DNA of 64,000 nucleotides from Pseudonocardia alaniniphila (lineage in GTDB: Bacteria > Actinomycetota > Actinomycetes > Mycobacteriales > Pseudonocardiaceae), in NCBI RefSeq assembly GCF_022524485.1, contig NZ_JAKXMK010000004.1, forward strand, positions 248,001-312,000, read 5' to 3'. Under the pieces are notes generated by a model. The model saw only the letters and a program-made list of their open reading frames with translations. It did not search any database and had not been told where the DNA came from. Shown piece after piece: positions 1 through 64,000 of this stretch (position 1 is its first letter; the number at the start of each line of letters is the position of its first letter). The position numbers and the translations under genes are program-made.

Positions 1-687
1 CCCGACCACCCGCAGACGTCCGGTCTTGTCGTAGCGGCCGAGTACCAAGGACACCGGGGTGGCGATCGAGCCGAGCACGCCGCCGACCACGGCCTCCGCA
101 CTGGTCTTGGTCTTGACCTTCCGCCAGGCCCGCCTCGCCGGTAGGTAGCTGTGGTCGAGGCGTTTCGCGACGACACCTTCGATGCCGGCGTCGAGGTGCC
201 CTGTGAGCCATGCCCGGGCTGCGTCGGCGTCGGTGGTCATCGGGACGACCGCGAGAGGTGGGGCGGCGTCGTCGAGCAGCCGGAGGAGCAGGGCGCGGCG
301 CACCCGGTAGGGGTGGGCACGCAGGTCGGTGCCTCCTGCGGCGAGCACGTCGAACACGACGAACGTGGCGGGTGTCTCGGCCGCGGCCCGGCGTGCATTG
401 GTGAGGCGGCGTTGCAGCGCCATGAAGTCCAGCCCGCCGGCCCGACAGATGACGAGTTCGCCGTCGAGCACGACGTGGCCGGCGAACCGGTCGGCGATCG
501 CGGCGACGATCTCGGGGAAGTAGCGGGTCAGGGGCCGGTGCTGGCGGGAGTGGAGCCGCACTCGCCCTCGGTCCGCGGTGGCGAGCGCCCGGAACCCGTC
601 GAACTTCGGCTCGAATGCCCACGGCCCTGCTGTGGGCAGGTCCGGCGCTGGTCGGGCGACCATCGGCTGGAGCGGCGGGCGGAGCAC
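1..687 (-). CDS. ATP-dependent DNA ligase, N-terminal part (runs off left edge)
   Basis: The gene reads leftwards out of the window, so only about 229 N-terminal residues are present. It seals nicks in DNA using ATP. The adenylation motif KFDGFRA (acceptor lysine at residue 28) is followed by LDGELVI near residue 70, EGVVAKRLDHSY near 165 and WRKVKTK near 185. Their order is that of nucleotidyltransferase motifs I, III, IV and V. The GTG at 685-687 is taken as start because an in-frame stop lies just upstream at 706-708, and the VLRPPLQPM opening is typical of stand-alone actinobacterial ligases of the LigC type. The C-terminal OB domain would lie outside the window, so a LigD-type fusion cannot be excluded. 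Confidence 0.88.
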   Translation of the reverse strand, partial: MLRPPLQPMVARPAPDLPTAGPWAFEPKFDGFRALATADRGRVRLHSRQHRPLTRYFPEIVAAIADRFAGHVVLDGELVICRAGGLDFMALQRRLTNARRAAAETPATFVVFDVLAAGGTDLRAHPYRVRRALLLRLLDDAAPPLAVVPMTTDADAARAWLTGHLDAGIEGVVAKRLDHSYLPARRAWRKVKTKTSAEAVVGGVLGSIATPVSLVLGRYDKTGRLRVVG

Positions 688-1113
688 CTGGGGACGGTAA
701 GCCGGTCACAGAGCGGTGACCTGCGGCGGGCTCTCCGCAATGGGGTGTCCTGGCTCGCGACGTTGGCTCGTCCGAGTTGGACGAGCCAAATGCGGCGTCC
801 CGTGCCACTAGGAAGGTCGCGGCCATCGGTACCGGATACAGCGGCACCACCCTCGACAAGGTCGACCGGATCCGGCCAACACCAAGTCAGCGCCTGCCAC
901 TACCGCCGCGGCGAACGACCGCCCGACTGATCAACTGCAGTACTAGGTCCGGTCCCTGAGTAGGTGAGTTGTTCGGACAAAGATTGCAGAATCGACAACG
1001 CTGCCCGCACCGCATCTGCTGGCCACCGCCATCGAGGAAGGCCGGGGCCTGTCCTCGAAGCGGCATCCCGACCGACAGCTCCTATCGTCTGCTGCCGGCC
1101 TGACGGCCCGGCC
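688..1113. other. Intergenic region without a recognised gene
   Basis: About 430 bases lie between the ligase start and the end of the hydrolase gene. Short open frames exist on both strands, but none has a ribosome binding site, a recognisable domain or convincing codon use. No repeat or RNA gene was seen. The ligase promoter should be in the left part. Confidence 0.5.
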
Positions 1114-1842
1114 TCACTTCAGGTGCCGGGCGAAGAACCGGTTCCCGTCCCCCTCGAACTGCGGGACGCCGGTGTGTCCGCCCATATTGGCGTGCAGGGT
1201 CTTCTCCTTGGTGCCGAAGGTGTCGAACAGGTCCAGGGCCATCTGCCGGTCGTTTCCTTCGTCGTCCCACTGCAGCAGGACCTGCAGCGGAATGGTGACC
1301 TGCCGGGCCTCCTCGAACAGGATGCGGGGCACGAAGCTCCCGGCGAACAGAAGGGCGGCCGAGATGCGCGGCTCGACCACCGCCAGCCGGATGCCGATGG
1401 CGATCACCCCTCCCGCGTACCCGACCGGGCCGCCGATCTCGGGCAGCGAAAGCAGGGCATCTAGGGCGGCCCGCCATTCCGGGACCGCCTTTTCGACCAG
1501 CGGCAGGACGAGCCGGTCGACGATCTCGTCGTCGACCGGCTCGCCGGCCTCCAGCGCCCGGCGCAGGTCGGCGCGGGCCTCCTGGGCGGCGGCGGAACGA
1601 GGTCGGTCACCGCTCCAGGGGAGCTCGATGGTGGCCGCGGCGAAGCCCTCGGCCGCGGAGTGCTGGGCCCGGGCAACCAGTCGAGGGTACATCTTGTGCA
1701 GTCCGCCGGGGTGGCCGAGCAGGATCAGCGGGGCCGGTGCGGATGCGGATCCGGGCGTCCACAGGATGCCGGGGATCTCGCCGAGGGTGAACCCGCGTTC
1801 GAGGACGCCGTCGTCGAGGCGCTGTTCGGAAGTGAATCGCAT
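1114..1842 (-). CDS. Alpha/beta hydrolase, dienelactone-hydrolase-like, with nucleophile position changed to Ala
   Basis: A 242-residue single-domain alpha/beta hydrolase. An oxyanion-type segment LILLGHPGG is near residue 42, a conserved LLQWDDEGND near 190 would carry the acid, and GGHTG near 222 would carry the catalytic histidine. The nucleophile elbow expected as G-x-S-x-G reads GYAGGV near residue 141, with codon gcg at about 1417-1419 where tcg would give serine. By family knowledge the fold should hydrolyse small esters or lactones; with Ala at this position it is probably catalytically dead, or it uses another residue. It stands alone, with no operon partner. The ATG at 1842 is preceded by a GA-rich stretch (cccgaaaggtacgacc on the coding strand) that can serve as ribosome binding site. 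Confidence 0.75.
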   Translation of the reverse strand: MRFTSEQRLDDGVLERGFTLGEIPGILWTPGSASAPAPLILLGHPGGLHKMYPRLVARAQHSAAEGFAAATIELPWSGDRPRSAAAQEARADLRRALEAGEPVDDEIVDRLVLPLVEKAVPEWRAALDALLSLPEIGGPVGYAGGVIAIGIRLAVVEPRISAALLFAGSFVPRILFEEARQVTIPLQVLLQWDDEGNDRQMALDLFDTFGTKEKTLHANMGGHTGVPQFEGDGNRFFARHLK

Positions 1843-2252
1843 GGTCGTACCTTTCGGGAGTGCTCGTGAACGGCGCTCCCGGACGACCTATCGCCCGGCC
1901 GTGACCCCGAGGGGGAGCCCCCATGTCGATACTGCGTTCACGGGTACCACCTCCTCGATCTCTCACACGGCCGCCGGGAAAGTAGCTGTGGTCGCCGTGG
2001 TCCGCCAACGGGTTTTCGCGCAGGCTCCGTGCCCGGACCCCACGCAGCCACTCGCCTCAACGCCAAGGGCGTGCAGTCAAGGGCTTCGGCCTGAGGCGTG
2101 ATCGCAGCACGGCGAAGGCACACCTTGGTCAGCGGCTGGCACCGGGACATGCCCCAGCGTCTCCGGGCTCAGCCTCTCACGACACACGGAAGTGCCGGTG
2201 CAGTACTAGATCGCTCCAAGCCGCCTGAAATATTTCGGTTTCGGATAGCTCC
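1843..2252. other. Intergenic region without a recognised gene
   Basis: This is the upstream side of the hydrolase gene. Open frames on both strands are short and arginine/proline-rich, as expected of chance frames in GC-rich DNA. No repeat, IS end or RNA structure was recognised. Confidence 0.45.
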
Positions 2253-2423
2253 ATGCGTGAGCTCGTCGAGGCCAATGTGGCGTTCATCATCGGCTGGTCG
2301 AACGTTGCCAACGTGAGTCCGGACCAAACAGCCGACACAATCATCGCCATAGCCATCGTCAATCCACTTCCGAGACGCGACGCTAGTGCTATGGAGCCAG
2401 GCCGCGTCCGTTCAGGATGCTGA
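2253..2423 (+). CDS. Short open frame of unknown function (56 aa), doubtful
   Basis: This small frame begins MRELVEANVAFIIGWSNV and ends in SGC. It lies in a stretch with lower GC than its surroundings and overlaps the end of the convergent transglycosylase gene by 35 bases. Its hydrophobic/polar alternation is protein-like and is better than most chance frames here. However, no ribosome binding site precedes the ATG and no family is recognised. It could be a genuine small protein, a remnant, or chance. Confidence 0.25.
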   Translation: MRELVEANVAFIIGWSNVANVSPDQTADTIIAIAIVNPLPRRDASAMEPGRVRSGC

Positions 2424-3537
2424 GGTGGATGTGGTCGTAGTGGCTGCCGGTGACGTCGTTGGGGTCGTAGATTCCGCCGCCGGTGTAAGGCCGTCCCCAG
2501 CCGTTGGTGTCCGGTGTGTCGGGTGACCAGAACCGGCCTTGCCAGATCACGTACTTCACCCGAAGTGCAGCGGCGTGAGTTCGGAGCCAGGTCGCGAGTC
2601 GCCAGCCGTTCTGGAGGTCGTCCCCCTCGGGGAATTGTCCCGCGCTGGCCGGGAAGTAGTCGCAGGCAGTTCCGCGGGAATGGTCGCTGTCGGGGTTCCA
2701 TGCGTGTTCGTCCCAGCAGCCGGCGGAGCGGATCGGGGCGTCGGGGCCGGGCTTGCCGAGGGCGCGGATGATTTCGTCGTGGGCGTGGCGGGTGGCCGGA
2801 GTGAGGCACCGCCCGCCGGTGGGGTCAATGGCGGTGCAGGTGGTACTGGCTCCTGTGAATGATGTCGGTGCCGGGAGGTCGTTGATGGAGACCGGTCCGG
2901 CTGGGGCGCTGTATTGCTCGACGAGGGCGTGAACGTGGTCGATGTATTTCCTGATGAGCTCGATGCAGGAGGTGTCGCAGCCGGCCTCGCCTGGGTTCGG
3001 GATGCCGGTGGCTGAGCCGGTGAGGCGTCCGCATCCGGCGATGTGGCAGACCAGCATGCCGTCTAGCGGTGTCGTCGGTTTCCCGGTAGCGCGCAGGTGC
3101 GCGGCGGCGAGGCGCAGGTTGCGGCAGACCCAGGGGATCGCGAGGCGCAGGTGTTCCTTTGGCTGGAGGATGCTGGCATTGGGCGGCGGTGGGCTGCTGG
3201 TCCAGGCGGCGCCGCCGGCATCTCGCCAGTTCGTCTCGTTGAGTTGGTAGAGCCCGGCGGCGCCGCCGTTGCGGTCGGTACTGAACGCTGTCGGGTTCCA
3301 GCTGGACTCGGCTTGGACGTGGGCGATTACCCAGACCGGCGGGAGTTCGGGACAGCTCGTGCTGGTGATTGAGGTGATGATGTCGAGGGACTCAGCCGCC
3401 AGCGCTGGGACGGCCGCGGTGTTGACCCCGATCGACGATGCCGAGGTGCTCATGCCGCCCAGCAGGGCGCCGATGACGAGCAGGGGAACGAGCAGTGCCG
3501 CGACGAGGCCAGTGCCGACGATGGCAGCTGTGCGCAC
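2389..3537 (-). CDS. Membrane-anchored lytic transglycosylase with C-terminal M15-like domain (conjugation cell-wall hydrolase)
   Basis: A 382-residue protein with one N-terminal membrane segment (about residues 5-27). A lysozyme-like lytic transglycosylase domain follows at about 65-180: HVQAESSWNP holds the catalytic Glu and GAAGLYQLNETNW follows it. The C-terminal domain (about 235-380) contains SDHSRGTACDYFP and SHYDHIHLS. These match the H-x(6)-D and H-x-H metal-ligand pattern of M15-type peptidases and the ARB-07466-like domain common in actinobacterial conjugative elements. It would open peptidoglycan for the transfer channel, a VirB1-like role. It is the last gene of the leftward conjugation operon, 4 bases after the DUF4913 gene. 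Confidence 0.82.
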   Translation of the reverse strand: MRTAAIVGTGLVAALLVPLLVIGALLGGMSTSASSIGVNTAAVPALAAESLDIITSITSTSCPELPPVWVIAHVQAESSWNPTAFSTDRNGGAAGLYQLNETNWRDAGGAAWTSSPPPPNASILQPKEHLRLAIPWVCRNLRLAAAHLRATGKPTTPLDGMLVCHIAGCGRLTGSATGIPNPGEAGCDTSCIELIRKYIDHVHALVEQYSAPAGPVSINDLPAPTSFTGASTTCTAIDPTGGRCLTPATRHAHDEIIRALGKPGPDAPIRSAGCWDEHAWNPDSDHSRGTACDYFPASAGQFPEGDDLQNGWRLATWLRTHAAALRVKYVIWQGRFWSPDTPDTNGWGRPYTGGGIYDPNDVTGSHYDHIHLSILNGRGLAP

Positions 3538-3541
3538 GAGC

Positions 3542-4039
3542 TCAGTCGGTCTGCTCGGGTGTCTTTGTTGGCAGTGTGGGGAGTGGAGTGTGTCCGTTGA
3601 GGGCGCGGTAGCGCTCGTTGTGGGTGCAGTCGGCGAAGGGGCCGAGTGGGGTGAGGAGTTCGCGCAGGCAGGGGTCGAGGTGGTCGCGGATCCAGATGGA
3701 CATGGCCGTACCGGGTTCGGGCGCGAGTTCGGTCCAGGCGCGGCGGAGTGCTTCGAGGCGGAAGACGGCTTCGGGGTGTTCCCACCACAACGGGCACCAG
3801 GTGAGTTCGCCGCGCAGGGGTCGGGCGATTACTGAGGTGACGGTGTCGTGGACCCAGTCGATCAGGGCGTCGGTGTCGAGCTGTTCGTCGTCCTCGGCGA
3901 GTGTCATGTCGACCGGCTCGGCGGTGGGGATGCTGTTGAGGAGTTCGTCGAGTTGATCGGATTGGTGGGTGCGCCAGGCTTCGAGGGCTTGGACGCGGGC
4001 GCACAGCTCGGCGATCAGCCGGTCATCAGGCGTGGTCAT
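3542..4039 (-). CDS. DUF4913 family protein of the conjugation module
   Basis: A 165-residue soluble protein starting MTTPDDRLIAEL. An N-terminal helical segment (ALEAWRTHQSDQLDELL) is followed by a conserved W-rich block, TWCPLWWEHPEAVFRLEALRRAW, and WIRDHLDP, typical of DUF4913. Proteins of this family accompany conjugative ATPases in actinobacteria; their role is unknown. The ATG at 4039 lies behind AAAGGAG and overlaps the end of the coupling-protein gene by 14 bases, so translational coupling is likely. A longer open frame upstream is only antisense-like extension and was discarded. Confidence 0.75.
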   Translation of the reverse strand: MTTPDDRLIAELCARVQALEAWRTHQSDQLDELLNSIPTAEPVDMTLAEDDEQLDTDALIDWVHDTVTSVIARPLRGELTWCPLWWEHPEAVFRLEALRRAWTELAPEPGTAMSIWIRDHLDPCLRELLTPLGPFADCTHNERYRALNGHTPLPTLPTKTPEQTD

Positions 4040-4913
4040 CCTCTGGCTCCTTTGGACGGTTGACGGGGTTGTCGGGACCGAGTGCTGTGAGGACCTGTTC
4101 TCCTGCGGCGTGGAAGAACGGGTCACGTCGGTCGCCGCCGATGGTGCCGATGAAGTGCCCGGCGAGCCGCGCGGCGGCTTCGACGCGTTCGGCCGGGTCG
4201 GCGTCGGCGATGCTGCGCAGCGGATCCCACCACCAGGTCTGCCGAGCATGGGCGATGCGTTGCGGGTCGAACGTCCAGACCGGACCGGCCTGCCCGCGCA
4301 TCCCGGCGGTCAGGGCCCACAGGTCGGCCTTGTTCGAGGTGGCGACGACCAGGCCGGGTGCGGCGAGCACGGTGGGCACGGCCAGCGCGCTGGTCTTGTT
4401 CGACCGCGGCCCCATGATGACCAGGCCAACGTCCTCCCAGGACATCGACACCGGCCGCCGGTCGACCGACATCAGCCGCAGCCCATGATCGGAGCTGCCG
4501 AACTCGCGGGCACCGGGTCTCAGCTGTCGCGCCCGGCGGACCGCGGCCGCACCGGTCAGATCGCCCAGCTCCGTGGAACGCAACATCGCACGCCGCGGAT
4601 CCCCCGGTGCCCCGTGTCTGGCGATGACGCGGCCGACAACGAACGCCGGACACGCCTCGATCAGGAGCAGCAGCGAGAAGACGCTGTAGAACGTGGTCGC
4701 GCTGGCGCCCGGCGCGAGCACTCCGGCTGCGCCCGCGCGCGCCAGGCGGACCAGTAGTTCGAGGTCAACCGCAGGTGCGACCCAGACTCCGATGCCGACC
4801 AGCGCGGCGGCGCTCGCAGCCACCCAGGTGTTTCCGACGAGAACTGCGACGGACCCGATTGCGCCGAGGAGCAGCAGTGGTGCCGTCGCCTCGCGGAGCA
4901 GCCCCGGTGTCAC
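4026..4913 (-). CDS. Type IV coupling protein (TraD/VirD4-like), C-terminally truncated
   Basis: A 295-residue protein with two to three membrane segments in the first 115 residues. The P-loop region LVIMGPRSNKTSALAVP follows near residue 185, then VVATSNKADLWAL and WTFDPQ. Coupling proteins pump the relaxase-DNA complex into the secretion channel. The sequence stops soon after FFHAAGEQVLTAL with the short tail GPDNPVNRPKEPEDDHA, so Walker B and the rest of the ATPase core are missing; relatives are about twice as long. No lost part is found downstream, so an internal deletion that joined the N-terminal half to the original tail is likely. The GTG start at 4913 overlaps the VirB4 stop (GTGA). 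Confidence 0.78.
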   Translation of the reverse strand: MTPGLLREATAPLLLLGAIGSVAVLVGNTWVAASAAALVGIGVWVAPAVDLELLVRLARAGAAGVLAPGASATTFYSVFSLLLLIEACPAFVVGRVIARHGAPGDPRRAMLRSTELGDLTGAAAVRRARQLRPGAREFGSSDHGLRLMSVDRRPVSMSWEDVGLVIMGPRSNKTSALAVPTVLAAPGLVVATSNKADLWALTAGMRGQAGPVWTFDPQRIAHARQTWWWDPLRSIADADPAERVEAAARLAGHFIGTIGGDRRDPFFHAAGEQVLTALGPDNPVNRPKEPEDDHA

Positions 4914-6337
4914 GTCTGCTCTTTGCGGCGGAAGGCGCGGTCGGTGTCGTGCAGGGCGAGCTCGGTCGGTGTCAGGGTGAGCGCAACAGGCAGTCCGACC
5001 CGCTGTCCGGACTTGATCAGGTACTTGCCTCGCCCGGGGTGGATGCGCCCGGCATGCCAGGTCGGGGGTGCCGCCCAGGAGGTGATCAGCGCGGCCTCGC
5101 CCTGGCTGAGCGCGGTGATCCGGCGCAGTCCGTCGAGTTCTTTCGCGGCCATGCCGCCGAGGAGCAGCACGCCGTTGCGGGAGGCCATGCCGCGGGCTTT
5201 CGCGCGGTCGGATTCGGTGGGTAGGGCTTCGAGGTCGTCGAGGGAGTGGGTGACTTGGAAGGACACGACGCCGCGGTGTCGCCCGAGGCGGGTGATGCGA
5301 TCTGACCTCTCCACCAGCCCGGGAGCGACGCGCAGGGCGCGCCACAGCTCGTCTTGCACCTGCACCACGTTGCGACGGTGATCGCCGTAGGCGGCGGCAT
5401 CGGTCAGGGCGGCGGACCATGCCCAGGAGCAGAGCATCGCGGCGGCGACGACGTCGTCGTCATCGTCGTCCAGGGCGCTGATGTCCAGGGACAGCGCCGG
5501 GGTGGTGGGGTCGAAACGGGCGCTGCTGGGCCGGTCGAAGATGCCGCGGATCGCACCTTCGCACAGCAGCCCGAGTGCGTTGGTCAGCGAGCGGGTCAGA
5601 CGCCGGTAGTCGCTGTCGTCGGCGGATGCTGCGATCAGCTGGAGCGGGGATGCGGCGGACAGCAGCACGGTGAGCACGTCGGGAATGAGCGGCTCGCGTC
5701 CGTGCGCGGCGTCGACGGCGATGTCGAGGGCCGCGCCGAGTAGCCGGCGTTCGGTGACGTCGGGTTCGTCGTGGCGGACGATCGTGATCAGTGCCTCGAG
5801 CAGTGACAGCCGGCGAGCTCGGAGGGTTTCGATCAGGCGGGTGCGGTCGGTGGCTGGGGCGGTGGCGATGGTGGTGCGCAGTGGGCCGGCGTCGAGTGGG
5901 TTGAGGGCGTGTAGTCCGCGGCCGATGTGCCAGACCGAGCCGCCGAGGGCGGTGATGAGGGCGGTGTATTCGCCTTTGACGTCGCCGGGGATGACGGCGC
6001 GCATGCCGAAGCCGACGAGGCCGGTGAGCATGCGTTTGGTGATCGAGGATTTCCCGATGCCGGGTTGGCCTTGGACCCAGACTCCGGTGTTGGAGACCAG
6101 GCCGGTGCGTAGCCAGTGTGCGGGGTCGAGTCCGACCGGTTCGGCGGTGTGCAGGTGTCGGCCGATGGGGACGCCGCGCACGTCGCTGCCGGAGGGGGTG
6201 GCGAAGGGGAACAGGCCGCAGACCTGGCTGGTGGTGGCGGCGAAGCGGTGGCCGGCTTCGACGTGCCCGGCCCGTCCTCCGCCGCGGACCGGCCATCCCC
6301 AGGCGCGGGGGATCGGGTCGTGGTCGGGTGTGGTCAT
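4910..6337 (-). CDS. VirB4-like conjugation ATPase
   Basis: A 475-residue ATPase of the FtsK/VirB4 superfamily that energises assembly of the conjugation channel. Walker A is GQPGIGKSSITKR near residue 94, followed by VIPGDVKGEYTAL. A Walker B-like VVQVQDELWRAL lies near residue 336, with a downstream VVSFQVTHSLDDLEAL sensor region. The acidic DDDDDDVV loop near 300 is a low-complexity insert. It sits in the overlapped operon between the SCO6880-like gene (22 bases upstream) and the coupling protein (4-base overlap). It is shorter than proteobacterial VirB4 (about 800 residues) but of normal length for this actinobacterial group. Confidence 0.85.
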   Translation of the reverse strand: MTTPDHDPIPRAWGWPVRGGGRAGHVEAGHRFAATTSQVCGLFPFATPSGSDVRGVPIGRHLHTAEPVGLDPAHWLRTGLVSNTGVWVQGQPGIGKSSITKRMLTGLVGFGMRAVIPGDVKGEYTALITALGGSVWHIGRGLHALNPLDAGPLRTTIATAPATDRTRLIETLRARRLSLLEALITIVRHDEPDVTERRLLGAALDIAVDAAHGREPLIPDVLTVLLSAASPLQLIAASADDSDYRRLTRSLTNALGLLCEGAIRGIFDRPSSARFDPTTPALSLDISALDDDDDDVVAAAMLCSWAWSAALTDAAAYGDHRRNVVQVQDELWRALRVAPGLVERSDRITRLGRHRGVVSFQVTHSLDDLEALPTESDRAKARGMASRNGVLLLGGMAAKELDGLRRITALSQGEAALITSWAAPPTWHAGRIHPGRGKYLIKSGQRVGLPVALTLTPTELALHDTDRAFRRKEQT

Positions 6338-6359
6338 CGCGTGGTCCGATCTTTTGTGG

Positions 6360-7853
6360 TCAGCGGCCGCGGCGGTGGGTCAGCAGGTCGGCCGGGTCGA
6401 TACCGACACCGAGCGCGGTGGCGAAGCCGGCGGCCTGGGCCCCGCGCAGGCGGCGCAGCCTCAGCTTCGATTGGCCGGCACGCTGTTCGACGTCGGCTAC
6501 GGCGGCGGGTAGGTCGTCGTCGTGGGTCACGGTGGTGGTGACGTAGAGGGTGAATCGGCCGACGCCGGCGCCCTGGGCCTCTTCGCGTGCGGATTGAAGG
6601 GCGCGGGCGCGGTCGTCGCGTTCGCGCTGGGTTTCGTCTCGGCGGGTGCGTTCGGCCCAGGCGCGGCGCACCTGCCCCGAGGTGACCTCGGTTTCCACCT
6701 TCGCTGCGGCTTGGTCGGCTGGGTAGGGCTGGTACAGCCAGGTGGTGCGGCGGGGGAACGGGCCAGGGGCGAGCAGCGGGGCGAGCACGCCGGAGCCGAC
6801 GGCCTGCCGCGGTGCCTCCCGCAACGCCCAGGTAACAGACAGGCCGCCCTCGTGACGGTAGTTGTCCCAGCGTTCACGGGCCGCGACCGGCCCAGCGTCT
6901 TGCCAGGACAGGACCGAGTCAGTGTCGGTGAGGCGGGTGATGTCGGGGCGCAAGTGGGGGTCGAAGGCGGCGCGGATGCGGCCGGTGATCCAGCCGGTGG
7001 AGGCGCGACCCAGGACGGCGACGCCGCATGAGGCGAGGCTGTTCTCGATCGCGGGTAGGCGACGTCCGACTTCCACCGCGGCGGCGAGCAGGTCGGCAGG
7101 GCGTGGGGTGGCGCGAGCGGGGTCTAGGCACACGGACACGCGGGTGTCGATGTCGGCGGTTGTGGCCGGGGTGAGATCGACGAGCTCGGCGAGGATGCGC
7201 TGCGACAGGGCGGGAGCGGCGGGGTCGAGTTCTCGGGCGACGTGGTCGCGCACCGTGGTGCCACCGGCCGGTGCGGTGTCCACGGTGACGGCGATGTGGC
7301 GGATCAGCGGCAGGTAGCCCAGGTCGGCCAGCAGCGCCCCCCAGGAGGCGACCCACGTGTCGGCACGATCGGGGTCGGTGAGGTCGAGGCCGATCGGCGA
7401 GCAGCGCAGGATCGCGGTCAGCGTGCCGGTGCGACGGTGCCATAGCAGGGCGTGCCGCCCGCCGCGGCCGTCGTCGACATCGAGGGGGCGAAGCGGCGCG
7501 AGCACGCCGGGCAGGTCCGCCGCTCGGGGATGCTCGGTCAGCACCCCTGCGGACAGTTCCGTCCACCCCGCCGCTTGCGCTCGATGGAACCGCAGGCGGC
7601 GAAGCACCACGTCGGTGGCGCTGACGCCGCCGATGCGCACGACCACCGCGGCAACCACGACGGCCGAGGCCGCGAGCAGCGGGATCGTTGCGGCCGGGAC
7701 GGCGGACACGGCCAGCAGCGGAGCCAGGACCGCGCAGAACAGCACGATGGTTGAGGAGGTGGACAGCGACCCGATGCCCCAGCCGCGCTCGGCGCGCCAG
7801 TTCCCGTACAGCCGCGTCCTATTGTCGAGGCTTCGTGAGTTGTCGATGCTCAT
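6360..7853 (-). CDS. SCO6880 family conjugation protein (PrgI-like N-terminal membrane part)
   Basis: A 497-residue protein. An N-terminal segment RLYGNWRAERGWGIGSLS is followed by two membrane helices (about residues 35-80), then a large soluble domain with a WHRRTGTLTAILRCSP block near 150 and a helical AKVETEVTSGQVRRAW stretch. This is the layout of SCO6880-type proteins of actinobacterial conjugative elements, thought to be a structural partner of VirB4. The start ATG at 7853 overlaps the VirB6-like stop (ATGA). A longer frame running to 8492 is antisense-type extension and was rejected. Confidence 0.8.
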   Translation of the reverse strand: MSIDNSRSLDNRTRLYGNWRAERGWGIGSLSTSSTIVLFCAVLAPLLAVSAVPAATIPLLAASAVVVAAVVVRIGGVSATDVVLRRLRFHRAQAAGWTELSAGVLTEHPRAADLPGVLAPLRPLDVDDGRGGRHALLWHRRTGTLTAILRCSPIGLDLTDPDRADTWVASWGALLADLGYLPLIRHIAVTVDTAPAGGTTVRDHVARELDPAAPALSQRILAELVDLTPATTADIDTRVSVCLDPARATPRPADLLAAAVEVGRRLPAIENSLASCGVAVLGRASTGWITGRIRAAFDPHLRPDITRLTDTDSVLSWQDAGPVAARERWDNYRHEGGLSVTWALREAPRQAVGSGVLAPLLAPGPFPRRTTWLYQPYPADQAAAKVETEVTSGQVRRAWAERTRRDETQRERDDRARALQSAREEAQGAGVGRFTLYVTTTVTHDDDLPAAVADVEQRAGQSKLRLRRLRGAQAAGFATALGVGIDPADLLTHRRGR

Positions 7854-9007
7854 TCGCGGTCTCCCGCGTCCGGCTTGCCGAGCATCTGTCCGGCGGCGCC
7901 TTGAGCGGCCTTTGTCGCCGCGATGCCCGCTGCTGCTGCCGCGCCGCCTAACGCCGCGCCGGCCGAACCTGCGCCGGCGGCAGCGCCGGGGCCGACCTGT
8001 CCACCGCTGAAGGCGGCACCGCCCGGAGCTGCCTGGCCACCGAAGGTTGCGTAGGAGCCGGGGCCGCTGGCCTCCATCGTGGCGGCACGTCCGACTGCCC
8101 CGCCTGCTCCGTGGCCCTGTGACATGGCGATCGCGCCGGCGGCGCCGAGGAACCCGGAGCCGTTGCCGCCTCCGCCGCTGATCTGGGTGCCGGACCAGGC
8201 GAAGAACTTCAGCAGTACCGGCATCGCGATCACCGCGAGCAGCAGCACCATGAGTCCGGTGATCATCGTCGCGGTGCTGCCGCCCTCGGCCGCGCTCGGT
8301 GAGGACAGGTAGGAGAAGCCGATGTAGTAGATGAAGGCGGCCGCGGGTTTGTAGGCGACCATCGCGATTAGCCAGACGATTAGCTTGTCCAACCAGCCCC
8401 GGGTGGAGCGGGTCAGTGACCCGGCCGCGGCCAGGGGCAGCATCGCCGCCAGTACCAGCAGCCCGGCTTGGCGCATTGCCATGAGCACCCACTGCACGAG
8501 TGAGAGGACCGCGGCGATCAGCGAGACGAGCAGCACTAGGAACGTGGCGTCGCCATCGGTGAGGACTTGTTGCATGAGTAGGGCGAAGTTGTTCGCGGCG
8601 CCGTCGAGCAGCTGACTGGCCAGAGCGTCGCCGGCGCGCAGCGCGCTCTGCAGAATGACCAGCCCCAGAGCCGATACGACCGCGTAGCGGATGAGTCCGG
8701 TCGCCACCATGATCAGTGGCTCGCCCTTACGGGAGAGAATGAGCCGGATCGACTGCACCAGCACCGAAGCGACCAGGATGATCAGGATCAGGTCGCGGGT
8801 AGCGCCCTGCGCCGCGATGACAGCTGGGTCGCGGGGGTCGACGCTGTCGGTCTCCACCCACCATGTCGCGGTGGTCACCACGAGCTCGGCCGCGCCGCGC
8901 GCGACCTCGGCGATCATGCTCTGTAACACCGACCCGAAGGCCTGGCCTGCCTGGCAGCCCAGGTCGAAGGTTCCGCACTCCTCTGCGGGTTGCGTGGGGG
9001 CGATCAC
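7850..9007 (-). CDS. VirB6/TrbL-like polytopic membrane protein
   Basis: A 385-residue protein with about six to seven membrane helices between residues 65 and 270, for example LILIILVASVLVQSI and ITGLMVLLLAVIAMPVLLKFF. They are followed by a Gly/Ala-rich low-complexity tail of about 100 residues. This is the usual build of the inner-membrane channel component of type IV secretion systems. The N-terminus (EECGTFDLGCQAGQAFG) is predicted outside and has two cysteines. The ATG at 9007 overlaps the lipoprotein stop by 4 bases. Confidence 0.78.
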   Translation of the reverse strand: MIAPTQPAEECGTFDLGCQAGQAFGSVLQSMIAEVARGAAELVVTTATWWVETDSVDPRDPAVIAAQGATRDLILIILVASVLVQSIRLILSRKGEPLIMVATGLIRYAVVSALGLVILQSALRAGDALASQLLDGAANNFALLMQQVLTDGDATFLVLLVSLIAAVLSLVQWVLMAMRQAGLLVLAAMLPLAAAGSLTRSTRGWLDKLIVWLIAMVAYKPAAAFIYYIGFSYLSSPSAAEGGSTATMITGLMVLLLAVIAMPVLLKFFAWSGTQISGGGGNGSGFLGAAGAIAMSQGHGAGGAVGRAATMEASGPGSYATFGGQAAPGGAAFSGGQVGPGAAAGAGSAGAALGGAAAAAGIAATKAAQGAAGQMLGKPDAGDRE

Positions 9008-9609
9008 TGCGTCGGTCCGAGCAGGCGATAGCCGGTGGTATCGGGATAGACGCTGGGGCGGGGGACCGGCACGCGCAGCTGCCAGTCGAGTCCGGACCAG
9101 CGCATCGTGGCGTCGACCCGGGAGAAGCCGCCCAGCGCACGGGCCTGCGGGGTATCGGCCAGCAACGACAGCACCACGAACTCACCGCGAGCGTCGCCGG
9201 CGATGACACGGAAGTACATCGCCGTCGCGCTGACCATGTCCCGGGATGGGGCGTCGGGGCGGGGGAGAGCGGTGAACAGGCGTTCACGGGCACGCGCTAC
9301 GTCGCCCCAGCACTGCTCGTCGAGCGTCGCTGCGACGGCATCCGACCCTGCAACGGAGGCCGTGCGGGCTCCGATGTGGGTCGCGGCTAGTGCGGCGCCC
9401 ACCCCGTCGTGACTGAACCCCGTCGCGCGGCCGTTGAACTCGTGAAAGGGGCCGTGCCGCAGCGACGAGGCCCCTACTCCGCCGGGCACTGCGACGAGCA
9501 CGACCGCGTCCGATGTCGGCTCCTCGGGGCTGGGCGTGGTCGAGCAACCGACCGCGGCGGCCAGCACGACCGTCGCGGCAATCGCAGGTGGAAGGAGGCG
9601 CTTGGTCAT
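9004..9609 (-). CDS. Conjugation-module lipoprotein
   Basis: A 201-residue secreted lipoprotein. The signal peptide MTKRLLPPAIAATVVLAAAVGC ends in a lipobox (AVGC), so the mature protein starts at Cys22. The mature part is a single domain with a tryptophan-rich strand, MRWSGLDWQLRVPVP, near 180, a pattern seen in channel-core lipoproteins of actinobacterial transfer systems; its exact function is unknown. The start ATG at 9609 overlaps the upstream small membrane protein (ATGA). Confidence 0.7.
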   Translation of the reverse strand: MTKRLLPPAIAATVVLAAAVGCSTTPSPEEPTSDAVVLVAVPGGVGASSLRHGPFHEFNGRATGFSHDGVGAALAATHIGARTASVAGSDAVAATLDEQCWGDVARARERLFTALPRPDAPSRDMVSATAMYFRVIAGDARGEFVVLSLLADTPQARALGGFSRVDATMRWSGLDWQLRVPVPRPSVYPDTTGYRLLGPTQ

Positions 9610-9875
9610 ATCTGGAACGCCCCCACCAGCAGCGCCGCCACCGAAGCCAGCGCGAGGCCCCCGATCACCCACGCCGACCCGACGAGGCCCTCGTAGGCGG
9701 TGGCTGAGCGGTTGCGCCGGCCGATGATGAGCATCAGTGCGCAGATGAAGATCCCGAGTATCCCGGCGACGATCACGCCCCACTTGAGCCACCCGAGCAG
9801 CTCACCTGCGAGCTCGTCGAGGCCTGGTGGAGCAGTAGGCGGTGGGTTGGGAACGATGGTTCTGAGAGCGATCAT
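9606..9875 (-). CDS. Small two-helix membrane protein of the conjugation module (pilin-like)
   Basis: An 89-residue protein with two membrane helices (WGVIVAGILGIFICALMLIIG and VIGGLALASVAALLVGAF) joined by a short basic loop RRNRSATAYEG. Size, topology and position resemble VirB2/TrbC-like subunits, but there is no sequence proof of pilin function. The ATG at 9875 has a clear ribosome binding site (GAGGAAGGACACC) and overlaps the end of the ParA-like gene. Confidence 0.65.
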   Translation of the reverse strand: MIALRTIVPNPPPTAPPGLDELAGELLGWLKWGVIVAGILGIFICALMLIIGRRNRSATAYEGLVGSAWVIGGLALASVAALLVGAFQI

Positions 9876-10444
9876 GGTGTCCTTCCTCGAGTGGGGATTG
9901 CGGCCCGCCCGGCCGTAGCTGCCGGGCGGGCCGTGGCCGGGGAGCGGCGCTCCAGGGCAGCGCACAGGTCGTTCAGGGCGGCGGCGTAGCGCCGCATTGA
10001 GCGGGGCACCTCGGCCCGGGGGAGGGCGAGTAGGCCGCGTACCTCGTCAAGTGGAGTGGCGAGGTCACGCCACCGGCGGACGAACGGCAGCACAACCACC
10101 GCGACCGCATGCGGCTCCAGGAGACGCAGCCGGGCGGTCACTGGGCGGCTCGGGCCTGAGGCGTCCGCCGCCGTGACCGCCAGCACCGGCTTGCTCCCAG
10201 TCGCTGCAGCCACAAGCTGTGCCGCGCGGCCGGCTCGGATCAAGGAGTCGCCGGTGGCTCGGCAGACCAGTACGCCGACCGGACGTCCAACGAACACACC
10301 GCCATCTACGGCGCCGATGGCGGTGGCGACCGTCGTCGCGCCGACGCCACCCGCGACACCGGCAACCGACAACCGGACCCGTCGCGCAGCTCCCCGATGG
10401 CGTCGCGTAATCGGCGCCTCCGTCGGCCCGGCAACCACGGTCAC
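9872..10444 (-). CDS. ParA/MinD-like P-loop ATPase, first gene of the conjugation operon
   Basis: A 190-residue protein with a deviant Walker A at its N-terminus (RLSVAGVAGGVGATTVATAIG; GGVGATT instead of GGxGKT) and a conserved hydrophobic strand VAVVVLPFVRRWRD near 120. Such proteins open actinobacterial transfer operons and may position the machinery; the missing Walker A lysine argues against normal ATPase activity. The start is set at GTG 10444, because GGGAGG lies 7 bases upstream. Earlier starts up to 10576 lack a binding site and would overlap the divergent gene. Confidence 0.65.
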   Translation of the reverse strand: MTVVAGPTEAPITRRHRGAARRVRLSVAGVAGGVGATTVATAIGAVDGGVFVGRPVGVLVCRATGDSLIRAGRAAQLVAAATGSKPVLAVTAADASGPSRPVTARLRLLEPHAVAVVVLPFVRRWRDLATPLDEVRGLLALPRAEVPRSMRRYAAALNDLCAALERRSPATARPAATAGRAAIPTRGRTP

Positions 10445-10533
10445 CGACCCACCTCCCTTCGTGTCGATGGGAAGCGTCGGGTCGGGGTGCGGCTGGGACG
10501 TGTTCGTTGGCACGGCGGCCTCGTGGTCGCGCG

Positions 10534-10758
10534 GTGACCACGGCGCACGACACGAGGGAGCAACACGCGGCTCCACGCTTGGCCGATGTGATCAACCGCC
10601 AGTACGTGGTACCCGGACCCTCCAGACGCGAGGAACGTCGGTGGCAGAAGGTCGAGAACCTGTGCTGCCCGGTCTGTCGTCGCGCGGTCCGCGCACAGCG
10701 GCCGGGCTACTGGCGCATGGCCGACGGCCCCATACCCGCCTGGTCACACACTGATGGC
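10534..10758 (+). pseudogene. 5' part of a small zinc-ribbon gene interrupted by an IS3 element
   Basis: The frame starts at GTG 10534 and encodes about 75 residues, including a C-x-x-C knuckle (LCCPVCRR) and a W-rich end, WRMADGPIPAWSHTDG. It then meets a TGA that belongs to the first bases of the insertion sequence. Past the element and its GGC target duplication, the same frame continues (see 12089-12214) with RALCRIRTDNG and ADPV, completing a plausible protein of about 117 residues. It is divergent from the conjugation operon and may have been a small DNA-binding or metal-binding accessory protein. The family is not recognised. Confidence 0.55.
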
Positions 10759-10783
10759 TGAGCTTCCCCCGCTAGCCCGGAGA
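10759..10783 (+). repeat. Left inverted repeat of the IS3 element
   Basis: This 25-bp end matches the reverse complement of 12061-12085 with 3 mismatches. The first 13 bases, TGAGCTTCCCCCG, are identical at both ends. Confidence 0.92.
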
Positions 10784-10820
10784 CCGACGATCATGGCTGT
10801 AGGCCGTGAAGGGAGTCTCT

Positions 10821-11132
10821 GTGGCAGCACCGAAGAAGTACCCCGACGAGCTGCGTGAACGCGCCGTCCGTCTCTACCGGGAGACACACCCGCGGCCGGT
10901 GATCCGCCGGCTGGCCGAGCAGCTGGGCGTGCACCACGAAGCCTTGCGCATCTGGATCCGCCAGGACGAGGCCAACCGCGGCGAGCGCACCGACCGGCCC
11001 ACCACCGCCGAGACCGAGGAGCTGCGCCGGCTCCGCAAAGAGAACGCCGAGCTCCGCCGGGCCAACGAAATCCTGAAGGCGGCGAGCGCTTTTTTCGCCC
11101 AGGAAATGGACCCGACAAGGAAGAAGTATTGA
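10821..11132 (+). CDS. IS3 OrfA, helix-turn-helix transposase subunit
   Basis: A 103-residue protein with an N-terminal helix-turn-helix (KYPDELRERAVRLYRE, then LAEQLGVHHEALRIWIRQ) and a leucine-zipper-like coiled coil (TEELRRLRKENAELRRANEIL). It binds the element ends and pairs with the OrfB catalytic part. The GTG at 10821 is chosen because GGGAG lies 5 bases upstream; GTG 10806 is an alternative. Its stop overlaps the OrfB start region. The T-run at 11090-11095 can shift ribosomes into the OrfB frame to make an OrfAB fusion. Confidence 0.9.
   Translation: MAAPKKYPDELRERAVRLYRETHPRPVIRRLAEQLGVHHEALRIWIRQDEANRGERTDRPTTAETEELRRLRKENAELRRANEILKAASAFFAQEMDPTRKKY
11090..11096 (+). promoter_or_regulatory. 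Slippery heptamer T-TTT-TTC for -1 frameshifting in the IS3 element
   Basis: In the OrfA frame the codons read gct ttt ttc, giving a canonical X-XXY-YYZ heptamer. The -1 frame is open from here into OrfB at 11129 without a stop. Such sites produce the OrfAB transposase in IS3-family elements. No strong downstream pseudoknot was worked out. Confidence 0.6.
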
Positions 11133-12055
11133 AAACCGTCGGGCATCTCCGCGACCGGTTCGGGGTCGACCCGATCCTGCGCGTCCTGGGCATCGCCCCA
11201 TCGACCTACTACGGCTGGCTCGACCGCCAACGACGGCCATCCGAGCGGCAGCAAGCGGACGCGGTGCTGCTCGCCGAGATCGCCACGATCCACGACCGCT
11301 CGGGCGGCACCTACGGCTCCCCGCGGATGCACGCCACCCTGCAACGGCGCGGCGTGCGCGTCTCCCGCAAGCGAGTCGAGCGGTTGATGCGGGAGGCCGG
11401 GGTGCAGGGCGCGTTCCTGCGCAAGAAGTGGAGAACCTCCTCGACCAGGCAGAACCCCGCCGCGACACCGGCGCCGGACCTGGTCAACCGCAACTTCACC
11501 GCGCCGGCGCCCAACCGGCTCTGGGTGGCCGATGCGACCCGGATCCCCTGCGCACAGGGCGTGTTCTGGCTGGCCGCGGTGCGCGACGCGTTCTCCAACC
11601 GGATCGTCGGGTGGCGGTGCTCGGACCGCTGCGACACCGACCTCATCCTCGGCGCGCTCGAGTACGCGGTCTGGTCCCGCGGGATCCGCGACGGGCAGGT
11701 GGTCCACCACTCGGACAGGGGTTCGAATTACACGTCGCTGCGCTTTGGTCAGCGCCTGGATGATCACGGAATTCTCGCGTCGATGGGCTCGGTCGGGGAT
11801 TCCTGCGATAACGCTTTGATGGAGAACTTCTTCTCCACCATGAAGACCGAGCTGGTCTACCGAAAATCGTGGCGGACCCGGGACGAGGCGGAGAACGACC
11901 TGTTCGCCTACATCGATGGGTGGTACAACACCGAACGCATCCAACACCCGCTCGGCTGGCGCTCACCCGACGAGTACGAAGCGGCCTGGCATGCTCGATG
12001 CACCGATCATCCGGCGGCACCTGCCGCTGGGCCCGACCCGGCTGCCGCCAGGTAG
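11129..12055 (+). CDS. IS3 OrfB, DDE integrase-type transposase
   Basis: A 308-residue rve-type integrase. After an HTH_21 region (HDRSGGTYGSPRMHATLQRRGVRV split over residues 50-75), the catalytic core shows RLWVADATRI (first Asp), HHSDRGSNYTS (second Asp) and DNALMENFFSTMKTE (Glu), the D-D-35-E triad. It cuts and joins the IS ends. The first in-frame codon used here is TTG 11129, overlapping the OrfA stop; in vivo it is probably made as an OrfAB fusion by the -1 shift upstream. The frame is intact. Confidence 0.93.
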   Translation: MKTVGHLRDRFGVDPILRVLGIAPSTYYGWLDRQRRPSERQQADAVLLAEIATIHDRSGGTYGSPRMHATLQRRGVRVSRKRVERLMREAGVQGAFLRKKWRTSSTRQNPAATPAPDLVNRNFTAPAPNRLWVADATRIPCAQGVFWLAAVRDAFSNRIVGWRCSDRCDTDLILGALEYAVWSRGIRDGQVVHHSDRGSNYTSLRFGQRLDDHGILASMGSVGDSCDNALMENFFSTMKTELVYRKSWRTRDEAENDLFAYIDGWYNTERIQHPLGWRSPDEYEAAWHARCTDHPAAPAAGPDPAAAR

Positions 12056-12060
12056 CCAAC

Positions 12061-12085
12061 CCTCCGAGCTACCGGGGGAAGCTCA
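12061..12085 (-). repeat. Right inverted repeat of the IS3 element
   Basis: This is the mirror of 10759-10783 with 3 mismatches in 25. The GGC that follows repeats the GGC in front of the left end and marks the target duplication. Confidence 0.92.
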
Positions 12086-12088
12086 GGC

Positions 12089-12214
12089 CGCGCACTGTGC
12101 CGAATCAGGACCGACAACGGCACGAAAGTCGCCGATCCCGTACCGCGGCATGCCGCGCGCTCCACGCCCCGCCACAACGGTCCGGCTGGGGCCGCAACGC
12201 CTGACCTCTCCTGA
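12089..12214 (+). pseudogene. 3' part of the small zinc-ribbon gene split by the IS3 element
   Basis: This piece reads in frame with 10534-10758 once the element and one GGC are removed. It gives the continuation RALCRIRTDNGTKVADPVP and about 22 further residues, with a stop at 12212-12214. The added cysteine and the HTDGxALC...ADP pattern fit the 5' part, which supports a single ancestral gene. Nothing translates it now. Confidence 0.5.
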
Positions 12215-12623
12215 GCGAACCGCCATTGATCGAATCGGTCAGCCTGCCGCCTCGCGATCGAACACGAGGTCCGAGTACTCATCGTGAGCGGTCGAGGAGT
12301 GCCGCCACGTTGCCGGGACCTGCCCACGAGTCGTGCCGTCCCGACCGGCGTTGGCGCGCCGGCCTTGCTTGAGAGCTCCAAGATCACCGGGAGGCCACGA
12401 CCCACCCTCGTGATCCACAGGTTCCAAGCATTGCTCGCGGTGTCGCGGAGGACCTCCGGCTAGGACTAGCTAAGACGCCAGGCTCCCCCAGGAACCCGGG
12501 CACAGGAGACCTATCAGCTGACGTCGTCTCTGCGTGCCGCCTCGATCAATCCCGTGCGTCGGATCGGCTTGCTGGCGGCCGGTGGTCTCCTCCGCGTGGC
12601 GGTGAGGCTCAAGGAGCCCGTCG
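12215..12623. other. Intergenic region between the IS-disrupted gene and the flavoprotein
   Basis: No supported gene. A 62-codon minus-strand frame (12239-12427) ending DEYSDLVFDREAAG has protein-like features but no start signal or known family, and could be a gene remnant. No repeats were found. Confidence 0.4.
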
Positions 12624-14042
12624 TCAGTGAACGGGGCGCAGCCGTCGTGGTGCCGGATCGGCTGGGAGGGTTGCGACCTGGGATTCCCAGGCCTGCGCGG
12701 CCAGCTGTACGGCGTCCCAGGGCGAGCCGAGGGGCGGGGTGTAGGACAGGTCGAGGTCGGAGATCTCGGCGACGGTCATCTGGTGGTGGAGCGCAGCGGC
12801 GTAGGTGTCGACCCTCTTGGACACCTCGGTTCCGAGCCAGCCGACGAGTTGGGCGCCGAGCAGCAGCCCGGTGGTGGCGTCGCCGGTGAGACGGATGGTG
12901 ATCGGGTAGGCCGTCGGGTAGTAGGCCTTGTGGTCGTCGGGCGAGCTGGTGACGGTGATTGGCTGGTGCCCCCGCGCCTGTGCTTCGTGGTCGCGGAGGC
13001 CAGTACGGGCGATGACGAGGTCGAACACCTTGACGACCTGGGTGCCGAGGCTGCCGTGGAAACGGGCATGGCTGCCGACGGCGTTGGCGCCGGCGACGCG
13101 GCCCTGCTTGTGGGCGGTGGTGCCCAGGGGCAGGTAGGACTCGCCGAGCTGGCGGTGGTGCGTGATTACGCAGTCCCCGGCGGCCCACACCCCGGGCAGG
13201 GACGTGGCCATGGTGTCGTCGACGAGGACTGCCCCGCGCGCGCCGGTCTTCACGCCCGCGGCGGTGAGCAACGCGGTGTCGGGCCGGACCCCGACCACGA
13301 CCAGAACAAGATCGACGTCCCACTCGATGGAGCCGGTGCTGGTGGTGCCGGCGACGGATAGCCCGTTGGCGGTGCGGCTGATCTGCGTGACCGTGGCGCC
13401 GGTGACGACGTCGACGCCATGCCGGGTGAGTTCGTCGTGCACCAGCGCGCCGAGTTCGGGATCGACTGTGGGCAGAACCTCGGGGAGCTGCTCGACCTGG
13501 GTGACGCGAATGCCGCGGGCGGTAAGCGCCTCGGCCATCTCGAGTCCGATATAGCCGGCACCGACGATGAGCGCAGTGGCAGGGCCTCGGGCGAGCGCGC
13601 GCTGTAGCGCGAATGTCTCGCCCATGGTGTGCAGCAGGTGGACCCCGTCAGTCTCGCCGAGCGCGTCCGGCCCCGTGAGGCCGACGATGGGCGGCCGGAC
13701 CGGAACCGCGCCGGTGCCGACGACAAGAGCGTCGTACCCGATGCGCGCCGTAGCGCCGTCCGCTTCCGTCACGGCCAGCTCGCGGCGGTCGTGGTCGATA
13801 CGGGTAGCGCGGGTGTCGAGGCGCAGCGTCAGCCCGGCCACCTCGAGGTCTGCCCGGGTGCGGTGGGCGAGGTTGCGCCAGTCGACGACGTCGCCACTGA
13901 TGTAGTAGGGGATGCCGCAGATGCTGAAGTTCGGGTAGGCATCGGCGACCACGAGGGTCACCTCGGCTGAGGGGTCGAGCTGGCGGGCGCGCAGGCCGGC
14001 GCTGATCCCGGCGTCGCTGCCCCCGACCACGACGAGGTGCAT
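12624..14042 (-). CDS. FAD-dependent pyridine nucleotide-disulfide oxidoreductase, CoA-disulfide-reductase type, in the arsenic operon
   Basis: A 472-residue flavoprotein. The FAD-binding Rossmann motif VVVGGSDAGISAG is at residue 4, a single redox cysteine in FSICGIPYYISGD lies near 42, the NAD(P)-binding motif ALIVGAGYIGLEMAEAL is near 160 and the FAD-ribityl motif VWAAGDC near 285. A dimerisation domain ends the protein. The single-Cys SxCGxPY signature is that of CoA-disulfide reductases and NADH oxidases/persulfide reductases rather than two-Cys enzymes. As the last gene behind arsC it may regenerate the low-molecular-weight thiol used by arsenate reductase, or detoxify a sulfur or arsenic species. 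The role is inferred from position. Confidence 0.82.
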   Translation of the reverse strand: MHLVVVGGSDAGISAGLRARQLDPSAEVTLVVADAYPNFSICGIPYYISGDVVDWRNLAHRTRADLEVAGLTLRLDTRATRIDHDRRELAVTEADGATARIGYDALVVGTGAVPVRPPIVGLTGPDALGETDGVHLLHTMGETFALQRALARGPATALIVGAGYIGLEMAEALTARGIRVTQVEQLPEVLPTVDPELGALVHDELTRHGVDVVTGATVTQISRTANGLSVAGTTSTGSIEWDVDLVLVVVGVRPDTALLTAAGVKTGARGAVLVDDTMATSLPGVWAAGDCVITHHRQLGESYLPLGTTAHKQGRVAGANAVGSHARFHGSLGTQVVKVFDLVIARTGLRDHEAQARGHQPITVTSSPDDHKAYYPTAYPITIRLTGDATTGLLLGAQLVGWLGTEVSKRVDTYAAALHHQMTVAEISDLDLSYTPPLGSPWDAVQLAAQAWESQVATLPADPAPRRLRPVH

Positions 14043-14084
14043 TCCTGGGCTCCCTGCTTCGGCGCCGCCGAGGTCGAAGAGGCG

Positions 14085-14498
14085 TCAGTTGATGGGGCTG
14101 GGCACCAGCTCGGCGAGCAGTGACCGGACGCGGGCGTCGATGTCGTCGCGGATCGGCCGGACGTCCTCGACGCTCTTGCCGGCTGGGTCGGTGAGCTCCC
14201 AGTCCAGGTAGCGCTTGCCGGGGAAGATCGGGCAGGCGTCGCCGCAGCCCATGGTGATGACGACGTCGGAGGCCTCGACGGCGTCGGTGGTGAGCCGCTT
14301 GGGCTTTTCGGCCGACAGGTCGATGCCGAGCTCGGCCATCACCTCGCGCACGGCAGGGTTAACGGCGTCGGCGGGCTCGGAGCCCGCCGAGCGGACCTCG
14401 ACAGCTCCGGCGGCGTGGCGGGCGAGCAGAGCGGCGGCCATCTGCGAGCGCCCGGCGTTGTGTACGCAGACGAACAGGACGGTCGGGATCTCGGCCAT
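14085..14498 (-). CDS. arsC: Arsenate reductase ArsC, low-molecular-weight phosphatase type
   Basis: A 137-residue enzyme reducing arsenate to arsenite. The P-loop CVHNAGRS (Cys11, Arg17) opens the protein and MGCGDACP supplies Cys85 and Cys89, matching the three-cysteine relay of thioredoxin-coupled ArsC. The DPAGKSVEDVRPIRDDID segment carries the general-acid Asp. Its ATG overlaps the acr3 stop (TGATG), so reduction and efflux are translated together. A second arsC lies at 21152-21805. Confidence 0.93.
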   Translation of the reverse strand: MAEIPTVLFVCVHNAGRSQMAAALLARHAAGAVEVRSAGSEPADAVNPAVREVMAELGIDLSAEKPKRLTTDAVEASDVVITMGCGDACPIFPGKRYLDWELTDPAGKSVEDVRPIRDDIDARVRSLLAELVPSPIN

Positions 14499-15601
14499 CA
14501 GGACTCCTGAGGGGTGGGGGCCGTGGCGGGCGCCGTTCGTGTGCGGAACCACCGGCGGCGCGCGGCGAGCGAAACGTAGACGAGCGCAACGAGCACCGGA
14601 ACCTCGATGAGCGGCCCGACCACCCCTGCGAGGGCCTGGCCGGAGGTGACGCCGAAGGTGGCGATGGCGACGGCGATGGCGAGCTCGAAGTTGTTTCCCG
14701 CGGCGGTGAACGCCAGCGTGGTCGTTCGCTCGTAGCTCAGGCCGACGGCCTTGCCCAGGGCATAGGAGCCGGCCCACATGATCGCGAAGTAGGCCAGCAG
14801 CGGCAGCGCGATACGGGCGACGTCGAGCGGTCGGGAGGTGATGGCGTCGCCTTGCAGCGCGAAGAGGATCACGATGGTGAACAGCAGCCCGTAGAGCGCG
14901 AAGGGGCCGATCCGGGGCAGGAATCGCGACTCGTACCAGTCGCGGCCTTTCGCCCGCTCGCCGACGCGGCGGGACAGATACCCGGCGACCAGCGGGATCC
15001 CGAGGAAGACCACGACCGAGATGGCGATCTCCCAGGGGGAGATGTTGAGTGCGGCCTGTGGCAGGCCGAGCCAGCCGGGCAGGACATCGAGGTAGAACCA
15101 GCCGAGCCCGGCGAAGGCGATCACCTGGAACACCGAGTTCAGCGCGACGAGCACGGCCGCGGCCTCGCGGTCGCCGCAGGCGAGGTCGTTCCAGATGATC
15201 ACCATGGCAATACAGCGCGCCAGCCCGACGATGATCAGCCCCGTGCGGTACTCGGGCAGGTCGGGCAGCAGCAGCCAGGCCAGGGCGAACATCAGCGCCG
15301 GCCCGAGCACCCAGTTCAGCACCAGCGAGCTGACCAGCAGGCGGCGGTCGCCGGTGACGGTGTCGAGCCGGTCGTAGCGGACCTTGGCCAGTACCGGGTA
15401 CATCATCACGAGCAGGCCCAGAGCGATCGGCAGCGAGACACCCTGGACCGCGATGGCGTCCAGCGCGCCGCCCAGGCCGGGGATCAGCCGCCCGGCACCG
15501 AGTCCGACGGCCATGGCGACGAGGATCCAGACCGGCAGGAAGCGATCCAGGGTCGACAGCCGCGCGACGACCGGGGCGTCTAGCTCGGGGGTGGCGGTCA
15601 C
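14498..15601 (-). CDS. acr3: Arsenite efflux permease ACR3
   Basis: A 367-residue membrane protein with ten predicted helices. ACR3 hallmarks are YPVLAKVRYDRL near 78, GLARCIAMVIIWNDLACGD near 137 (the conserved cysteine of the transport path) and FTAAGNNFELAIAVAIATFG near 300. It exports arsenite using the proton-motive force. The GTG start at 15601 overlaps the ArsR stop (GTGA). The longer upstream frame is out of register with any membrane protein and was discarded. The order arsR-acr3-arsC is a standard actinobacterial ars operon. Confidence 0.94.
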   Translation of the reverse strand: MTATPELDAPVVARLSTLDRFLPVWILVAMAVGLGAGRLIPGLGGALDAIAVQGVSLPIALGLLVMMYPVLAKVRYDRLDTVTGDRRLLVSSLVLNWVLGPALMFALAWLLLPDLPEYRTGLIIVGLARCIAMVIIWNDLACGDREAAAVLVALNSVFQVIAFAGLGWFYLDVLPGWLGLPQAALNISPWEIAISVVVFLGIPLVAGYLSRRVGERAKGRDWYESRFLPRIGPFALYGLLFTIVILFALQGDAITSRPLDVARIALPLLAYFAIMWAGSYALGKAVGLSYERTTTLAFTAAGNNFELAIAVAIATFGVTSGQALAGVVGPLIEVPVLVALVYVSLAARRRWFRTRTAPATAPTPQES

Positions 15602-15966
15602 GCGGTCACTTCCAGTTCGTGGGTGGCGGGCGAGAGCGCCTGCGAGAGGGCGGCCAGGGTGTCGCGGACGACCCGGTAGTAGATCCAGGTGCCGCGCCGC
15701 TCGCCGGTGATCAGGCCGGCCTCGCGCAACACCTTGAGGTGGTGGCTGATCGTCGGCCCGGACAGGTCGAATTCGCCGGTCAGGTCGCACACGCATGCTT
15801 CGCCGCCCGCGTGCGCGCCGATGAGGCTGAGCAGCCGCAGGCGGGTGGGGTCGGCGATCGCCCGGAGCGCGGCGGCGAGCGTTGCGGCGTCGGCCGGGCT
15901 CAGTGCGGCACCGGTCAGGGTGGTCGGTTCGCACACCTCGACGACAGGCAGCTCATTCTTCGACAC
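15598..15966 (-). CDS. arsR: ArsR-family arsenite-responsive repressor
   Basis: A 122-residue winged-helix repressor. ACVCDLTGEFDLSGPTISHHLKVLREAGLI contains the CxC arsenite-binding pair beside the recognition helix, and RRGTWIYYRV forms the wing. On binding As(III) it should release the operon acr3-arsC-flavoprotein. A 6-4-6 palindrome TTTGAAGCGGTTCGAA lies only 9 bases upstream of the GTG start (15975-15990) and is the likely operator. It is closely similar in sequence to the ArsR at 23481-23873, especially in the recognition helix and wing. Confidence 0.9.
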   Translation of the reverse strand: MSKNELPVVEVCEPTTLTGAALSPADAATLAAALRAIADPTRLRLLSLIGAHAGGEACVCDLTGEFDLSGPTISHHLKVLREAGLITGERRGTWIYYRVVRDTLAALSQALSPATHELEVTA

Positions 15967-15974
15967 GCGTCTAT

Positions 15975-15990
15975 TTTGAAGCGGTTCGAA
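15975..15990. promoter_or_regulatory. Probable ArsR operator TTTGAA-GCGG-TTCGAA
   Basis: A near-palindrome of two 6-base arms around GCGG, immediately upstream of arsR. The same 6-4-6 pattern (TCGAA/TTCGA arms) occurs twice in front of pstS (21031-21046, 21087-21102), so one ArsR may control both transcription units. Confidence 0.5.
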
Positions 15991-16024
15991 GCAGCCTGGC
16001 AATGTGACGGGCGCCTCCCTGCCG

Positions 16025-16414
16025 CTAGGCGCTCTCCTCGAGGCATTTCGCCGAGGGCGTGAGTAGGAGACCGCCGGGGCGGATCGCGTCCTGCAGGAGC
16101 AGGAAGGGCTCCTCGCGTAGGCGGTACCAGCTCCAGGTGCCGCGCCGTTCGCGTTCGAGGATGCCGGCGTTGACGAGCACCCGGAGGTGATGGCTGAGGG
16201 AGGACTGGGGCATGTCGATGCGTGTGGCGATGTCGCAGAAGCAGATGCCGTCGTCGGTGGCTGCGCCGGCCATGGCGACCAGTTGGATCCGCAGCGGGTC
16301 GGCCAGCGCCTTGAAAACGGTGGCCGCGCGTTCCGGAGTGACGGAGTCGGCGGGGACGGCCTTTTCTGGGGGCGCGGGCTGGAACGGCACGATCTGCACC
16401 TTATGTGTCGCCAC
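16025..16414 (-). CDS. Second ArsR-family regulator
   Basis: A 129-residue winged-helix protein. ICFCDIATRIDMPQSSLSHHLRVLVNAGI carries a CxC motif before the recognition helix and ERRGTWSWYRL forms the wing; a further cysteine sits near the C-terminus (AKCLEE). It therefore belongs to the arsenite-sensing ArsR group, though it differs clearly from the neighbouring arsR. Its GTG start overlaps the end of the winged-helix gene by 14 bases, so it is probably transcribed from the pst side. Two ArsR genes in a row suggest separate inputs for phosphate uptake and arsenite efflux. Confidence 0.8.
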   Translation of the reverse strand: MATHKVQIVPFQPAPPEKAVPADSVTPERAATVFKALADPLRIQLVAMAGAATDDGICFCDIATRIDMPQSSLSHHLRVLVNAGILERERRGTWSWYRLREEPFLLLQDAIRPGGLLLTPSAKCLEESA

Positions 16415-17192
16415 CCCCCGCAGAAGGTGAAGGGACGGTGAACTGGTAGCCGATTCCACGTATCGACTGGATCCATTGTGGGTCCTGGTCGTCGTCGCCC
16501 AAGCGCCTGCGCAGGCGCATGACGTGCACGTTGAGGGTGTTGCTGCCGCGGACGCCCTCGACGCCCCAGATCGCGCGGATGACCTCGTGGCGGGACACAA
16601 CCGCGCCGGCTCGTTCTGCGAGGTAGCGAAGCAGGAGGTACTCCCGCATCGGTAGTCGGTACTCGGTGCCGTCGAGCCACATCTTGGGTGCGGCGCCGTC
16701 GATGCTGAGCCGGCCGAGTTCGAGGCGCAGCGGCTTGACCTCCAGTGGTCTTCTGCTCGAGGTCAGTGAGGACAGCAGCCGCAGGAGTTGGTCGATGCGG
16801 TACGGATGGGCGAGCACCGCCGCTCCGAGCAGTGCAGCGTGGCCGGCCAGTTCCGGCTCGTCGGGGCTGATTCCGACGACGATGGGCAGCTCGGGTTCGT
16901 TGTCGCGCAGGGCCTCGAGGAATGCCGCGGTGGTGAGCCGTCCCTGAGTGGGGCCGAGTAGGACCACGTCGGGGCAGGTGCGTCCGACCAGGAGAAGCCC
17001 GGTGGCAGGGTCGTGGGTGGCTGCGATCTCCACCGGCTGGCCGACCAGGGCACGGCGGAGCTCGATTGCGAATGCGGGTGTGTCGATCAGGAGGACGGCC
17101 GCGCGGTCGGGCATCGCCGCGCGGCCGGCGAGGCAGGCCCGGCGGCGGGCGTGGAACTGGGAGTTGTCGTTCTCCCAGGCGGTGACCGACAC
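16401..17192 (-). CDS. OmpR/PhoB-like winged-helix regulator with degenerate receiver
   Basis: About 263 residues. The first half (AAVLLIDTPAFAIELRRAL...VVLLGP) has the beta/alpha rhythm of a receiver domain, but the phospho-acceptor Asp is replaced (VVLLGPTQG). The C-terminal half is a clear Trans_reg_C domain: YRLPMREYLLLRYLAERAGAVVSRHEVIRAIWG, then NTLNVHVMRLRRRLGDD and IRGIGYQF. It resembles PhoB/RegX3-type phosphate regulators but cannot be phosphorylated in the usual way, and no kinase is adjacent. GTG 17192 starts 11 bases after pstB; ATG 17114 is an alternative. It likely tunes the pst genes. Confidence 0.75.
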   Translation of the reverse strand: MSVTAWENDNSQFHARRRACLAGRAAMPDRAAVLLIDTPAFAIELRRALVGQPVEIAATHDPATGLLLVGRTCPDVVLLGPTQGRLTTAAFLEALRDNEPELPIVVGISPDEPELAGHAALLGAAVLAHPYRIDQLLRLLSSLTSSRRPLEVKPLRLELGRLSIDGAAPKMWLDGTEYRLPMREYLLLRYLAERAGAVVSRHEVIRAIWGVEGVRGSNTLNVHVMRLRRRLGDDDQDPQWIQSIRGIGYQFTVPSPSAGGGDT

Positions 17193-17203
17193 GGTTGCTT
17201 TGC

Positions 17204-18088
17204 TCAGCCGAACCTCCCGGAGATGTAGTCCTCGGTGCGATTGTCGTTCGGGTCGCCGAAGATGACTTTGGTGTCGTCGAACTCGACGAGCATGCCGACC
17301 CGTTTGCCGGCCTCGTCGGCTTCGGCGGTGAAGAACGCGGTGCGGTTGGAGACGCGGGCGGCCTGCTGCATGTTGTGGGTCACGATGATGATCGAGTATT
17401 CCTTGGTCAGCTCGATCATGAGATCTTCGATCTTCGAGGTGGCGATCGGGTCGAGGGCGGAACAGGGCTCGTCCATGAGGATCACGTCGGGATGGGTCGC
17501 GATCGCGCGGGCGATGCACAAGCGCTGCTGCTGGCCGCCGGACAGGCCGTAGGCGTTCTGCTTGAGCTTGTCCTTGACCTCGTCCCACAAGGCGGCTCCG
17601 CGCAGCGCCTTCTCCACGGTCTCGTCGAGGTTCCCCTTCATGCCGGTGACCCGCGGCCCATACGCGACGTTGTCGTAGATGGATTTCGGGAACGGGTTGG
17701 GCTTCTGGAAAACCATGCCGATGCGTCGACGCACCTCGATGTCGTCGATGGTCGGGCCGTAGATGTCAATGCCGTGGTAGGTGACCAAGCCCTCGACGCG
17801 TGCGCCGAGGACGAGGTCGTTCATGCGGTTGAGGCAGCGCAGCACGGTCGACTTGCCGCAGCCGGAGGGGCCGATCATCGCGGTGATCTCACCTCTGCCG
17901 AATTGCAGGTCGACGTCGCGCACGGCGAGGAAGTCGCCGTAATAGACGTTAAGGTCCTCGACGGCCATCACGGCCTCGGCGCCGCCGTGGCGGTGTTCGG
18001 CGCTAGCGGCCACGTCCACACGCACCTCTCGGTGGTGGCCGGTCGCCGTTTCGGGGTCGGTAACTGTGGTCCGCTCCGAGCTGGTCAT
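17204..18088 (-). CDS. pstB: Phosphate ABC transporter ATP-binding protein PstB
   Basis: A 294-residue ABC ATPase. Walker [10 protein letters not shown] is near residue 73, the Q-loop [15 protein letters not shown] follows, the signature [14 protein letters not shown] is near 172 and Walker [14 protein letters not shown] near 192. H-loop THNM completes the set. The sequence pattern is the highly conserved PstB type. An extended N-terminal tail of about 40 residues precedes the domain. It energises phosphate import with PstC and PstA upstream. In an arsenic island this offers selective phosphate uptake when arsenate competes. Confidence 0.95.
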
Positions 18089-18128
18089 GGTCTGAGTGGG
18101 TCCTTCCGGGCTGTCGGGCGGACGCTGG

Positions 18129-19031
18129 TCACCAGCGACGCTGGAACCGGTTGCGCAGGTAGATGGCGACGGCGTTCATCGCGACGAGGATCAGGATCAG
18201 CAGCAGGATCGCCCCGTAGGCGAGGTCCTTCGACGCCTGGTCCGGTTGCGGGACCAGGGTGTAGATCTGGACGGGCATGACGGTGTAGCGGGAAAACAGA
18301 CCGTCAGGGCTGAACGTCACGAAGGTGGTGGCGCCGACGAGGATCAGTGGCGCAGCCTCGCCGATGGCTCGGGACAGCGCCAGGATGGAGCCGGTCGCGA
18401 TACCCGGGACCGCGGCGGGTAGCAGTTGCCGCCATACGGTCTGCCAACGTGTGGCCCCGAGCGCGAGCGAACCGTCACGGATCTCCCCGGGAATTGCGCG
18501 CAGTGCCTCGCGGGTCGCGATGATGACGACCGGCAGGATCAGCAGGGCGAGCGCGATAGCTCCGGACAGCGCCACGGCGCCGATGTTGAGCGGCGTTCGG
18601 ACCACGAAGGCCAGAACGAGGATGCCGAAGATCACCGACGGGACCGCGGCGAGGTTCTGGATGTTCAGCTCGAACATCCGGTTCCACCATCGCGTGCGGT
18701 CGCCGTACTCCTCGAGGTACACCGCCGCAGCGACGCCGATCGGGAGTGCCAGGAGTGCGGTGGTGCCGACTACGAGCAGGGTTCCGAGAATGGCCGGGCG
18801 CACTCCGCCGTTCTCCGGTCGAACACGTGAGGGCGCCGCGGTGAGCAATTGCAGATCGAACCGGGCGAGGCCACGACGGACGACTTCGATCATGATGAAC
18901 AACAGGAACAGCGAAGCCAGCGCCAGGCACAGCCACAGCACGCCGAGGAACACGGCTGATGCAGTGTCATGGCGGCGCCCCTCACGCAGCGGAGTGGCAA
19001 CGTCGACCGCCGCGGAACTCGTCACGCTCAT
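18129..19031 (-). CDS. pstA: Phosphate ABC transporter permease PstA
   Basis: A 300-residue permease with six helices. The cytoplasmic coupling loop [31 protein letters not shown] lies near 195-225 and the [21 protein letters not shown] helices precede it. The ATG at 19031 overlaps the pstC stop (TGATG). PstB follows 40 bases downstream. No frame damage was seen. Confidence 0.94.
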
Positions 19032-19996
19032 CAGTAGGCCTGCCGGAATCTGCGGACCAGCCGAATGCTGATCAGGTTGATGACCAGGGTGATCGCGAAC
19101 AGCAGCGCCCCAACGGCGAACAGCGAGTAGTACACGGGGCTGCCTTGGGGGGCGTCGCCGCTGGCGATCTGGGCGATGAACGCGGTCATCGTCTGGGCCT
19201 GGTCGCGAGGATCGGCGGTGAGGCGGGCGATGTTGCCGCCCGCAACGGCCAGGATCATGGTCTCGCCGACCGCGCGGGACAGGGCGAGCACGATCGCGGC
19301 GATGATGCCCGACAGCGCCGCGGGGAACACCACTCGTAGGGTGGTCTTTCGCTTGTTCGCCCCCAATGCGTAGGAGCCCTGCCGCAGCGCCTGTGGCACT
19401 GCGGACATGGCGTCCTCGGACAGCGACGCGACCGTCGGCACGATCATGAAGCCCATGACCAGGCCCGCGGTCAGGATGCTGAAGATGTTCGGGATACCCA
19501 GCAACGGCTGCAGCGCCGGGGTGATCGCGGTCAACGCGAGGAACCCGTAAACCACGGTCGGGATCCCGGCCAGCAGCTCGAGCACCGGTTTGAGGGTCTT
19601 CCGGGCCCGCTGGTTGGCGTACTCGGACAGAAACATGGCGATACCGAGTCCGAGCGGGACGGCGACCAGCAGTGCGATGGCGGTGGCCGTGAACGTCGCC
19701 GAGACCAGGGGCAGCACGCCCCAGTCCTTGTCCCAGGAGAACTTGTCACCGAACGACGCAGTCCAGCTCGTGCCACTGAGGAACTCGATCGGTGAGACGT
19801 GGGCGAAAAAGGTGAACAGCGGCACGACCAAGGCCAGCACGATCCCGATCGTCACCACCACTGACAATCCAGCTGCGGCGGCGAGGAGAGTCTCGATGAT
19901 CCGCTCGCCGATCCGCGATGATGTCCGCTGCAGGGTGAGGGACGGACCCCCCGAGCCGGAGCTCGGGGAGGCCGCGTCCACTGTGGAGGCTGTCAC
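19031..19996 (-). CDS. pstC: Phosphate ABC transporter permease PstC
   Basis: A 321-residue permease with six helices. The coupling loop [34 protein letters not shown] is near 195-230 and the conserved [16 protein letters not shown] near 140 is typical of PstC. The ATG lies 1 base after the pstS stop, so translation is coupled. The upstream pstS is frameshifted, which may reduce translation of this gene by polarity. Confidence 0.94.
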
Positions 19997-19997
19997 C

Positions 19998-20967
19998 TCA
20001 ACCGCCGGCGCGCTGACGCAGCGCTTCCAGCTCGGTGGTCGACTCCTGCTTCTGCTCCGGCGTCAGGGGGATGAACCGGGCGACTTCCACGATCTGGTCG
20101 TTCTGCTGCAGGTAGAACTCCACGAAGGCCTCGACCTGCGGCTTCTTCAGACCGGCGTTGGACGGGTAGATGAACAACGGCCGGGCCAGCGGTGTGTAGG
20201 TGCCATCCTGCGCCGCCTGCGACGAGGGCGCGACACAGCCCTTCCCGCCGTCGATCTGCACGGCCTTGAGGTTGGCCTCGTTCTCCTCGAAGTAGGAGAA
20301 CCCGAAGTAGCCCAGCGCGCCCTTTGACCCTTGGACTCCCTGCACCGTGACGTTGTCGTCCTCGGTGGGGCTGTAGTCGGTCCGCGAGGAGCCCTCCTTG
20401 CCGACGATCGCGCCGGTGAAGTAGTCGAAGGTGCCGGAGTCGGCGCCCGCCCCGAACAGTGTCAGTGGTTCGTTCGGGAAGCTCGGGTCGACCTGGTTCC
20501 AGTTCTTCACTGTCGAGCCCGGCTCCCACATCCGCTTGAGCTGGTCGACGGTCAGGCAGTTGGCCCAGGTGTTCCTTGTTGACCACGACGGTCAGTGCGT
20601 CGTTGGCCACCTGGATCTCCTCGAAGGAGATGCCCTTGGCGTCGCACTGCGCCTTCTCTTCGTCCTTGATCGGCCGAGAGGCGTCGGAGATGTCGGTCTC
20701 GCCCGCGCAGAACTTCTGAAAACCACCTCCAGTGCCCGAGGTGCCGACCGTGACATTGACGCCGGGCTGCTCGCCCTGGAACAGCTCGGCAGCAGCCGAG
20801 GACAGGGGCTCGACCGTGCTGGATCCATCAATCACCACCGGGCCAGCCAGTGCTGCGTTCCCGCCTGCTGCTGACCCGCCGCCCCCGCCGCCGCAGGCCG
20901 CCAGCACGACGCTCACGGCGGCGAGGGCGAGCGCGGCACGTGCGGGGCGTACCCACCGAATGCTCAC
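19998..20967 (-). pseudogene. pstS: Phosphate-binding lipoprotein PstS, frameshifted
   Basis: The N-terminal frame encodes a lipoprotein signal ([12 protein letters not shown]) and a PstS core: [38 protein letters not shown], up to NKE. Around 20570-20577 the frame breaks; the correct continuation [15 protein letters not shown] and the rest ([12 protein letters not shown], ...[10 protein letters not shown]) lie in the next frame to 19998. Compared with the conserved NKENTWANC, two bases seem to be missing. Both halves are otherwise perfect, so the lesion is recent, or a sequencing error. If real, PstCAB lacks its own binding protein and may use the PstS-like lipoprotein at 30810-31934. Confidence 0.85.
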
Positions 20968-21030
20968 GAGGATCCTTCCTGGGGCTCTAGTGACGATCTG
21001 GGAGGAACGTCACCTCTGCGGAGTGCTTGG

Positions 21031-21046
21031 ATCGAACAATTTCGAT
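21031..21046. promoter_or_regulatory. ArsR-like operator ATCGAA-CAAT-TTCGAT upstream of pstS
   Basis: A perfect 6-4-6 palindrome 64 bases upstream of the pstS start. It shares GAA-N4-TTC with the site in front of arsR (15975-15990), which points to arsenic control of phosphate uptake. Confidence 0.55.
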
Positions 21047-21086
21047 CTAAACGACAGATGAACGTGGACCAAACAGTGACAACTGG

Positions 21087-21102
21087 ATCGGAAAAGTTCG
21101 AT
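21087..21102. promoter_or_regulatory. Second ArsR-like operator ATCGGA-AAAG-TTCGAT upstream of pstS
   Basis: One mismatch from a perfect palindrome and 56 bases from the first site, in the same orientation. It lies 50 bases beyond the end of the arsenate reductase gene. Confidence 0.5.
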
Positions 21103-21151
21103 GCAGTGGATCGACGGGTGTGGCCGCACGGACCACCGGGAGGGGTAGGAG

Positions 21152-21805
21152 CTAGTCGAGCGGAACGGCGAGCTCGGCGAGAAGCCCGCGTACCCGGCGC
21201 TCGAGGTCGTCACGGATCGCCCGGACCTCGATGACACCCAGGCCGGCAGGGTCCGCCACGGCCCAATTCTCATAGCGCCGGCCGGGGAAGACCGGGCAGG
21301 CGTCCCCGCAGCCCATGGTGACCACGACGTCCGCGGCACGGACGACTTCGTCGGTCCAGGGCTTGGGGTACTCGCCGGAGATGTCGATGCCCCGTTCGGC
21401 CATGACTGCGATCGCGGCGGGGTTGACCCGCGTGTCCGGTTCGGAGCCGCCGGACCAGGCGATGGCCCGGCCATTGGCGAGCTGGGAGAAGAGGCCCATC
21501 GCCATCTGAGAGCGCCCTGCGTTGTGGGTGCACAGGAACAGCGCGACGGGAGTCCCCATGATTGCCTTGCCTTCGACCTTCGCCAGGGCGCGCAGCCGCT
21601 GGCGGGCGAAGCGTTCGGCGAGCAGTGGCAGGTAGTTGATGACGACGGCCCGATCGGCGAACTCGTCGTAGGAGGTGTGCAGGAACCGCTCGATGGTCTC
21701 GGGCCCGAAGGTCCCGTCGAACTCTCGGGCCAGGTTCGACGCAGCCGTCCGGAGCGCCAGCACTTGATCTATTGACAGCTCGGGTCGGCGGGCGGTGACC
21801 GGCAT
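21152..21805 (-). CDS. arsC: Arsenate reductase with N-terminal helical domain
   Basis: A 217-residue two-domain protein. Residues 1-80 form a helical domain (FGPETIERFLHTSYDEFADRAVVINYLPLLAERFARQRL) found in front of several actinobacterial LMW-type proteins and thought to mediate dimerisation. The C-terminal domain is ArsC: CTHNAGRSQMAMG near 92, MGCGDACPVFPG near 168 and DPAGLGVIEVRAIRDDLE. It reduces arsenate. It ends 184 bases from the pst promoter and starts 9 bases after the ArsR-ArsC fusion, so both are probably co-transcribed. It is close to the single-domain arsC at 14085 over the shared region. Confidence 0.88.
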   Translation of the reverse strand: MPVTARRPELSIDQVLALRTAASNLAREFDGTFGPETIERFLHTSYDEFADRAVVINYLPLLAERFARQRLRALAKVEGKAIMGTPVALFLCTHNAGRSQMAMGLFSQLANGRAIAWSGGSEPDTRVNPAAIAVMAERGIDISGEYPKPWTDEVVRAADVVVTMGCGDACPVFPGRRYENWAVADPAGLGVIEVRAIRDDLERRVRGLLAELAVPLD

Positions 21806-21814
21806 GGGTCCTCC

Positions 21815-22492
21815 TCAGGTGACGGGCCGGATCGCGGGAGCGATCCGGGAGATGCGGTCGGTGAGCTCGTCCACGGCCTGATCGAAGGCGGTGTCCTCGC
21901 CGCTGCGTGCCGGGTCGGAGACCGACCAGTGCAGCCGGTCAGGCCCGGCGCCGAGCTCCTCATGGGCCGAGTCGCAGACCGTGATCACGACGTCGTCGGG
22001 GTGGAGAACTTCGTTGAGATGCCGCGGAGTCGCGGGGGTCAACGCGAGGTGGTGGCGGCGCGCGGCTGACACGGCCCCCGGGTGTACGGCCGGCGCCGGG
22101 TGCGTCCCAGCCGATGTGACGGGAACGGCGCTCTCGCTCGACCACAACGCCGCCGCGAGCTGTGAGCGGGCGGAGTTCTCGGTGCATACAAAGACCACCC
22201 GCACCGCGTCCCGTGTAACGGTGGGGCGAAGTGTGTTGAGCGCTCCCGGGGCGAGCGCCAGGTAGGTGCGGCGGCGATCACCCTCGGACCGGCGCCGGGC
22301 GACTACACCCGCCCGCTCCAGTACGCGGACGTGGTGGGCCATCAGGTTGGACGGCATGTCGAGCAGTTGCTGGAGCTCCGAGGGGGAGGCCTCCCCGAGT
22401 ACGAGGGCGTCGACGATCGCCAGTCGGCCAGGGTCGCCCAGCGCGGCGTGTGCAGCCGCCCGAGCTGTGAGGTCGCTCTGTTCAACATCCAT
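21815..22492 (-). CDS. ArsR-ArsC fusion: winged-helix repressor joined to an arsenate-reductase/LMW phosphatase domain
   Basis: 225 residues. Residues 1-90 are an ArsR-type HTH (HAALGDPGRLAIVDALVLGEASPSELQQLL, then SNLMAHHVRVLERAGVV and a basic wing RRRSEGDRRRTYLAL). Residues 95-225 are an ArsC-like domain with P-loop CTENSARSQLAAALW (Cys103), VITVCDSAHEE (second Cys) and the acid loop WSVSDPARSGEDTAF. The HTH half lacks the CxC arsenite pair, so sensing may be through the reductase cysteines. It probably represses itself and the following arsC: the palindrome ATTGAGTCAAT overlaps its start codon. Confidence 0.85.
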   Translation of the reverse strand: MDVEQSDLTARAAAHAALGDPGRLAIVDALVLGEASPSELQQLLDMPSNLMAHHVRVLERAGVVARRRSEGDRRRTYLALAPGALNTLRPTVTRDAVRVVFVCTENSARSQLAAALWSSESAVPVTSAGTHPAPAVHPGAVSAARRHHLALTPATPRHLNEVLHPDDVVITVCDSAHEELGAGPDRLHWSVSDPARSGEDTAFDQAVDELTDRISRIAPAIRPVT

Positions 22493-22501
22493 TGAGTCAA
22501 T
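22491..22501. promoter_or_regulatory. Palindrome ATTGA-G-TCAAT overlapping the ArsR-ArsC start codon
   Basis: A perfect 5-1-5 palindrome that includes the first two bases of the start codon. An identical one is at 22728-22738. The position fits autorepression by the fusion protein. Confidence 0.5.
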
Positions 22502-22503
22502 GA

Positions 22504-22727
22504 TGGCTGAGCTACTGGACGGCCGTCAATGGGAGGGTCCGATCGGCCCCTTCGGCGGTTTGCGCGGACAAGATTCGCCCGCACCTGACGATCTCGGCGC
22601 TCGGCTGCTCGCAGTCCCTGCGCGGCCACTGTCGCCGCCAGCAGTGAGAACTGCCGGTCAAGATCAGGCGCGCAGCGCCGACTGAGTAGCACGACCGGTC
22701 TTGACCGGGCGGGATGACTCCGCCACT
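22504..22727. other. Region between two identical palindromes, no gene recognised
   Basis: Only chance-type frames are present. The promoter of the ArsR-ArsC fusion must lie here. The two flanking ATTGA-S-TCAAT sites, 237 bases apart, could permit repression by looping. Confidence 0.35.
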
Positions 22728-22738
22728 ATTGACTCAAT
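22728..22738. promoter_or_regulatory. Second palindrome ATTGA-C-TCAAT
   Basis: The arms are identical to the 22491-22501 site with the centre base complemented, so the two are the same sequence read from either strand. It is followed by the partial repeat ACTGAGTT. The 22739-23011 stretch to the right holds no recognised gene. Confidence 0.45.
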
Positions 22739-23011
22739 GTTTACTGAGTTACCCTCTCGAGCTGGTGATGTTGTGGCCTTGTGCAGAGTCCTCTGCTCCT
22801 CGGTAATCCCTCGCAGCTCCTAGGGAGGCCGCCCTGCGTCAGCGCTCGCGGCGACACGCTGCCACGTAGTGCTCCAGGCGGGCGTTCCTCAAGATCGACC
22901 CTTCCCACATCTTGGTGCTCCTGACTAGATCACCGTTCTCGCGACTGTCTGATCTCCGACTTCCTCACTGAAGTGGAAACGGGCTCCGGATATCACGGCG
23001 AGGTGGCGACC

Positions 23012-23407
23012 GTGAAACGTCTACCTTGGATGCAGGGCGAAAGGCTCGGCGGGCGTCGACCATCTCTGATGGCCGACGACGAAGGGGGCGCCGGGCGCCG
23101 GCCAGTAGCGGCCGGCGCAGCCGTGCTCGACGTCTCGGCTCGCCGTGTGCTCGTAGAGGGACACGTCGTGCACCTGCCGCACCGAGAAGTGGTGCTCCTC
23201 GAGGTGCTCATGTGTAGCGCCGGGCGAGTGATCGACGCGGATGAGATACCAGTGGCGATACACGGTCAGATTGCTGACCCGCAGCTTGTGGACAAGCTGG
23301 CGCGTCGCCTCATCCGCCGCCTCGCGGTAAGCCCGTTGTTGCCGCCGTTGGTCGAACGGGTCGGACCACACGGATACCGCCTCGCATCGATCGGGACGGA
23401 TTTCTGA
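23012..23407 (+). CDS. Lone winged-helix (Trans_reg_C) DNA-binding protein
   Basis: A 131-residue protein consisting almost only of an OmpR-type DNA-binding domain: VLDVSARRVLVEGHVVHLPHREVVLLEVLM, then AGRVIDADEI, LVDKLARRLIRRL and VGPHGYRLAS. There is no receiver domain. It resembles the C-terminal half of the regulator at 16401-17192. The GTG at 23012 is preceded by GAGG 8 bases upstream; GTG 22973 and ATG 23069 are alternatives. It lies alone between two arsR genes and probably regulates the island without phosphorylation. Confidence 0.65.
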   Translation: MKRLPWMQGERLGGRRPSLMADDEGGAGRRPVAAGAAVLDVSARRVLVEGHVVHLPHREVVLLEVLMCSAGRVIDADEIPVAIHGQIADPQLVDKLARRLIRRLAVSPLLPPLVERVGPHGYRLASIGTDF

Positions 23408-23480
23408 CGTCCGGGGCGACCTGAAAACGCTTCGGGACCTCGGCGCCATCGCGGTACGTCAAGAACTGATCGCGGGCTCG

Positions 23481-23873
23481 TCAGTCGAGCGGTGCCGAGA
23501 TGCCGGAGGCGGGAGTCTCGTCAGGCACGAGGACCGCGGAGAGTTGCCGCAGAGCCGCGGTTTCCGCGCGGTAGTAGACCCAGGTTCCGCGCCGCTCGCC
23601 TGTGATCAGGCCGGCCTCGCGGAGCACTCGGAGATGGTGGCTGATCGTCGGGCCGGTCAGGTCGAATGCGGCGCTCACATCGCACACGCACGCCTCACCG
23701 CCGGGATGTGAGGCGATCAGCGACAGCAGTCGCAGGCGGACCGGGTCGCCCAGGGCTTTGAAAGCGCGGGAGAGGTCAACGGCCTGGGCTGGCGAGAGCG
23801 GCTCTCGTACCAGCGGGGCACAGCAACCCACCTGGTCGTCCAGGAGGACGAGCAGCTGCTCCTGATTCGGCAC
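23481..23873 (-). CDS. arsR: ArsR-family arsenite repressor, divergent from arsI
   Basis: A 130-residue repressor with EACVCDVSAAFDLTGPTISHHLRVLREAGLI (CxC arsenite site next to the recognition helix) and RRGTWVYYRA. An N-terminal VGCCAPL adds a vicinal Cys pair that could also bind As(III), as in ArsR proteins sensing organoarsenicals. The GTG start at 23873 faces arsI across 77 bases holding two GACAGAyGTC boxes. It most likely controls arsI and itself. Confidence 0.88.
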   Translation of the reverse strand: MPNQEQLLVLLDDQVGCCAPLVREPLSPAQAVDLSRAFKALGDPVRLRLLSLIASHPGGEACVCDVSAAFDLTGPTISHHLRVLREAGLITGERRGTWVYYRAETAALRQLSAVLVPDETPASGISAPLD

Positions 23874-23882
23874 CTCTCTACC

Positions 23883-23897
23883 TTGACAGACGTCGAA
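23883..23897. promoter_or_regulatory. ArsR box 1 in the arsR/arsI promoter
   Basis: TTGACAGACGTCGAA contains the imperfect palindrome GACA-ga-CGTC and a -35-like TTGACA. A sister box lies 35 bases away. Confidence 0.45.
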
Positions 23898-23917
23898 CCA
23901 GGCGTGCAACCTTTGTA

Positions 23918-23932
23918 TCGACAGATGTCTAA
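23918..23932. promoter_or_regulatory. ArsR box 2 in the arsR/arsI promoter
   Basis: TCGACAGATGTCTAA contains the perfect palindrome GACA-ga-TGTC and sits 18 bases before the arsI start. It matches box 1 at 12 of 15 positions. Confidence 0.45.
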
Positions 23933-23950
23933 TCAAGGGGAGTGGTGGGT

Positions 23951-24454
23951 ATGTCGCGCGTGCAGCTGGCTTTGCGGGTGTCGGACCTGGAGGCATCGAT
24001 CGCGTTCTACCGGTCGTTGTTCGGGACGGAGCCGGCCAAACGACGCCCCGGCTACGCCAACTTCGCCATCGCCGAGCCCCCACTCAAGCTGGTGCTCATC
24101 GAGGGCGGCGCGGATGAGCCGACGGTGCTCGACCACCTCGGCGTCGAGGTCGAGACCACCGACGAGGTCAACGCCGCCACCTCGCGGCTGTCGGGGCTGG
24201 GGCTGTTCACCGACGTCGAGAACGACACCACCTGTTGCTACGCGCTGCAGGACAAGGTGTGGGTCCGCGGCCCAGGCGCGGAGCCGTGGGAGGTCTACAC
24301 CGTCAAGGCCGACGCACCGGACGCCACCTCGATCCACCCGGTGGGCACTGACTCGATCGGCAGCTGCGAATGCGGCACGCCCGCGCGGGAGGACTCCACC
24401 GGAGAGGCCGCTGTCGCCGACGCTCCGTGCTGCGCGCCGGTGACGGCCAGCTGA
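23951..24454 (+). CDS. arsI: ArsI, C-As lyase of the glyoxalase (VOC) superfamily
   Basis: A 167-residue iron-dependent dioxygenase fold that cleaves the carbon-arsenic bond of trivalent organoarsenicals such as methylarsenite. The VOC pattern RVSDLEASIAFYRSLFG opens the protein, DHLGVEV gives the metal-ligand His62, the vicinal pair Cys95-Cys96 (TTCCYALQDKVWV) is the substrate-binding hallmark, and EPWEVYTV holds a Glu ligand. A Cys-rich tail (CECG, PCCAP) may pass arsenic on. ATG 23951 is used because AAGGGGAG lies 8 bases upstream. Confidence 0.92.
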   Translation: MSRVQLALRVSDLEASIAFYRSLFGTEPAKRRPGYANFAIAEPPLKLVLIEGGADEPTVLDHLGVEVETTDEVNAATSRLSGLGLFTDVENDTTCCYALQDKVWVRGPGAEPWEVYTVKADAPDATSIHPVGTDSIGSCECGTPAREDSTGEAAVADAPCCAPVTAS

Positions 24455-24464
24455 CGACGCAGCT

Positions 24465-24505
24465 GATCGGCGGCGTGCCGCCCCGCCGGCAGCGCGCCGC
24501 CGATC
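24465..24505. terminator. Bidirectional terminator-like hairpin between arsI and the MFS gene
   Basis: Perfect 11-bp arms GATCGGCGGCG and CGCCGCCGATC surround a GC-rich loop, between two convergent genes. No T-run follows, as is common in actinobacteria. Confidence 0.6.
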
Positions 24506-24535
24506 CCTCCGGTACGGGGTGATGTCGCTCGTTTG

Positions 24536-25795
24536 TCAGTCGGTTGTCGGCGCCTTCTCGCGCACGGGAGCAGGGACGCTCCCGGCGATGAGGATGGCTG
24601 CCACCGCTGCCAGCACGGCCAGCAGGAGGAAGACGTTGGCGTAGCCTCCGAGCACATCGGCGAGCGCTGCGCCTGCCCAGGGGGCGAGCGCGGTAGCGAA
24701 CATCGCGGGCGCCGCGAGCAGGCCGCCGAGGCGGCCGTAGTGCGCCGATCCCCAGCGTTCGCTGATCGACGTGGCTTGGAGCAGGGTGAGAATCCCACGG
24801 GCCGCGCCGACCAGCATTCCCACGGCGATCAGTAGTGCCGCGGGGCCGGGCAGGACTGCCATCAGGGCAGTGGTGACGGCGCCGGCGCCGATGATCAGCA
24901 CACCGCGGGTGCGGACCCCGGTCGTGCGGGTGATCAGGCCGTAGGCGAACCGGCCGAGGACCTGGCCGACGCCGCCCAGGCCCAGTGCCCAGGCCGCCGT
25001 GGTCATCGATAGTCCGTGCTCGAGCAGAAGCGGGATCTGGTTGACCACCACCGCGAAGGCGCTGAACGTCGCGAGCCCGATCGCGACCACCAGCAGAATG
25101 AACGGTCGGCCGCGGGCGATCGCGCCTGGGTCCTGTTCCACCTCGTGGGGCGGTGGCTGCGGCCATGCTCCGCGCAGGCCGAACAGGTGGGCGGGGATCG
25201 TGATTGCGGCCAGGATCACGGCCAGCACGAGGTAGGTCTGGCGCCACTCGAACCGTTCGACCAGTGCTGCGGTCGACGGGGCGAAGATCGTGCTCGACAG
25301 TCCGGCCAGCAGAGTCAGCACGGTGAGCGCGGTGACATGGCGAGGCCCCCACCAGCGGGTCAGCGCCGCGAACGCTGGCTGGTAGAGCACCCCGCCCATG
25401 GCAATCCCGGCCAGCGCCCACGCGGCGAAGAACCACGGCAGCGATCTCGCCGTCGCGATCCCCAGCACCGCCGGCACGGCCAGCACCGACCCGATGGTCA
25501 TCACCGGACGCGGACCCCAGCGGTCGAGCCACCGCCCGGCGGGGATGCCAACTAGTGCGGAGATCACCAGGCCGAGGGAGAACGCGGCGGTGATCGTGCT
25601 GACCGACCAGCCGGTGTCGGCGGCGATGCCCGGGGCGAGGACCGGGAAGGCGTAGTACAGCACGCCCCAGCTGACGATCTCGGTGACGCACAGGACGATG
25701 AGCACCCGACGTAGCCCAGCACGGGACAGGGCGCCGGGCTCCGCGATCATCCGTTCAGGCTGCACCAGACTCGACTCCTCCACCGGCGCCGCCAT
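24536..25795 (-). CDS. MFS exporter, copy 2 of a tandem pair in the arsenic island
   Basis: A 419-residue, 12-helix major facilitator protein. The A-motif-like GIPAGRWLDRWGPRP is near 95, GVLYQPAFAALTRWWGPRHVTAL near 150, and a central cytoplasmic loop (PPPHEVEQDPGAIARGRP) separates the two halves. It is closely similar throughout to the neighbouring copy at 25755-27043. Position next to arsI and ArsO-like flavoproteins suggests export of an arsenical product, but the substrate is unknown. ATG 25795 overlaps the end of copy 1 by 41 bases and keeps the N-terminus aligned with it; ATG 25750 is an alternative. Confidence 0.8.
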   Translation of the reverse strand: MAAPVEESSLVQPERMIAEPGALSRAGLRRVLIVLCVTEIVSWGVLYYAFPVLAPGIAADTGWSVSTITAAFSLGLVISALVGIPAGRWLDRWGPRPVMTIGSVLAVPAVLGIATARSLPWFFAAWALAGIAMGGVLYQPAFAALTRWWGPRHVTALTVLTLLAGLSSTIFAPSTAALVERFEWRQTYLVLAVILAAITIPAHLFGLRGAWPQPPPHEVEQDPGAIARGRPFILLVVAIGLATFSAFAVVVNQIPLLLEHGLSMTTAAWALGLGGVGQVLGRFAYGLITRTTGVRTRGVLIIGAGAVTTALMAVLPGPAALLIAVGMLVGAARGILTLLQATSISERWGSAHYGRLGGLLAAPAMFATALAPWAGAALADVLGGYANVFLLLAVLAAVAAILIAGSVPAPVREKAPTTD

Positions 25796-27043
25796 GCTGC
25801 GCCGCGAGCGTCTGCTCGGGCGGAACAGCAGGCGGGACGCTGCCCGCAGCCAGGGCGGCCGCGAGCAGCGCGACTCCGCTGAGGAGCCAGAACAGGGTGG
25901 GGTAGCCACCGAGCACCCCTGACAGGGCGGCGCCGGCCCAGGGCGCGAGGGCAGTGGCGACCATGGCCGGGGCGGTCAGGATCCCGTTGAGCCGTCCATA
26001 GTGCGCAGCCCCCAGCGATCGCTGATGGCGGTGGCCTGCAGCAGGGTGAACACGCCGCGAGCGGCGCCGACGAGCATCGCTGCGGCGATCAGCAGCGCGG
26101 CCGGGCCGGGGAGCACGGCCAGCAGCACGGTGGCCGCGGCGAAGGCGGCGAGGATGAGCACCCCGCGTAGCCGCACGCTGGTGCGGGCGGTAAGGGTGCC
26201 ATAGCCCAGCCGTCCGAGCACCTGCCCGAGTCCGCCCAGCCCAAGCGCCCAGGCCGCGGTAGAGGTCGACAGGCCCCGCCCGATCAGCAGGGGGACCTGG
26301 TTGACGACGACGGCGAACCCGGCGAAGGTGCCGAGCCCGATCGCGGCGACCAGCAGCACGAACGCCCGGCTGCGTGCGATCAGGCCGGGCGCGCCGTGGA
26401 CGTGCTTGTGATGCTCGACCGGGTCGGCACGGGGCCAGCGCCCGTGCAGCCCGAACAGGTGCGCCGGGATCGTGACTGCGGCGAGAACGGCGGCCAGGAC
26501 GAGGTAGGTGTGGCGCCAGGCCAGGTGCTCGGCCAGGGTCGCGGTCAGTGGGGCGAAGACGGTGCTGGCCAGACCGCCCGACAGCGTGACGGCGGTCAGC
26601 GCAGTGACTCGCCGTGGTCCCCACCAGCGGGTCAGTGCGGCGAACGCGGGCTGGTAGAGCACGCACGCCATGGCCACCCCGGCCAGGGCCCAGGCGGCGA
26701 AGAACCATGGCAGGGACGGGGCGGTGGCGATGCCCAGCAGTGCTGGTGCGGCCAGTACCGACCCGCCGGTCATGATCAGACGCGGGCCGAACCGGTCGAG
26801 CCAGCGCCCGGCGGGGATACCGACCAGCGCGGAGACGACCAGGCCGAGGGAGAACGCGGCGGTGATCGTGCCGATCGACCAGCCGGTGTCGGCGGCGATG
26901 CCCGGGGCGAGGACAGGGAAGGCGTAGTACAGGATCCCCCAGCTGGTGATCTCGGTGACGCACAGGACGGTGAGCACCCGGCGGAGCCCGCCGCGGGACA
27001 GGGCGGCGGGCTCCACAGAGGTCTGTTGCGGCTGCACAGGCAT
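25755..27043 (-). pseudogene. MFS exporter, copy 1 of the tandem pair, frameshifted near its end
   Basis: The first 350 or so residues (MPVQPQQTSVEPAALSRGGLRR... to ATAISDRWG) are an intact MFS protein parallel to copy 2. At a run of five C on the plus strand (26009-26013) the frame breaks. In the next frame the match resumes with AAHYGRLNGILTAPAMVATALAPWAGAAL to a stop at 25755. Copy 2 reads ISERWGSAHYGRLGG here, so one G is missing in the coding strand. As it stands the protein loses its last two helices. A homopolymer error in the sequence is equally possible. Confidence 0.82.
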
Positions 27044-27055
27044 TTGCCTGCCCGG

Positions 27056-28420
27056 TCAGCGGTCCGCTCCGGCCCCCGTCGAAGAGGCTAGGGACAGCTC
27101 GACCGGCGCCGTCGGGCCGCAACACCCGTCCGCCGCTGCCTCGGCGTCGTCGGTCTGATCGACCAGCCCACCGCCGGAGCACACGCCGGTCTCGGGCAGC
27201 ACCAGCTCGACCCGTTCGGCGGCCTCCCGGTCACCGGCGATCGCGGCGACGACGGAGCGGACCTGCTCGTAACCGGTCAGCGACAGGAACGTCGGCGCGC
27301 GCCCGTAGCTCTTCATCCCCACCAAGTAGAGGCTCGGCTCGGGCTGGGCCAACTCCACCGCGCCGTGCGGGTACACGGTGCCGCAAGAGTGCACGTTCGG
27401 GTCGATCAGCGGCGCGAGCGCCCGCGGGGCCTGCAGCACCGGGTCGAGGTCCAGCCGAATCTCGGACAGGAAGCTCAGGTCCGGGCGGAAGCCGGTCAGC
27501 GCCAGGACCTCGTCCACCGGGCCCGTCCTGGCCCCATCGAACGACTCCAACACCAGTCGATCGCTGTCGCGGTGCACGGCGCTGGTGCGGAACCGGGTCA
27601 CCGTGGTGATGTGCCCGGCCGCCACGGCCTGGGCGGCGCGCTGCCCCAATGCGCCGCGGGCGGGCAGCTGGTCGGCTTCCCCACCGCCGAAGGTGTCGCC
27701 CACCTCGCCGCGGCGCAGTAACCAGAGCACGTGGGTGCCGGGTGCGTCCTCGGCAAGCTCGGCCAACGCCACGAGTGCGGTCAGTGCCGAGTGGCCGCTG
27801 CCGGCGACCGCGATGCGCGTGCCCGCGTAACGGGCCCGCTCACCCGGGTCGGTCAGGTCCGGCACCCGGTACCGGATTCGATCTGCGGCCGCGTGCTCGC
27901 CCAGCGCGGGCAGCCCGTCCCCGCCCAGCGGGTTGGGCAGTCCCCACGTCCCGGACGCGTCGATCACCGCTCGCGCCGTGATCCGCTCCTCCCCATCGGG
28001 GGTCTGGACCCGCACCGTGAGCGGCTCGGCCGTACGCGCGGCGTCGACAACGCGATCCCAGCCCAGCCGTGCCACCCCGACGACCCGGGCCCCGTATCGC
28101 ACCTGATCATCGAGCACGTCGGCCAGCGGCTGCAGATAGCGCTGCGCCCACTCCGCCCCGGTCGGGTAGGCGTCCACGTCTGGTGCCACCCACCCGGTCG
28201 GAGCCAGCAGCTTCGCCCCAGCGGCATCGACGAGCTCACCCCAACGGGAGAACAGCCGCACGTGATTCCACTGCCGCACCGCCGCACCCGCCGCCGGGCC
28301 CGCCTCCAGCACCAGCGGCGTCAGTCCACGGCTCACCAGGTGCGCCGCCGCAGCCAGACCGGCTGGCCCCGCACCGATCACGACGACCGGCAGTCCGGTC
28401 CCGTTTGCAACGTCCGTCAT
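27056..28420 (-). CDS. ArsO-like flavin-dependent oxidoreductase with Cys-rich C-terminus
   Basis: A 454-residue flavoprotein monooxygenase-like enzyme. The FAD motif VVIGAGPAGLAAAAHL is near residue 12, HVRLFSRWGELVD near 53 resembles the ArsO/thioredoxin-reductase-like group, the second nucleotide motif IAVAGSGHSALTAL is near 200 and ALTGFRPD near 310. The last 45 residues hold cysteines ETGVCSGGG and DGCCGPTAP, a likely arsenical-binding tail absent from the shorter arsO at 29481. ATG 28420 has GGAGG 5 bases upstream. It is followed 12 bases later by the MFS copies, so it probably modifies an arsenical that they export. It is divergent from the ArsR-ArsN fusion. Confidence 0.75.
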   Translation of the reverse strand: MTDVANGTGLPVVVIGAGPAGLAAAAHLVSRGLTPLVLEAGPAAGAAVRQWNHVRLFSRWGELVDAAGAKLLAPTGWVAPDVDAYPTGAEWAQRYLQPLADVLDDQVRYGARVVGVARLGWDRVVDAARTAEPLTVRVQTPDGEERITARAVIDASGTWGLPNPLGGDGLPALGEHAAADRIRYRVPDLTDPGERARYAGTRIAVAGSGHSALTALVALAELAEDAPGTHVLWLLRRGEVGDTFGGGEADQLPARGALGQRAAQAVAAGHITTVTRFRTSAVHRDSDRLVLESFDGARTGPVDEVLALTGFRPDLSFLSEIRLDLDPVLQAPRALAPLIDPNVHSCGTVYPHGAVELAQPEPSLYLVGMKSYGRAPTFLSLTGYEQVRSVVAAIAGDREAAERVELVLPETGVCSGGGLVDQTDDAEAAADGCCGPTAPVELSLASSTGAGADR

Positions 28421-28430
28421 GACGTCCTCC

Positions 28431-28446
28431 ATCGATGTGCGTCGAT
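28431..28446. promoter_or_regulatory. Operator-like palindrome 1 in the flavoprotein/arsR-arsN promoter
   Basis: ATCGATGTGCGTCGAT: 7-base arms ATCGATG/CGTCGAT with one mismatch. It lies 10 bases from the flavoprotein start. Confidence 0.5.
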
Positions 28447-28463
28447 CCAACGACCGTCACTTT

Positions 28464-28479
28464 ATCGATGCTCATCGAT
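28464..28479. promoter_or_regulatory. Operator-like palindrome 2, perfect
   Basis: ATCGATGCTCATCGAT is a perfect 7-2-7 palindrome in the middle of the 92-base divergent promoter, the best candidate binding site of the ArsR-ArsN fusion. Confidence 0.6.
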
Positions 28480-28485
28480 TGACGC

Positions 28486-28501
28486 ATCGATGTGGGCCGA
28501 T
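28486..28501. promoter_or_regulatory. Operator-like palindrome 3
   Basis: ATCGATGTGGGCCGAT shares the left arm and the GAT end with sites 1 and 2 and lies 11 bases before the ArsR-ArsN start codon. It is the weakest of the three. Confidence 0.45.
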
Positions 28502-28512
28502 AAAGTGTCCTC

Positions 28513-29379
28513 ATGAGCGCGCCTGTGACCCTGACCGTCGTGCCGCCACCCCAGCCCGGGCAGCAGCTGTCGACCCAGGACGCGGCGACCTACGCGGAGT
28601 GGTTCGCCTGCCTGGCCGAGCCGATGCGGGTACGGCTGCTGCACGCGGTCGCCGTGGCCGGGCGCGAGGTGACGGTCGGAGAGCTGACCGCGCAGCTGGC
28701 CATCAGCCAGTCCACGTGCTCACACCACCTGCGCAAGCTCGCCGACGTCGGGTTCGTACAGCTGCGCAAGGAACGCACCGCCACGCTGGTATCGGTCAAC
28801 CCGACCTGCTGCACCGGGCTGCCGCACGCCGCGGACGCGGTAATGGGCATGCTCGGGCCGCGCCCGTGCTGCCCGCAGGACCTGCCCGCCGACGTCACCA
28901 TGCGCGCCCTCGAACCCGACGACTGGGCGGCCGTGCGCCGCATTTACGCCGAAGGCATCGCCACCGGCAACGCCACCTTCGACACCACCGTGCCCGACCG
29001 CCGCTCACTCGATCACGCCTGGCTCCTCGGCCACCGCTGGGTCGCCGAGCTCGACGGCCAGGTCGTCGGCTGGGCCACCGCACGCGCGGTCTCCACCCAG
29101 CCCACCTATGCCGGGGTGGCCGAGACCGCGATCTACGTCGGCGACGGGTTCCGCGGCCGCGGGGTCGGCAAGGCACTGATCCACCGGCAGGTCACCGCCG
29201 CCGACGCCGCCGGCCTTTGGACCCTGCAGACGACGATCTTTCCCGAGAACCGCGCCGCGATCGCACTGCACCAGTCCGCCGGATTCCGCACCATCGGCCT
29301 GCGCGAACGCATCGGCCAACACCACGGCGTCTGGCGCGACACCGTCCTCCTCGAGCGCCGCCGCACCGACGACGTCTAG
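28513..29379 (+). CDS. arsN: ArsR-ArsN fusion: arsenite repressor joined to a GNAT acetyltransferase
   Basis: 288 residues. Residues 22-98 are an ArsR winged helix (EWFACLAEPMRVRLLHAV, ISQSTCSHHLRKLADVGFV). A linker follows with two vicinal cysteine pairs, Cys99-Cys100 (NPTCC) and Cys119-Cys120 (RPCC), a plausible As(III) site. Residues 127-288 are a GNAT domain of the ArsN/phosphinothricin-acetyltransferase type (MRALEPDDWAAVRRIYAEGIATGNATFDT, GDGFRGRGVGKALI, ENRAAIALHQSAGFR). ArsN acetylates and neutralises arsinothricin-like antibiotics. The fusion could sense an arsenical and acetylate it. Three palindromes lie in its promoter. Confidence 0.88.
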   Translation: MSAPVTLTVVPPPQPGQQLSTQDAATYAEWFACLAEPMRVRLLHAVAVAGREVTVGELTAQLAISQSTCSHHLRKLADVGFVQLRKERTATLVSVNPTCCTGLPHAADAVMGMLGPRPCCPQDLPADVTMRALEPDDWAAVRRIYAEGIATGNATFDTTVPDRRSLDHAWLLGHRWVAELDGQVVGWATARAVSTQPTYAGVAETAIYVGDGFRGRGVGKALIHRQVTAADAAGLWTLQTTIFPENRAAIALHQSAGFRTIGLRERIGQHHGVWRDTVLLERRRTDDV

Positions 29380-29480
29380 CCCCGGGCCCGCAAAGCACAC
29401 GACTGCGCAGCTCTCGCGGCCCTATACCCCCGAACCCACCGTTCCTCGTCCATGCGGAGAACTAGATCTTTGAGGTGGCC

Positions 29481-30560
29481 ATGAACAGCCCCGACGCGAT
29501 CGTCATCGGCGCCGGCCAATCCGGCCTCGCCGCCGCCCACGCACTCACCGCCCGCGGTCTGCGGCCCGTGGTGCTCGAAACCGGACCCGAACCAGTCGGG
29601 TCCTGGCCGCACTACTACGACAGCCTCACCCTCTTCTCCCCGGCCGCCTACAGCACCCTGCCCGGCCTGCCGTTCCCCGGCGACCCACAGCGCTACCCCC
29701 ACCGCGACGAGGTCGCGGACTACCTGCGCCGCTACGCCGCCACCCTCGACGCCGACATCCAGACGGGACAACGCGTCCTCGAGGTACAGACCGACGGCGC
29801 CGGCTTCGCCGTACACACCCCCACCCGGACCCTCACGACGCCGCTGCTTATCGCGGCCACTGGCGGGTTCGGCAACCCGTACCGGCCTCCGCTGCCCGGG
29901 CTGGACGCCTTCACCGGCGAGATCCTGCACGCCAGTGAGTACCGGTCTCCGGACCGGTTCGCCGGGCAGCACGTCGTGATCGTCGGCGCCGGGAACTCCG
30001 CGGTCCAGATCGGCGTCGAACTCGCCCACCACGCCCGCGTCACGCTGGCCACCCGCAACGCCGTGACGTTCGTGCCGCAACGTCCGCTGGGCCGCGACCT
30101 GCACTACTGGTTCACCGCATTTGGCATCGACCACCTGCCCATCGGCCCGCAGCTGCGTAACAAACCGACCGTGCCAGTCTTCGACACCGGCGCCTATCGA
30201 TCCGCGATCAACGCCGACCAGCCACGCCGCGTGCCGCTGTTCACCGACGTCGACGGCGCTCGCGTCACCTGGCCCGACGGACACAGCGAACACGTCGACA
30301 CGATCCTGCTCGCCACCGGCTACCGCCCCGACCTGGGCTACCTGGCCAAGCTCGGCGCGCTCGACCGCACCGGGGCGCCGCAACAGCTGCGCGGCCTGTC
30401 CACCACGCATCCCGGCCTGGGCTACGTCGGGATCGAATGGCAACGCAGCCTCGCCTCCGCCAGCCTCCGCGGCGTCGGCAGGGACGCGGACTACGTCACC
30501 GCCCACCTGCTGCGCCGGGTCAACGTCCGCGCTCGGTGTTGTGCCGCCCTGCGCAGCTGA
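29481..30560 (+). CDS. arsO: ArsO family flavin-dependent monooxygenase
   Basis: A 359-residue enzyme. The FAD motif IVIGAGQSGLAAAHAL is near residue 7, GSWPHYYDSLTLFSPAAYSTLPGLPFP near 40 is the ArsO-type signature, the NADPH motif VVIVGAGNSAVQIGVEL is near 165 and LLATGYRPDLGYL near 275. ArsO proteins are linked to resistance to organoarsenicals; the exact reaction is not settled. It follows arsR-arsN by 101 bases on the same strand. ATG 29481 has GAGG 5 bases upstream; GTG 29475 is also possible. Confidence 0.85.
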   Translation: MNSPDAIVIGAGQSGLAAAHALTARGLRPVVLETGPEPVGSWPHYYDSLTLFSPAAYSTLPGLPFPGDPQRYPHRDEVADYLRRYAATLDADIQTGQRVLEVQTDGAGFAVHTPTRTLTTPLLIAATGGFGNPYRPPLPGLDAFTGEILHASEYRSPDRFAGQHVVIVGAGNSAVQIGVELAHHARVTLATRNAVTFVPQRPLGRDLHYWFTAFGIDHLPIGPQLRNKPTVPVFDTGAYRSAINADQPRRVPLFTDVDGARVTWPDGHSEHVDTILLATGYRPDLGYLAKLGALDRTGAPQQLRGLSTTHPGLGYVGIEWQRSLASASLRGVGRDADYVTAHLLRRVNVRARCCAALRS

Positions 30561-30723
30561 TACCTGTCAATGCCTACGCGCATGCCGTCACCGCACCGAG
30601 ACATCCAATTCGCACATTCGAACCGGACGAACCCGCGGCAGCGGAGCTGCCTTTAGGCCTAGAACGGTTTCACGGCGCTAGTGCCATCCCGGCGACGCTG
30701 CGGCGAAGAAGTCCCGATCATTT

Positions 30724-30750
30724 ATCAACGGTGACATGATCACCTTTGAT
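30724..30750. promoter_or_regulatory. 27-bp palindrome upstream of the orphan PstS-like gene
   Basis: Outer arms ATCAA/TTGAT and inner arms GGTGA/TCACC are separated by one variable base on each side and a 5-base centre. It ends 59 bases before the GTG start. It differs from the other ars palindromes, so another regulator may use it. Confidence 0.5.
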
Positions 30751-30809
30751 GCCTAGAGTAAGCGCGGAGCTGCGTCCCCATTCCTGGCAAGCGTGACGGA
30801 GGCACTCAG

Positions 30810-31934
30810 GTGCAGATCATGCAGCACGGATCGCGGATCTTGGTCGGGGCAGTGGGTCTTGCCGCCACTGGCGTTCTGCTGCTCGCCGGCTGCGCGCAGC
30901 CCACGCGGGTTGGTGGCGACGCCGGGAATATCGCCAACGATGCCGCAAGTTTTTCCGGCACCGCACGCGGCGCTGGCGCTACCTCGGCGGAGGTCGCGAT
31001 GCAAACCTGGATCACCGGTTTCACAGCCGACAACCCTGATGCGTTCATCGACTACAAGCCGGTTGGCTCGGGTGCCGGTCTCGAACAGTTCGCCGCCGGC
31101 GATGTTGACTTTGCCGCCAGTGACGAGAGCTTGGCCGACCAGGAGCTCGCCAAGGCCAACGCCCGCTGCGGCGGTGAAATCGTCCAGGTCCCGCTGTACG
31201 TGTCACCGATCGCGATCGTCTACAACGTGCCGGGTGTGACCGACCTACAGCTGGCTCCGTCGACCTTGGCCGGGATCTTCGACCACCAGATCACCAACTG
31301 GAACGATCCCCTGATCGCTGCGGACAACCCGGGAAAGACGCGGCCCCTGCTGACGATCACCACGGTTAGTCGCGCGGACCGGTCCGGCACCACCAACAAT
31401 TTCACCGACTACCTGAAAGCCGCGTCCGGCTTCAGCGGATGGCGGCATCAGGTCAGTGACGCCTGGCCGGCGCCAAGCGGGGTCGCCGCCCAGGGCACGT
31501 CGAACGTCGTCCATGCGGTGACGGAACGCGCCGGGGCGATCGGTTACGTCGACGCGAGCCAGGCCCGCAGCCTCAGCACAGCCAAGATCAAGGTCGGTAA
31601 CGAGTACGTTGGGCCGAGCGCAGAGGCGGCCGCCAAGGTGCTGGAGACGGCCAAGCGTGCGGATAACCAGGGCAGGTACTCGTTCGCATTGACCCTCGAC
31701 CGCGACACCACGGCGTCAGGTACGTACCCGGTGGTCCTCGTGTCGTACGGGATCGCGTGCGCCAAGTACCCCAACTTCGCCAAGGCCGCGCTGGTCAGGG
31801 GCGTCTTTACCTACCTGGCCAGCGCAAAGGGTCAGGCCGCGGCTGCCAAAGCCGCGGGCTCGGCACCGCTCAGTGAGGCAGTGCGCACCCAGATCACCCC
31901 TGCCGTAGAGGCCATCTCCGCCGGTCCCACCTAA
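30810..31934 (+). CDS. Orphan phosphate-binding (PstS-like) lipoprotein
   Basis: A 374-residue substrate-binding protein. The signal peptide ends in LLAGC (lipid Cys near residue 28). PstS-family landmarks are KPVGSGAGLEQFAAGDVDFAASDESL near 80, SPIAIVYNVPGV near 133, ITNWNDP near 163 and the oxyanion loop RADRSGTTNNFTDYL near 192. It binds phosphate or a similar oxyanion outside the cell. No permease genes adjoin it; it could replace the frameshifted PstS for the PstCAB at 17-20 kb or discriminate phosphate from arsenate. GTG 30810 has GGAGG 7 bases upstream. Confidence 0.85.
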   Translation: MQIMQHGSRILVGAVGLAATGVLLLAGCAQPTRVGGDAGNIANDAASFSGTARGAGATSAEVAMQTWITGFTADNPDAFIDYKPVGSGAGLEQFAAGDVDFAASDESLADQELAKANARCGGEIVQVPLYVSPIAIVYNVPGVTDLQLAPSTLAGIFDHQITNWNDPLIAADNPGKTRPLLTITTVSRADRSGTTNNFTDYLKAASGFSGWRHQVSDAWPAPSGVAAQGTSNVVHAVTERAGAIGYVDASQARSLSTAKIKVGNEYVGPSAEAAAKVLETAKRADNQGRYSFALTLDRDTTASGTYPVVLVSYGIACAKYPNFAKAALVRGVFTYLASAKGQAAAAKAAGSAPLSEAVRTQITPAVEAISAGPT

Positions 31935-32182
31935 GCCTGAATCCGCCGCGCGATCGTGGGACGATCTTGGTTGGCTGAATGTCCAATGTGGCGATCCCCG
32001 TTCCTCCAGGCGTCTCGTGCGGCCGCTTAAGCGTTGTTGCTAGTAGCGGCTGTGGTGTATCCGGAGCTGCCGTCTTGTAGGCGGTAGGTCGGTTCGATCC
32101 GGCCATGACGTCGCGGGTGACGTCCTTGACGCCGTCGCAATGACGGCGAAGCGGGCAATCTGGCCGGGGGCCGTGTCGTAGG

Positions 32183-32896
32183 TCAGAGGCCAGCCGGAAA
32201 CGTGTAGGGCTGGGGCGGGACGACCGGGCCTCCGACGTCGAGCTGGATCAGGGCGTGCGCGTCGAGCGGGATGGCGCGTGGGTCACCGTTCACCTGCTTC
32301 CCATTGACGAACGCGGTGACCGGCCCGGTCAGCGAGCCGACCTGGTTGGGCCCCAGCGGCTGGTGCCAGACGTCGAAAAAGTCCCCGAGCGTGAAGGTTC
32401 GCTGCACGGGGGACTCGACGTGGATCACGCCGGTCTCGTCGTGGGTGTGCAGCCAGTAGATGGCGCTGCCGGCGTCGACGAACGGCCCGTTCTGCGACGA
32501 CTCGAGCTGATAGGGCGGCACGATCCCGACTCCGTAGGGCACCAGCTTCTGCTGCCCGTTCACGTAGATCTGCAGGTGCGCGTGGATGTGGAAGACCAGC
32601 TGCTCGGTCGAGTTGGCCTCCACCCCGTCGACCGGAGCACCGTTGGCCTCCCCCGCGGTGGTCGCGACCAGGGCAGCATTGGTGTCCATCCGCGATGCCG
32701 ATGACGCCCCGGCGGCCGAAGGGCGGCTGGTCGTCACCGCGAGGATGGCGATCACCAGCACGATGACGAGAGCGCCGCCGCCACCGATCCACCAGCCCCA
32801 TGCCCGGGTACGGCGGGCGGAGGCCACCGATCCGCCTCGGGCCCGGGCTCGCGCCGAGGACGCAGCCGGATGTCGTTGACGGGCTCCCTTTCCCAT
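32183..32896 (-). CDS. Membrane-anchored histidine-rich extracytoplasmic protein, candidate copper-binding
   Basis: 237 residues. A basic cytoplasmic N-terminus, one membrane helix (WWIGGGGALVIVLVIAILAV, about 35-55), then an extracytoplasmic domain with FHIHAHLQIYVNGQ near 101 and WLHTHDETGVIHVES near 148. The H-x-H-x-H and H-x-H clusters look like metal ligands. The family is not recognised by name; similar His-rich proteins are annotated as hypothetical in actinobacteria. It is divergent from the copA side, and one of the four 26-bp palindromes lies 12 bases from its start codon, which ties it to the copper regulon. Confidence 0.65.
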   Translation of the reverse strand: MGKGARQRHPAASSARARARGGSVASARRTRAWGWWIGGGGALVIVLVIAILAVTTSRPSAAGASSASRMDTNAALVATTAGEANGAPVDGVEANSTEQLVFHIHAHLQIYVNGQQKLVPYGVGIVPPYQLESSQNGPFVDAGSAIYWLHTHDETGVIHVESPVQRTFTLGDFFDVWHQPLGPNQVGSLTGPVTAFVNGKQVNGDPRAIPLDAHALIQLDVGGPVVPPQPYTFPAGL

Positions 32897-32908
32897 ACAG
32901 CTATCATC

Positions 32909-32934
32909 CTACGGTCTCCGTACGGAGGCAGTAG
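32909..32934. promoter_or_regulatory. BlaI-type copper-regulon operator, site 1
   Basis: A 26-bp near-palindrome: core CTCCGTACGGAG, flanked by CTACGG-T on the left and G-CAGTAG on the right. It serves the His-rich protein gene (leftward) and the copA side (rightward). Confidence 0.65.
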
Positions 32935-33076
32935 ATGATGCTGTGCGTCACGTTATCCGCGCATGAGCCGCCCCGATGGAGGTGCGGTCGTAGGTTCGAA
33001 TGTATGCGCTCGCCGCAGCGTTCAGCCGTGACCCGGTCGACGACCACAGGGACTGCTGGCGGGGACAAGCTGGGCG

Positions 33077-33235
33077 ATGTTGCGCCGCCACGTGGAGAGG
33101 CGACCCAGGGCGGGCCGAATCGTGGAAATCGTCGAGGAGCTGGAGATTGTGAAGTCTGGCGAGCACGTGTTGCGGCCCCCGGTGGTGACGACGGGGGTGA
33201 CCTGGACGGAGAGCAGGCGCAGCTCTGATGACTGA
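33077..33235 (+). CDS. Small open frame overlapping the copA start (52 aa)
   Basis: The frame begins [20 protein letters not shown] and ends TESRRSSDD, overlapping copA by 8 bases. Its middle part ([23 protein letters not shown]) is charged and helix-forming, with codon use similar to neighbouring genes. It would be the first gene after the 32909 operator and could couple translation into copA. There is no clear ribosome binding site and no known family; it has no cysteines or Met/His clusters. A remnant of a longer regulator is another reading. Confidence 0.35.
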
Positions 33236-35480
33236 CACCGCCGAAACCCCGGTGACTGCTGCCCGAGGAGCCGGCTCCCCTGAGGCCACGGGTGGCACGC
33301 TGGATTTCCTGGTGAAGGGGATGACCTGTGGTTCGTGTGCCAACCGGGTGCAACGCGCGCTGCGTAAGCAGCCTGGAGTGGCTGGCGCGGATGTCAACTT
33401 CGCGACCGCGACTGCGCGGGTCCTGCTCGACGCCGACGGTGCTGACGCTGCGACGCTCGAGGCTGCCGTAGCGAAGGCGGGCTACGAGCTGCAGCGGCCC
33501 GACCTGCCAACGGATAGCGCTGACCGTGGCGACGACGGCAGGGCAGATGCCGATGAGGACGCGAGGCAGCGGTCGTGGTTGTGGCGGGTGCTCGTGGCGT
33601 GGCCGTTGGGCCTGGCGGTGATGGGCATCGGATTCTGGCCTGCTGCTGTGGACCAGGCGTGGGGTTCGTGGGTGCAGCTGGCGCTGGCGACGCCGGTGCA
33701 GTTCGTGGTCGGGTGGCCGTTCCTGCGCGAGGCGGGCCGCCGAGCCCGGGCGCGGTCGGCGAGCATGGACACCCTCGTCGCGCTCGGCACCCTGACCGCG
33801 TATGTGTTCTCGCTGGTCGAGCTGCTGCGCGGGGGGCACGCGCTCTATTTCGAGACGTCGTCGTTGCTGATTGCCTTCCTGATTCTGGGCCGCTACTTCG
33901 AGGCTCGAGCCAAGCGGCGCGCGGGCCGGGCGATGCGGGCGTTGCTCGAGCTGGGCGCGAAGGAAGCGCGACTCGTCCGTGACGGCGCCGAGGTGATGGT
34001 CCCGGCCGATCAGGTGCGGCCCGGGGACGTGTTGCGGGTGCGGCCGGGGGAGAAGGTTCCCACTGATGGCGAGGTGATCGACGGCGCGTCTGCTGTGGAC
34101 GAGTCGATGCTGACCGGCGAGTCGGTGCCGGTGGACAAGACCGTCGGATCCACCGTGGCCGGGGCGACGGTGAACACGAGCGGTGTGCTGACCGTTCGGG
34201 CGACCGCGGTCGGTCGGGACACCGCGTTGGCCCAGATCGCGGCGCTTGTCGCGGCCGCGCAGAGCGGCAAGGGGCAGGCCCAGCGTCTGGCCGACCGTGT
34301 CTCGGCGGTGTTCGTCCCCGCAGTGATGCTCATCGCCGCGGCCGCCTTCGCCGGGTGGTGGCTGATCGGCAGCGATCCACTCACCGGGTTGGTCGCGGCG
34401 GTGGCGGTGCTGATCGTGGCGTGCCCGTGCGCGCTCGCGTTGGCCACTCCGGTGGCGATCATGGCCGGGACCGGGCGCGGCGCGAGCCTGGGAATCCTGA
34501 TCAAGGGTGCGGAAGTGCTCGAACGCACCCGGAAGATCACCACGGTGGTGTTCGACAAGACCGGCACCCTGACCCGCGGCGAGATGAGCCTGATCCGCAC
34601 CCACGTCGGCGTCGGAATCGACGAGGCCGTACTCCTGCGCCGGGCGGGAGCGGTGGAGGCCGACAGCGAACACCCGATCGGCCGGGCCATCGCGGCTGCA
34701 GCTGGCAGGTCGGCTGGGGCGCTGCCGCAGGTGAGCAGATTCGCCGCGGTGGCCGGGCACGGCGTGCGGGCCGAGGTCGAGGGCGTGATGGTGTGGGTGG
34801 GACGGCGCAAGTTCCTCGCCGACGCCGGGCTCGTCCTGTCCGACGAGCTCGCCGACACCGCTGATCGGGTCGAGGCGCAGGGCCACACCGCCGTGTTCGT
34901 CGGCTGGGACGGCCATGTCCGTGGGGCGCTGGCCGTTGCCGACACCGTCAAGGACCGCGCCGCCGACACCGTCGCCGAGCTGCACCGGATGGGCCTGCGG
35001 GTCGCCATGATCACTGGTGACAACACCCGGACCGCCCAGGCAATTGCGCAGCAGGTGGGTATCGACACGGTGCTGGCCGAGGTGCTGCCCGCGGACAAAC
35101 AGTCCGAGGTGGCGCGGTTGCAGGCCACCGGGCAGGTCGTCGCGATGGTGGGCGACGGAGTCAACGACGCCCCCGCCCTGGTGGCCGCCGACCTGGGCAT
35201 CGCGCTGGGCACCGGCACAGATGTGGCCATCGAGTCCTCAGACCTGACGCTGATCCGCGGGGACGTGGCAGGAGTGCCGACCGCGATCCGACTCGCCCGC
35301 CGCACCTACCGCACGATCTGGCAGAACATCGGCTGGGCCTTCGTCTACAACCTGGCACTGATCCCGCTGGCCGCGTCCGGGCTGCTCAACCCGATCATCG
35401 CCGGCGCGGCGATGGGCTTCTCATCGGTCAGCGTGGTGGCCAACTCACTGCGGCTGCTGCGCTTCCGTGACCGCGGTTGA
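33228..35480 (+). CDS. copA: Copper-exporting P1B-type ATPase CopA
   Basis: A 750-residue transporter pumping Cu(I) out of the cytoplasm. An N-terminal HMA domain carries GMTCGSC at 31-37. Eight membrane helices include the ion-binding [12 protein letters not shown] near 400. TGES is in the actuator loop, [10 protein letters not shown] (phosphorylated Asp) near 443, SEHPIG near 483, and GDGVNDAPA near 643; the last helices hold YN and MGFSS(V)SVVANSLRL, all typical of Cu(I) ATPases. It lies downstream of the 26-bp operator at 32909. A second, CPH-type pump (copB) is at 49472-51556. Confidence 0.95.
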
Positions 35481-35672
35481 GGAGATAGTCCTGTTTCGGT
35501 TCCGCGGCGCAGCCGTCGGGGTGGATGGTGTGAAACTGCGAGGGCACGGCGAGCATTAGGCGCCCCAGATACTCGACGCCCGCTATGCCCAGCCGTGCAA
35601 CCACCCGACGGTAGGCGGGTCGCGGAAGGTCCGACGCGGTGGACGGGCCGTGGTGAAAGCCGGCCGCTGGGC

Positions 35673-36347
35673 TCAGTCGTCGTCCTCGTCTTCGTCGTCT
35701 TCGACGAGTTCGCCTTCCCAGGCTTCGCGGCCTTCGTGGATGGCGAAGGCGGCGATGATGAAGCCGGCGACAGGGTCGAGCCAGGCGGCGCCAGTAAGGG
35801 CATAGAGGCCGAGCCCGACGAGGGTGGAGATGCTGAGCAGGACACAGATCCGGGTTTCCGCGGCATCGGCGAGGATGAGCTTGTCGCCGCCGAGTTGTTC
35901 GCCGACGCGCCGCTTGGCGCGGGCGAGCAGCGGCATCACGACGATGGACGCGGCGAGCAGGACGAGTCCGACGATGGAGGTGTCGGGTTCCTCGCCGCCG
36001 ATCAGGCCGCGGATGCCTTCGATGATCACGTAGGCGGCGAGCACGAAGAACGTAACGGCCACGGCCTTGAGGGCCCAGCGTTCCTTGGCTTCATCGGCGA
36101 CACCGTGGCGCAGCCGGGCGGCGAGGCGGAGCCCGACCAGTACGGCGGAGGCGGACTCGATGCCGGAGTCGAAGCCGAACCCGACCAGGGAGACGAGCCC
36201 GGCCAGCAGCCCGGCGGTGATCGCGATGGCGCCTTCGACGACGTTGTAGGCAACGGTGAACTGTGCCAGCCGCAGTCCGCGGCGGGTGAGCCGTTCGGTC
36301 TGGTTGTCGGTCAGCTCGTTGGCGGGGGTCACGGGACGCTCGCTCAT
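35673..36347 (-). CDS. Cation diffusion facilitator family metal exporter
   Basis: A 224-residue membrane protein with six helices. The FGFDSGIESASAVLVGLRL segment near 57 and AWLDPVAGFIIAAFAIHEGREAW near 187 carry the acidic metal-site positions of CDF transporters (helices II and V). The usual cytoplasmic domain is missing and replaced by a short, very acidic tail (EDDEDEDDD). It is translated with the upstream CmtR-like repressor (ATGA overlap), so Cd(II), Pb(II) or Zn(II) are likely substrates. Confidence 0.8.
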   Translation of the reverse strand: MSERPVTPANELTDNQTERLTRRGLRLAQFTVAYNVVEGAIAITAGLLAGLVSLVGFGFDSGIESASAVLVGLRLAARLRHGVADEAKERWALKAVAVTFFVLAAYVIIEGIRGLIGGEEPDTSIVGLVLLAASIVVMPLLARAKRRVGEQLGGDKLILADAAETRICVLLSISTLVGLGLYALTGAAWLDPVAGFIIAAFAIHEGREAWEGELVEDDEDEDDD

Positions 36348-36760
36348 CGCGTGACCTCGTTCCGGCGGGAGGCGTCAGTGCTGGTGTCGGTCGGGCTGGG
36401 AGGGTGCTCGATGCCGTAGTTCGGGCACAGCGCCACCGCGTTGCCGGTAGCGGCGAGCAGGGTTTCGGCGGCGGCGAGCATGTCGAGCAGTTCCGGGCGG
36501 GCCAGGGAGTAGAACACCTGCCGGCCCTGCGCCCGCCCGACGACCAGGCCGCAGTCACGCAGGCAGGCCACGTGCGCGGACACCGTGGACTGGGCCAGGC
36601 CGAGCTCGCCGACCATGTCGGCCACCCGGGCTTCGCCGTCGGCGAGGCGGCGCACGATCGCCAATCGCGCGCGGTCGGACAGGCTGTGGAACAGCGCGAC
36701 CGCCGCGTCCACTCCGGACCCGGGACTGCTCGACGCGAGGCAACCCGCTGTGCTATTCAT
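36344..36760 (-). CDS. cmtR: CmtR-like ArsR-family Cd(II)/Pb(II) sensor
   Basis: A 138-residue winged-helix repressor. GLAQSTVSAHVACLRDCGLVVGR contains the C-x3-C pair in the recognition helix that binds Cd/Pb in CmtR, and a third Cys lies in the C-terminal ALCPNYG, again as in CmtR. It should control itself and the CDF exporter. The inverted repeat CATCGTCA...TGACGATG (36758-36795) spans its start codon and the divergent promoter of the methyltransferase gene. Confidence 0.82.
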   Translation of the reverse strand: MNSTAGCLASSSPGSGVDAAVALFHSLSDRARLAIVRRLADGEARVADMVGELGLAQSTVSAHVACLRDCGLVVGRAQGRQVFYSLARPELLDMLAAAETLLAATGNAVALCPNYGIEHPPSPTDTSTDASRRNEVTR

Positions 36761-36795
36761 CGTCACACATCGATGATAACCGGAGATTGACGATG
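36758..36795. promoter_or_regulatory. Inverted repeat between cmtR and the methyltransferase gene
   Basis: Perfect 8-base arms CATCGTCA and TGACGATG are 22 bases apart, with ATCGAT in the middle. This covers the whole 54-base divergent promoter, so one regulator could control both directions. Confidence 0.45.
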
Positions 36796-36814
36796 AAACG
36801 AAGGGTGGGGCGTC

Positions 36815-37462
36815 GTGCTGATGAACCGGGTGGAGACGGCGGTGGTGAACTCGCCGCCGCGGCGGTGGTTGCAGCGCTACGAAGCGCGGCTCCTGCACCG
36901 GCTCGGCGGGCCAGTCACCGCCGGACGGGTGCTGGAGCTGGGTTGTGGTCGGGGGTTCGGGACGCGGTTGATCCTGGATCGGTTCGGTGCACGGGAGGTG
37001 GATGCACTGGATCTGGACCCACGGATGGTGACCCGCGCACGGAGTCGGCTGGCGCCGCTCGGCAATCGCGCGCGGGTGGTGCGGGGCAGCGCCACCGACC
37101 TGCGGGCGGCGTTCGATCCCGGCGGCAGCGGGAGGGGCGGAGAGTCGGGCGGGTACGACGCGGTGTTCGACTTCGCGATCGTGCACCACGTGCCGGAGTG
37201 GCGGCATGCGGTTGCCGAGGTGGTGCGGGTGCTCAAGCCGGGCGGGCGGTTCTACTTCGACGAGGTCACCGCAGCCGCGCTCGCGACGCGGGGCTACCGG
37301 TGGCTGTTCGACCACCCCACCGAGGACCGGTTCACCGGCGAAGAGTTCGTCGCCGAGCTGCAACGCCAGGGCCTGCAGGTTCGCGGCTGGCGCACCTACC
37401 TGCGCGGGCACTACCTGCTCGGGGTGGCCGAACGCCCCCGCGGCGACGGGAAGTCCCGATGA
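36815..37462 (+). CDS. SAM-dependent class I methyltransferase
   Basis: A 215-residue methyltransferase. Motif I VLELGCGRGFGTRLIL is near 40, the acidic residue in VDALDLDPRMV near 65, and post motifs FDFAIVHHVPEWRHAVAEVVRVLKPGGRFYFDEV near 115-150 (UbiE-like). The substrate is unknown. It overlaps the following ligase-like gene by 4 bases (ATGA), so the two act together. GTG 36815 follows AAGGGTGGGG; ATG 36821 is an alternative. Confidence 0.82.
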   Translation: MLMNRVETAVVNSPPRRWLQRYEARLLHRLGGPVTAGRVLELGCGRGFGTRLILDRFGAREVDALDLDPRMVTRARSRLAPLGNRARVVRGSATDLRAAFDPGGSGRGGESGGYDAVFDFAIVHHVPEWRHAVAEVVRVLKPGGRFYFDEVTAAALATRGYRWLFDHPTEDRFTGEEFVAELQRQGLQVRGWRTYLRGHYLLGVAERPRGDGKSR

Positions 37463-38928
37463 TCGGCCCACCGGCCCAGGTTCCGGGCACCGCGATCGAC
37501 CTGCCCGCCCACGAGCGGGTCCAGCCCCTGGCGCTGCTGCTGGATGCCCGCCGCGCCTACCGCGGCGGACCGGCCGCCATCGCCGCCCGGCAGCGGGCCC
37601 GTCTGGCCGCCCAGGTGGACTACGCCCGCACCCGCTCACCGTTCTACCGGCAGCTCTACGCGGGCCTGCCGGAGCGGGTCGAGGACCCGCGGGTGCTGCC
37701 GGTCACCGGCAAGGCCGCGCTGATGGACCGGTTCGACGACTGGCTCACTGACCCGGCCGTCACCCTGCAGCGGGTGCAGGAGTTCGTGGCCGACCCCGCG
37801 CTGATCGGCCGGCCCTTCCACGGCGCCCACGCCGACTACACGGTGGCCACCACATCGGGCACCACCGGCACCCGCGGGCTGTTCCTGCTCGACGGCCGCG
37901 CCCTGGCGGTGGCCAGTGTCATCTTCGCCCGCGCGCTGTCGGGCTGGCTGCGCCCGGTCACCCTGCCCAGGGCCCTGCCGCGGCTAACCGCCAACCGTGG
38001 GCGACTCGCCCTGGTGGTCGCCACCGGCGGGCACTTCGCCTCCGCCGCCGCGGCCGCCCGCCTCGGCGCCGACCGCACTGGGGACGGCGGGCGCGCGGGC
38101 CGGACCCGGTTGTTCCCGGTCGCCACTCCGCTGCCTGAGCTGGTCGCCCAGCTCAACGCCTTTCAACCCGCGGTGCTCGCCCCCTACGCCACCACCGCGG
38201 CGCTGCTGGCCACCGAACAACAGGCCGGCAGGTTGCGCATCCGCCCGGCGCTGGTGGCGTTGGCCGCCGAGGGTCTTCCCGACGGGGAACCCGCGCGGAT
38301 CGCCGCCGCGTTCGGCGCGGTCGTCGGCAACTCATGGGCGGCCACCGAGTGCCCGTTCCTGTCCGAGAGCTGCCGGGAGGGCTGGCTGCACGTCAATGCC
38401 GACTGGGTGATCCTCGAACCCGTCGACGCCCACCACCGTCCCACCCCGCCCGGGGAGCAATCGCACACCGTGCTGGTCACCAACCTGGCCAACCGGGTCC
38501 AGCCGATCCTGCGCTACGACCTCGGTGACAGCGTCCTGCAGCGACCCGACCGCTGCGGCTGCGGGAACCCGCTACCCGCGTTCCGGGTTCAGGGCCGCAC
38601 AGCCGACCTGCTCACCTTCCCCAGCTCCTCTGCAGGGGAGAGCGTCACGCTCACCCCGCTGACCCTCTCGACCCGGCTCGACCGGCTCCCCGGGATCGCC
38701 CTCTTCCAGATCGAACAGACCGCACCGACCGAACTGCTGCTGCGCCTGCAACCCACGCCCGGCGCCGATCCCGAGCAGACCTGGAGGGCCGCACACCACG
38801 AGCTGGCAGATCTGCTCGCCACCAGTGGGCTGCGGCACGTCACCGTTCGCCGCGCCGACCACGGCCCGCAGCCGGCGACCGGCGGCAAGTACCGGCTCGT
38901 CCAGCCCCTTGCGTACTCAACGAGCTGA
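37459..38928 (+). CDS. PaaK-like adenylate-forming enzyme
   Basis: A 489-residue member of the phenylacetate-CoA ligase branch of AMP-forming enzymes. The phosphate loop TTSGTTGTRGLF is near 130, WAATECPFLSESC near 295 is the A5-type region, RYDLGDSV near 353 the conserved Asp, and CGCGNPLPAFRVQGRTADLLTF follows. It should activate a carboxylate as an adenylate, and perhaps transfer it to CoA. Paired with a methyltransferase beside metal-resistance genes, it may make a small metabolite or modify a lipid; the substrate cannot be read from the sequence. Confidence 0.78.
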   Translation: MIGPPAQVPGTAIDLPAHERVQPLALLLDARRAYRGGPAAIAARQRARLAAQVDYARTRSPFYRQLYAGLPERVEDPRVLPVTGKAALMDRFDDWLTDPAVTLQRVQEFVADPALIGRPFHGAHADYTVATTSGTTGTRGLFLLDGRALAVASVIFARALSGWLRPVTLPRALPRLTANRGRLALVVATGGHFASAAAAARLGADRTGDGGRAGRTRLFPVATPLPELVAQLNAFQPAVLAPYATTAALLATEQQAGRLRIRPALVALAAEGLPDGEPARIAAAFGAVVGNSWAATECPFLSESCREGWLHVNADWVILEPVDAHHRPTPPGEQSHTVLVTNLANRVQPILRYDLGDSVLQRPDRCGCGNPLPAFRVQGRTADLLTFPSSSAGESVTLTPLTLSTRLDRLPGIALFQIEQTAPTELLLRLQPTPGADPEQTWRAAHHELADLLATSGLRHVTVRRADHGPQPATGGKYRLVQPLAYSTS

Positions 38929-39028
38929 AATCGAACAACGCACGTCTCGGCATGACCGCACCGCCCCCCGCGCGCCCCGGTCTGAGAGAGGGGAGGAGGC
39001 AGTAGTCAGCCTGCGCGTGCGCGACCCG

Positions 39029-39997
39029 TCAGATCAGGGCGGCACACATCGGGGCCTGGGTGAAGACCAGCGCGGCCAGTACGGCCGGCCCCAGGAGCAG
39101 CGCCGCCACCGCAGCTGTTTGGGCAAGGCGGGCGCGGGCCGGATTGGGCGGAAACAGCAGCCGTTCCACACGGTCGGCCACACCGACTTTGGCTGCGCCG
39201 AGCCCCGGAACCGGGAGCGGGCTTGGCGCCGCGACACCGGGGGCGCACAGAGAGAGCAGCGCGTCGACGACACTGTCGCGGCCATGGCGGCGCGCGGCCT
39301 CGTCGTCGGCGGCCAGCTCGGCCAGCCGCGCGATCTCGCAGGCGCCTTCGGTGAACAACCGGCTGCCGGGCAGGATCCGCGCCAATGCCGCGGTGAAGGC
39401 CAGCAGCTGATGGTGTCGCCCGGTCAGATGGGCGCGTTCGTGGGCCATGACCGCGGCCAGCTGGGATGAGTTGAGCGCGTCGAGCGCCGAACGTGTGATC
39501 ACGATGGTGTCGGTCCGCCCGGGCAGGCAATAGACGCTGCGATGCGGAGCGTCCACGACGAGCGCGCCGTCGGGGCCGCGCGGAGTTCCGCGGGCGGCCA
39601 GCAGCGCGGCCTCAGCGTGGCGGCGGGTGTCCGCGCGGCTCCGGTGCAGGGCGAGCGCCACCCGGGCGCCGACCACCGCGATCCCTATGGCGGTGAGTGA
39701 GGCCGCGGCGGCCATCCCCGCTTGGACGATCCCGCCGCGATCTCCACCGGCCACTGCGGCGAGCTCGGTGACGCACCCGCCGACCGCCCCGTCGAGGTGA
39801 CCCGAGGTCTTCATCAACTCCCCGCCGAGCAGGCCCGCCGCTGCCGCCCACGACCCGAGCACACTGCCCATGGCAGCAATCCACGCCGCCATCCCCAGTC
39901 GCGGTGCGATCCCGGAACGTGTGGCTCGGACCAGCAGCGATGGCCCGATGACCATCACCACCACGGCATAGGCGAGAAAGCAGACGGCCAGGCTCAT
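39029..39997 (-). CDS. M56 family membrane metalloprotease (BlaR1-like, no sensor domain)
   Basis: A 322-residue integral-membrane zinc protease. Helices lie near 3-23, 35-55 and 95-115, then a cytoplasmic protease domain with HExxH (AVMAHERAHLTGRHHQLL, about 193-205) and the third ligand region LAADDEAARRHGRD, and a last helix near 295. BlaR1-type proteases cut BlaI repressors upon a signal. The penicillin-binding sensor domain is absent. It is fused translationally to blaI (ATGA overlap), and the regulon context suggests it responds to copper or envelope stress. Confidence 0.85.
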   Translation of the reverse strand: MSLAVCFLAYAVVVMVIGPSLLVRATRSGIAPRLGMAAWIAAMGSVLGSWAAAAGLLGGELMKTSGHLDGAVGGCVTELAAVAGGDRGGIVQAGMAAAASLTAIGIAVVGARVALALHRSRADTRRHAEAALLAARGTPRGPDGALVVDAPHRSVYCLPGRTDTIVITRSALDALNSSQLAAVMAHERAHLTGRHHQLLAFTAALARILPGSRLFTEGACEIARLAELAADDEAARRHGRDSVVDALLSLCAPGVAAPSPLPVPGLGAAKVGVADRVERLLFPPNPARARLAQTAAVAALLLGPAVLAALVFTQAPMCAALI

Positions 39998-40362
39998 CGC
40001 GGCGTTCCACCGGCGCGGCGGCCCAGGACCTGTTGCAGCCGGGTCAACTCGTCATCGGACATCTCACCGACGAAGTGGGTGAGCACCGCTTCGGAGTCGG
40101 TATCGGTGTCCAGGGCCTGGCGCATCAACGCGGCGGTGTGCTCGGCGTGGCTGACCACAGTGTGGAAGCGGTGGGCCTTCCCTTCCCGCACCCGGGTCAG
40201 GTGGCCCTTGCGGTACAGGTTGTCCATGGTGGACAGCACCGTCGTGTAGGCGATCGAGCGGTCCCGCTGCAGCTGCTCGAGCACCTCGCGCACCGTGCCC
40301 GACCCGCCCATGGCCCACAGCCGGTCCATCACGACCGCCTCCAGTTCACCGAACCCGCGCAT
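39994..40362 (-). CDS. BlaI/CopY-family winged-helix repressor
   Basis: A 122-residue repressor. ELEAVVMDRLWAMGGSGTVREVLEQL, SIAYTTVLSTMDNLYRKGHLTRVREGKAHRF is the winged helix of the BlaI/MecI/CopY family. The C-terminal part has the dimer and cleavage region, but no cysteine anywhere, unlike copper-sensing CopY with its CxC pairs. Metal sensing therefore probably goes through the adjacent M56 protease. The ATG has GGAGG 4 bases upstream. A 26-bp palindrome lies 50 bases upstream (40412-40437) and recurs before three other copper-linked promoters. Confidence 0.88.
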   Translation of the reverse strand: MRGFGELEAVVMDRLWAMGGSGTVREVLEQLQRDRSIAYTTVLSTMDNLYRKGHLTRVREGKAHRFHTVVSHAEHTAALMRQALDTDTDSEAVLTHFVGEMSDDELTRLQQVLGRRAGGTPR

Positions 40363-40411
40363 GCCACCTCCACGACATCGACCGCGCCCACCCGATCCAG
40401 CATAGATCGAG

Positions 40412-40437
40412 CTACTACCTCCGTACGGAGAGCGTAG
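40412..40437. promoter_or_regulatory. BlaI-type copper-regulon operator, site 2 (blaI autoregulation)
   Basis: Core CTCCGTACGGAG, with left flank CTACTAC and right flank AGCGTAG; it is the most diverged of the four copies. It lies between blaI (leftward) and the small SHOCT-like gene (rightward). Confidence 0.6.
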
Positions 40438-40528
40438 GTTCGGGGGTGTCGAGCCTGTCGACGATGCCACCCGCCGCCTTGAGGTTCGGGGCGTCGACCG
40501 ACAGAACGAGATCACAGATGAGGACGGG

Positions 40529-40783
40529 ATGATGTGCGGGATTTCGGTCGGCATGGGCCTGTCGGGACTCATGGTCATGTTGACGGTCGTGGCGGTGCTG
40601 GCACTGGTCGGCGTCTGGCTGGTCCGCGGGTTGCGCACCGAAGGTGGCGACGTGAACCGCCTCGGCACCGGCCCTGTGGACAGCGATCCCGCGCGCGAGT
40701 TGCTGCGCCGCCGCTTCGCCGCCGGCGAGATCGACGACGCGGAGTACGAGCGGCGTCTGTCCGCCCTCACCTGGTGGCGATAA
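40529..40783 (+). CDS. Small membrane protein with SHOCT domain
   Basis: An 84-residue protein with one N-terminal helix (LMVMLTVVAVLALVGVWLV) and a C-terminal SHOCT motif (DPARELLRRRFAAGEIDDAEYERRLSAL). SHOCT peptides are found beside many membrane and metal-related operons; the role is not known. Its position 91 bases after the blaI operator suggests membership in the regulon. Confidence 0.7.
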   Translation: MMCGISVGMGLSGLMVMLTVVAVLALVGVWLVRGLRTEGGDVNRLGTGPVDSDPARELLRRRFAAGEIDDAEYERRLSALTWWR

Positions 40784-40903
40784 CCCGAGGCGTGCCCGTC
40801 ATCTCACGCTTAGGTGTTCCAGCGGGGCATGGCGCGGCCCTGCGCGCACATCGGGAGCGAGTCGCGCTCGCCAGGACTAGTCGCCGTTGTCTCTGATCCG
40901 TTG

Positions 40904-40929
40904 CTACTGTCTCCGTACGTAGGCAGTAG
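40904..40929. promoter_or_regulatory. BlaI-type copper-regulon operator, site 3 (CcdA operon)
   Basis: Left arm CTACTG, right arm CAGTAG and core CTCCGTACGTAG, one base from the common core. It lies 48 bases upstream of the first CcdA gene. Confidence 0.65.
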
Positions 40930-40977
40930 ATGGGTCGTGGTGGAAGTGGGGCCGAATGGCTATAGGCGAGCGCGGCA

Positions 40978-41916
40978 ATGGGTGAGCTGCTGGTGGGGAC
41001 GACGCTGTTGGTGTCGTTTCTGGGTGGGGTGGTGGCGTTGCTGGCCCCATGTTGTGTGTCGGTGATGCTGCCCGCATACCTGGCGACCGGGTTCCGTCAC
41101 CGCGGCGGAGTGTTACCCGCGACGCTGGTCTTCGGCGGCGGGATCGCCACGGTGATCCTGCCCATCGGATTGGGCGCCGCCGCGCTGAGCAGGCTGTTCG
41201 TCAATCAGCACTTGGTCATCTACCTCATCGGTGGCGTCCTGATGGGCGTGGGCGGGGTCGCTGTGCTGGGCGGCCGGGCACTAAAGCTGCCCATGCCCGC
41301 CGGCCGAGGCGCGGCGGGTGGTGGCTTCGGGTCGGCGTACCTGCTGGGCGCGTTCTCGGGGATCGCCAGCGCCTGCTGCGCACCGGTGCTGGCCGGGGTC
41401 GCAGTGCTGGCCGGAGCAACGGCGTCGTTCCCCACCGCGCTCGCCATCGGGCTGACCTACGTGGCCGGCATGGTCGCGCCGCTGGCCGTTGCCGGGCTGT
41501 TGTGGGACCGCCGCCGCGACCGCGCGACCCGCATGCTCACTGCCCGCTCGGTACACCTGCAGCTCGGCGGCTGGTCACGGCGGCTGCCACTGGGCACGCT
41601 GGCCAGCGGACTGCTGATGATCGGCATGGGTGCGCTGAGCATCGTGGTCGCGTTCACCGGACCGGGCATGGACACCGGCGGGTGGCAGACCCGCTTCTCC
41701 GCCTGGCTGCAGCACATCGTCACCCTCACCACACACGCGCTGTCCTGGATGCCGGGCTGGGCGGTCGCAGTCGCACTGACCGCGGGTGTCGTCCTGCTGG
41801 CCCGCCATCTGCTGCGCGCACGACCCGCGGCGACGTGGACAGATCCCGGGCCCGCCGACCCGCAACTGCCCATGCCCTCGGCGGCCGATACGGCTACAGG
41901 AAAGGACACCCAGTGA
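40978..41916 (+). CDS. CcdA/DsbD-like membrane thiol-disulfide transporter
   Basis: A 312-residue protein with six to eight helices that moves reducing equivalents across the membrane. Paired cysteines lie in ALLAPCCVSVMLPAYLATG near 24 and in GIASACCAPVLAGVAVL near 131, the two CcdA half-sites. A final helix (AVAVALTAGVVLLARHLL) and a soluble tail follow. It is first in an operon of five thiol-redox genes, preceded by a 26-bp operator. It likely reduces the redoxins encoded next to it. Confidence 0.82.
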   Translation: MGELLVGTTLLVSFLGGVVALLAPCCVSVMLPAYLATGFRHRGGVLPATLVFGGGIATVILPIGLGAAALSRLFVNQHLVIYLIGGVLMGVGGVAVLGGRALKLPMPAGRGAAGGGFGSAYLLGAFSGIASACCAPVLAGVAVLAGATASFPTALAIGLTYVAGMVAPLAVAGLLWDRRRDRATRMLTARSVHLQLGGWSRRLPLGTLASGLLMIGMGALSIVVAFTGPGMDTGGWQTRFSAWLQHIVTLTTHALSWMPGWAVAVALTAGVVLLARHLLRARPAATWTDPGPADPQLPMPSAADTATGKDTQ

Positions 41917-42647
41917 GCGGGGACCGGTCGAAGGCCCGAACCAACACCGCAGCCAGATCTAAAACTGCCAAATCCGGAGCCAGCGGGTCGAGTAGGACGG
42001 CACTCCGTACGCCGCGCCGCTCCCCGCTCCCGATCGCAGTCGCGTTGGTAGCGGTGCTGGTTGTGGTAGCGCTGTTCGCCATCTACCGCGCGAACACCGG
42101 CACTGCCACGGGCGCAGCAAGTGACCGCTACGACGTCGGCTCGCCCGGGATTGGCGCGGTCGCCCCGGATTTCCTGCTGCCCAACGTGACCGCGCCCGCC
42201 GGCACGGGTGGGACGCCTGCGACCACGCGCCTGAGCGACTACCGCGGGAAGACGGTCCTGCTGTACTTCCACGAGGGGCTGGGCTGCCAGCCGTGCTGGG
42301 ATCAAATCCGCGACCTGCAGAAAGATCCCGCCGCCCTGGCCGCGATGGGAGCAGATCAGCTGCTGACGATCACCACCGGCCCCCAGGACCTCGTCGCGCA
42401 GAAGATGCACGACGACGGCCTGACCGAGCCCGCCCTCGTGGACTCCGACCTGCGCGTCTCCACCCAGTACCAGGCCAACCGGTACGGAATGATGGGCAGC
42501 TCAAGCGACGGGCACACCTTCGTGCTCGTCGGGCCCGACGGCATCATCCGGTGGCGCGCGGACTACGGCGGCCCGCCCCGGTTCACCATGTACGTGGCAC
42601 CTGAACAGCTGATCGCTGACGAGCGCGCAGCCCGAGCGGGCTCGTGA
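41913..42647 (+). CDS. Membrane-anchored peroxiredoxin/redoxin-like protein
   Basis: A 244-residue protein with one N-terminal helix (PLPIAVALVAVLVVVALFAIY) and an extracytoplasmic AhpC-TSA/redoxin domain: GAVAPDFLLPNV, TVLLYFHEGLGCQPCWDQIRDL (redox C-x-x-C) and GHTFVLVGPDGIIRWRADYGG. The GTG start overlaps the CcdA stop (GTGA). It would take electrons from CcdA to keep envelope proteins or copper sites reduced. Confidence 0.82.
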   Translation: MSGDRSKARTNTAARSKTAKSGASGSSRTALRTPRRSPLPIAVALVAVLVVVALFAIYRANTGTATGAASDRYDVGSPGIGAVAPDFLLPNVTAPAGTGGTPATTRLSDYRGKTVLLYFHEGLGCQPCWDQIRDLQKDPAALAAMGADQLLTITTGPQDLVAQKMHDDGLTEPALVDSDLRVSTQYQANRYGMMGSSSDGHTFVLVGPDGIIRWRADYGGPPRFTMYVAPEQLIADERAARAGS

Positions 42648-42949
42648 CCGCGATGCCCGGGCCGGTGACCAACGATCAGGAGATGACCGGGACAACGGTC
42701 GAAGTCACAGTCCTCACTCAACCCGACTGCCGGTTCTGCGAACTCGCCGCCGAGGTCCTGGCCCGGGTCGGGCGGGATCACCCGCTATCGGTGCGCCACA
42801 TCGATCTGGCCAGCCCCGACGGGCGCGATCTGGCCGCGCAACATGGCGTGCTGTTCGCCCCCGGGATCCTGCTCGACGGACAGATGTTCAGCTACGGGCG
42901 GCTCTCGGAACGCCGGCTGCGTCGCCACCTGACCCGGACCACACGGTGA
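42644..42949 (+). CDS. Small thioredoxin/glutaredoxin-like protein
   Basis: A 101-residue thioredoxin fold with the active site QPDCRFCELAAEVL (C-x-x-C) near 28 and the cis-Pro loop HGVLFAPGILLDGQMFSYGRLSE. There is no signal peptide, so it is probably cytoplasmic and may feed electrons to CcdA. It overlaps the redoxin gene by 4 bases (GTGA). Confidence 0.8.
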   Translation: MTAMPGPVTNDQEMTGTTVEVTVLTQPDCRFCELAAEVLARVGRDHPLSVRHIDLASPDGRDLAAQHGVLFAPGILLDGQMFSYGRLSERRLRRHLTRTTR

Positions 42950-42968
42950 CCCGCCGGGGCTCGGACCA

Positions 42969-43655
42969 GTGCGTCATCCGATAGCTTCGCGCCCGCGCAC
43001 GACAGGGTCCGGCTCTCCCTCTGCGACAGTGCGGCGGTGTCGGCTGGTGGTCGCGGCTGCGCTGCTCATTGTGACGTTAGCGGCATGCGCGACCAGCAAA
43101 AACGCTGTCGCCACCGGCGACGACTTCACCTTCGTCGCGCCCGGCGGCCAATCCCGCATCTTCTACGACCCGCCGGCCATCCGTGGGACCGTCCATGGGC
43201 TGTCGGGCGACAGCCTGCTTGAACCCGGCCACACGATCGGCATCGACGACTTCCCCGGCCAGGTTGTGGTGCTAAATGTCTGGGGCTCGTGGTGTGGCCC
43301 GTGCCGGGCGGAGGCCCCGGGGCTGGAGCAGACCTACGAGCAGACCCACGCCTCAGGGGTCACTCTGTTGGGCATCGACGTGCGCGACGACCGCGACGCC
43401 GCCGCCGACTTCGTCCGCGAGCACGGCATTACCTACCCATCGATCTTCGACAGCCCCTCTCGGTCCCTGTTCGCGCTGGAGGGCTTCCCCCGCAACACAG
43501 TGCCTTCCACCGTCGTTCTCGACCGCCGGCACCGGGTGGCCGCGGTGCTCCTCACTGCGCTGCGGGTGGCGGAGCTGATGCCCGTGGTTCAGCGGGTCGC
43601 CGCCGAACCCGCTGATCCACCACGGCCTGGACCGGTGAGCGGAGCGGCGCCGTGA
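42969..43655 (+). CDS. TlpA/ResA-like thiol-disulfide lipoprotein
   Basis: A 228-residue lipoprotein (signal VVAAALLIVTLAAC). The redoxin domain contains VVVLNVWGSWCGPCRAEAPGLEQTY with the WCGPC active site near 113, and NTVPSTVVLDRRHRVAAV with the cis-Pro. This is the ResA/CcsX type used in cytochrome c and copper-centre maturation. The next gene, a second CcdA, overlaps by 4 bases. Confidence 0.88.
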   Translation: MRHPIASRPRTTGSGSPSATVRRCRLVVAAALLIVTLAACATSKNAVATGDDFTFVAPGGQSRIFYDPPAIRGTVHGLSGDSLLEPGHTIGIDDFPGQVVVLNVWGSWCGPCRAEAPGLEQTYEQTHASGVTLLGIDVRDDRDAAADFVREHGITYPSIFDSPSRSLFALEGFPRNTVPSTVVLDRRHRVAAVLLTALRVAELMPVVQRVAAEPADPPRPGPVSGAAP

Positions 43656-44497
43656 ATGGCCTGACCGAGCTCGCCATCTCCGGCCCCCTGCTGATCGCGG
43701 TGCTGGTCGCGGCCGTCGCGGGCGCGGTGTCGTTCGCCTCCCCGTGCTGTATCCCGCTGGTCCCCGGCTACCTCGCCTACCTCGCCGGACTAGCCGGCGC
43801 CACGCCAAGCACCAATCCGCGCCCCTCCGCGGCGAGCATCGGCGGTGGAGGCTCGACCGGGGATCCTGGGCTCGGCGCCGCATCGCCGACGGTCCGGATA
43901 CGGCGGACCGAACGTGCCCGCCTGGTCGTCGCAGCGCTGCTGTTCGTCGCCGGGTTCACCGCAGTGTTCACGGCCGGGATCATGAGCGTGTTGGGACTGT
44001 CCGACCTGCTCGTGCTCAACGAGCAACTGCTCGAGCGCCTGGGCGGGGTCGTCACGATCGCGATGGGGTTCGCGTTCCTCGGGCTGATCCCACCACTGCA
44101 GCGCGACGTGCGGATCCACCACCGGCCCCAGCGCGGACTGTGGGGCGCCCCGGTGCTGGGCGCGGTATTCGGGCTGGGCTGGACCCCGTGCCTGGGACCC
44201 ACCCTCACCGGGGTCCTCGCCCTCGCCGCCGGCACCCAGGTCGGACCGACCACCCCGCGCGGGCTGCTGCTAGTGCTCGCCTACAGCCTCGGGCTCGGCC
44301 TGCCGTTCGTGGCGCTCGCCGTGGGCGCGGGCTGGGCGGTACGTGCCACCGGCTGGCTACGCCGCCACACCCGCATCATCCAACTCGCCGGCGGCGTGAT
44401 GCTCCTGGCAGTCGGGCTGCTGCTGGTCACCGGGCTGTGGGGGCTGTTCATCGCGTGGCTGCGCGCCCCCATCGGCGGCTTCACCACCCCGTTGTAA
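43652..44497 (+). CDS. ccdA: CcdA cytochrome c biogenesis-type membrane protein
   Basis: A 281-residue, six-helix CcdA. GAVSFASPCCIPLVPGYLAYLAGLAG near 25 and GAVFGLGWTPCLGPTLTGVLALA near 170 carry the two half-sites (PCC and PCLGPT). The loop between helices 1 and 2 is unusually long and glycine-rich. It differs from the CcdA at 40978, so the operon has two thiol shuttles, perhaps with different partners (redoxin and TlpA). Confidence 0.87.
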   Translation: MNGLTELAISGPLLIAVLVAAVAGAVSFASPCCIPLVPGYLAYLAGLAGATPSTNPRPSAASIGGGGSTGDPGLGAASPTVRIRRTERARLVVAALLFVAGFTAVFTAGIMSVLGLSDLLVLNEQLLERLGGVVTIAMGFAFLGLIPPLQRDVRIHHRPQRGLWGAPVLGAVFGLGWTPCLGPTLTGVLALAAGTQVGPTTPRGLLLVLAYSLGLGLPFVALAVGAGWAVRATGWLRRHTRIIQLAGGVMLLAVGLLLVTGLWGLFIAWLRAPIGGFTTPL

Positions 44498-44667
44498 AGG
44501 AGACGAGCGCGCCTCACGTGACCCTGGCCTGACCTGTGCCTGGAGCTGCGCGACGAGGTACCTCGTACGCCTCGCGGCCCGCTTATTCGCCACTGCCGAT
44601 CAATCCGTGCCAGCTCGGTCTCCGCGCAGGTGCGGGCGGGTGACATGGCGATCGGCCCGAGAACTAA

Positions 44668-44693
44668 CTACTGTCTCCGTACGGAGGCAGTAG
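44668..44693. promoter_or_regulatory. BlaI-type copper-regulon operator, site 4 (small proteins and CopCD)
   Basis: Arms CTACTG/CAGTAG around the core CTCCGTACGGAG, palindromic except for one T/G pair. It lies 43 bases upstream of the first small-protein gene and is the best copy of the motif. Confidence 0.68.
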
Positions 44694-44736
44694 AAGACCG
44701 TGGTGTCGGGGCCGCCATTTCTCCTGAAGGGGGACC

Positions 44737-44931
44737 ATGCAGTCGTTGCTGTACGGAGTGGCCGTACTCGCCTGTCCGGTCGGGATGGGCGTGATGATGT
44801 GGATGATGATGCGCGGGCAGCGCCGCAGGCCCGACGACGCCAGCGCCGAGCAGCAGCTCGCCGCGTTGCGCGCGGAGATCGACATCCTCAAGGCCGATCG
44901 GGCCGGGCAGTCCACATCAGGACATTCGTAG
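44737..44931 (+). CDS. Small methionine-rich membrane protein
   Basis: A 64-residue protein with one helix ([24 protein letters not shown]) rich in Met and with one Cys, followed by a helical, charged tail ([18 protein letters not shown]). The Met cluster in the membrane part could contact Cu(I). The family is not recognised. It is first behind operator site 4 and overlaps the next small gene by one base. Confidence 0.6.
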
Positions 44932-45203
44932 TGTCGGGCTGGTTCTCCGTGGTGATCGCCGTGTTGTTCTCTGGGGTGGTTGCGGTGCTGGTGATCTCCG
45001 CGGCGTACGTGTTCTGCGTGCGCCCCGTGCTCAGCGCGCGCAGGCACGGCCATGGCCGGGCGCGTGGATTCAGCGTGGGTACGGCCTGGACGGCCGAACC
45101 TGGCTGCCAGCTCATCGAGCGGCCCGCGGAGCGTGACGCTCCACTCGCCTACCAGCCTCATCATCGACACGAGATGCCAGCAGATGCGGAGCGGCGGCCC
45201 TGA
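44931..45203 (+). CDS. Small single-helix membrane protein of unknown function
   Basis: A 90-residue protein with one helix (WFSVVIAVLFSGVVAVLVISAAYVFCV) and a basic, His-containing tail (RRHGHGRARG, HHRHEMPADAERRP). The GTG start overlaps the upstream stop. It ends 11 bases before the copC-copD gene, so it is part of that operon. Confidence 0.55.
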   Translation: MSGWFSVVIAVLFSGVVAVLVISAAYVFCVRPVLSARRHGHGRARGFSVGTAWTAEPGCQLIERPAERDAPLAYQPHHRHEMPADAERRP

Positions 45204-45214
45204 GTCCGCAACTG

Positions 45215-47293
45215 ATGTCCACAGCAGCAGCCGATTTCTTCCCCGATAGTCGTCGCCGAACGCGCCGGCCGCGCAGCGTGTTACTCGGGCTGCTTGTTGC
45301 GCTGCTGTGGCTGGCGCTGCCCGCCCCCGCCGCGTCCGCGCACGCGTACCTGCTCGCGAGCACCCCACCTGACGGCTACGCGGTGCCCACTTCGCCAACC
45401 GCGCTGAGCCTGGACTTCGACCAATCCGTCACCATCGGCGCCACCCCGATGGAGCTGACCGATACCGCTGGCGCCCCCCATTCGGTTGGGCCCGCGATGC
45501 TGTCGCTGGGGGGACGACGGCTCTCGGCCCCGGTGCCTGCACAGTTGGCGAACGGGGGGTACCGGATCCGCTGGGAGGTCACCGCCGATGACGGCGATCT
45601 GGTGTCGGGAACCATCACCTTCACCGTCGGGCCCGGCGCGATCGCTCCCGCCGGCGGGTCCGGCGGCGCCGCGGTGGAGTCGCCGGTCGTGGTCGTAGCC
45701 CGCTGGGCACTGTTCGCCGGGCTGGCCCTTGCGCTGGGAGGGGTGGTCGGTGACCGGTTCACCGGCCGCGTGCTCCACGAGGTGGACGCCGACCGGGCCG
45801 CACGGCCACGGCCACTGACCATTGTCGGGGCCGGGCTGGGCGCGGTGGCCGCGGTCGTGCTCGCCGCCGCGCAAGTCGGGCTGAACCTGGGGCAGCTGGT
45901 CAGCACCGGGCCCGGGCGGGTGCTGGGGGTCGAGATCCTCGCGTTCGCCCTCACGGCTGCCCTCGCTGGTCTGGGCCGTCATCACCAGGGCCCGATCGTG
46001 CGGACCAGCGTCGCGGTCGCTCTGCTGGCCGTGGTGGCCGCCGAGGGGCTGCGGGCCCATCCGCATGAGGACAGCCCGATCCTCGGGACCGCGCTGACCA
46101 TCGCCCACCTGTTCGCCGCCGGCATCTGGATTGGCGCCCTCGTGCACGTGCTGCGCGTCGCCCACCGCTGGCGCGACCGGGTCGGCTGGACGCGGCTACT
46201 GATCCATGACTACGCCCGCCTGGCGCTGATCCTGGTCGCGGTGGTGGTCGCCACCGGCACCGCCGAAGCCATCATCGTGCTCCCCACACCCGCGTCACTG
46301 ATCACCACCGCATACGGGCTGGTGCTGCTGGGCAAAATCACCCTCGTCGCAGTGGTCCTCGCGATCGCCACGCTGGCGCGCCGCCGCCTACGGCACTCCG
46401 TCCGTGCCGCGGCGGGGCAACCGTTGGGGCGCGCTGTCCGGGTCGAGGCCGCCGGACTGGTCGGGGTCCTCGCCGCCACCGCGGTGCTCGTCTCCGTGAC
46501 GCCGGCTGGCCCCACCAGCACCGATCTCGCCGCGCCACCCCCGCCGGTCGGGCCGGTCGTGCCGGTCGGCACCCTCGCCGGGCAGATCACCGTGAACGCC
46601 AGCGCCAGCGCTGGGCAGCTCGTGATCCGCATGAGCAGCCCCGACCGTGACGACCTGGGCACCGACGACACCGGCCCCGCCCATACCGGCTCAGACAACA
46701 ACACCCCCGTTGTCGCTCAAGGTGGCGCCAACGGCGACGGCGCAGCGCCGGCGGACTACCGGATCAGCGCGCTGCTCACCGCACCAGGAGCCGCCCCTGC
46801 CGCACTCACGCTGCGGGGCTGCGGGCCGGGTTGTTTCACCAGCCCGGTGACCTGGCAGCCCGGCAACAACCAGCTACGGCTGACCGTCGCCGCAGCACCC
46901 TGGTCCGGCGGCGCCGCCACCCTGGACATCCCATGGCCGGCGACGAGCGACCCGACCCTGCTACCCGCCGTGCTGGTCGCCATGCGCGGGGTCAAGCAGA
47001 TGACCGTGCACCAGGCCGTAACCAGCAACTACACCGGCGACCCCGGCGCGGAAACCCCGTTGTCCTTCAGCGGTACGGACTACCTCGCTACTGAGCCCTA
47101 CGGCAGCGGCGGCGGCAAGCCAGTGATCCTGACCAGCCGACCCGAGGAGACCGAGATCGGACTCGGGTTCCCCGGCGGCATCGCCATCCGCCTGTCGCTA
47201 GGCCCCGATCATCGGATCCTGCACGAGGTGGCGACCACCCCCAACCACCTGATCACCTCCACGTTCGAATACCCACCCGACGCGGGGCCGTGA
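45215..47293 (+). CDS. CopC-CopD fusion copper resistance/uptake protein
   Basis: 692 residues. A signal peptide is followed by a CopC domain starting HAYLLASTPPDG, where the first mature His is a Cu(II) ligand; YRIRWEVTADDGDLVSGTITFTV follows near 115-137. The CopD membrane part (about 165-420) has HPHEDSPILGTALTIAHLFAAGIWIGALVHVLRVAHRW with conserved histidines. A long extracytoplasmic C-terminal domain (about 450-690), similar to YtkA-like domains, completes it. Such fusions handle envelope copper import or sequestration. A hairpin follows immediately. Confidence 0.87.
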   Translation: MSTAAADFFPDSRRRTRRPRSVLLGLLVALLWLALPAPAASAHAYLLASTPPDGYAVPTSPTALSLDFDQSVTIGATPMELTDTAGAPHSVGPAMLSLGGRRLSAPVPAQLANGGYRIRWEVTADDGDLVSGTITFTVGPGAIAPAGGSGGAAVESPVVVVARWALFAGLALALGGVVGDRFTGRVLHEVDADRAARPRPLTIVGAGLGAVAAVVLAAAQVGLNLGQLVSTGPGRVLGVEILAFALTAALAGLGRHHQGPIVRTSVAVALLAVVAAEGLRAHPHEDSPILGTALTIAHLFAAGIWIGALVHVLRVAHRWRDRVGWTRLLIHDYARLALILVAVVVATGTAEAIIVLPTPASLITTAYGLVLLGKITLVAVVLAIATLARRRLRHSVRAAAGQPLGRAVRVEAAGLVGVLAATAVLVSVTPAGPTSTDLAAPPPPVGPVVPVGTLAGQITVNASASAGQLVIRMSSPDRDDLGTDDTGPAHTGSDNNTPVVAQGGANGDGAAPADYRISALLTAPGAAPAALTLRGCGPGCFTSPVTWQPGNNQLRLTVAAAPWSGGAATLDIPWPATSDPTLLPAVLVAMRGVKQMTVHQAVTSNYTGDPGAETPLSFSGTDYLATEPYGSGGGKPVILTSRPEETEIGLGFPGGIAIRLSLGPDHRILHEVATTPNHLITSTFEYPPDAGP

Positions 47294-47321
47294 GAGCGAA
47301 ACCTCGCTGGCATTCGCTCTC
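47292..47321 (+). terminator. Hairpin terminator after CopCD
   Basis: Perfect 9-base arms GAGAGCGAA and TTCGCTCTC around a 12-base loop, starting in the CopCD stop codon. There is no T-run. Confidence 0.55.
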
Positions 47322-47990
47322 TCCGGCCGCCGGTGCGGCGACCGTGCTGACAGGCCGACGCCCGGCCGGAGCCTCAGGGTATTGATCAGGGCAGCAGCTG
47401 CGGCACGGGAGCGCGGGGAGATCGGGGAGCGGGGCATCGGGGCGCGCCAGTCGAGCCCTGCGGCGATCACCAAGACATGGGCCCGCGCGACGCTGCCGGC
47501 TGGTGCCGCTGTACCGCTGGGAGACATCGCCGACGTGACGATCGCCGTGGAGGCCGAGCAGGCTATCGCTCGACACGCGGCCGGCTCCGGCGGCACGTCG
47601 ACGTCAGCGAAGCGGCACGGCAGGAAGGCCGGGTGAGCGCCGAGACCCTCGCCCGGGTCGACACGCCAACACCCGGCGACCAGCAGGAACCACTGCGAGA
47701 GCCGGTTCCAAGCGGTTCGAGGCGTGCGCACAGGCGTGCAGTAGTTGTGGCGACGAGTGCGCGCGGCACGCAGAGATCGGGATGGAGCACTGCCGACGAG
47801 TGTCGGCGTTGTGAGGCGGCTTGCCGCGAGCTCCTTGCCTCACTTTGATCAACTCGGCTGACCGGCGGACCGAGCCGCGAGTAATCCAGGCTCTCCCGCG
47901 CTCGAACCGTCGCCGACGGCCGAGTGAACGCTGGTCCACGCTTCGAACCGTCATCGGCATCGTCGCGACCGTCGGGCATCATGGGACGCG
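47322..47990. other. Region without a convincing gene
   Basis: Several open frames of 60-180 codons overlap here on both strands, but all are rich in Arg/Pro/Ser and lack start signals, domains or neighbours in phase. One plus-strand frame (47382-47636) ends in a basic GTSTSAKRHGRKAG and might be a remnant. No repeats were seen. Confidence 0.4.
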
Positions 47991-48482
47991 ATGGGTGAGG
48001 GAGCAGCACGGCCAGCGGCCACGCGTCTGTCCGCGTGGCGACTGATCGTGCTCGCGTTCACCCTCGCCGGAATCGTCGCGATGCACGGGCTCGCATCGAC
48101 CGACCCCGCCGGGCAGCATCAAAGCGCGCTCGATGTGACGATGGCACCAGGAACCCACGAGCCGCCGACTGTGCCCGCTGTGCCTGCTCATGGCCAAGGA
48201 CAGAACGCGATGCCGGCAGCCCATGCTGTGCCCGTCGATCTGCTTCCTCGGCTCAGCGACGACGTGGTCCTGACGCCGGGCAATCAGCACGATGGGCACG
48301 ACCTGATGGCGGCGTGTCTGGCCGTTCTGCTGGGTCTGCTTGCCGCAGTCGTTCTCGCGCTCCTCCGATCCTGGCGCGGACCCGACTGGATAGCCAACGC
48401 CACCCGTCGCTGGTCCACCGCAGCAGCAGCGAGAGCTCCGCCCCGGCCGCTGTTCCTATCCCTGTGTGTGTTCCGGAACTGA
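47991..48482 (+). CDS. DUF6153-like small membrane protein, His/Met-containing
   Basis: A 163-residue protein with two helices (LIVLAFTLAGIVAMHGLAST and LMAACLAVLLGLLAAVVLALL) and an outside loop with several His and Met (GQHQSALDVTMAPGTHEPP, HGQGQNAMPAAHAV, QHDGHDLM). AMHGL is typical of the DUF6153 group, often found next to DUF305 copper proteins, as here. The function is unknown. Confidence 0.6.
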   Translation: MGEGAARPAATRLSAWRLIVLAFTLAGIVAMHGLASTDPAGQHQSALDVTMAPGTHEPPTVPAVPAHGQGQNAMPAAHAVPVDLLPRLSDDVVLTPGNQHDGHDLMAACLAVLLGLLAAVVLALLRSWRGPDWIANATRRWSTAAAARAPPRPLFLSLCVFRN

Positions 48483-48549
48483 GGAGAAGCGCGCCCGGCG
48501 CATCCCGGGCCGCCGCCCCTTAGATTCCGCACACCCAGAGGAAGCTTTC

Positions 48550-49188
48550 ATGCCGATTAACCAGTTCGCCGTGCGCGCCGCCGGAACGGTCGCCGCACTC
48601 GCGCTGTCTCTCACGCTGGCCGCTTGCGGCGGCAACACCCCCTCGACACCGAACTCACCAGCTGGCGCCGCCTCGACCGCCGCGCAGCCGAGCCAGCAGT
48701 TCAACGACAACGACGTCCACTTCACGCAGATGATGATCCCGCACCACCGTCAAGCGATCGCAATGGCTGAAATGGCCACCGGCCGCGCCCAGAACCCAGA
48801 CGTCAAGGCGCTCGCACAACAGATCAAGAACGAGCAGGACCCCGAGATTCAGACCATGACCGGGTTCCTCAAGGCCTGGGGAGCTCAGGTACCGCAGGAC
48901 GATGCCATGAGCGGCATGGACCACAGCAGCATGAGCAACGGCGACATGACCGACATGTCCGGGATGATGAGCCCTGAGGAGATGACCCAGCTCAGCAGTG
49001 CCAGCGGAACCAACTTCGACCGGATGTTCCTGCAGATGATGATCGCCCACCACCAGGGCGCGGTCACGGACGCACAGCAAGAGCTGTCCGAAGGCATGAA
49101 CGAGCAGGCGAAAACCCTCGCCTCGAGCATCGTTACCACGCAGACCGCAGAGATCAACCGCATGCAGCAATTGCTGCCGACGCTCTGA
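48550..49188 (+). CDS. DUF305 family lipoprotein
   Basis: A 212-residue lipoprotein (signal ALALSLTLAACGG). The DUF305 ferritin-like repeat appears twice: FTQMMIPHHRQAIAMAEMA near 57 and FLQMMIAHHQGAVTDAQQEL near 165, each with an MM..HH metal motif. A Met/Asp/His-rich linker (AMSGMDHSSMSNGDMTDMSGMM, split over two segments) between them could bind copper. Family members sit in copper-resistance loci. It is preceded 67 bases upstream by the DUF6153-like gene. Confidence 0.85.
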   Translation: MPINQFAVRAAGTVAALALSLTLAACGGNTPSTPNSPAGAASTAAQPSQQFNDNDVHFTQMMIPHHRQAIAMAEMATGRAQNPDVKALAQQIKNEQDPEIQTMTGFLKAWGAQVPQDDAMSGMDHSSMSNGDMTDMSGMMSPEEMTQLSSASGTNFDRMFLQMMIAHHQGAVTDAQQELSEGMNEQAKTLASSIVTTQTAEINRMQQLLPTL

Positions 49189-49193
49189 TCTCA

Positions 49194-49215
49194 CCGGCTG
49201 TCCCGGTTCAGCCGG
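49194..49215 (+). terminator. Hairpin terminator after the DUF305 gene
   Basis: Arms CCGGCTG and CAGCCGG around an 8-base loop, 5 bases after the stop. Confidence 0.5.
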
Positions 49216-49471
49216 GGGCAGTGGCGGATCCCGCACTGCTCCCGACTGGCCATCTCGACAATGTATGGGCGAGTGACGTCGCTACCTCAGCTCCGCGATC
49301 ACCGTGGCGCCGACCGGCCCGTACCCGCCGAGCGCGAACACCCCCACCACGACGCCTCCCATCGCGCGCGGGTGGCAGCGCGCACCCTTTTGGACGTCCG
49401 ACCGTCACCTGCGCCACCTACTCGAATATGCCGTCCGGCCGGTGCGGCCGGATGCCGCACCGGCGGCATGG

Positions 49472-51556
49472 CTATGCGATCGGTTGGGCTGGAGGAGTGG
49501 GGTGTAGGTCGACTCGGCGCAGGAGCTGAGCGTTGAGCGCGACCACCACGGTGGACAGGCTCATTGCCACGGCGCCTACGGCTACCGGCAGGACGAACCC
49601 GACCCCGGCGAGCACCCCGGCGGCCAGCGGCACCGACAGCACGTTGTAGCCGGTGGCCCAGGCCAGGTTCTGCCACATCTTGCGGTACCCGGCCTCGGAC
49701 AACCGACGGGTGGCGAGCACTCCGCGCGGGTCGTCGGAGGCCAGTACCACTCCGGCCGACTCGACCGCGACGTCGGTACCGGCGCCGATCGCGATCCCCA
49801 CGTCGGCCCGGGCCAGGGCTGGCGCGTCGTTCACACCGTCGCCGACCATGGCGACCCGCAGGCCGCGGGCCTGCAGCTGCGTAACGGTGGCGTCCTTGTC
49901 GGCGGGTAGCACCTCGGCGAACACCTCGTCGACGCCGATTTCGGCGCCGACCGCCTCGGCCACGTTCCGTGCGTCCCCGGTGATCATGACGACCCGCACC
50001 CCGGCCGCATGCAGCTCCCGTACGGCCTCGCGCGACTCGGGCCGGATCTCGTCGGCCAGCGCCAGCGCTCCGAGCACGTGCCCGTCGCGCACGACGTGCA
50101 GCATCGACGCGCCACGCGCCGCCCACACTGCACTCGGTTCGGCGAGTTCGGCAGGCGCCGCGAGGTCGAGCTTGCGGAGCATCGCGGGCCCGCCGACGGC
50201 GACGTCGCGGCCGTCGACCGTGGCGCGGACGCCCCGCCCGGTCAGCGAGCGGAAGCCGGTGGCCTCCGGGATGTCGCCTGCTGCGCGCGCCGCCGTGACG
50301 ATGGCGCGGGCCAGCGGGTGCTCGGAGTCGGACTCGGCGGCGCCGGCCGCGCCAAGGAGCTCGGCATCGGTGACGCCGGCGACCGGCAGCGCCGCGACGA
50401 CCGCGGGCTCACCTCGGGTGAGGGTGCCGGTCTTGTCGAACAGCACCGCGTCCACCGACCGCATCCGTTCCAGCGCGAGCCGGTCCTTGACCAGAATGCC
50501 GGCCCGCGCCGAGACGGACGTCGAGATCGCGATGACCAGTGGGATGGCCAGGCCCAGCGCGTGCGGGCACGCGATCACCAGCACGGTGACGGTGCGCTCG
50601 ACGGCCGCGGTCAGGTCCCCGAGGGCGGACCACACCGTGAAGGTGACCGCGCCGGCGAGGGCGGCGAAGTAGAACAGCACTGCCGCGGCGCGGTCGGCGA
50701 GGGCCTGGGCGCGGGACTTCGAGACCTGCGCCTCGGCGACCAGGCGCTGGATTCCGGCCAGCGCGGTGTCGTCGCCGACCGCCTGCACGCGCACACGGAT
50801 CGCGGAGTCGGTGGCGACCGTCCCGGCCACCACACGGTCCCCGGCGCCGCGCAGCACCGGACGGGACTCGCCGGTGACCATCGACTCGTCCATCTCGGCC
50901 GATCCGTCCGAGATCTGCCCGTCTGCCGGCACCCGTGCGCCGGAACGGATCAGCACCACGTCGCCGACCTGCAGGTCGCTCAACCGGACGGGCGTGGCGG
51001 TGCCGGTGGCGTCGACCCGCTCGGCGGTGTCGGGCAGCAGTTCGGCCAGCGCTTCCAGGGCTCCGGAGGCTTGGCCCAGCGCCCGCATCTCCAGCCAGTG
51101 CCCGAGCAGCATGATCACTATTAGGAGCGCGAGCTCCCACCAGAAGTCGAGCATCAGCCCGCCAACGCCCAGCGTGGTCAGCGCGCTCGCGACCGCGGCC
51201 ACGGTGATCGCCAGTGCGACGAGGGTCATCATCCCCGGGCGGCGGCCACGGAGTTCGCCGACCGCGCCGGTCAGGAACGGCCACCCGCCGTAGAAAAACA
51301 GGACCGTGCCGAGTACCGGCGCCATCCACGCGGCCCAGCTTGGGACGTGGTAACCGAGCAGGTCGGCGACCATGTGGCTGGAGAACACCACGGGCACCGC
51401 CAGGGCCAGGCTCACCCAGAACCGGTCGCGGAACACCGCGGCGTGATCGCCGTGTCCCGCGTGGTCTTCGTGCCCCGCAGCCTCGGCCGGTGCAGGTTGT
51501 TTCTGGCCGGTTATCACGTGCCCGGCCTGCGGGTCGTGACGGTCGTGGCTGTCCAT
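49472..51556 (-). CDS. copB: Copper P1B-type ATPase, CopB/CPH type
   Basis: A 694-residue pump. Instead of an HMA domain, the N-terminus is His-rich (SHDRHDPQAGH, GHEDHAGHGDHAAVF). Helix 6 holds VIACPHALGLAIP (CPH, the P1B-3 signature, exporting Cu(II)/Cu(I) or Ag), followed by [14 protein letters not shown] near 370, SEHPLARAI and [16 protein letters not shown] near 600. It is divergent from an MFS gene; ATACCC-N5-GGGTAT sits 32 bases upstream of its start. Confidence 0.93.
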   Translation of the reverse strand: MDSHDRHDPQAGHVITGQKQPAPAEAAGHEDHAGHGDHAAVFRDRFWVSLALAVPVVFSSHMVADLLGYHVPSWAAWMAPVLGTVLFFYGGWPFLTGAVGELRGRRPGMMTLVALAITVAAVASALTTLGVGGLMLDFWWELALLIVIMLLGHWLEMRALGQASGALEALAELLPDTAERVDATGTATPVRLSDLQVGDVVLIRSGARVPADGQISDGSAEMDESMVTGESRPVLRGAGDRVVAGTVATDSAIRVRVQAVGDDTALAGIQRLVAEAQVSKSRAQALADRAAAVLFYFAALAGAVTFTVWSALGDLTAAVERTVTVLVIACPHALGLAIPLVIAISTSVSARAGILVKDRLALERMRSVDAVLFDKTGTLTRGEPAVVAALPVAGVTDAELLGAAGAAESDSEHPLARAIVTAARAAGDIPEATGFRSLTGRGVRATVDGRDVAVGGPAMLRKLDLAAPAELAEPSAVWAARGASMLHVVRDGHVLGALALADEIRPESREAVRELHAAGVRVVMITGDARNVAEAVGAEIGVDEVFAEVLPADKDATVTQLQARGLRVAMVGDGVNDAPALARADVGIAIGAGTDVAVESAGVVLASDDPRGVLATRRLSEAGYRKMWQNLAWATGYNVLSVPLAAGVLAGVGFVLPVAVGAVAMSLSTVVVALNAQLLRRVDLHPTPPAQPIA

Positions 51557-51588
51557 GAGAGACCTCCGTTGAAGAACGTGATCGATAT

Positions 51589-51605
51589 ATACCCACCGGG
51601 GGTAT
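51589..51605. promoter_or_regulatory. CsoR-type operator upstream of copB
   Basis: ATACCC-ACCGG-GGGTAT, a perfect 6-5-6 palindrome of the CsoR consensus (from the known GTAC/G-tract motif of CsoR-family sites), 32 bases before the copB start codon. Confidence 0.6.
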
Positions 51606-51953
51606 CAAAGGCAAGCGGGTTCGCTCGGCCGCGGGTGATGGTGGCGGGCATCACAGCGGCGGCGAGCGCCACGGTCGTCATTAGGCGGCTGCCTCGATAC
51701 CCACCCCGGAGTCCAGCAGCACTGAACCGTCCAGGGGATGACCTGCGACCACTGCGCCGGTCCGGCGACGGCTGAATCACCAAGATCCCGGAGTCACCGA
51801 CGTCGCCGATGACGTCGCCGCCGGCCGATTGATCGGTGACCGGCACGGATCCAGTCGCTGACGGCGCCGTGCGAGGTTGTCGAGGAAGCCGGCCACGCGG
51901 TCGCCGGCAACTGAGAGATCGCGGCACGTCCGGTGCTGAACCATGACGGTGCT
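51606..51953. other. copB-MFS intergenic region
   Basis: No supported gene. Chance frames only; the promoter of copB is at the left end and that of the MFS gene at the right end, each with CsoR-type sites. Confidence 0.45.
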
Positions 51954-51954
51954 G

Positions 51955-51969
51955 TACCCCTAGGGGGTA
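51955..51969. promoter_or_regulatory. CsoR-type operator, second site
   Basis: TACCC-CTAGG-GGGTA, with the same 5-base spacer as the copB site, 92 bases before the MFS start codon. Confidence 0.5.
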
Positions 51970-52033
51970 TTAGGCAATACGAGTGAACATCGTGTCGCCC
52001 GCCGTCAACGGTGCTAGCGTCCGCCGCGGCAAG

Positions 52034-52050
52034 ATACCCCCTACAGGTAT
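52034..52050. promoter_or_regulatory. CsoR-type operator, third site
   Basis: ATACCC-CCTAC-AGGTAT, one mismatch from the consensus arms, only 11 bases before the MFS start codon, so it overlaps the transcription start or ribosome binding region. Confidence 0.5.
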
Positions 52051-52061
52051 GGAGTAATGAG

Positions 52062-53498
52062 ATGTCGAAGACGAAGGCCTCGTCGCCCGCCGGGCGGCGG
52101 TGGGCTCTTGGGGTGATTGCTGCCGCGCAGTTCATGGTCATCATGGACACCTCGATCATCGGCGTCGCTCTGCCGAAAATGCAGGCTGACCTGGGCTTCT
52201 CGCCGGAGGGCCTGTCGTGGGTGTTCAACGCCTACGTGGTCGCGTTCGGCGGCCTGCTGCTGCTGGGCGGGCGGCTGTCTGACCTGTTCGGCGCTCGTAA
52301 CGTGTTCAACGCCGGATGGGCCGTTCTGCTCGTCGGATCGATCGTTGCCGGTGCGGCCGGCACGGCCGGCTGGGAGCTGACCGGACGCGCAGTCCAGGGT
52401 GCGGGTGCTGCGCTCATCGCGCCCGCCGCGCTGTCGCTGTTGATGATGCTGTTCGGATCCGAGCCGAAGGAGCTGACCAAGGCGCTGGCCCTCTACGGGG
52501 CCGCTGCACCGGCCGGCGGCACGGCCGGGGTGTTCCTCGGCGGTGTGATCACCGAGTATCTCAGCTGGCCATGGGTGTTTTACCTCAACGTGCCGATCGC
52601 CCTGGTCATCCTCGCCGTCACCCCCGCCTTGATGCCCGCGGGCGGCGCACGACGCGGCTCGATCGACATCGGCGGTGCACTGACGGTCACGGTTGGTCTC
52701 GCTCTCGCGGTGTACGGGATCGTCCGAGCACCGGAAACAGGATGGGATTCGGCCTCGACCCTGCTTACGCTCGGCGCGGCCGTGGTCCTGCTAGGGATCT
52801 TCGTGGCGATCCAGGCTCGGCGCCGTGAGCCACTGATGCGCCTGGGCATCTTCCGGGCGCCGAACCTGGCCGCGGCGAACGTCGCACAGCTGCTACTCGG
52901 CGCGGCGTGGATCCCGATGTGGTTCTTCCTCAACCTCTATCTGCAGCAGGTGCTGGGCTACACCGCGTTCCCCAGCGGCGCCGCGCTCCTGCCGATGACC
53001 ATCGTGATCATGCTCGGAATGATCGCGCTGGCACCGCGGCTGATCGCCAGGTTCGGCCCGAAGGCAATGACCGTCACGGGGCTCGCCGTACTGGCCGTCG
53101 GAATGGCGTGGATGGCGTTCATCCGGCCCGACGGAAACTTCTGGGTCGACGTACTACCGGCTTCGATCGTCGCGGCGCTGGGCATGTCGATGGCATTCAT
53201 TCCCAGCCTCGGCATCGCGATCTCAGCGGCTCGCCCCGAGGAAGGCGGCCTCGCCTCGGGAATCGTCAACACCAGCTACCAGGTCGGTTCAGCACTCGGG
53301 CTCGCTGCCATCACCGCGCTGGCCACCAGCCAGGGCGCCGGCGCCCTCGATGACCTACCCCAGCTGACCGACGGCTTTTCCGCGGCGTTCGTCGGCGCCG
53401 CCGTGATCGCCGCCGCCGGCGCGGTACTTGCCGGGTTCACCCTGCGCGGTGCGCCCAGCGCTCACAGGCAGGTGCAACCGGCCGATTCGACCGCGTGA
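52062..53498 (+). CDS. MFS exporter, DHA2 (14-helix, EmrB/QacA-like)
   Basis: A 478-residue exporter with 14 predicted helices. FMVIMDTSIIGVALPKMQADLGF is motif D1-like at the start, LLLGGRLSDLFGARN is motif A near 70, and LTGRAVQGAGAALIAPAALSLL motif B near 105. CsoR-type boxes in its promoter suggest copper induction, for instance to export a copper chelate or drug; the substrate is unknown. ATG 52062 lies behind GGAGTAATGAG. Confidence 0.85.
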   Translation: MSKTKASSPAGRRWALGVIAAAQFMVIMDTSIIGVALPKMQADLGFSPEGLSWVFNAYVVAFGGLLLLGGRLSDLFGARNVFNAGWAVLLVGSIVAGAAGTAGWELTGRAVQGAGAALIAPAALSLLMMLFGSEPKELTKALALYGAAAPAGGTAGVFLGGVITEYLSWPWVFYLNVPIALVILAVTPALMPAGGARRGSIDIGGALTVTVGLALAVYGIVRAPETGWDSASTLLTLGAAVVLLGIFVAIQARRREPLMRLGIFRAPNLAAANVAQLLLGAAWIPMWFFLNLYLQQVLGYTAFPSGAALLPMTIVIMLGMIALAPRLIARFGPKAMTVTGLAVLAVGMAWMAFIRPDGNFWVDVLPASIVAALGMSMAFIPSLGIAISAARPEEGGLASGIVNTSYQVGSALGLAAITALATSQGAGALDDLPQLTDGFSAAFVGAAVIAAAGAVLAGFTLRGAPSAHRQVQPADSTA

Positions 53499-53586
53499 CG
53501 CGGCATAGGAACACCTAGCGACCGCCGGGCCTGCGACCATCGCCGTCGGCCCGGCGTGCCGCTCACCACTGCCGGAAGAAACTCCG

Positions 53587-53859
53587 ATGCAACGCCTCGT
53601 CCCACTCGAACCCGATCAGGCACCGTCCACATCCCGCATCCTGCTCGCCAGGATCATCGACCGACACGGCGGCGCCAGCACCATGGTCCACTCGCCCCGC
53701 GCTCTTGTAGGGCTATCTCAAACTCTCCCGCGCCATGAACCGTGTTGCCCCGTCCCGCCCCTGGCGGTCCAGGAGTGGATGCCAACTGTGCCCGGCCGCC
53801 CAAACAGCCGCCGGCCGTGCGGCCGGATTCGCCGCCACCGCCATTGCGGGAGCTGTCTG
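53587..53859 (+). pseudogene. Decayed carboxymuconolactone decarboxylase/AhpD-like gene
   Basis: Opening MQRLVPLEPDQAPSTSRILLARI(I)DRHGG, then MVHSPRALVG, match the start of AhpD-like proteins. At about 53710 the frame shifts (+1) to give YLKLSRAMNR; LAVQEWM appears in the first frame and GCQLCPAAQTAAGRAAGF, with the C-x-x-C-x3-H-type site, in another. The pieces keep the family order but lie in different frames and lack the central segment, so the gene is dead. No other gene was seen between 53499 and 54071. Confidence 0.6.
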
Positions 53860-54071
53860 ACGGCAGGCATACGATTTCGAAGCAGCCGGGGCTCTCTGTG
53901 CGCAGCTCGCCGCGCGTGTCGGGTGAAGGGTGAGCGCGCTGCGGCATCAGGCACAGTCGCCCGGGCGGCTCGCCACTAAATCAGGACCGGTGCCGGGTCC
54001 CAGGGGCCGAGCTCAGGTTGCCCTTCAGACTCGCACTGTCCCACGCCATTGAGCGGGTGTCCCGCGCTGGG

Positions 54072-54710
54072 TCAGCTCTGTGTGGGTCTGGTGAAGGCGG
54101 CTTGCAAGGTGGCGTCGATGACGTGCGGTGCGTCCTCGGCTGCGATGCGACCGGCGGCGATCTCGTCCGCGGCGCCATGCATCACCAGGTGGGTCGTGGC
54201 GAGCAGCCAGCTCGCAGGGAGGTCGGTGCGGAATGTGCCCTCTCGCTGCCCCCGTTCCAGCAGGCCACGGACGCGAACTTCGGCCTTCTGGTGGAGCTCA
54301 CGAATGCGTGCCGGGGGCAGCTCCTTCTGCGCTGCGGCAAGCAGTGCGCGGGACTGGTCGACGAGCATCCAACTCGAGGCGATCAGGCGGCTGAACGCCT
54401 GACGGGCGTCTCCGTCCAGGTCCACATCCTGCAGGACGGTATCGCCGCGGGCGAGACTGTCGACGAGTGCGGCCTCGATCAGTTCTGGTCGTGTCCGGAA
54501 GTGGCCGTAGAGCGTCATGCGGCCCACTCCGGCCTCGGCGGCGATCTGCGCAACCGACGCGTCAGGATCATTCCGCAGCGCATCCACCGTGGCCTGCAGG
54601 ATCGCCGCCCGGTTCCGCTGCGCATCGGCCCGTGCATTCGCCGCCCTGCGCCCGCCTGCCAATGAGCGTCGAGCGCCGCCGTTGGTCGCACCGGCCTTCA
54701 TCGCCGCCAT
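54072..54710 (-). CDS. TetR-family repressor, divergent from an MFS exporter
   Basis: A 212-residue regulator. The N-terminal HTH is RNRAAILQATVDALRNDPDASVAQIAAEAGVGRMTLYGHFRTRPELIEAAL, followed by an all-helical ligand domain. It probably represses the adjacent MFS gene and itself through AACTCGTAC repeats in the 91-base gap. ATG 54710 is chosen for its GAGG 6 bases upstream; GTG 54722 is the alternative. Confidence 0.87.
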   Translation of the reverse strand: MAAMKAGATNGGARRSLAGGRRAANARADAQRNRAAILQATVDALRNDPDASVAQIAAEAGVGRMTLYGHFRTRPELIEAALVDSLARGDTVLQDVDLDGDARQAFSRLIASSWMLVDQSRALLAAAQKELPPARIRELHQKAEVRVRGLLERGQREGTFRTDLPASWLLATTHLVMHGAADEIAAGRIAAEDAPHVIDATLQAAFTRPTQS

Positions 54711-54722
54711 CGCACACCTCAC

Positions 54723-54769
54723 AACTCGTACGGGACTGCTTGAGTTAGTCTAGCGGTTCCAACTCGTAC
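54723..54769. promoter_or_regulatory. TetR operator region with repeated AACTCGTAC
   Basis: AACTCGTAC occurs at 54723-54731 and again at 54761-54769, with an inverted half GAGTT at 54742-54746. This is a typical arrangement for a TetR dimer pair controlling both divergent genes. Confidence 0.55.
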
Positions 54770-54801
54770 ACACGTGCGCGACTTATGTTGAAGGAGGAGC
54801 C

Positions 54802-56184
54802 ATGAGCGGCTACCCCAGACGCTGGCAGACGCTGGCGTTGCTCGGGATCGCGCAGTTCATGCTGATCTTGGACGTGACCGTGGTGGCGGTGGCGCTGCCG
54901 CTGATGGGCGCCGACCTGGGCCTGGACCGGCAGACGGTTACGTGGGTGGTCAGCGCCTACACGCTCACCTTCGGCGGCCTGATGCTGCTGGGCGGGCGGA
55001 TCGCCGACCTGATCGGCCCGAAGACGATGGTGATGCTCGGCCTGGCCGTCTTCACCGTCGCGTCCCTGATCACCGGGGCCGCTCAGGATGGCTTCATGGT
55101 GCTGGCCGGCCGGGTCGGCCAGGGCCTCGGCGCGGCCATGCTGTCACCGTCGGCGCTGTCGGTCGTGGTGCGGATGTTCGACGGCGATGAGCGGAACAAG
55201 GCACTCGGGATCTGGTCCGCACTCGGCGGTGGCGGCGCCGCGGTCGGCGTGCTCGTCGGCGGCCTGCTCGCAGCCGGCCCCGGCTGGCCGTGGGTGTTCT
55301 ACATCAACGTGCCGATAGGCGTGATCGTCTTCATTATCCTGACCCGCCAGTTGCCGACGCTCCAGCCGGTTGAGAGCGGCGAGCGGCGCAGCGCGGACGT
55401 GCTCGGGGCCCTGCTGGTGACCGCGGCGACCGGGTCGGTGATCTTTGCGATGATCGGCGCCGGCGAAGCCGGATGGCTCGCACCGCAGACGCTGATCACC
55501 TTCGCGATCGGCATCGTGTTCTACATGCTGTTCGCCTGGCGGCAGCGCGCGGCGGCAGCGCCGTTGATGGACCTCGGACTGCTGTTTCGGCGCCCGGTCA
55601 TGGCGGGCACATTCGTGATCGCGATCGCGACCGCGCTGATGGTGGCGGTGTTCTTCCTCGGCTCGTTCTACCTGCAGAACCACGCCGGTCTCGGGCCCTT
55701 GGTCACCGGGCTGCTGTTCCTACCGGTGGCGATCGCGACCATGATCGGCGCTCAGCTCGGCGGCCGGATCATCGGCAGATTCGGCGGGCGGGTCCTGGCG
55801 ATCATCGGTCTGATCATCGCCGCAGCAGGCCTCGCGATCCCCGCGATCTTGCCAAGCACCGTCGGCGTGGTCCTAGGCGTCAGCGTCGGATCGGCCGGGA
55901 TCGGCACCCTGTTCGTGGTCGCCTCCGCCACCGCACTCGGGCAGGTCGCCCCACATGAGGCCGGCATCGCGTCGGGGATCGTCTCCACCTTCCACGAGTT
56001 CGGCGCCTCCATCGGCGCCGCGGTGACCTCAAGCATCGCAGCAGCCAGCCTCGCCACCCAGGTTGAGGGCGGCTACGTCACCGCGTTCATCGTCGCGGCC
56101 ATCGCCGCTGTGATCGGGGCGGTCATCTCCGGCGCACTGATTTCCGGGCGCCAGGCATCGGCGACCCCGGCGGCCACTATGTGA
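54802..56184 (+). CDS. MFS exporter, DHA2 (EmrB/QacA-like) drug transporter
   Basis: A 460-residue, 14-helix transporter. FMLILDVTVVAVALPLMGADLGL is the first-helix motif D1, LMLLGGRIADLIGPKT motif A near 70, and GRVGQGLGAAMLSPSALSVV near 100 motif B/C. AAGGAGG lies 5 bases before the ATG. TetR control suggests export of a toxic organic compound. It resembles the MFS at 52062 in overall build but is clearly a different subfamily. Confidence 0.88.
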   Translation: MSGYPRRWQTLALLGIAQFMLILDVTVVAVALPLMGADLGLDRQTVTWVVSAYTLTFGGLMLLGGRIADLIGPKTMVMLGLAVFTVASLITGAAQDGFMVLAGRVGQGLGAAMLSPSALSVVVRMFDGDERNKALGIWSALGGGGAAVGVLVGGLLAAGPGWPWVFYINVPIGVIVFIILTRQLPTLQPVESGERRSADVLGALLVTAATGSVIFAMIGAGEAGWLAPQTLITFAIGIVFYMLFAWRQRAAAAPLMDLGLLFRRPVMAGTFVIAIATALMVAVFFLGSFYLQNHAGLGPLVTGLLFLPVAIATMIGAQLGGRIIGRFGGRVLAIIGLIIAAAGLAIPAILPSTVGVVLGVSVGSAGIGTLFVVASATALGQVAPHEAGIASGIVSTFHEFGASIGAAVTSSIAAASLATQVEGGYVTAFIVAAIAAVIGAVISGALISGRQASATPAATM

Positions 56185-56265
56185 CCGCCAGACCGGTCTC
56201 AGCGTCCTTTCAACTTGGGCTCTCTAACCTTCCCGCCCGTGACCCGAGCGCCGGCGCAGCTGAAC

Positions 56266-56886
56266 ATGGCCGCGCTCGGCCATGCTGCGGATCCGGTGAA
56301 GCCTGCATGTTCTGGCCTCTCAGGTCTGCGTCACCTGGCCCTACTGGCAGTGGTGGCAGTGATCGGTGGATTGCTGGTTCTGTGCTGCTGCTACGAGGAC
56401 GCGAGTGAGGCGCACTCGGCTGACGCGCGAAGCGCGACGCCGCAGCTCAGCGATCTGCTCCACGCAGTAGCCGCACCCGATCCTCTCGCCGAGTATCTGT
56501 CCGACGTCGTTGAGGACGGGTCCCGGACGCTGTTCGTCGATACCGACGCCCTGGTGAGCCGACGCGAGGCCGGCTCCGGCTCGGTCACGGCAACCGCAGA
56601 GGTACGCGGCCCGGATCTCGACCCGCTCGTGGACGTGACGGGCACCGCTGTGTATGAGGGGCTCGTCGCCGTCGCTGCGCCGCATTCGGATTGCGATCCT
56701 CATGCCGATGGTTTGGACGCCATAGTCCTGTCGGCCGCACCCGCGCTCGATGGTATGCCGGGGCTCACCGTGCTCCACGCGAACGTTGATGCGCCTTCCG
56801 CCGGGGCTGGCTGGGGCTGGCACGCCGTGCTCCATCAGGCCACACCGGAATCGCCTCCCTATCTGCTCTGCGTCTTGCGGACATAG
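56266..56886 (+). CDS. Hypothetical membrane-anchored protein
   Basis: About 206 residues: one N-terminal helix followed by cysteines (LRHLALLAVVAVIGGLLVLCCCYEDA) and an extracytoplasmic domain without a known family (SDLLHAVAAPDPLAEYLSDVVEDG, AAPHSDCDPHADGLDAIVLSAAPAL). The triple Cys at the membrane edge could be lipidated or palmitoyl-like, but no standard lipobox is seen. Start uncertain: ATG 56266, GTG 56239 or TTG 56215. It lies between the MFS and glycosyltransferase genes with no clear link to either. Confidence 0.55.
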   Translation: MAALGHAADPVKPACSGLSGLRHLALLAVVAVIGGLLVLCCCYEDASEAHSADARSATPQLSDLLHAVAAPDPLAEYLSDVVEDGSRTLFVDTDALVSRREAGSGSVTATAEVRGPDLDPLVDVTGTAVYEGLVAVAAPHSDCDPHADGLDAIVLSAAPALDGMPGLTVLHANVDAPSAGAGWGWHAVLHQATPESPPYLLCVLRT

Positions 56887-57017
56887 GCCGTACGGATAGC
56901 TGGCTCCACTGTCCGGACAGCGTCTTCGACGCATCCGCGGTATCCGACGGTCTGCTGAGGCGCCATTTCCTTCTTTAGGCGCTGGACGCCTCCTCTTGTC
57001 TGCAAGGTGATTGAACT

Positions 57018-58724
57018 GTGTCTGCCAAAGAACGTGTGGGTCCAACCCACGAGGCGATGGTCGACGACCCCGGCCACGCGCGCCGCACGCCCTGCGGGAC
57101 GGGTTCGTCCGATGAGGTAATTGACACCGTCGAACTTCGTCCGCGACTGCCAGCGTTGCAGTGGTGGGTTCTGTCGATCGTCGCGGTCGTGGTCGTGCTG
57201 TCTGTCGTGCGTGCGTTTGGGCCGCTGACCTATCCTGGTGATATCTGGCGGCAGAGTGACACTGCCACTATCGCACGCAACTTCGCTACAAACGGCATGA
57301 ACATCTTTTTTCCGCAGATCAACTGGGGTGGGGCGGGCCCCGGATATGTGGAGACCGAGTTCCAGCTGCTGCCGTGGCTGACCGCGGTGCTGTATCTCGT
57401 CTTCGGTGAACATGTCGTGTTGGGCCGGCTGATCTCGTTGGGTTTCATGCTGGTAGCTGCGGCCGCGTTCTGGGGCCTGGCTCGGCGGCTGCTGCCGGCT
57501 ACCGCGGCTCGGTGGGCGCTGGCAGCGTTCTTCCTTTCCCCGGCGTTCATGCGCTGGGGGACGGCGTTCATGCCCGAGGCGACGGTGTTGGCGTTCTACA
57601 TGCTTGCCGTGCTCGGGTTCTGTCGGTGGCTGCGCGAGGACCGGGTCATCTTTTTGGTGTGGGCCGCGGCGGCGACCTCGATGGCGGCGCTGGTGAAGCC
57701 GACGTCGCTGCACATTGGGGCGGTCCTAGGGCTGTGGCTGGGCTTCGCTGCCCGGGGCCGGTTGCGCCGGCCCTCCCTGTACGTGGCCGGCCTGGCGGCG
57801 TTGGTGGCGCCGGTGCTGTGGCTGCGCCAGGCGGCGTGGCTGCACGCCACCTACGGCAACACCTTCGGCGTGATCTCTGGCGGTGACAGCAAGTGGGGCA
57901 GCCTCGAGCTGTGGCTGAGCCCCGGCTTTTACGTGGGCAACTTCCGCAGCGAGGCGATTTTCATCTACGGACTGATCGGGGTGCCACTGGCGGTCCTCGG
58001 CGCCGTGTGGCTGTGGCGGCGCCGCTCGAGCACGTCTCTCACCGTGCCATTACTCGCGGCCGGGGTGATTGCGTTGGCCGTGTACTACTTCGCGGTGGGC
58101 CGCTACAGCAGCACCGATCTGGGGATCCAGTACCACGTCTACTCGCTGCCCTACGCGGCACTCGCCATCGGCGCCGGATTCACTCCGGTATTGCATTGGG
58201 CCCGTAGGCGATGGAGCCTTCCGATTATCGGTGTGACCGGTGCCGCGATGGCCGTGCTGTTGGGCGCCCAGGCGGTGAACGTGTTCATCCAGTCATTGTC
58301 GGACCGCTCCGGAGTCTTCGGGGCGTGCGCGACGCAGCTCGATGCGGTGTCGGGTCCGTGGGACTTGGTGGTGGTCAGTACCACCAGCCGCACGATTGAG
58401 GACGGGGTAACCAACAACTACCAGGAACCGATCGTGTTTTTCCTCGCCGATAGGCGGGGCTGGAGCCTGCCCGCCGACAAACACGACCCTGGGAGTGTGG
58501 AGGGCCTGCGCGCCGCGGGGGCGGGGTTCCTGGTGGTCGGCGATCCGCAGCTCGTTCCGTCTGGCGGGCCGCTGGCGAGTTGGCTGGCCGACAACGCCAG
58601 CCAGATCCGCTCCTCCGCTCAGGACGGCTGCGCGATCTGGGACCTCAACCAATCCCCCCGCTCCTCATCAGCCTCCGCGGGTCGGAGCGCTCCCGACTCC
58701 AAGAACCCACGTGGCAACCCATGA
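57018..58724 (+). CDS. GT-C type membrane glycosyltransferase (PMT/ArnT-like)
   Basis: 568 residues with about 11-12 helices. After the first helix comes the acidic first loop GPLTYPGDIWRQSDTATIARNF (the catalytic Asp region of GT39/GT83 enzymes), then many helices with FFLSPAFMRWGTAFMPEA near 175 and an extracytoplasmic C-terminal domain. It transfers a sugar from a polyprenyl-phosphate donor outside the membrane. Its neighbour 58973 makes the decaprenyl-phosphoryl ribose precursor in related bacteria, so it may act in arabinan or lipoglycan assembly. GTG start after AAGGTGAT. Confidence 0.75.
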   Translation: MSAKERVGPTHEAMVDDPGHARRTPCGTGSSDEVIDTVELRPRLPALQWWVLSIVAVVVVLSVVRAFGPLTYPGDIWRQSDTATIARNFATNGMNIFFPQINWGGAGPGYVETEFQLLPWLTAVLYLVFGEHVVLGRLISLGFMLVAAAAFWGLARRLLPATAARWALAAFFLSPAFMRWGTAFMPEATVLAFYMLAVLGFCRWLREDRVIFLVWAAAATSMAALVKPTSLHIGAVLGLWLGFAARGRLRRPSLYVAGLAALVAPVLWLRQAAWLHATYGNTFGVISGGDSKWGSLELWLSPGFYVGNFRSEAIFIYGLIGVPLAVLGAVWLWRRRSSTSLTVPLLAAGVIALAVYYFAVGRYSSTDLGIQYHVYSLPYAALAIGAGFTPVLHWARRRWSLPIIGVTGAAMAVLLGAQAVNVFIQSLSDRSGVFGACATQLDAVSGPWDLVVVSTTSRTIEDGVTNNYQEPIVFFLADRRGWSLPADKHDPGSVEGLRAAGAGFLVVGDPQLVPSGGPLASWLADNASQIRSSAQDGCAIWDLNQSPRSSSASAGRSAPDSKNPRGNP

Positions 58725-58972
58725 ACCCACGCGCCCCACATGGCAACACCCAGACGGCTCGCGGCCATGGTGGCCCGAGCCGCGTGGAGCCCCACCTGCC
58801 CAACCGACCCAAGAAAGGTTCAGCTCGTGGCTGAGCTCTTCGTCATTTCTGCTGCGATCCCCCCGCCTGACTGTAGCCCGGTGTCATGCCGCACGACGGA
58901 GCCGCAGCCGAGACGCGATCGATCGTGCTGCCGCCTGCTCGCCGTCCGCCGTCTCTCCTGGAAGGGCGACCG

Positions 58973-59899
58973 ATGACCAGTACCGACGTGCCCACGCAGG
59001 CGTTCGCGCCACAGCCACACCGCACGCCTACCAGCGTCGCTCGCGGCGTGGTCAAGACGATGCGGCCGCGGCAGTGGGTGAAGAACGTCTTGGTGCTCGC
59101 GGCGCCATTCGTCGGTGGTGACCTGTTCACCGAGGGAATCGCGATCAACCTCGCGATTGCGTTCGTGGCGTTCTCGCTCGCCGCGTCCGGCATCTACCTG
59201 GTCAACGATGCGAACGACGTCGCGGCCGACCGGGTGCACCCGACGAAGCGCAACCGTCCAATTGCAGCCGGGATCGTCCCCGCCCCGCTCGCGTTGGTCG
59301 TGGCTGGCGTGCTGCTGCTGGGCTCGCTCGCGCTGAGCCTGCTGGCCAACGTCAGCCTCGTGATCGTCGTGGGGGTCTATATCGGGGTGCAGCTGGCGTA
59401 CTGCTTCTGGCTCAAGCACCAACCGGTGCTCGACATCTGCATCGTCGCGTCCGGCTTCCTACTGCGTGCCATCGCGGGTGGCGCAGCCACCGGCATCCCA
59501 CTCTCGCAGTGGTTCCTGCTGGTCGCCGGGTTTGGGTCGCTGTTCATGGTGGCCGGCAAGCGGTACGCGGAGATGATGCTGGCCGAGCGCACCGGCGCCA
59601 AGATCCGCAAGTCGCTCGAGAGCTACTCCTCGTCTTACTTGCGGTTCGTCTGGGCGCTCTCGGCCACGGTGCTGATCACCACGTACTCCCTGTGGGCCTT
59701 CGACATCGGCGTGGAGCAGCACAACACCGTCTGGTCGGTGATCTCGATCGTGCCGTTCGTGATCGCCGTGCTGCGGTACTCGGTGGACGTCGACTCGGGC
59801 AACGGCGGCGCGCCCGAGGAGATCGCGCTCGGCGACCGCGTGCTGCAGGTACTCGCGCTCCTCTGGATCGCAGCTCTGGTGCTCACGGTTTACGCCTAG
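58973..59899 (+). CDS. ubiA: UbiA-type decaprenyl-phosphate phosphoribosyltransferase
   Basis: A 308-residue prenyltransferase-fold enzyme with nine helices. MRPRQWVKNVLVLAAPFVGGDLF near 25 and YLVNDANDVAADRVHPTKRNRPIA near 80, with the NDxxDxxxD metal motif, match Rv3806c-type enzymes making decaprenylphosphoryl-phosphoribose, the arabinose donor precursor of arabinogalactan. GGAAGGG lies 6 bases before ATG 58973. Its presence indicates a cell wall with arabinan. Confidence 0.87.
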   Translation: MTSTDVPTQAFAPQPHRTPTSVARGVVKTMRPRQWVKNVLVLAAPFVGGDLFTEGIAINLAIAFVAFSLAASGIYLVNDANDVAADRVHPTKRNRPIAAGIVPAPLALVVAGVLLLGSLALSLLANVSLVIVVGVYIGVQLAYCFWLKHQPVLDICIVASGFLLRAIAGGAATGIPLSQWFLLVAGFGSLFMVAGKRYAEMMLAERTGAKIRKSLESYSSSYLRFVWALSATVLITTYSLWAFDIGVEQHNTVWSVISIVPFVIAVLRYSVDVDSGNGGAPEEIALGDRVLQVLALLWIAALVLTVYA

Positions 59900-60420
59900 C
59901 CCGGCGCATTCACGCCGGTGTGATCAAGAGAGCCATGCGTGGACGTGGGGAGTGCTCCCCGAGCTGGAACGAACGGGCTTGTCGAAAACCTCGTCCGTCC
60001 AGGCCCGAGGGGCACTCTACGGGTGAGCGCACGGTCGACCGCGAGCTAGCCGGTGGTCAAAGGACCGCTTTTGTCTCGCGACCTCCGTCCTTGCACGGTG
60101 TGACGGCTGCTGGGATTCGATGTGCTGTTTCCGTTCGTGACGTTGGCTGCCATTTCTTTCTGCGCCTGGCAGTGGACGACGAGCTGCGAGGGCCTTGCCG
60201 ACACCGTGCCGCTCGACGTCGACCGTGATGGTCGGCCGGACCCGGTCTCGGTCACCGGATCCCTTCAAGCATTCGGTGCCTACGCGCGGACGACCGGGCT
60301 GGCCCGTGCGCCCGTGGATGACGTCTGCCTGCCACTCCCTGAACCGAGTCGGGTTCGTGGCGTAGGCGAAACCTCGGCGCCGGGGCGGTCCACTTCCGCC
60401 GTGGCGATGATCGGTGACGT
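59900..60420. other. Intergenic region, possibly with an IS remnant
   Basis: A frame at 59922-60026 ending in TGA reads like a protein tail (HAWTWGVLPELERTGL, then ARGALYG); its style recalls transposase C-termini, but the rest of such a gene is absent. No other gene is supported up to the SRPBCC stop at 60421. Confidence 0.3.
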
Positions 60421-60903
60421 TCAGCTCTCCGGCTCGAACAGGGCGGCGTATCGGGCCAGGTACAGCGGCCATCCCTGATCTGCGTCGATGCCTTCGCTGA
60501 CCGACTGCCATCCGGGACCGTGTCGGTCGAGGTGACGGTGCTCAAGTTCAACGCGGGTGCGGTTCGGACCCTCGGGGACGAACCGGACCTCGACCTCGCT
60601 CGTGAGATCCGGGTTGGTCTCGACCTGCCATTGCGGGCCGATGTCCCAACTGAACACCACGCGGTCCGGCGGCTCGTAGTCCAGGATCCGTGCCCAGCGG
60701 CACTCACTGCCGTCGATCGCACGGTCGTAGATGTGCCCACCGACGCGCGGCTCGAACACCGTCTCTGCGATTGGGGCCGCGAGCAGGTTGTGCTCTGGCG
60801 GCTTGAAGTCGCCGAACCGTTCGGTGAACGCGGTGAAGGCCTGTGTGATCCCCGCGTTGACCACGACCTGCTTGCGGACAACAGTGACCTCGGTTCCGGT
60901 CAT
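60421..60903 (-). CDS. SRPBCC/AHSA1-type protein
   Basis: A 160-residue START-like fold. AGITQAFTAFTERFGDFKPPEHN, FEPRVGGHIYDRAIDGSECRWARILDYEPPDRVVFSWDI and the C-terminal helix DQGWPLYLARYAALFE match the AHSA1 family. These bind small hydrophobic ligands; the exact role is not known. It overlaps the upstream ArsR-type gene by 4 bases (ATGA), the usual pairing. Confidence 0.85.
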   Translation of the reverse strand: MTGTEVTVVRKQVVVNAGITQAFTAFTERFGDFKPPEHNLLAAPIAETVFEPRVGGHIYDRAIDGSECRWARILDYEPPDRVVFSWDIGPQWQVETNPDLTSEVEVRFVPEGPNRTRVELEHRHLDRHGPGWQSVSEGIDADQGWPLYLARYAALFEPES

Positions 60904-61223
60904 GGACTCTCCTCTGTCGCTTGTTCGGCAACATCCACGTAGCTGGCCAGAGCTCTCTGCCAGAAGGTGTCGAGCTGATCTCGCAAAGCGGCGACTGCTG
61001 TCGGATTGAGCCGGTAGATCCGTCGTGTTCCGACCGCGCGCTCACTGACCAGGCCGGCATCCTTGAGGACTTTCAGGTGCTGGGACACCGCAGACCTGGT
61101 CACCGGCAGCTCGGCAGCGAGCTGCCCCACCGCTTGCGGCCCCTCCGCGAGGCGGCTCACGATCGCGCGCCGCGTGCCGTCCGCCAGCGCGCTCCAGCCG
61201 TCGCCCACTCGGTCAGCATCCAC
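60900..61223 (-). CDS. ArsR-family winged-helix regulator (non-metal type)
   Basis: A 107-residue repressor: WSALADGTRRAIVSRLAEGPQAVGQLAAELPVTRSAVSQHLKVLKDAGLVSERAVGTRRIYRL. There are no cysteines, so it does not sense arsenic; such proteins pair with SRPBCC genes. GTG 61223 touches the palindrome CTAACGGTTAG, and the transcript may be nearly leaderless. Confidence 0.85.
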   Translation of the reverse strand: MDADRVGDGWSALADGTRRAIVSRLAEGPQAVGQLAAELPVTRSAVSQHLKVLKDAGLVSERAVGTRRIYRLNPTAVAALRDQLDTFWQRALASYVDVAEQATEESP

Positions 61224-61233
61224 TAACGGTTAG
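61223..61233. promoter_or_regulatory. Palindrome CTAAC-G-GTTAG at the ArsR/SRPBCC start
   Basis: A perfect 5-1-5 palindrome overlapping the first base of the GTG start, followed by a repeat of TCCACTAA at 61236-61243. A probable autoregulatory site. Confidence 0.45.
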
Positions 61234-61243
61234 CGTCCACTAA

Positions 61244-61699
61244 TGGAGCTGCGGCGTCAAGGGCACAGCATGAACACTGATGTTCCCCACGGCCGCGGCT
61301 GATTGCGGCGATCTGGTTGTCACACGAGCTGAGTGCGCCGTGCCGCCGACTTGGCTTGTGGTGTCAAGTGCTCGGATGACAGTTGACCGATGAAGCCATC
61401 TGGGTGCAGCGCCCTTGCGGAGCCGACTACTGCCTGCGGGCAGCGTTGAGTCTGTGCGAGAAACCTATGCGCAAGATGACTTAGTCGCTAATGACTGACC
61501 CACTCTCAAAACTACTGAGCGAGGACAAACGCCACCGCCGCCCACCTAAGTGGTGAGCACCGTCGCGCGGATCGGTGGGCGCTTCTGTGCAAGGCGCATC
61601 GAGGCAACTAACAGCGTGGTCACTGTATTGGACAGATTCGCAACCTAACGTCCCCGCCATCAGGCGCGCAGCGGACGGTGACCTGCTCGGGGGGCGCCC
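61244..61699. other. Intergenic region without a recognised gene
   Basis: GC content drops around 61440-61560. Only short frames are present, and no RNA gene or repeat was recognised. Confidence 0.4.
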
Positions 61700-62374
61700 T
61701 CAGGTCGTGACGGCACTCCGTGCGCGGCGGCAGCGGTGAAGGGTGGCGATGCTGTAGGCGAGCCGGACGAGGCTGGCGGCTGCGGCCATCGCGGTGAGGA
61801 TCTCGGGATGGCCGGATGTGGACGCCGCGAGGTGAGGGAGGGCAGCGAGGACGAGGAGGTCGCCGACGATGCATGCCAGACCGAGCAGCGACGTCATGTC
61901 GAGCATGTGGCGCGGTGTGGGATGTATCCAGCGGCTGAGCCGACCGGTGCCGGCCAGCACGAGCGCGCCCGCGCTGCAGCCGAGCATGGTGAGCGGCAGG
62001 GCGGGAATCGAGGACCAGAGCGCGCTTGGACCGCGCTGCCACCAGTTGGGCGGCGCAAGCAGGAGGAGCCAGGTGATGCCGACGAACGGGCCGGTGAGCA
62101 GGTAGCTCAGGCTGACGCGGCGAGCGTGGGTGTTGGCCAGCTCGTCCGCGAACGCTTTCGCGACGAAGTGTGCGGTGCCGAATTCCTCGAGCGCCGCGGC
62201 GACCGCCGCGTCTGGTGTCGCACCGCGGGCGCGGCGTGTGGCTGTTGCTGTGTGGAGGCCGTCGCGGAGCTCCTCGAGGATGGCGGCGCGGGTGCGGCGC
62301 GAGCCGATCAGCCGCACATCGACGTCGTGGAGGTAGGCCTCGATAGCCGGCTCCGCTATCCCGCGGGTGCGCAT
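61700..62374 (-). CDS. Membrane protein with HAAS-like N-terminal domain, partner of PadR
   Basis: 224 residues. The N-terminal 80 residues (IEAYLHDVDVRLIGSRRTRAAILEELRDGLHTAT, ALEEFGTAHFVAKAFADEL) form the helical HAAS/permease-prefix domain that pairs with PadR regulators. Five to six helices follow. It overlaps the PadR gene by 19 bases. Possibly a sensor or transport accessory protein; the function is unknown. Confidence 0.75.
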   Translation of the reverse strand: MRTRGIAEPAIEAYLHDVDVRLIGSRRTRAAILEELRDGLHTATATRRARGATPDAAVAAALEEFGTAHFVAKAFADELANTHARRVSLSYLLTGPFVGITWLLLLAPPNWWQRGPSALWSSIPALPLTMLGCSAGALVLAGTGRLSRWIHPTPRHMLDMTSLLGLACIVGDLLVLAALPHLAASTSGHPEILTAMAAAASLVRLAYSIATLHRCRRARSAVTT

Positions 62375-62694
62375 TCTCTCCCCGTCAACAGCGAGGTGAC
62401 AGCGATGGAGAACTCCTGCCAGCCGACGCGGGCGGCGGCCAGCGTCTGCGCCCCCGCAGGCGTCAGTTGATAGGTGCGCCGCCGGCGCCCGGTATCGGAC
62501 GTCCACTGGCTGCGCACCAGCCCCGCTCGCTCCAGCCGATGCAGGGCGGGATAGATGGTGCCGGTAGGCAGATCGATGCGACCGCCGCTGCCGGCTCGAA
62601 GCGCCTCGATCACTGCGTAGCCGTGCAGGGGGCCAGGCTCCAGCACGGCTAGGAGCAGCCCGTCGAGGTGCCCCTTGAGCGACTCCGCTCGCAT
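62356..62694 (-). CDS. PadR-family transcriptional regulator
   Basis: A 112-residue winged-helix protein: LKGHLDGLLLAVLEPGPLHGYAVIEALRAGSGGRIDLPTGTIYPALHRLERAGLVRSQW, the PadR core, then the short dimer helix. It likely represses its own two-gene operon with the HAAS-domain membrane protein. Confidence 0.88.
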   Translation of the reverse strand: MRAESLKGHLDGLLLAVLEPGPLHGYAVIEALRAGSGGRIDLPTGTIYPALHRLERAGLVRSQWTSDTGRRRRTYQLTPAGAQTLAAARVGWQEFSIAVTSLLTGRECAPAG

Positions 62695-62805
62695 GCGTAG
62701 CGACGCTACTCCTTCGGGGTGCCAGTTCGGTCGAATCCGGCGGACCGTGCGAGTCGAGCAGTAGGGTTCCTATGCATAGGGGAGCTACTTATCGGGCGGT
62801 GTGGC

Positions 62806-63291
62806 GTGGTCGACATAGTCGTCGGGGTTCATGTGCTCTGCGGCCTGGCTGCTGTCACGGCGGGTGTGGTGGCGACGCGGACCCGGAAGGGCAGCCGGCG
62901 ACACCGACGAGCCGGTCAGGTGTGGCTCGTGGGGCTGGCCGGGCTGTGCGTCACCGCGCTGATCCTGGCGAGCATGGACTGGGCGCATCGATGGCACCTC
63001 ATCGTGTTGGGCGGGATGGCGGCTGTCCTGGCCGCAGTAGGTTTCCTCTGGGCTCACCGGCGGTGGAGGGGTTGGCGAGCGACGCATATCGTCGGGATGA
63101 GTTGTTCGTTCATAGCGGTGCTGACCGCGTTCTATGTGGACAACGGGCCTCGCCTGCCGGTGTGGAACTTGCTGCCGCCGATCGCGTTCTGGTTCCTCCC
63201 GAGTGCGGTGGGGCTGCCGCTGTTGGTTCGGGCGCTGCGCCGCCACGTCGGTCGACGTTCGGCTGGCAGTTTCACGGGTGCTGGTCAGTGA
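62806..63291 (+). CDS. DUF2306-like membrane protein
   Basis: About 161 residues with four to five helices and the pattern TRKGSRRHRRAGQVWLVGL, ATHIVGMSCSFIAVLTAFYVDNGPRLPVWNLLPPIAFWFLP, typical of DUF2306. The function is unknown. The start is uncertain: GTG 62806 places the first helix at the N-terminus, while earlier starts add an unlikely basic leader. Confidence 0.6.
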   Translation: MVDIVVGVHVLCGLAAVTAGVVATRTRKGSRRHRRAGQVWLVGLAGLCVTALILASMDWAHRWHLIVLGGMAAVLAAVGFLWAHRRWRGWRATHIVGMSCSFIAVLTAFYVDNGPRLPVWNLLPPIAFWFLPSAVGLPLLVRALRRHVGRRSAGSFTGAGQ

Positions 63292-63380
63292 CCCGCGGCG
63301 GGAGAGGTTTCGCGTGCGCACCGCGCTACCACGGTGATCGGTCGAACGCCCTCGTTTGGTGCTCTTGACTGCTTCGGCGA

Positions 63381-63500
63381 TTGCGCGCCACGCCACCCTG
63401 CGAGGCGGGTGGCGCCGGTGCGCTCGGCGGCGTCAAGCGAGGTGAGCCCATCCCAATCAACCCGGTTGAGGTCTGCGCCTCGCCTTCGGAAGGCAGGTTT
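63381..63500 (-). pseudogene. Ankyrin-repeat protein fragment
   Basis: About 40 codons read as one ankyrin unit: RRRGADLNRVDWDGLTSLDAAERTGATRLAGW. The rest of an ankyrin protein is not in frame on either side, so this is a remnant. The host gene may have extended to about 63679 in another frame. Bases 63501-63773 hold nothing else that is supported. Confidence 0.45.
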
Positions 63501-63773
63501 TCGGCAGTGCCGTGCTGGCCGCGCTGTGCCGAGCGAGCGGGCACGCCCGGTGCTGCGCCGCGCTGCGCCCTGACCGTGATCAACACCAGCTGACGGGCAC
63601 AACCTGCGTCATCAAACGGCACTCCGGCAACGGTGGCGCGCGCCAGGGCGGCCCGCACAAGGACCCGCGCGGCTGGCAAGCTATGGGGCCGGCAGTGCCG
63701 CGTCTATCAGGAATGCCAGCCGTGGTCCTGGGCGGCCGAACCACTTGTAATGAGCATCTGTTCGCAGACGCAA

Positions 63774-64000
63774 TCACACCTCAAGGGCTCGGTAGTCTGC
63801 TGAGATATCGGCGTGCATTGCCTGAGACATCTGAAGGATCAGGTCGTCGAGTCTCCCGAGCGCCGCAACAACCATCCGTTTCGTAAGCGCGTCACTACGC
63901 TCGAGGAGAAGCTGGTCGATGAATGCGACGTCAAGACGCACCCGCGCGAGCTCTCTCACAACATCTCGTCGCGCCGCTTCTACGAACGCTCCGGCATAAA
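63774..64000 (-). CDS. Partial gene of unknown function running off the right edge
   Basis: The frame is open from the window edge to a stop at 63774, giving about 75 C-terminal residues: AGAFVEAARRDVVRELARV, RLDVAFIDQLLLERSDALTKRMVV, AALGRLDDLILQMSQAMHADIS. It is helical and soluble, with no recognised family. A GTG at 63959 could start a 61-residue protein, but the in-frame coding-like sequence above it favours a start outside the window. Confidence 0.5.
   Translation of the reverse strand, partial: YAGAFVEAARRDVVRELARVRLDVAFIDQLLLERSDALTKRMVVAALGRLDDLILQMSQAMHADISADYRALEV

Follow-up and report, generated by a model that had tools for sequence, protein, structure and literature searches.

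The window, by which we mean the whole 64,000-nt stretch of DNA that was analysed, holds copper-handling and thiol-redox genes together with a blaI gene, a partner protease gene and four copies of one palindrome. Features are listed by position; the operator copies are putative and have no strand.

32183-32896, minus: 237-aa protein with a single TM (motifs HIHAH and HTHDE, read from the sequence); candidate target of operator 1
32909-32934: operator copy 1, CTACGGTCTCCGTACGGAGGCAGTAG, 1 mismatch to CTACTGNCTCCGTACGGAGNCAGTAG; between the His-rich 237-aa gene and copA
33228-35480, plus: CopA-type Cu P1B ATPase (GMTCGSC, CPC; NCBIfam TIGR01511, 565.8 bits, cut-off 397); candidate target of operator 1
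36344-36763: ArsR, in this cluster
39029-39997, minus: BlaR1-like membrane metalloprotease without a sensor domain, 322 aa; HERAH and ExxxD; ATG overlaps the blaI stop
39994-40362, minus: BlaI-family repressor, 122 aa (Pfam PF03965, 84.9 bits, cut-off 22.6)
40412-40437: operator copy 2, CTACTACCTCCGTACGGAGAGCGTAG, 3 mismatches; 49 bp upstream of the blaI start codon; relatives have equivalent sites upstream of blaI
40529-40783, plus: 84-aa small membrane protein with a SHOCT end (Pfam SHOCT, 27.3 bits, cut-off 27)
40904-40929: operator copy 3, CTACTGTCTCCGTACGTAGGCAGTAG, 1 mismatch; 48 bp before ccdA1
40978-41916, plus: CcdA/DsbD-like membrane protein (ccdA1; APCC, ACCAP; our reading of the sequence)
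41913-42647, plus: membrane-anchored TlpA/AhpC-type thioredoxin-fold protein (CQPC; Pfam AhpC-TSA)
42644-42949, plus: glutaredoxin-like protein (Pfam Glrx-like)
42969-43655, plus: TlpA-like thiol-disulfide protein (CGPC; Pfam AhpC-TSA, Redoxin)
43652-44497, plus: second CcdA (Pfam DsbD_TM, 27.6 bits, cut-off 27.1)
44668-44693: operator copy 4, CTACTGTCTCCGTACGGAGGCAGTAG, 0 mismatches; 43 bp upstream of the 64-aa Met-rich gene, then CopC-CopD
44737-44931, plus: 64-aa Met-rich small membrane protein (from sequence; relatives follow a site in 10 of the family's 13 motif genomes)
44931-45203, plus: 90-aa small membrane protein whose tail contains His (from sequence; relatives in L013/L058 and L054)
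45215-47293, plus: CopC-CopD fusion (Pfam CopC, CopD)

Neither Pfam nor NCBIfam gave a match for the CcdA/DsbD-like protein at 40978-41916, or a family above cut-off for the 237-aa His-rich protein.

Palindromes in the window and host genome

At up to 3 mismatches, CTACTGNCTCCGTACGGAGNCAGTAG matched four positions in the window, against 0.00 expected from 100 shuffles, and these are the four near-identical 26-bp palindromes described in an earlier note on this DNA. Their placement upstream of blaI, the CcdA operon, the small-protein/CopC-CopD genes and the His-rich/copA pair, also claimed there, was borne out. The gaps are 49, 48 and 43 bp for the first three, and copy 1 sits 12 bp from where the His-rich gene (minus) starts and 293 bp from copA (plus). 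The copy at 40412 is the least regular palindrome of the four. A scan of the host genome (9,366,278 bases in 115 contigs, with 7.29% estimated contamination), which the note had proposed, returned the four window palindromes as the sole matches at up to 3 mismatches, and a 24-bp version found the same four genome-wide. The 12-bp core alone, at up to 2 mismatches, was within chance (5 found, 3.86 expected) and was rejected as the signal, indicating that the outer arms are needed.

Two overlapping TAC-N7-GTA elements are present in 23 of the 26 sites that were aligned across the family; their centres are separated by 11 bp, roughly one turn of the helix, a spacing that suggests that two BlaI dimers may bind side by side on each palindrome. 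A -10-like element appears, on our reading, to overlap the 3' end of the sites. The four palindromes very probably serve the blaI–M56 pair as operators.

The BlaI repressor and its partner protease

Window BlaI passes the gathering score of PF03965 (BlaI/MecI/CopY superfamily) and carries the recognition helix IAYTTVLSTMDNLYRK. Its 122 residues include zero cysteines, so that the cysteine-free repressor of the earlier note, lacking a CxC copper site, is confirmed in translation; no CxC motif was found in 73 BlaIs checked, a set that includes six plasmid BlaIs and whose lineages are not independent. Against the NCBIfam equivalog model for CopY/TcrY it scored 30.6 bits, below the cut-off of 121.95, and the CopY operator core KACANNYGTM was absent from 26 of 26 sites. 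We therefore rejected CopY-type direct metal sensing by this BlaI. In S. aureus, BlaR1 cuts BlaI at a conserved Phe position. Phe97 of window BlaI aligns with the P1' cleavage-site Phe in the MecI alignment and is invariant in 24 of 24 aligned BlaIs, and a simple Phe pattern fits 69 of the 73.

The only Pfam match of the window protease was to M48 (35.9 bits, cut-off 20.3). PF05569 (peptidase family M56) was matched at E 0.01 by 11 of 34 protease relatives but not by the window protein, and five of its plasmid relatives are annotated M56. The gluzincin HExxH...ExxxD residues H186, E187, H190, E227 and D231 are invariant in all 34, and the TM/protease core of BlaR1 is a structural match (VIA-align). 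Pfam detected no penicillin-binding domain in the window protease, whose 322 residues end with a long helix (286-312) and ten residues after it; the earlier note's statement that the protease lacks a penicillin sensor thus stands. Cysteines in both the predicted outer loop and the C-terminal tail (a Cys anywhere among the final 12 residues) occur in 53 of 58 M56 relatives, counted from 61 distinct proteins with L017, L025 and L076 left out for length and with L028, whose N-terminal end seems to be misread, scored as having no loop cysteine. In the window protease these are Cys75 and Cys318, and in many mycobacterial copies the tail ends ...CHH. The pair is a candidate copper or thiol sensor. 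Phage carriage of the protease was rejected, since a search of 50,697 phage records found no match.

Genes behind the palindrome in other genomes and plasmids

A degenerate palindrome (up to 2 mismatches) gave 26 sites in 13 of 297 family genomes, 24 of which have a blaI relative that appears intact no more than 12 kb away, and a reversed-pattern control gave 0 sites in the 297; the scan of related genomes suggested beforehand therefore favours the pairing. In a recount of site–blaI distances, the exceptions were G071 and L014. Outside the family there were nine further sites in eight genomes, eight of the nine near blaI. These draws of 297 family and 397 order genomes are samples, with thresholds of our choosing, and family genomes, among them three that have matches, enter the order draw again. 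Six plasmid stretches, selected on the similarity of their BlaI and hand-picked from the best 30 of 65 matches, all contained the palindrome. For the weight matrix we used 26 sites (all family sites except G265:C158, which makes 25, and one from L014); the scores of these sites are thus not independent of it, whereas those of plasmids and order-level genomes are. Within the genome collection, three families have the palindrome together with a BlaI–M56 pair of this kind, as do the six plasmid stretches, an association that supports the earlier proposal that BlaI and M56 are the likely regulators of the palindrome genes. Most BlaI relatives are without the operator, and L015, L016 and many mycobacterial loci have weak sites or none. 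Elsewhere in the host genome, two further blaI–M56 pairs lie on contigs C3 and C24; they were rejected as users of the same operator, as no site in their 20-kb stretches (L059, L060) scored higher than 9.

Genes at the loci were identified by their similarity to window proteins, which misses genes without a window relative; on this basis the commonest targets are blaI itself, the CcdA–TlpA thiol-redox operon and the Met-rich small membrane protein, and copper ATPases only sometimes. Among the 13 family genomes with sites, the CcdA/TlpA operon stands behind a site in 11, with the Met-rich small gene first in three of them, and the Met-rich small gene in 10; a copper ATPase was seen shortly behind a site in two cases only, in the window and in G271, where it follows CopC-CopD. 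Orthologues of the CcdA/DsbD-like protein (40978-41916) likewise stand behind sites in relatives, and a relative of the 84-aa SHOCT protein adjoins a site in L057. Genes for CopA, CopC-CopD, Met-rich proteins, multicopper oxidase and DUF305 proteins recur in site loci. The "copper regulon" of the earlier note is thus right in that copper genes recur, but not as to the commonest targets, and "copper/envelope-thiol regulon" fits better.

Proposed regulation and alternatives

With a BlaI lacking a CxC copper site and a protease lacking a penicillin sensor, derepression would most plausibly pass through the protease, a route that the earlier note had taken as required. We propose, with a probability of about 0.65, that BlaI represses at the palindromes and that repression is relieved by BlaI cleavage via the sensor-less protease, upon copper or copper-caused thiol oxidation. 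When the signal is lacking, BlaI dimers would occupy the four sites, which are taken to overlap promoters, and would shut off their own gene pair, the CcdA-TlpA-glutaredoxin operon, the operon of the small proteins and CopC-CopD, and the His-rich gene, copA or both. At the outer face of the membrane, copper or the thiol oxidation that it brings about would switch on the BlaR1-like protease, with Cys75 and Cys318 the likeliest signal-receiving groups; the activated protease would cut BlaI next to Phe97, and the cut repressor would leave the DNA, permitting expression until the signal is gone. It is possible, although we are doubtful, that a whole protease family on Mycobacteriales plasmids and chromosomes senses extracellular copper or copper-driven thiol oxidation by loop and tail cysteines and cuts metal-blind BlaI.

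BlaI-BlaR1-type pairs sense penicillin in staphylococci. The window pair resembles BlaI-BlaR1 and MecI-MecR1 of Staphylococcus aureus in combining a winged-helix repressor with a membrane gluzincin protease, in keeping Phe at the cleavage position and in a protease core alignable with BlaR1; it differs in having no penicillin-sensor domain, in sites that lack their operator core TACANNTGTA, and in candidate targets that are copper and thiol-redox genes. CopY senses copper by metal binding to the repressor itself. Like CopY/CopR of Firmicutes, window BlaI is a BlaI-fold protein predicted to repress copper genes at palindromes, but it has no CxC metal site and does have a partner protease. Its closest solved relative (E 7e-17) is 2g9w, which we take to be Rv1846c, the actinobacterial BlaI of Mycobacterium tuberculosis; in that alignment the two proteins differ in their recognition-helix residues (AVLQRL against STMDNL). 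The targets named for Rv1846c are also different, Rv1303/ATP synthase genes and Rv2151c (PMC12565901, PMC7924339).

Relatives of penicillin sensors thus appear to govern copper-handling and protein-thiol genes of soil actinobacteria via a shared 26-letter palindrome. Pairs of BlaI and a sensor-less M56 protease recur in the actinobacterial loci examined, and the operator, targets and two-cysteine candidate sensor make the question of what such pairs sense directly testable. Among the matches listed from open-licence literature, no paper joins BlaI, the partner protease and copper genes, and the placing of this pair at putative operators of copper and thiol-redox genes appears to be new, as does the two-cysteine M56 pattern. 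If the proposal is true, a single repressor fold is used for copper by two different routes, metal binding to the repressor in CopY and proteolysis via a membrane receptor here.

That another regulator binds the palindrome seems highly improbable. An ArsR gene does lie within the cluster and a CsoR-family gene on contig C33 of the host genome; however, among regulators related to window genes, which the comparison covered, ArsR has a close relative at only three site-bearing loci (L056, L103, L111) as against 24 of 26 sites for BlaI, and CsoR sits on a different contig with no relative of the searched window genes within about 5 kb. Both were rejected as binders. We give hardly any credence to an ordinary BlaI-BlaR1-type cell-wall or beta-lactam sensor that landed by chance in a metal-resistance island: in Mycolicibacterium L041 the first catalytic domain downstream of a site is that of an L,D-transpeptidase (YkuD, 91.3 bits, Pfam), but the protease has no penicillin sensor and Pfam assigned none of the scanned window proteins to a beta-lactamase or PBP family.

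A more serious contender, though still unlikely in our estimate, keeps the same circuit and takes the signal to be a general extracytoplasmic thiol/disulfide imbalance or a need for cytochrome maturation, copper being merely one cause. CcdA/TlpA/glutaredoxin genes are the commonest targets, the two M56 cysteines could be joined in a disulfide, and a 24-kb Rhodococcus rhodochrous stretch has one strong site just before a TlpA-TlpA-CcdA-ResB-CcsB run; the recurrence of CopA, CopC-CopD, Met-rich, multicopper oxidase and DUF305 genes argues against this reading. On the other side of the Rhodococcus rhodochrous site lies a gene annotated as an iron-dependent repressor.

Four palindromes and the genes beside them

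All four of the 26-bp palindromes that an earlier note had described in the window are present at its positions, and none appears in shuffled sequence. A genome-wide scan (9.37 Mb, up to 3 mismatches) returned these four as the only matches. Because the core CTCCGTACGGAG alone, at up to 2 mismatches in the window, was not significant, it is the outer TAC/GTA arms of the palindrome that count.

32909-32934, site 1
33228-35480 (+), copA
39029-39997 (-), gene for a BlaR1-like membrane metalloprotease, lacking a penicillin sensor
39994-40362 (-), blaI, 122-aa repressor
40412-40437, site 2, 49 bp before blaI
40904-40929, site 3, 48 bp before ccdA1
40978-41916 (+), ccdA1, heading a run for a CcdA-like protein, TlpA/AhpC, glutaredoxin, TlpA and a second CcdA
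44668-44693, site 4, 43 bp before the next gene
44737-44931 (+), Met-rich 64-aa protein gene, followed by genes for a 90-aa small protein and CopC-CopD

The target of site 1 is less certain than those of the other three, since this site lies 12 bp before a gene for a His-rich 237-aa protein and 293 bp before copA, whose product scores above the copper-ATPase cut-off. The 237-aa protein (32183-32896) has a single TM segment with HIHAH and HTHDE motifs and matched no family above cut-off in profile searches; a 41% relative in locus L106 adjoins CcdA2.

The blaI product is a Penicillinase_R protein (Pfam) and, as previously proposed, contains no cysteine. Overlapping blaI by ATGA is the gene for the 322-aa membrane protease, which carries HERAH and matches Pfam M48, M56 being matched by 11 of 34 aligned relatives. 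BlaI–BlaR1 and CopY are each already known; the combination of a metal-blind BlaI, a sensor-less protease, a putative 26-bp operator and copper/thiol genes was not found in the open-licence literature, among the matches listed.

The genome also encodes a CsoR-family repressor (G000:C33:103797-104042; loci L133 and L134), in whose sequence Cys-His-Cys residues were read; none of the window genes searched has a relative closer to it than about 5 kb.

Association of the palindrome with blaI

We surveyed 297 genomes of the Pseudonocardiaceae. The strict pattern (up to 3 mismatches) was present in 6, and the degenerate pattern STACTRYCTMSGTACSKAGRYAGTAS (up to 2 mismatches) gave 26 sites in 13, with zero matches to the reversed pattern in all 297. 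For 24 of the 26 sites, an intact-looking blaI relative lies on the same contig at a distance of 50 bp to 11.9 kb (limit 12 kb). Of the remaining two, one (L108) adjoins a broken blaI-like stretch, and the other (L109) sits on a contig of 9.9 kb that has CopA relatives but lacks blaI. At L108 (G191:C394), the seemingly broken stretch at 2824-3070 adjoins the operator and CcdA/TlpA genes, and genome G191 has an apparently intact blaI on another contig. Across the order Mycobacteriales (397 genomes), 9 sites were found in 8 genomes outside the family, 8 with a blaI relative within about 4.2 kb and the ninth (L125) with CopA and CopB relatives within 10.1 kb. One such locus, L126, has four operator-like sites clustered around blaI (8708-9998), one of which separates blaI from a CopZ-like domain plus M56.

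Against such a link, relatives of blaI far outnumber the putative operator (at E <=1e-20, 126 of the 294 family genomes have one), and among mycobacterial relatives of about 50% identity most show weak site matches or none. Five Mycolicibacterium loci, though, do carry a good site, at 3-5 kb from blaI. Among 73 distinct BlaI proteins, a strong site (score >=30, within 1.5 kb of blaI) accompanied 19 of 52 with recognition-helix residues [ST]TM and 0 of 18 with TV, a split that largely follows one clade, so that the events are not independent. Both of the window genome's other BlaIs belong to the TV type. Genome G071 is an exception in the opposite sense: the sole BlaI near its site is of TV type, 4.6 kb away.

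Plasmids provided a test independent of the motif, as six stretches were picked by their BlaI: all six hold a site, with scores of 33-50, whereas reversed DNA reached no more than 6.9. These six belong to the 65 plasmid records, of 72,556, that carry a relative of the window BlaI (E 1e-15); the 65 include 36 from Rhodococcus, 10 from Streptomyces, 7 from Mycolicibacterium and 6 from Gordonia, and 31 of them are predicted mobilizable or conjugative. On pROB01 of Rhodococcus opacus, blaI–M56 and TlpA-TlpA-CcdA point away from each other, and some way behind blaI–M56 come genes for a multicopper oxidase, CopC, CopD and DUF305.

Candidate targets

The earlier description of a copper regulon holds in part: copper-handling genes do stand behind the sites, but the ccdA1 thiol-redox operon is preceded by one in 11 of the 13 family genomes (exceptions G276 and G265), and a copper ATPase behind a site was seen, within the family, in no genome but those of the window and G271; in the latter, at L102, the site is followed by CopC-CopD and next by a CopA with 75% identity to the window's. 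Judged by gene content behind the sites across loci, the predicted regulon core is envelope thiol redox together with copper handling. In the 13 genomes, the site before ccdA1 is often common to a divergent blaI. A site precedes the Met-rich small gene in 10 of the 13; this gene comes first behind the site in G162, G037 and G071, with the ccdA1 operon after it, and at L056, L106 and L107 the ccdA1 run ends with CopC-CopD.

The Mycolicibacterium site CTACTACCTACGTACGTTGGCAGTAG, found in L041 (5137-6879) and also in L039, L043, L044 and L052, lies 3-5 kb from blaI. At L041 some 440 bp separate it from a downstream reading frame that encodes an L,D-transpeptidase domain (YkuD, Pfam), with another frame lacking a Pfam match in between; behind the YkuD frame comes a small Met-rich protein of the DUF2933 type. 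L,D-transpeptidases are inhibited by copper.
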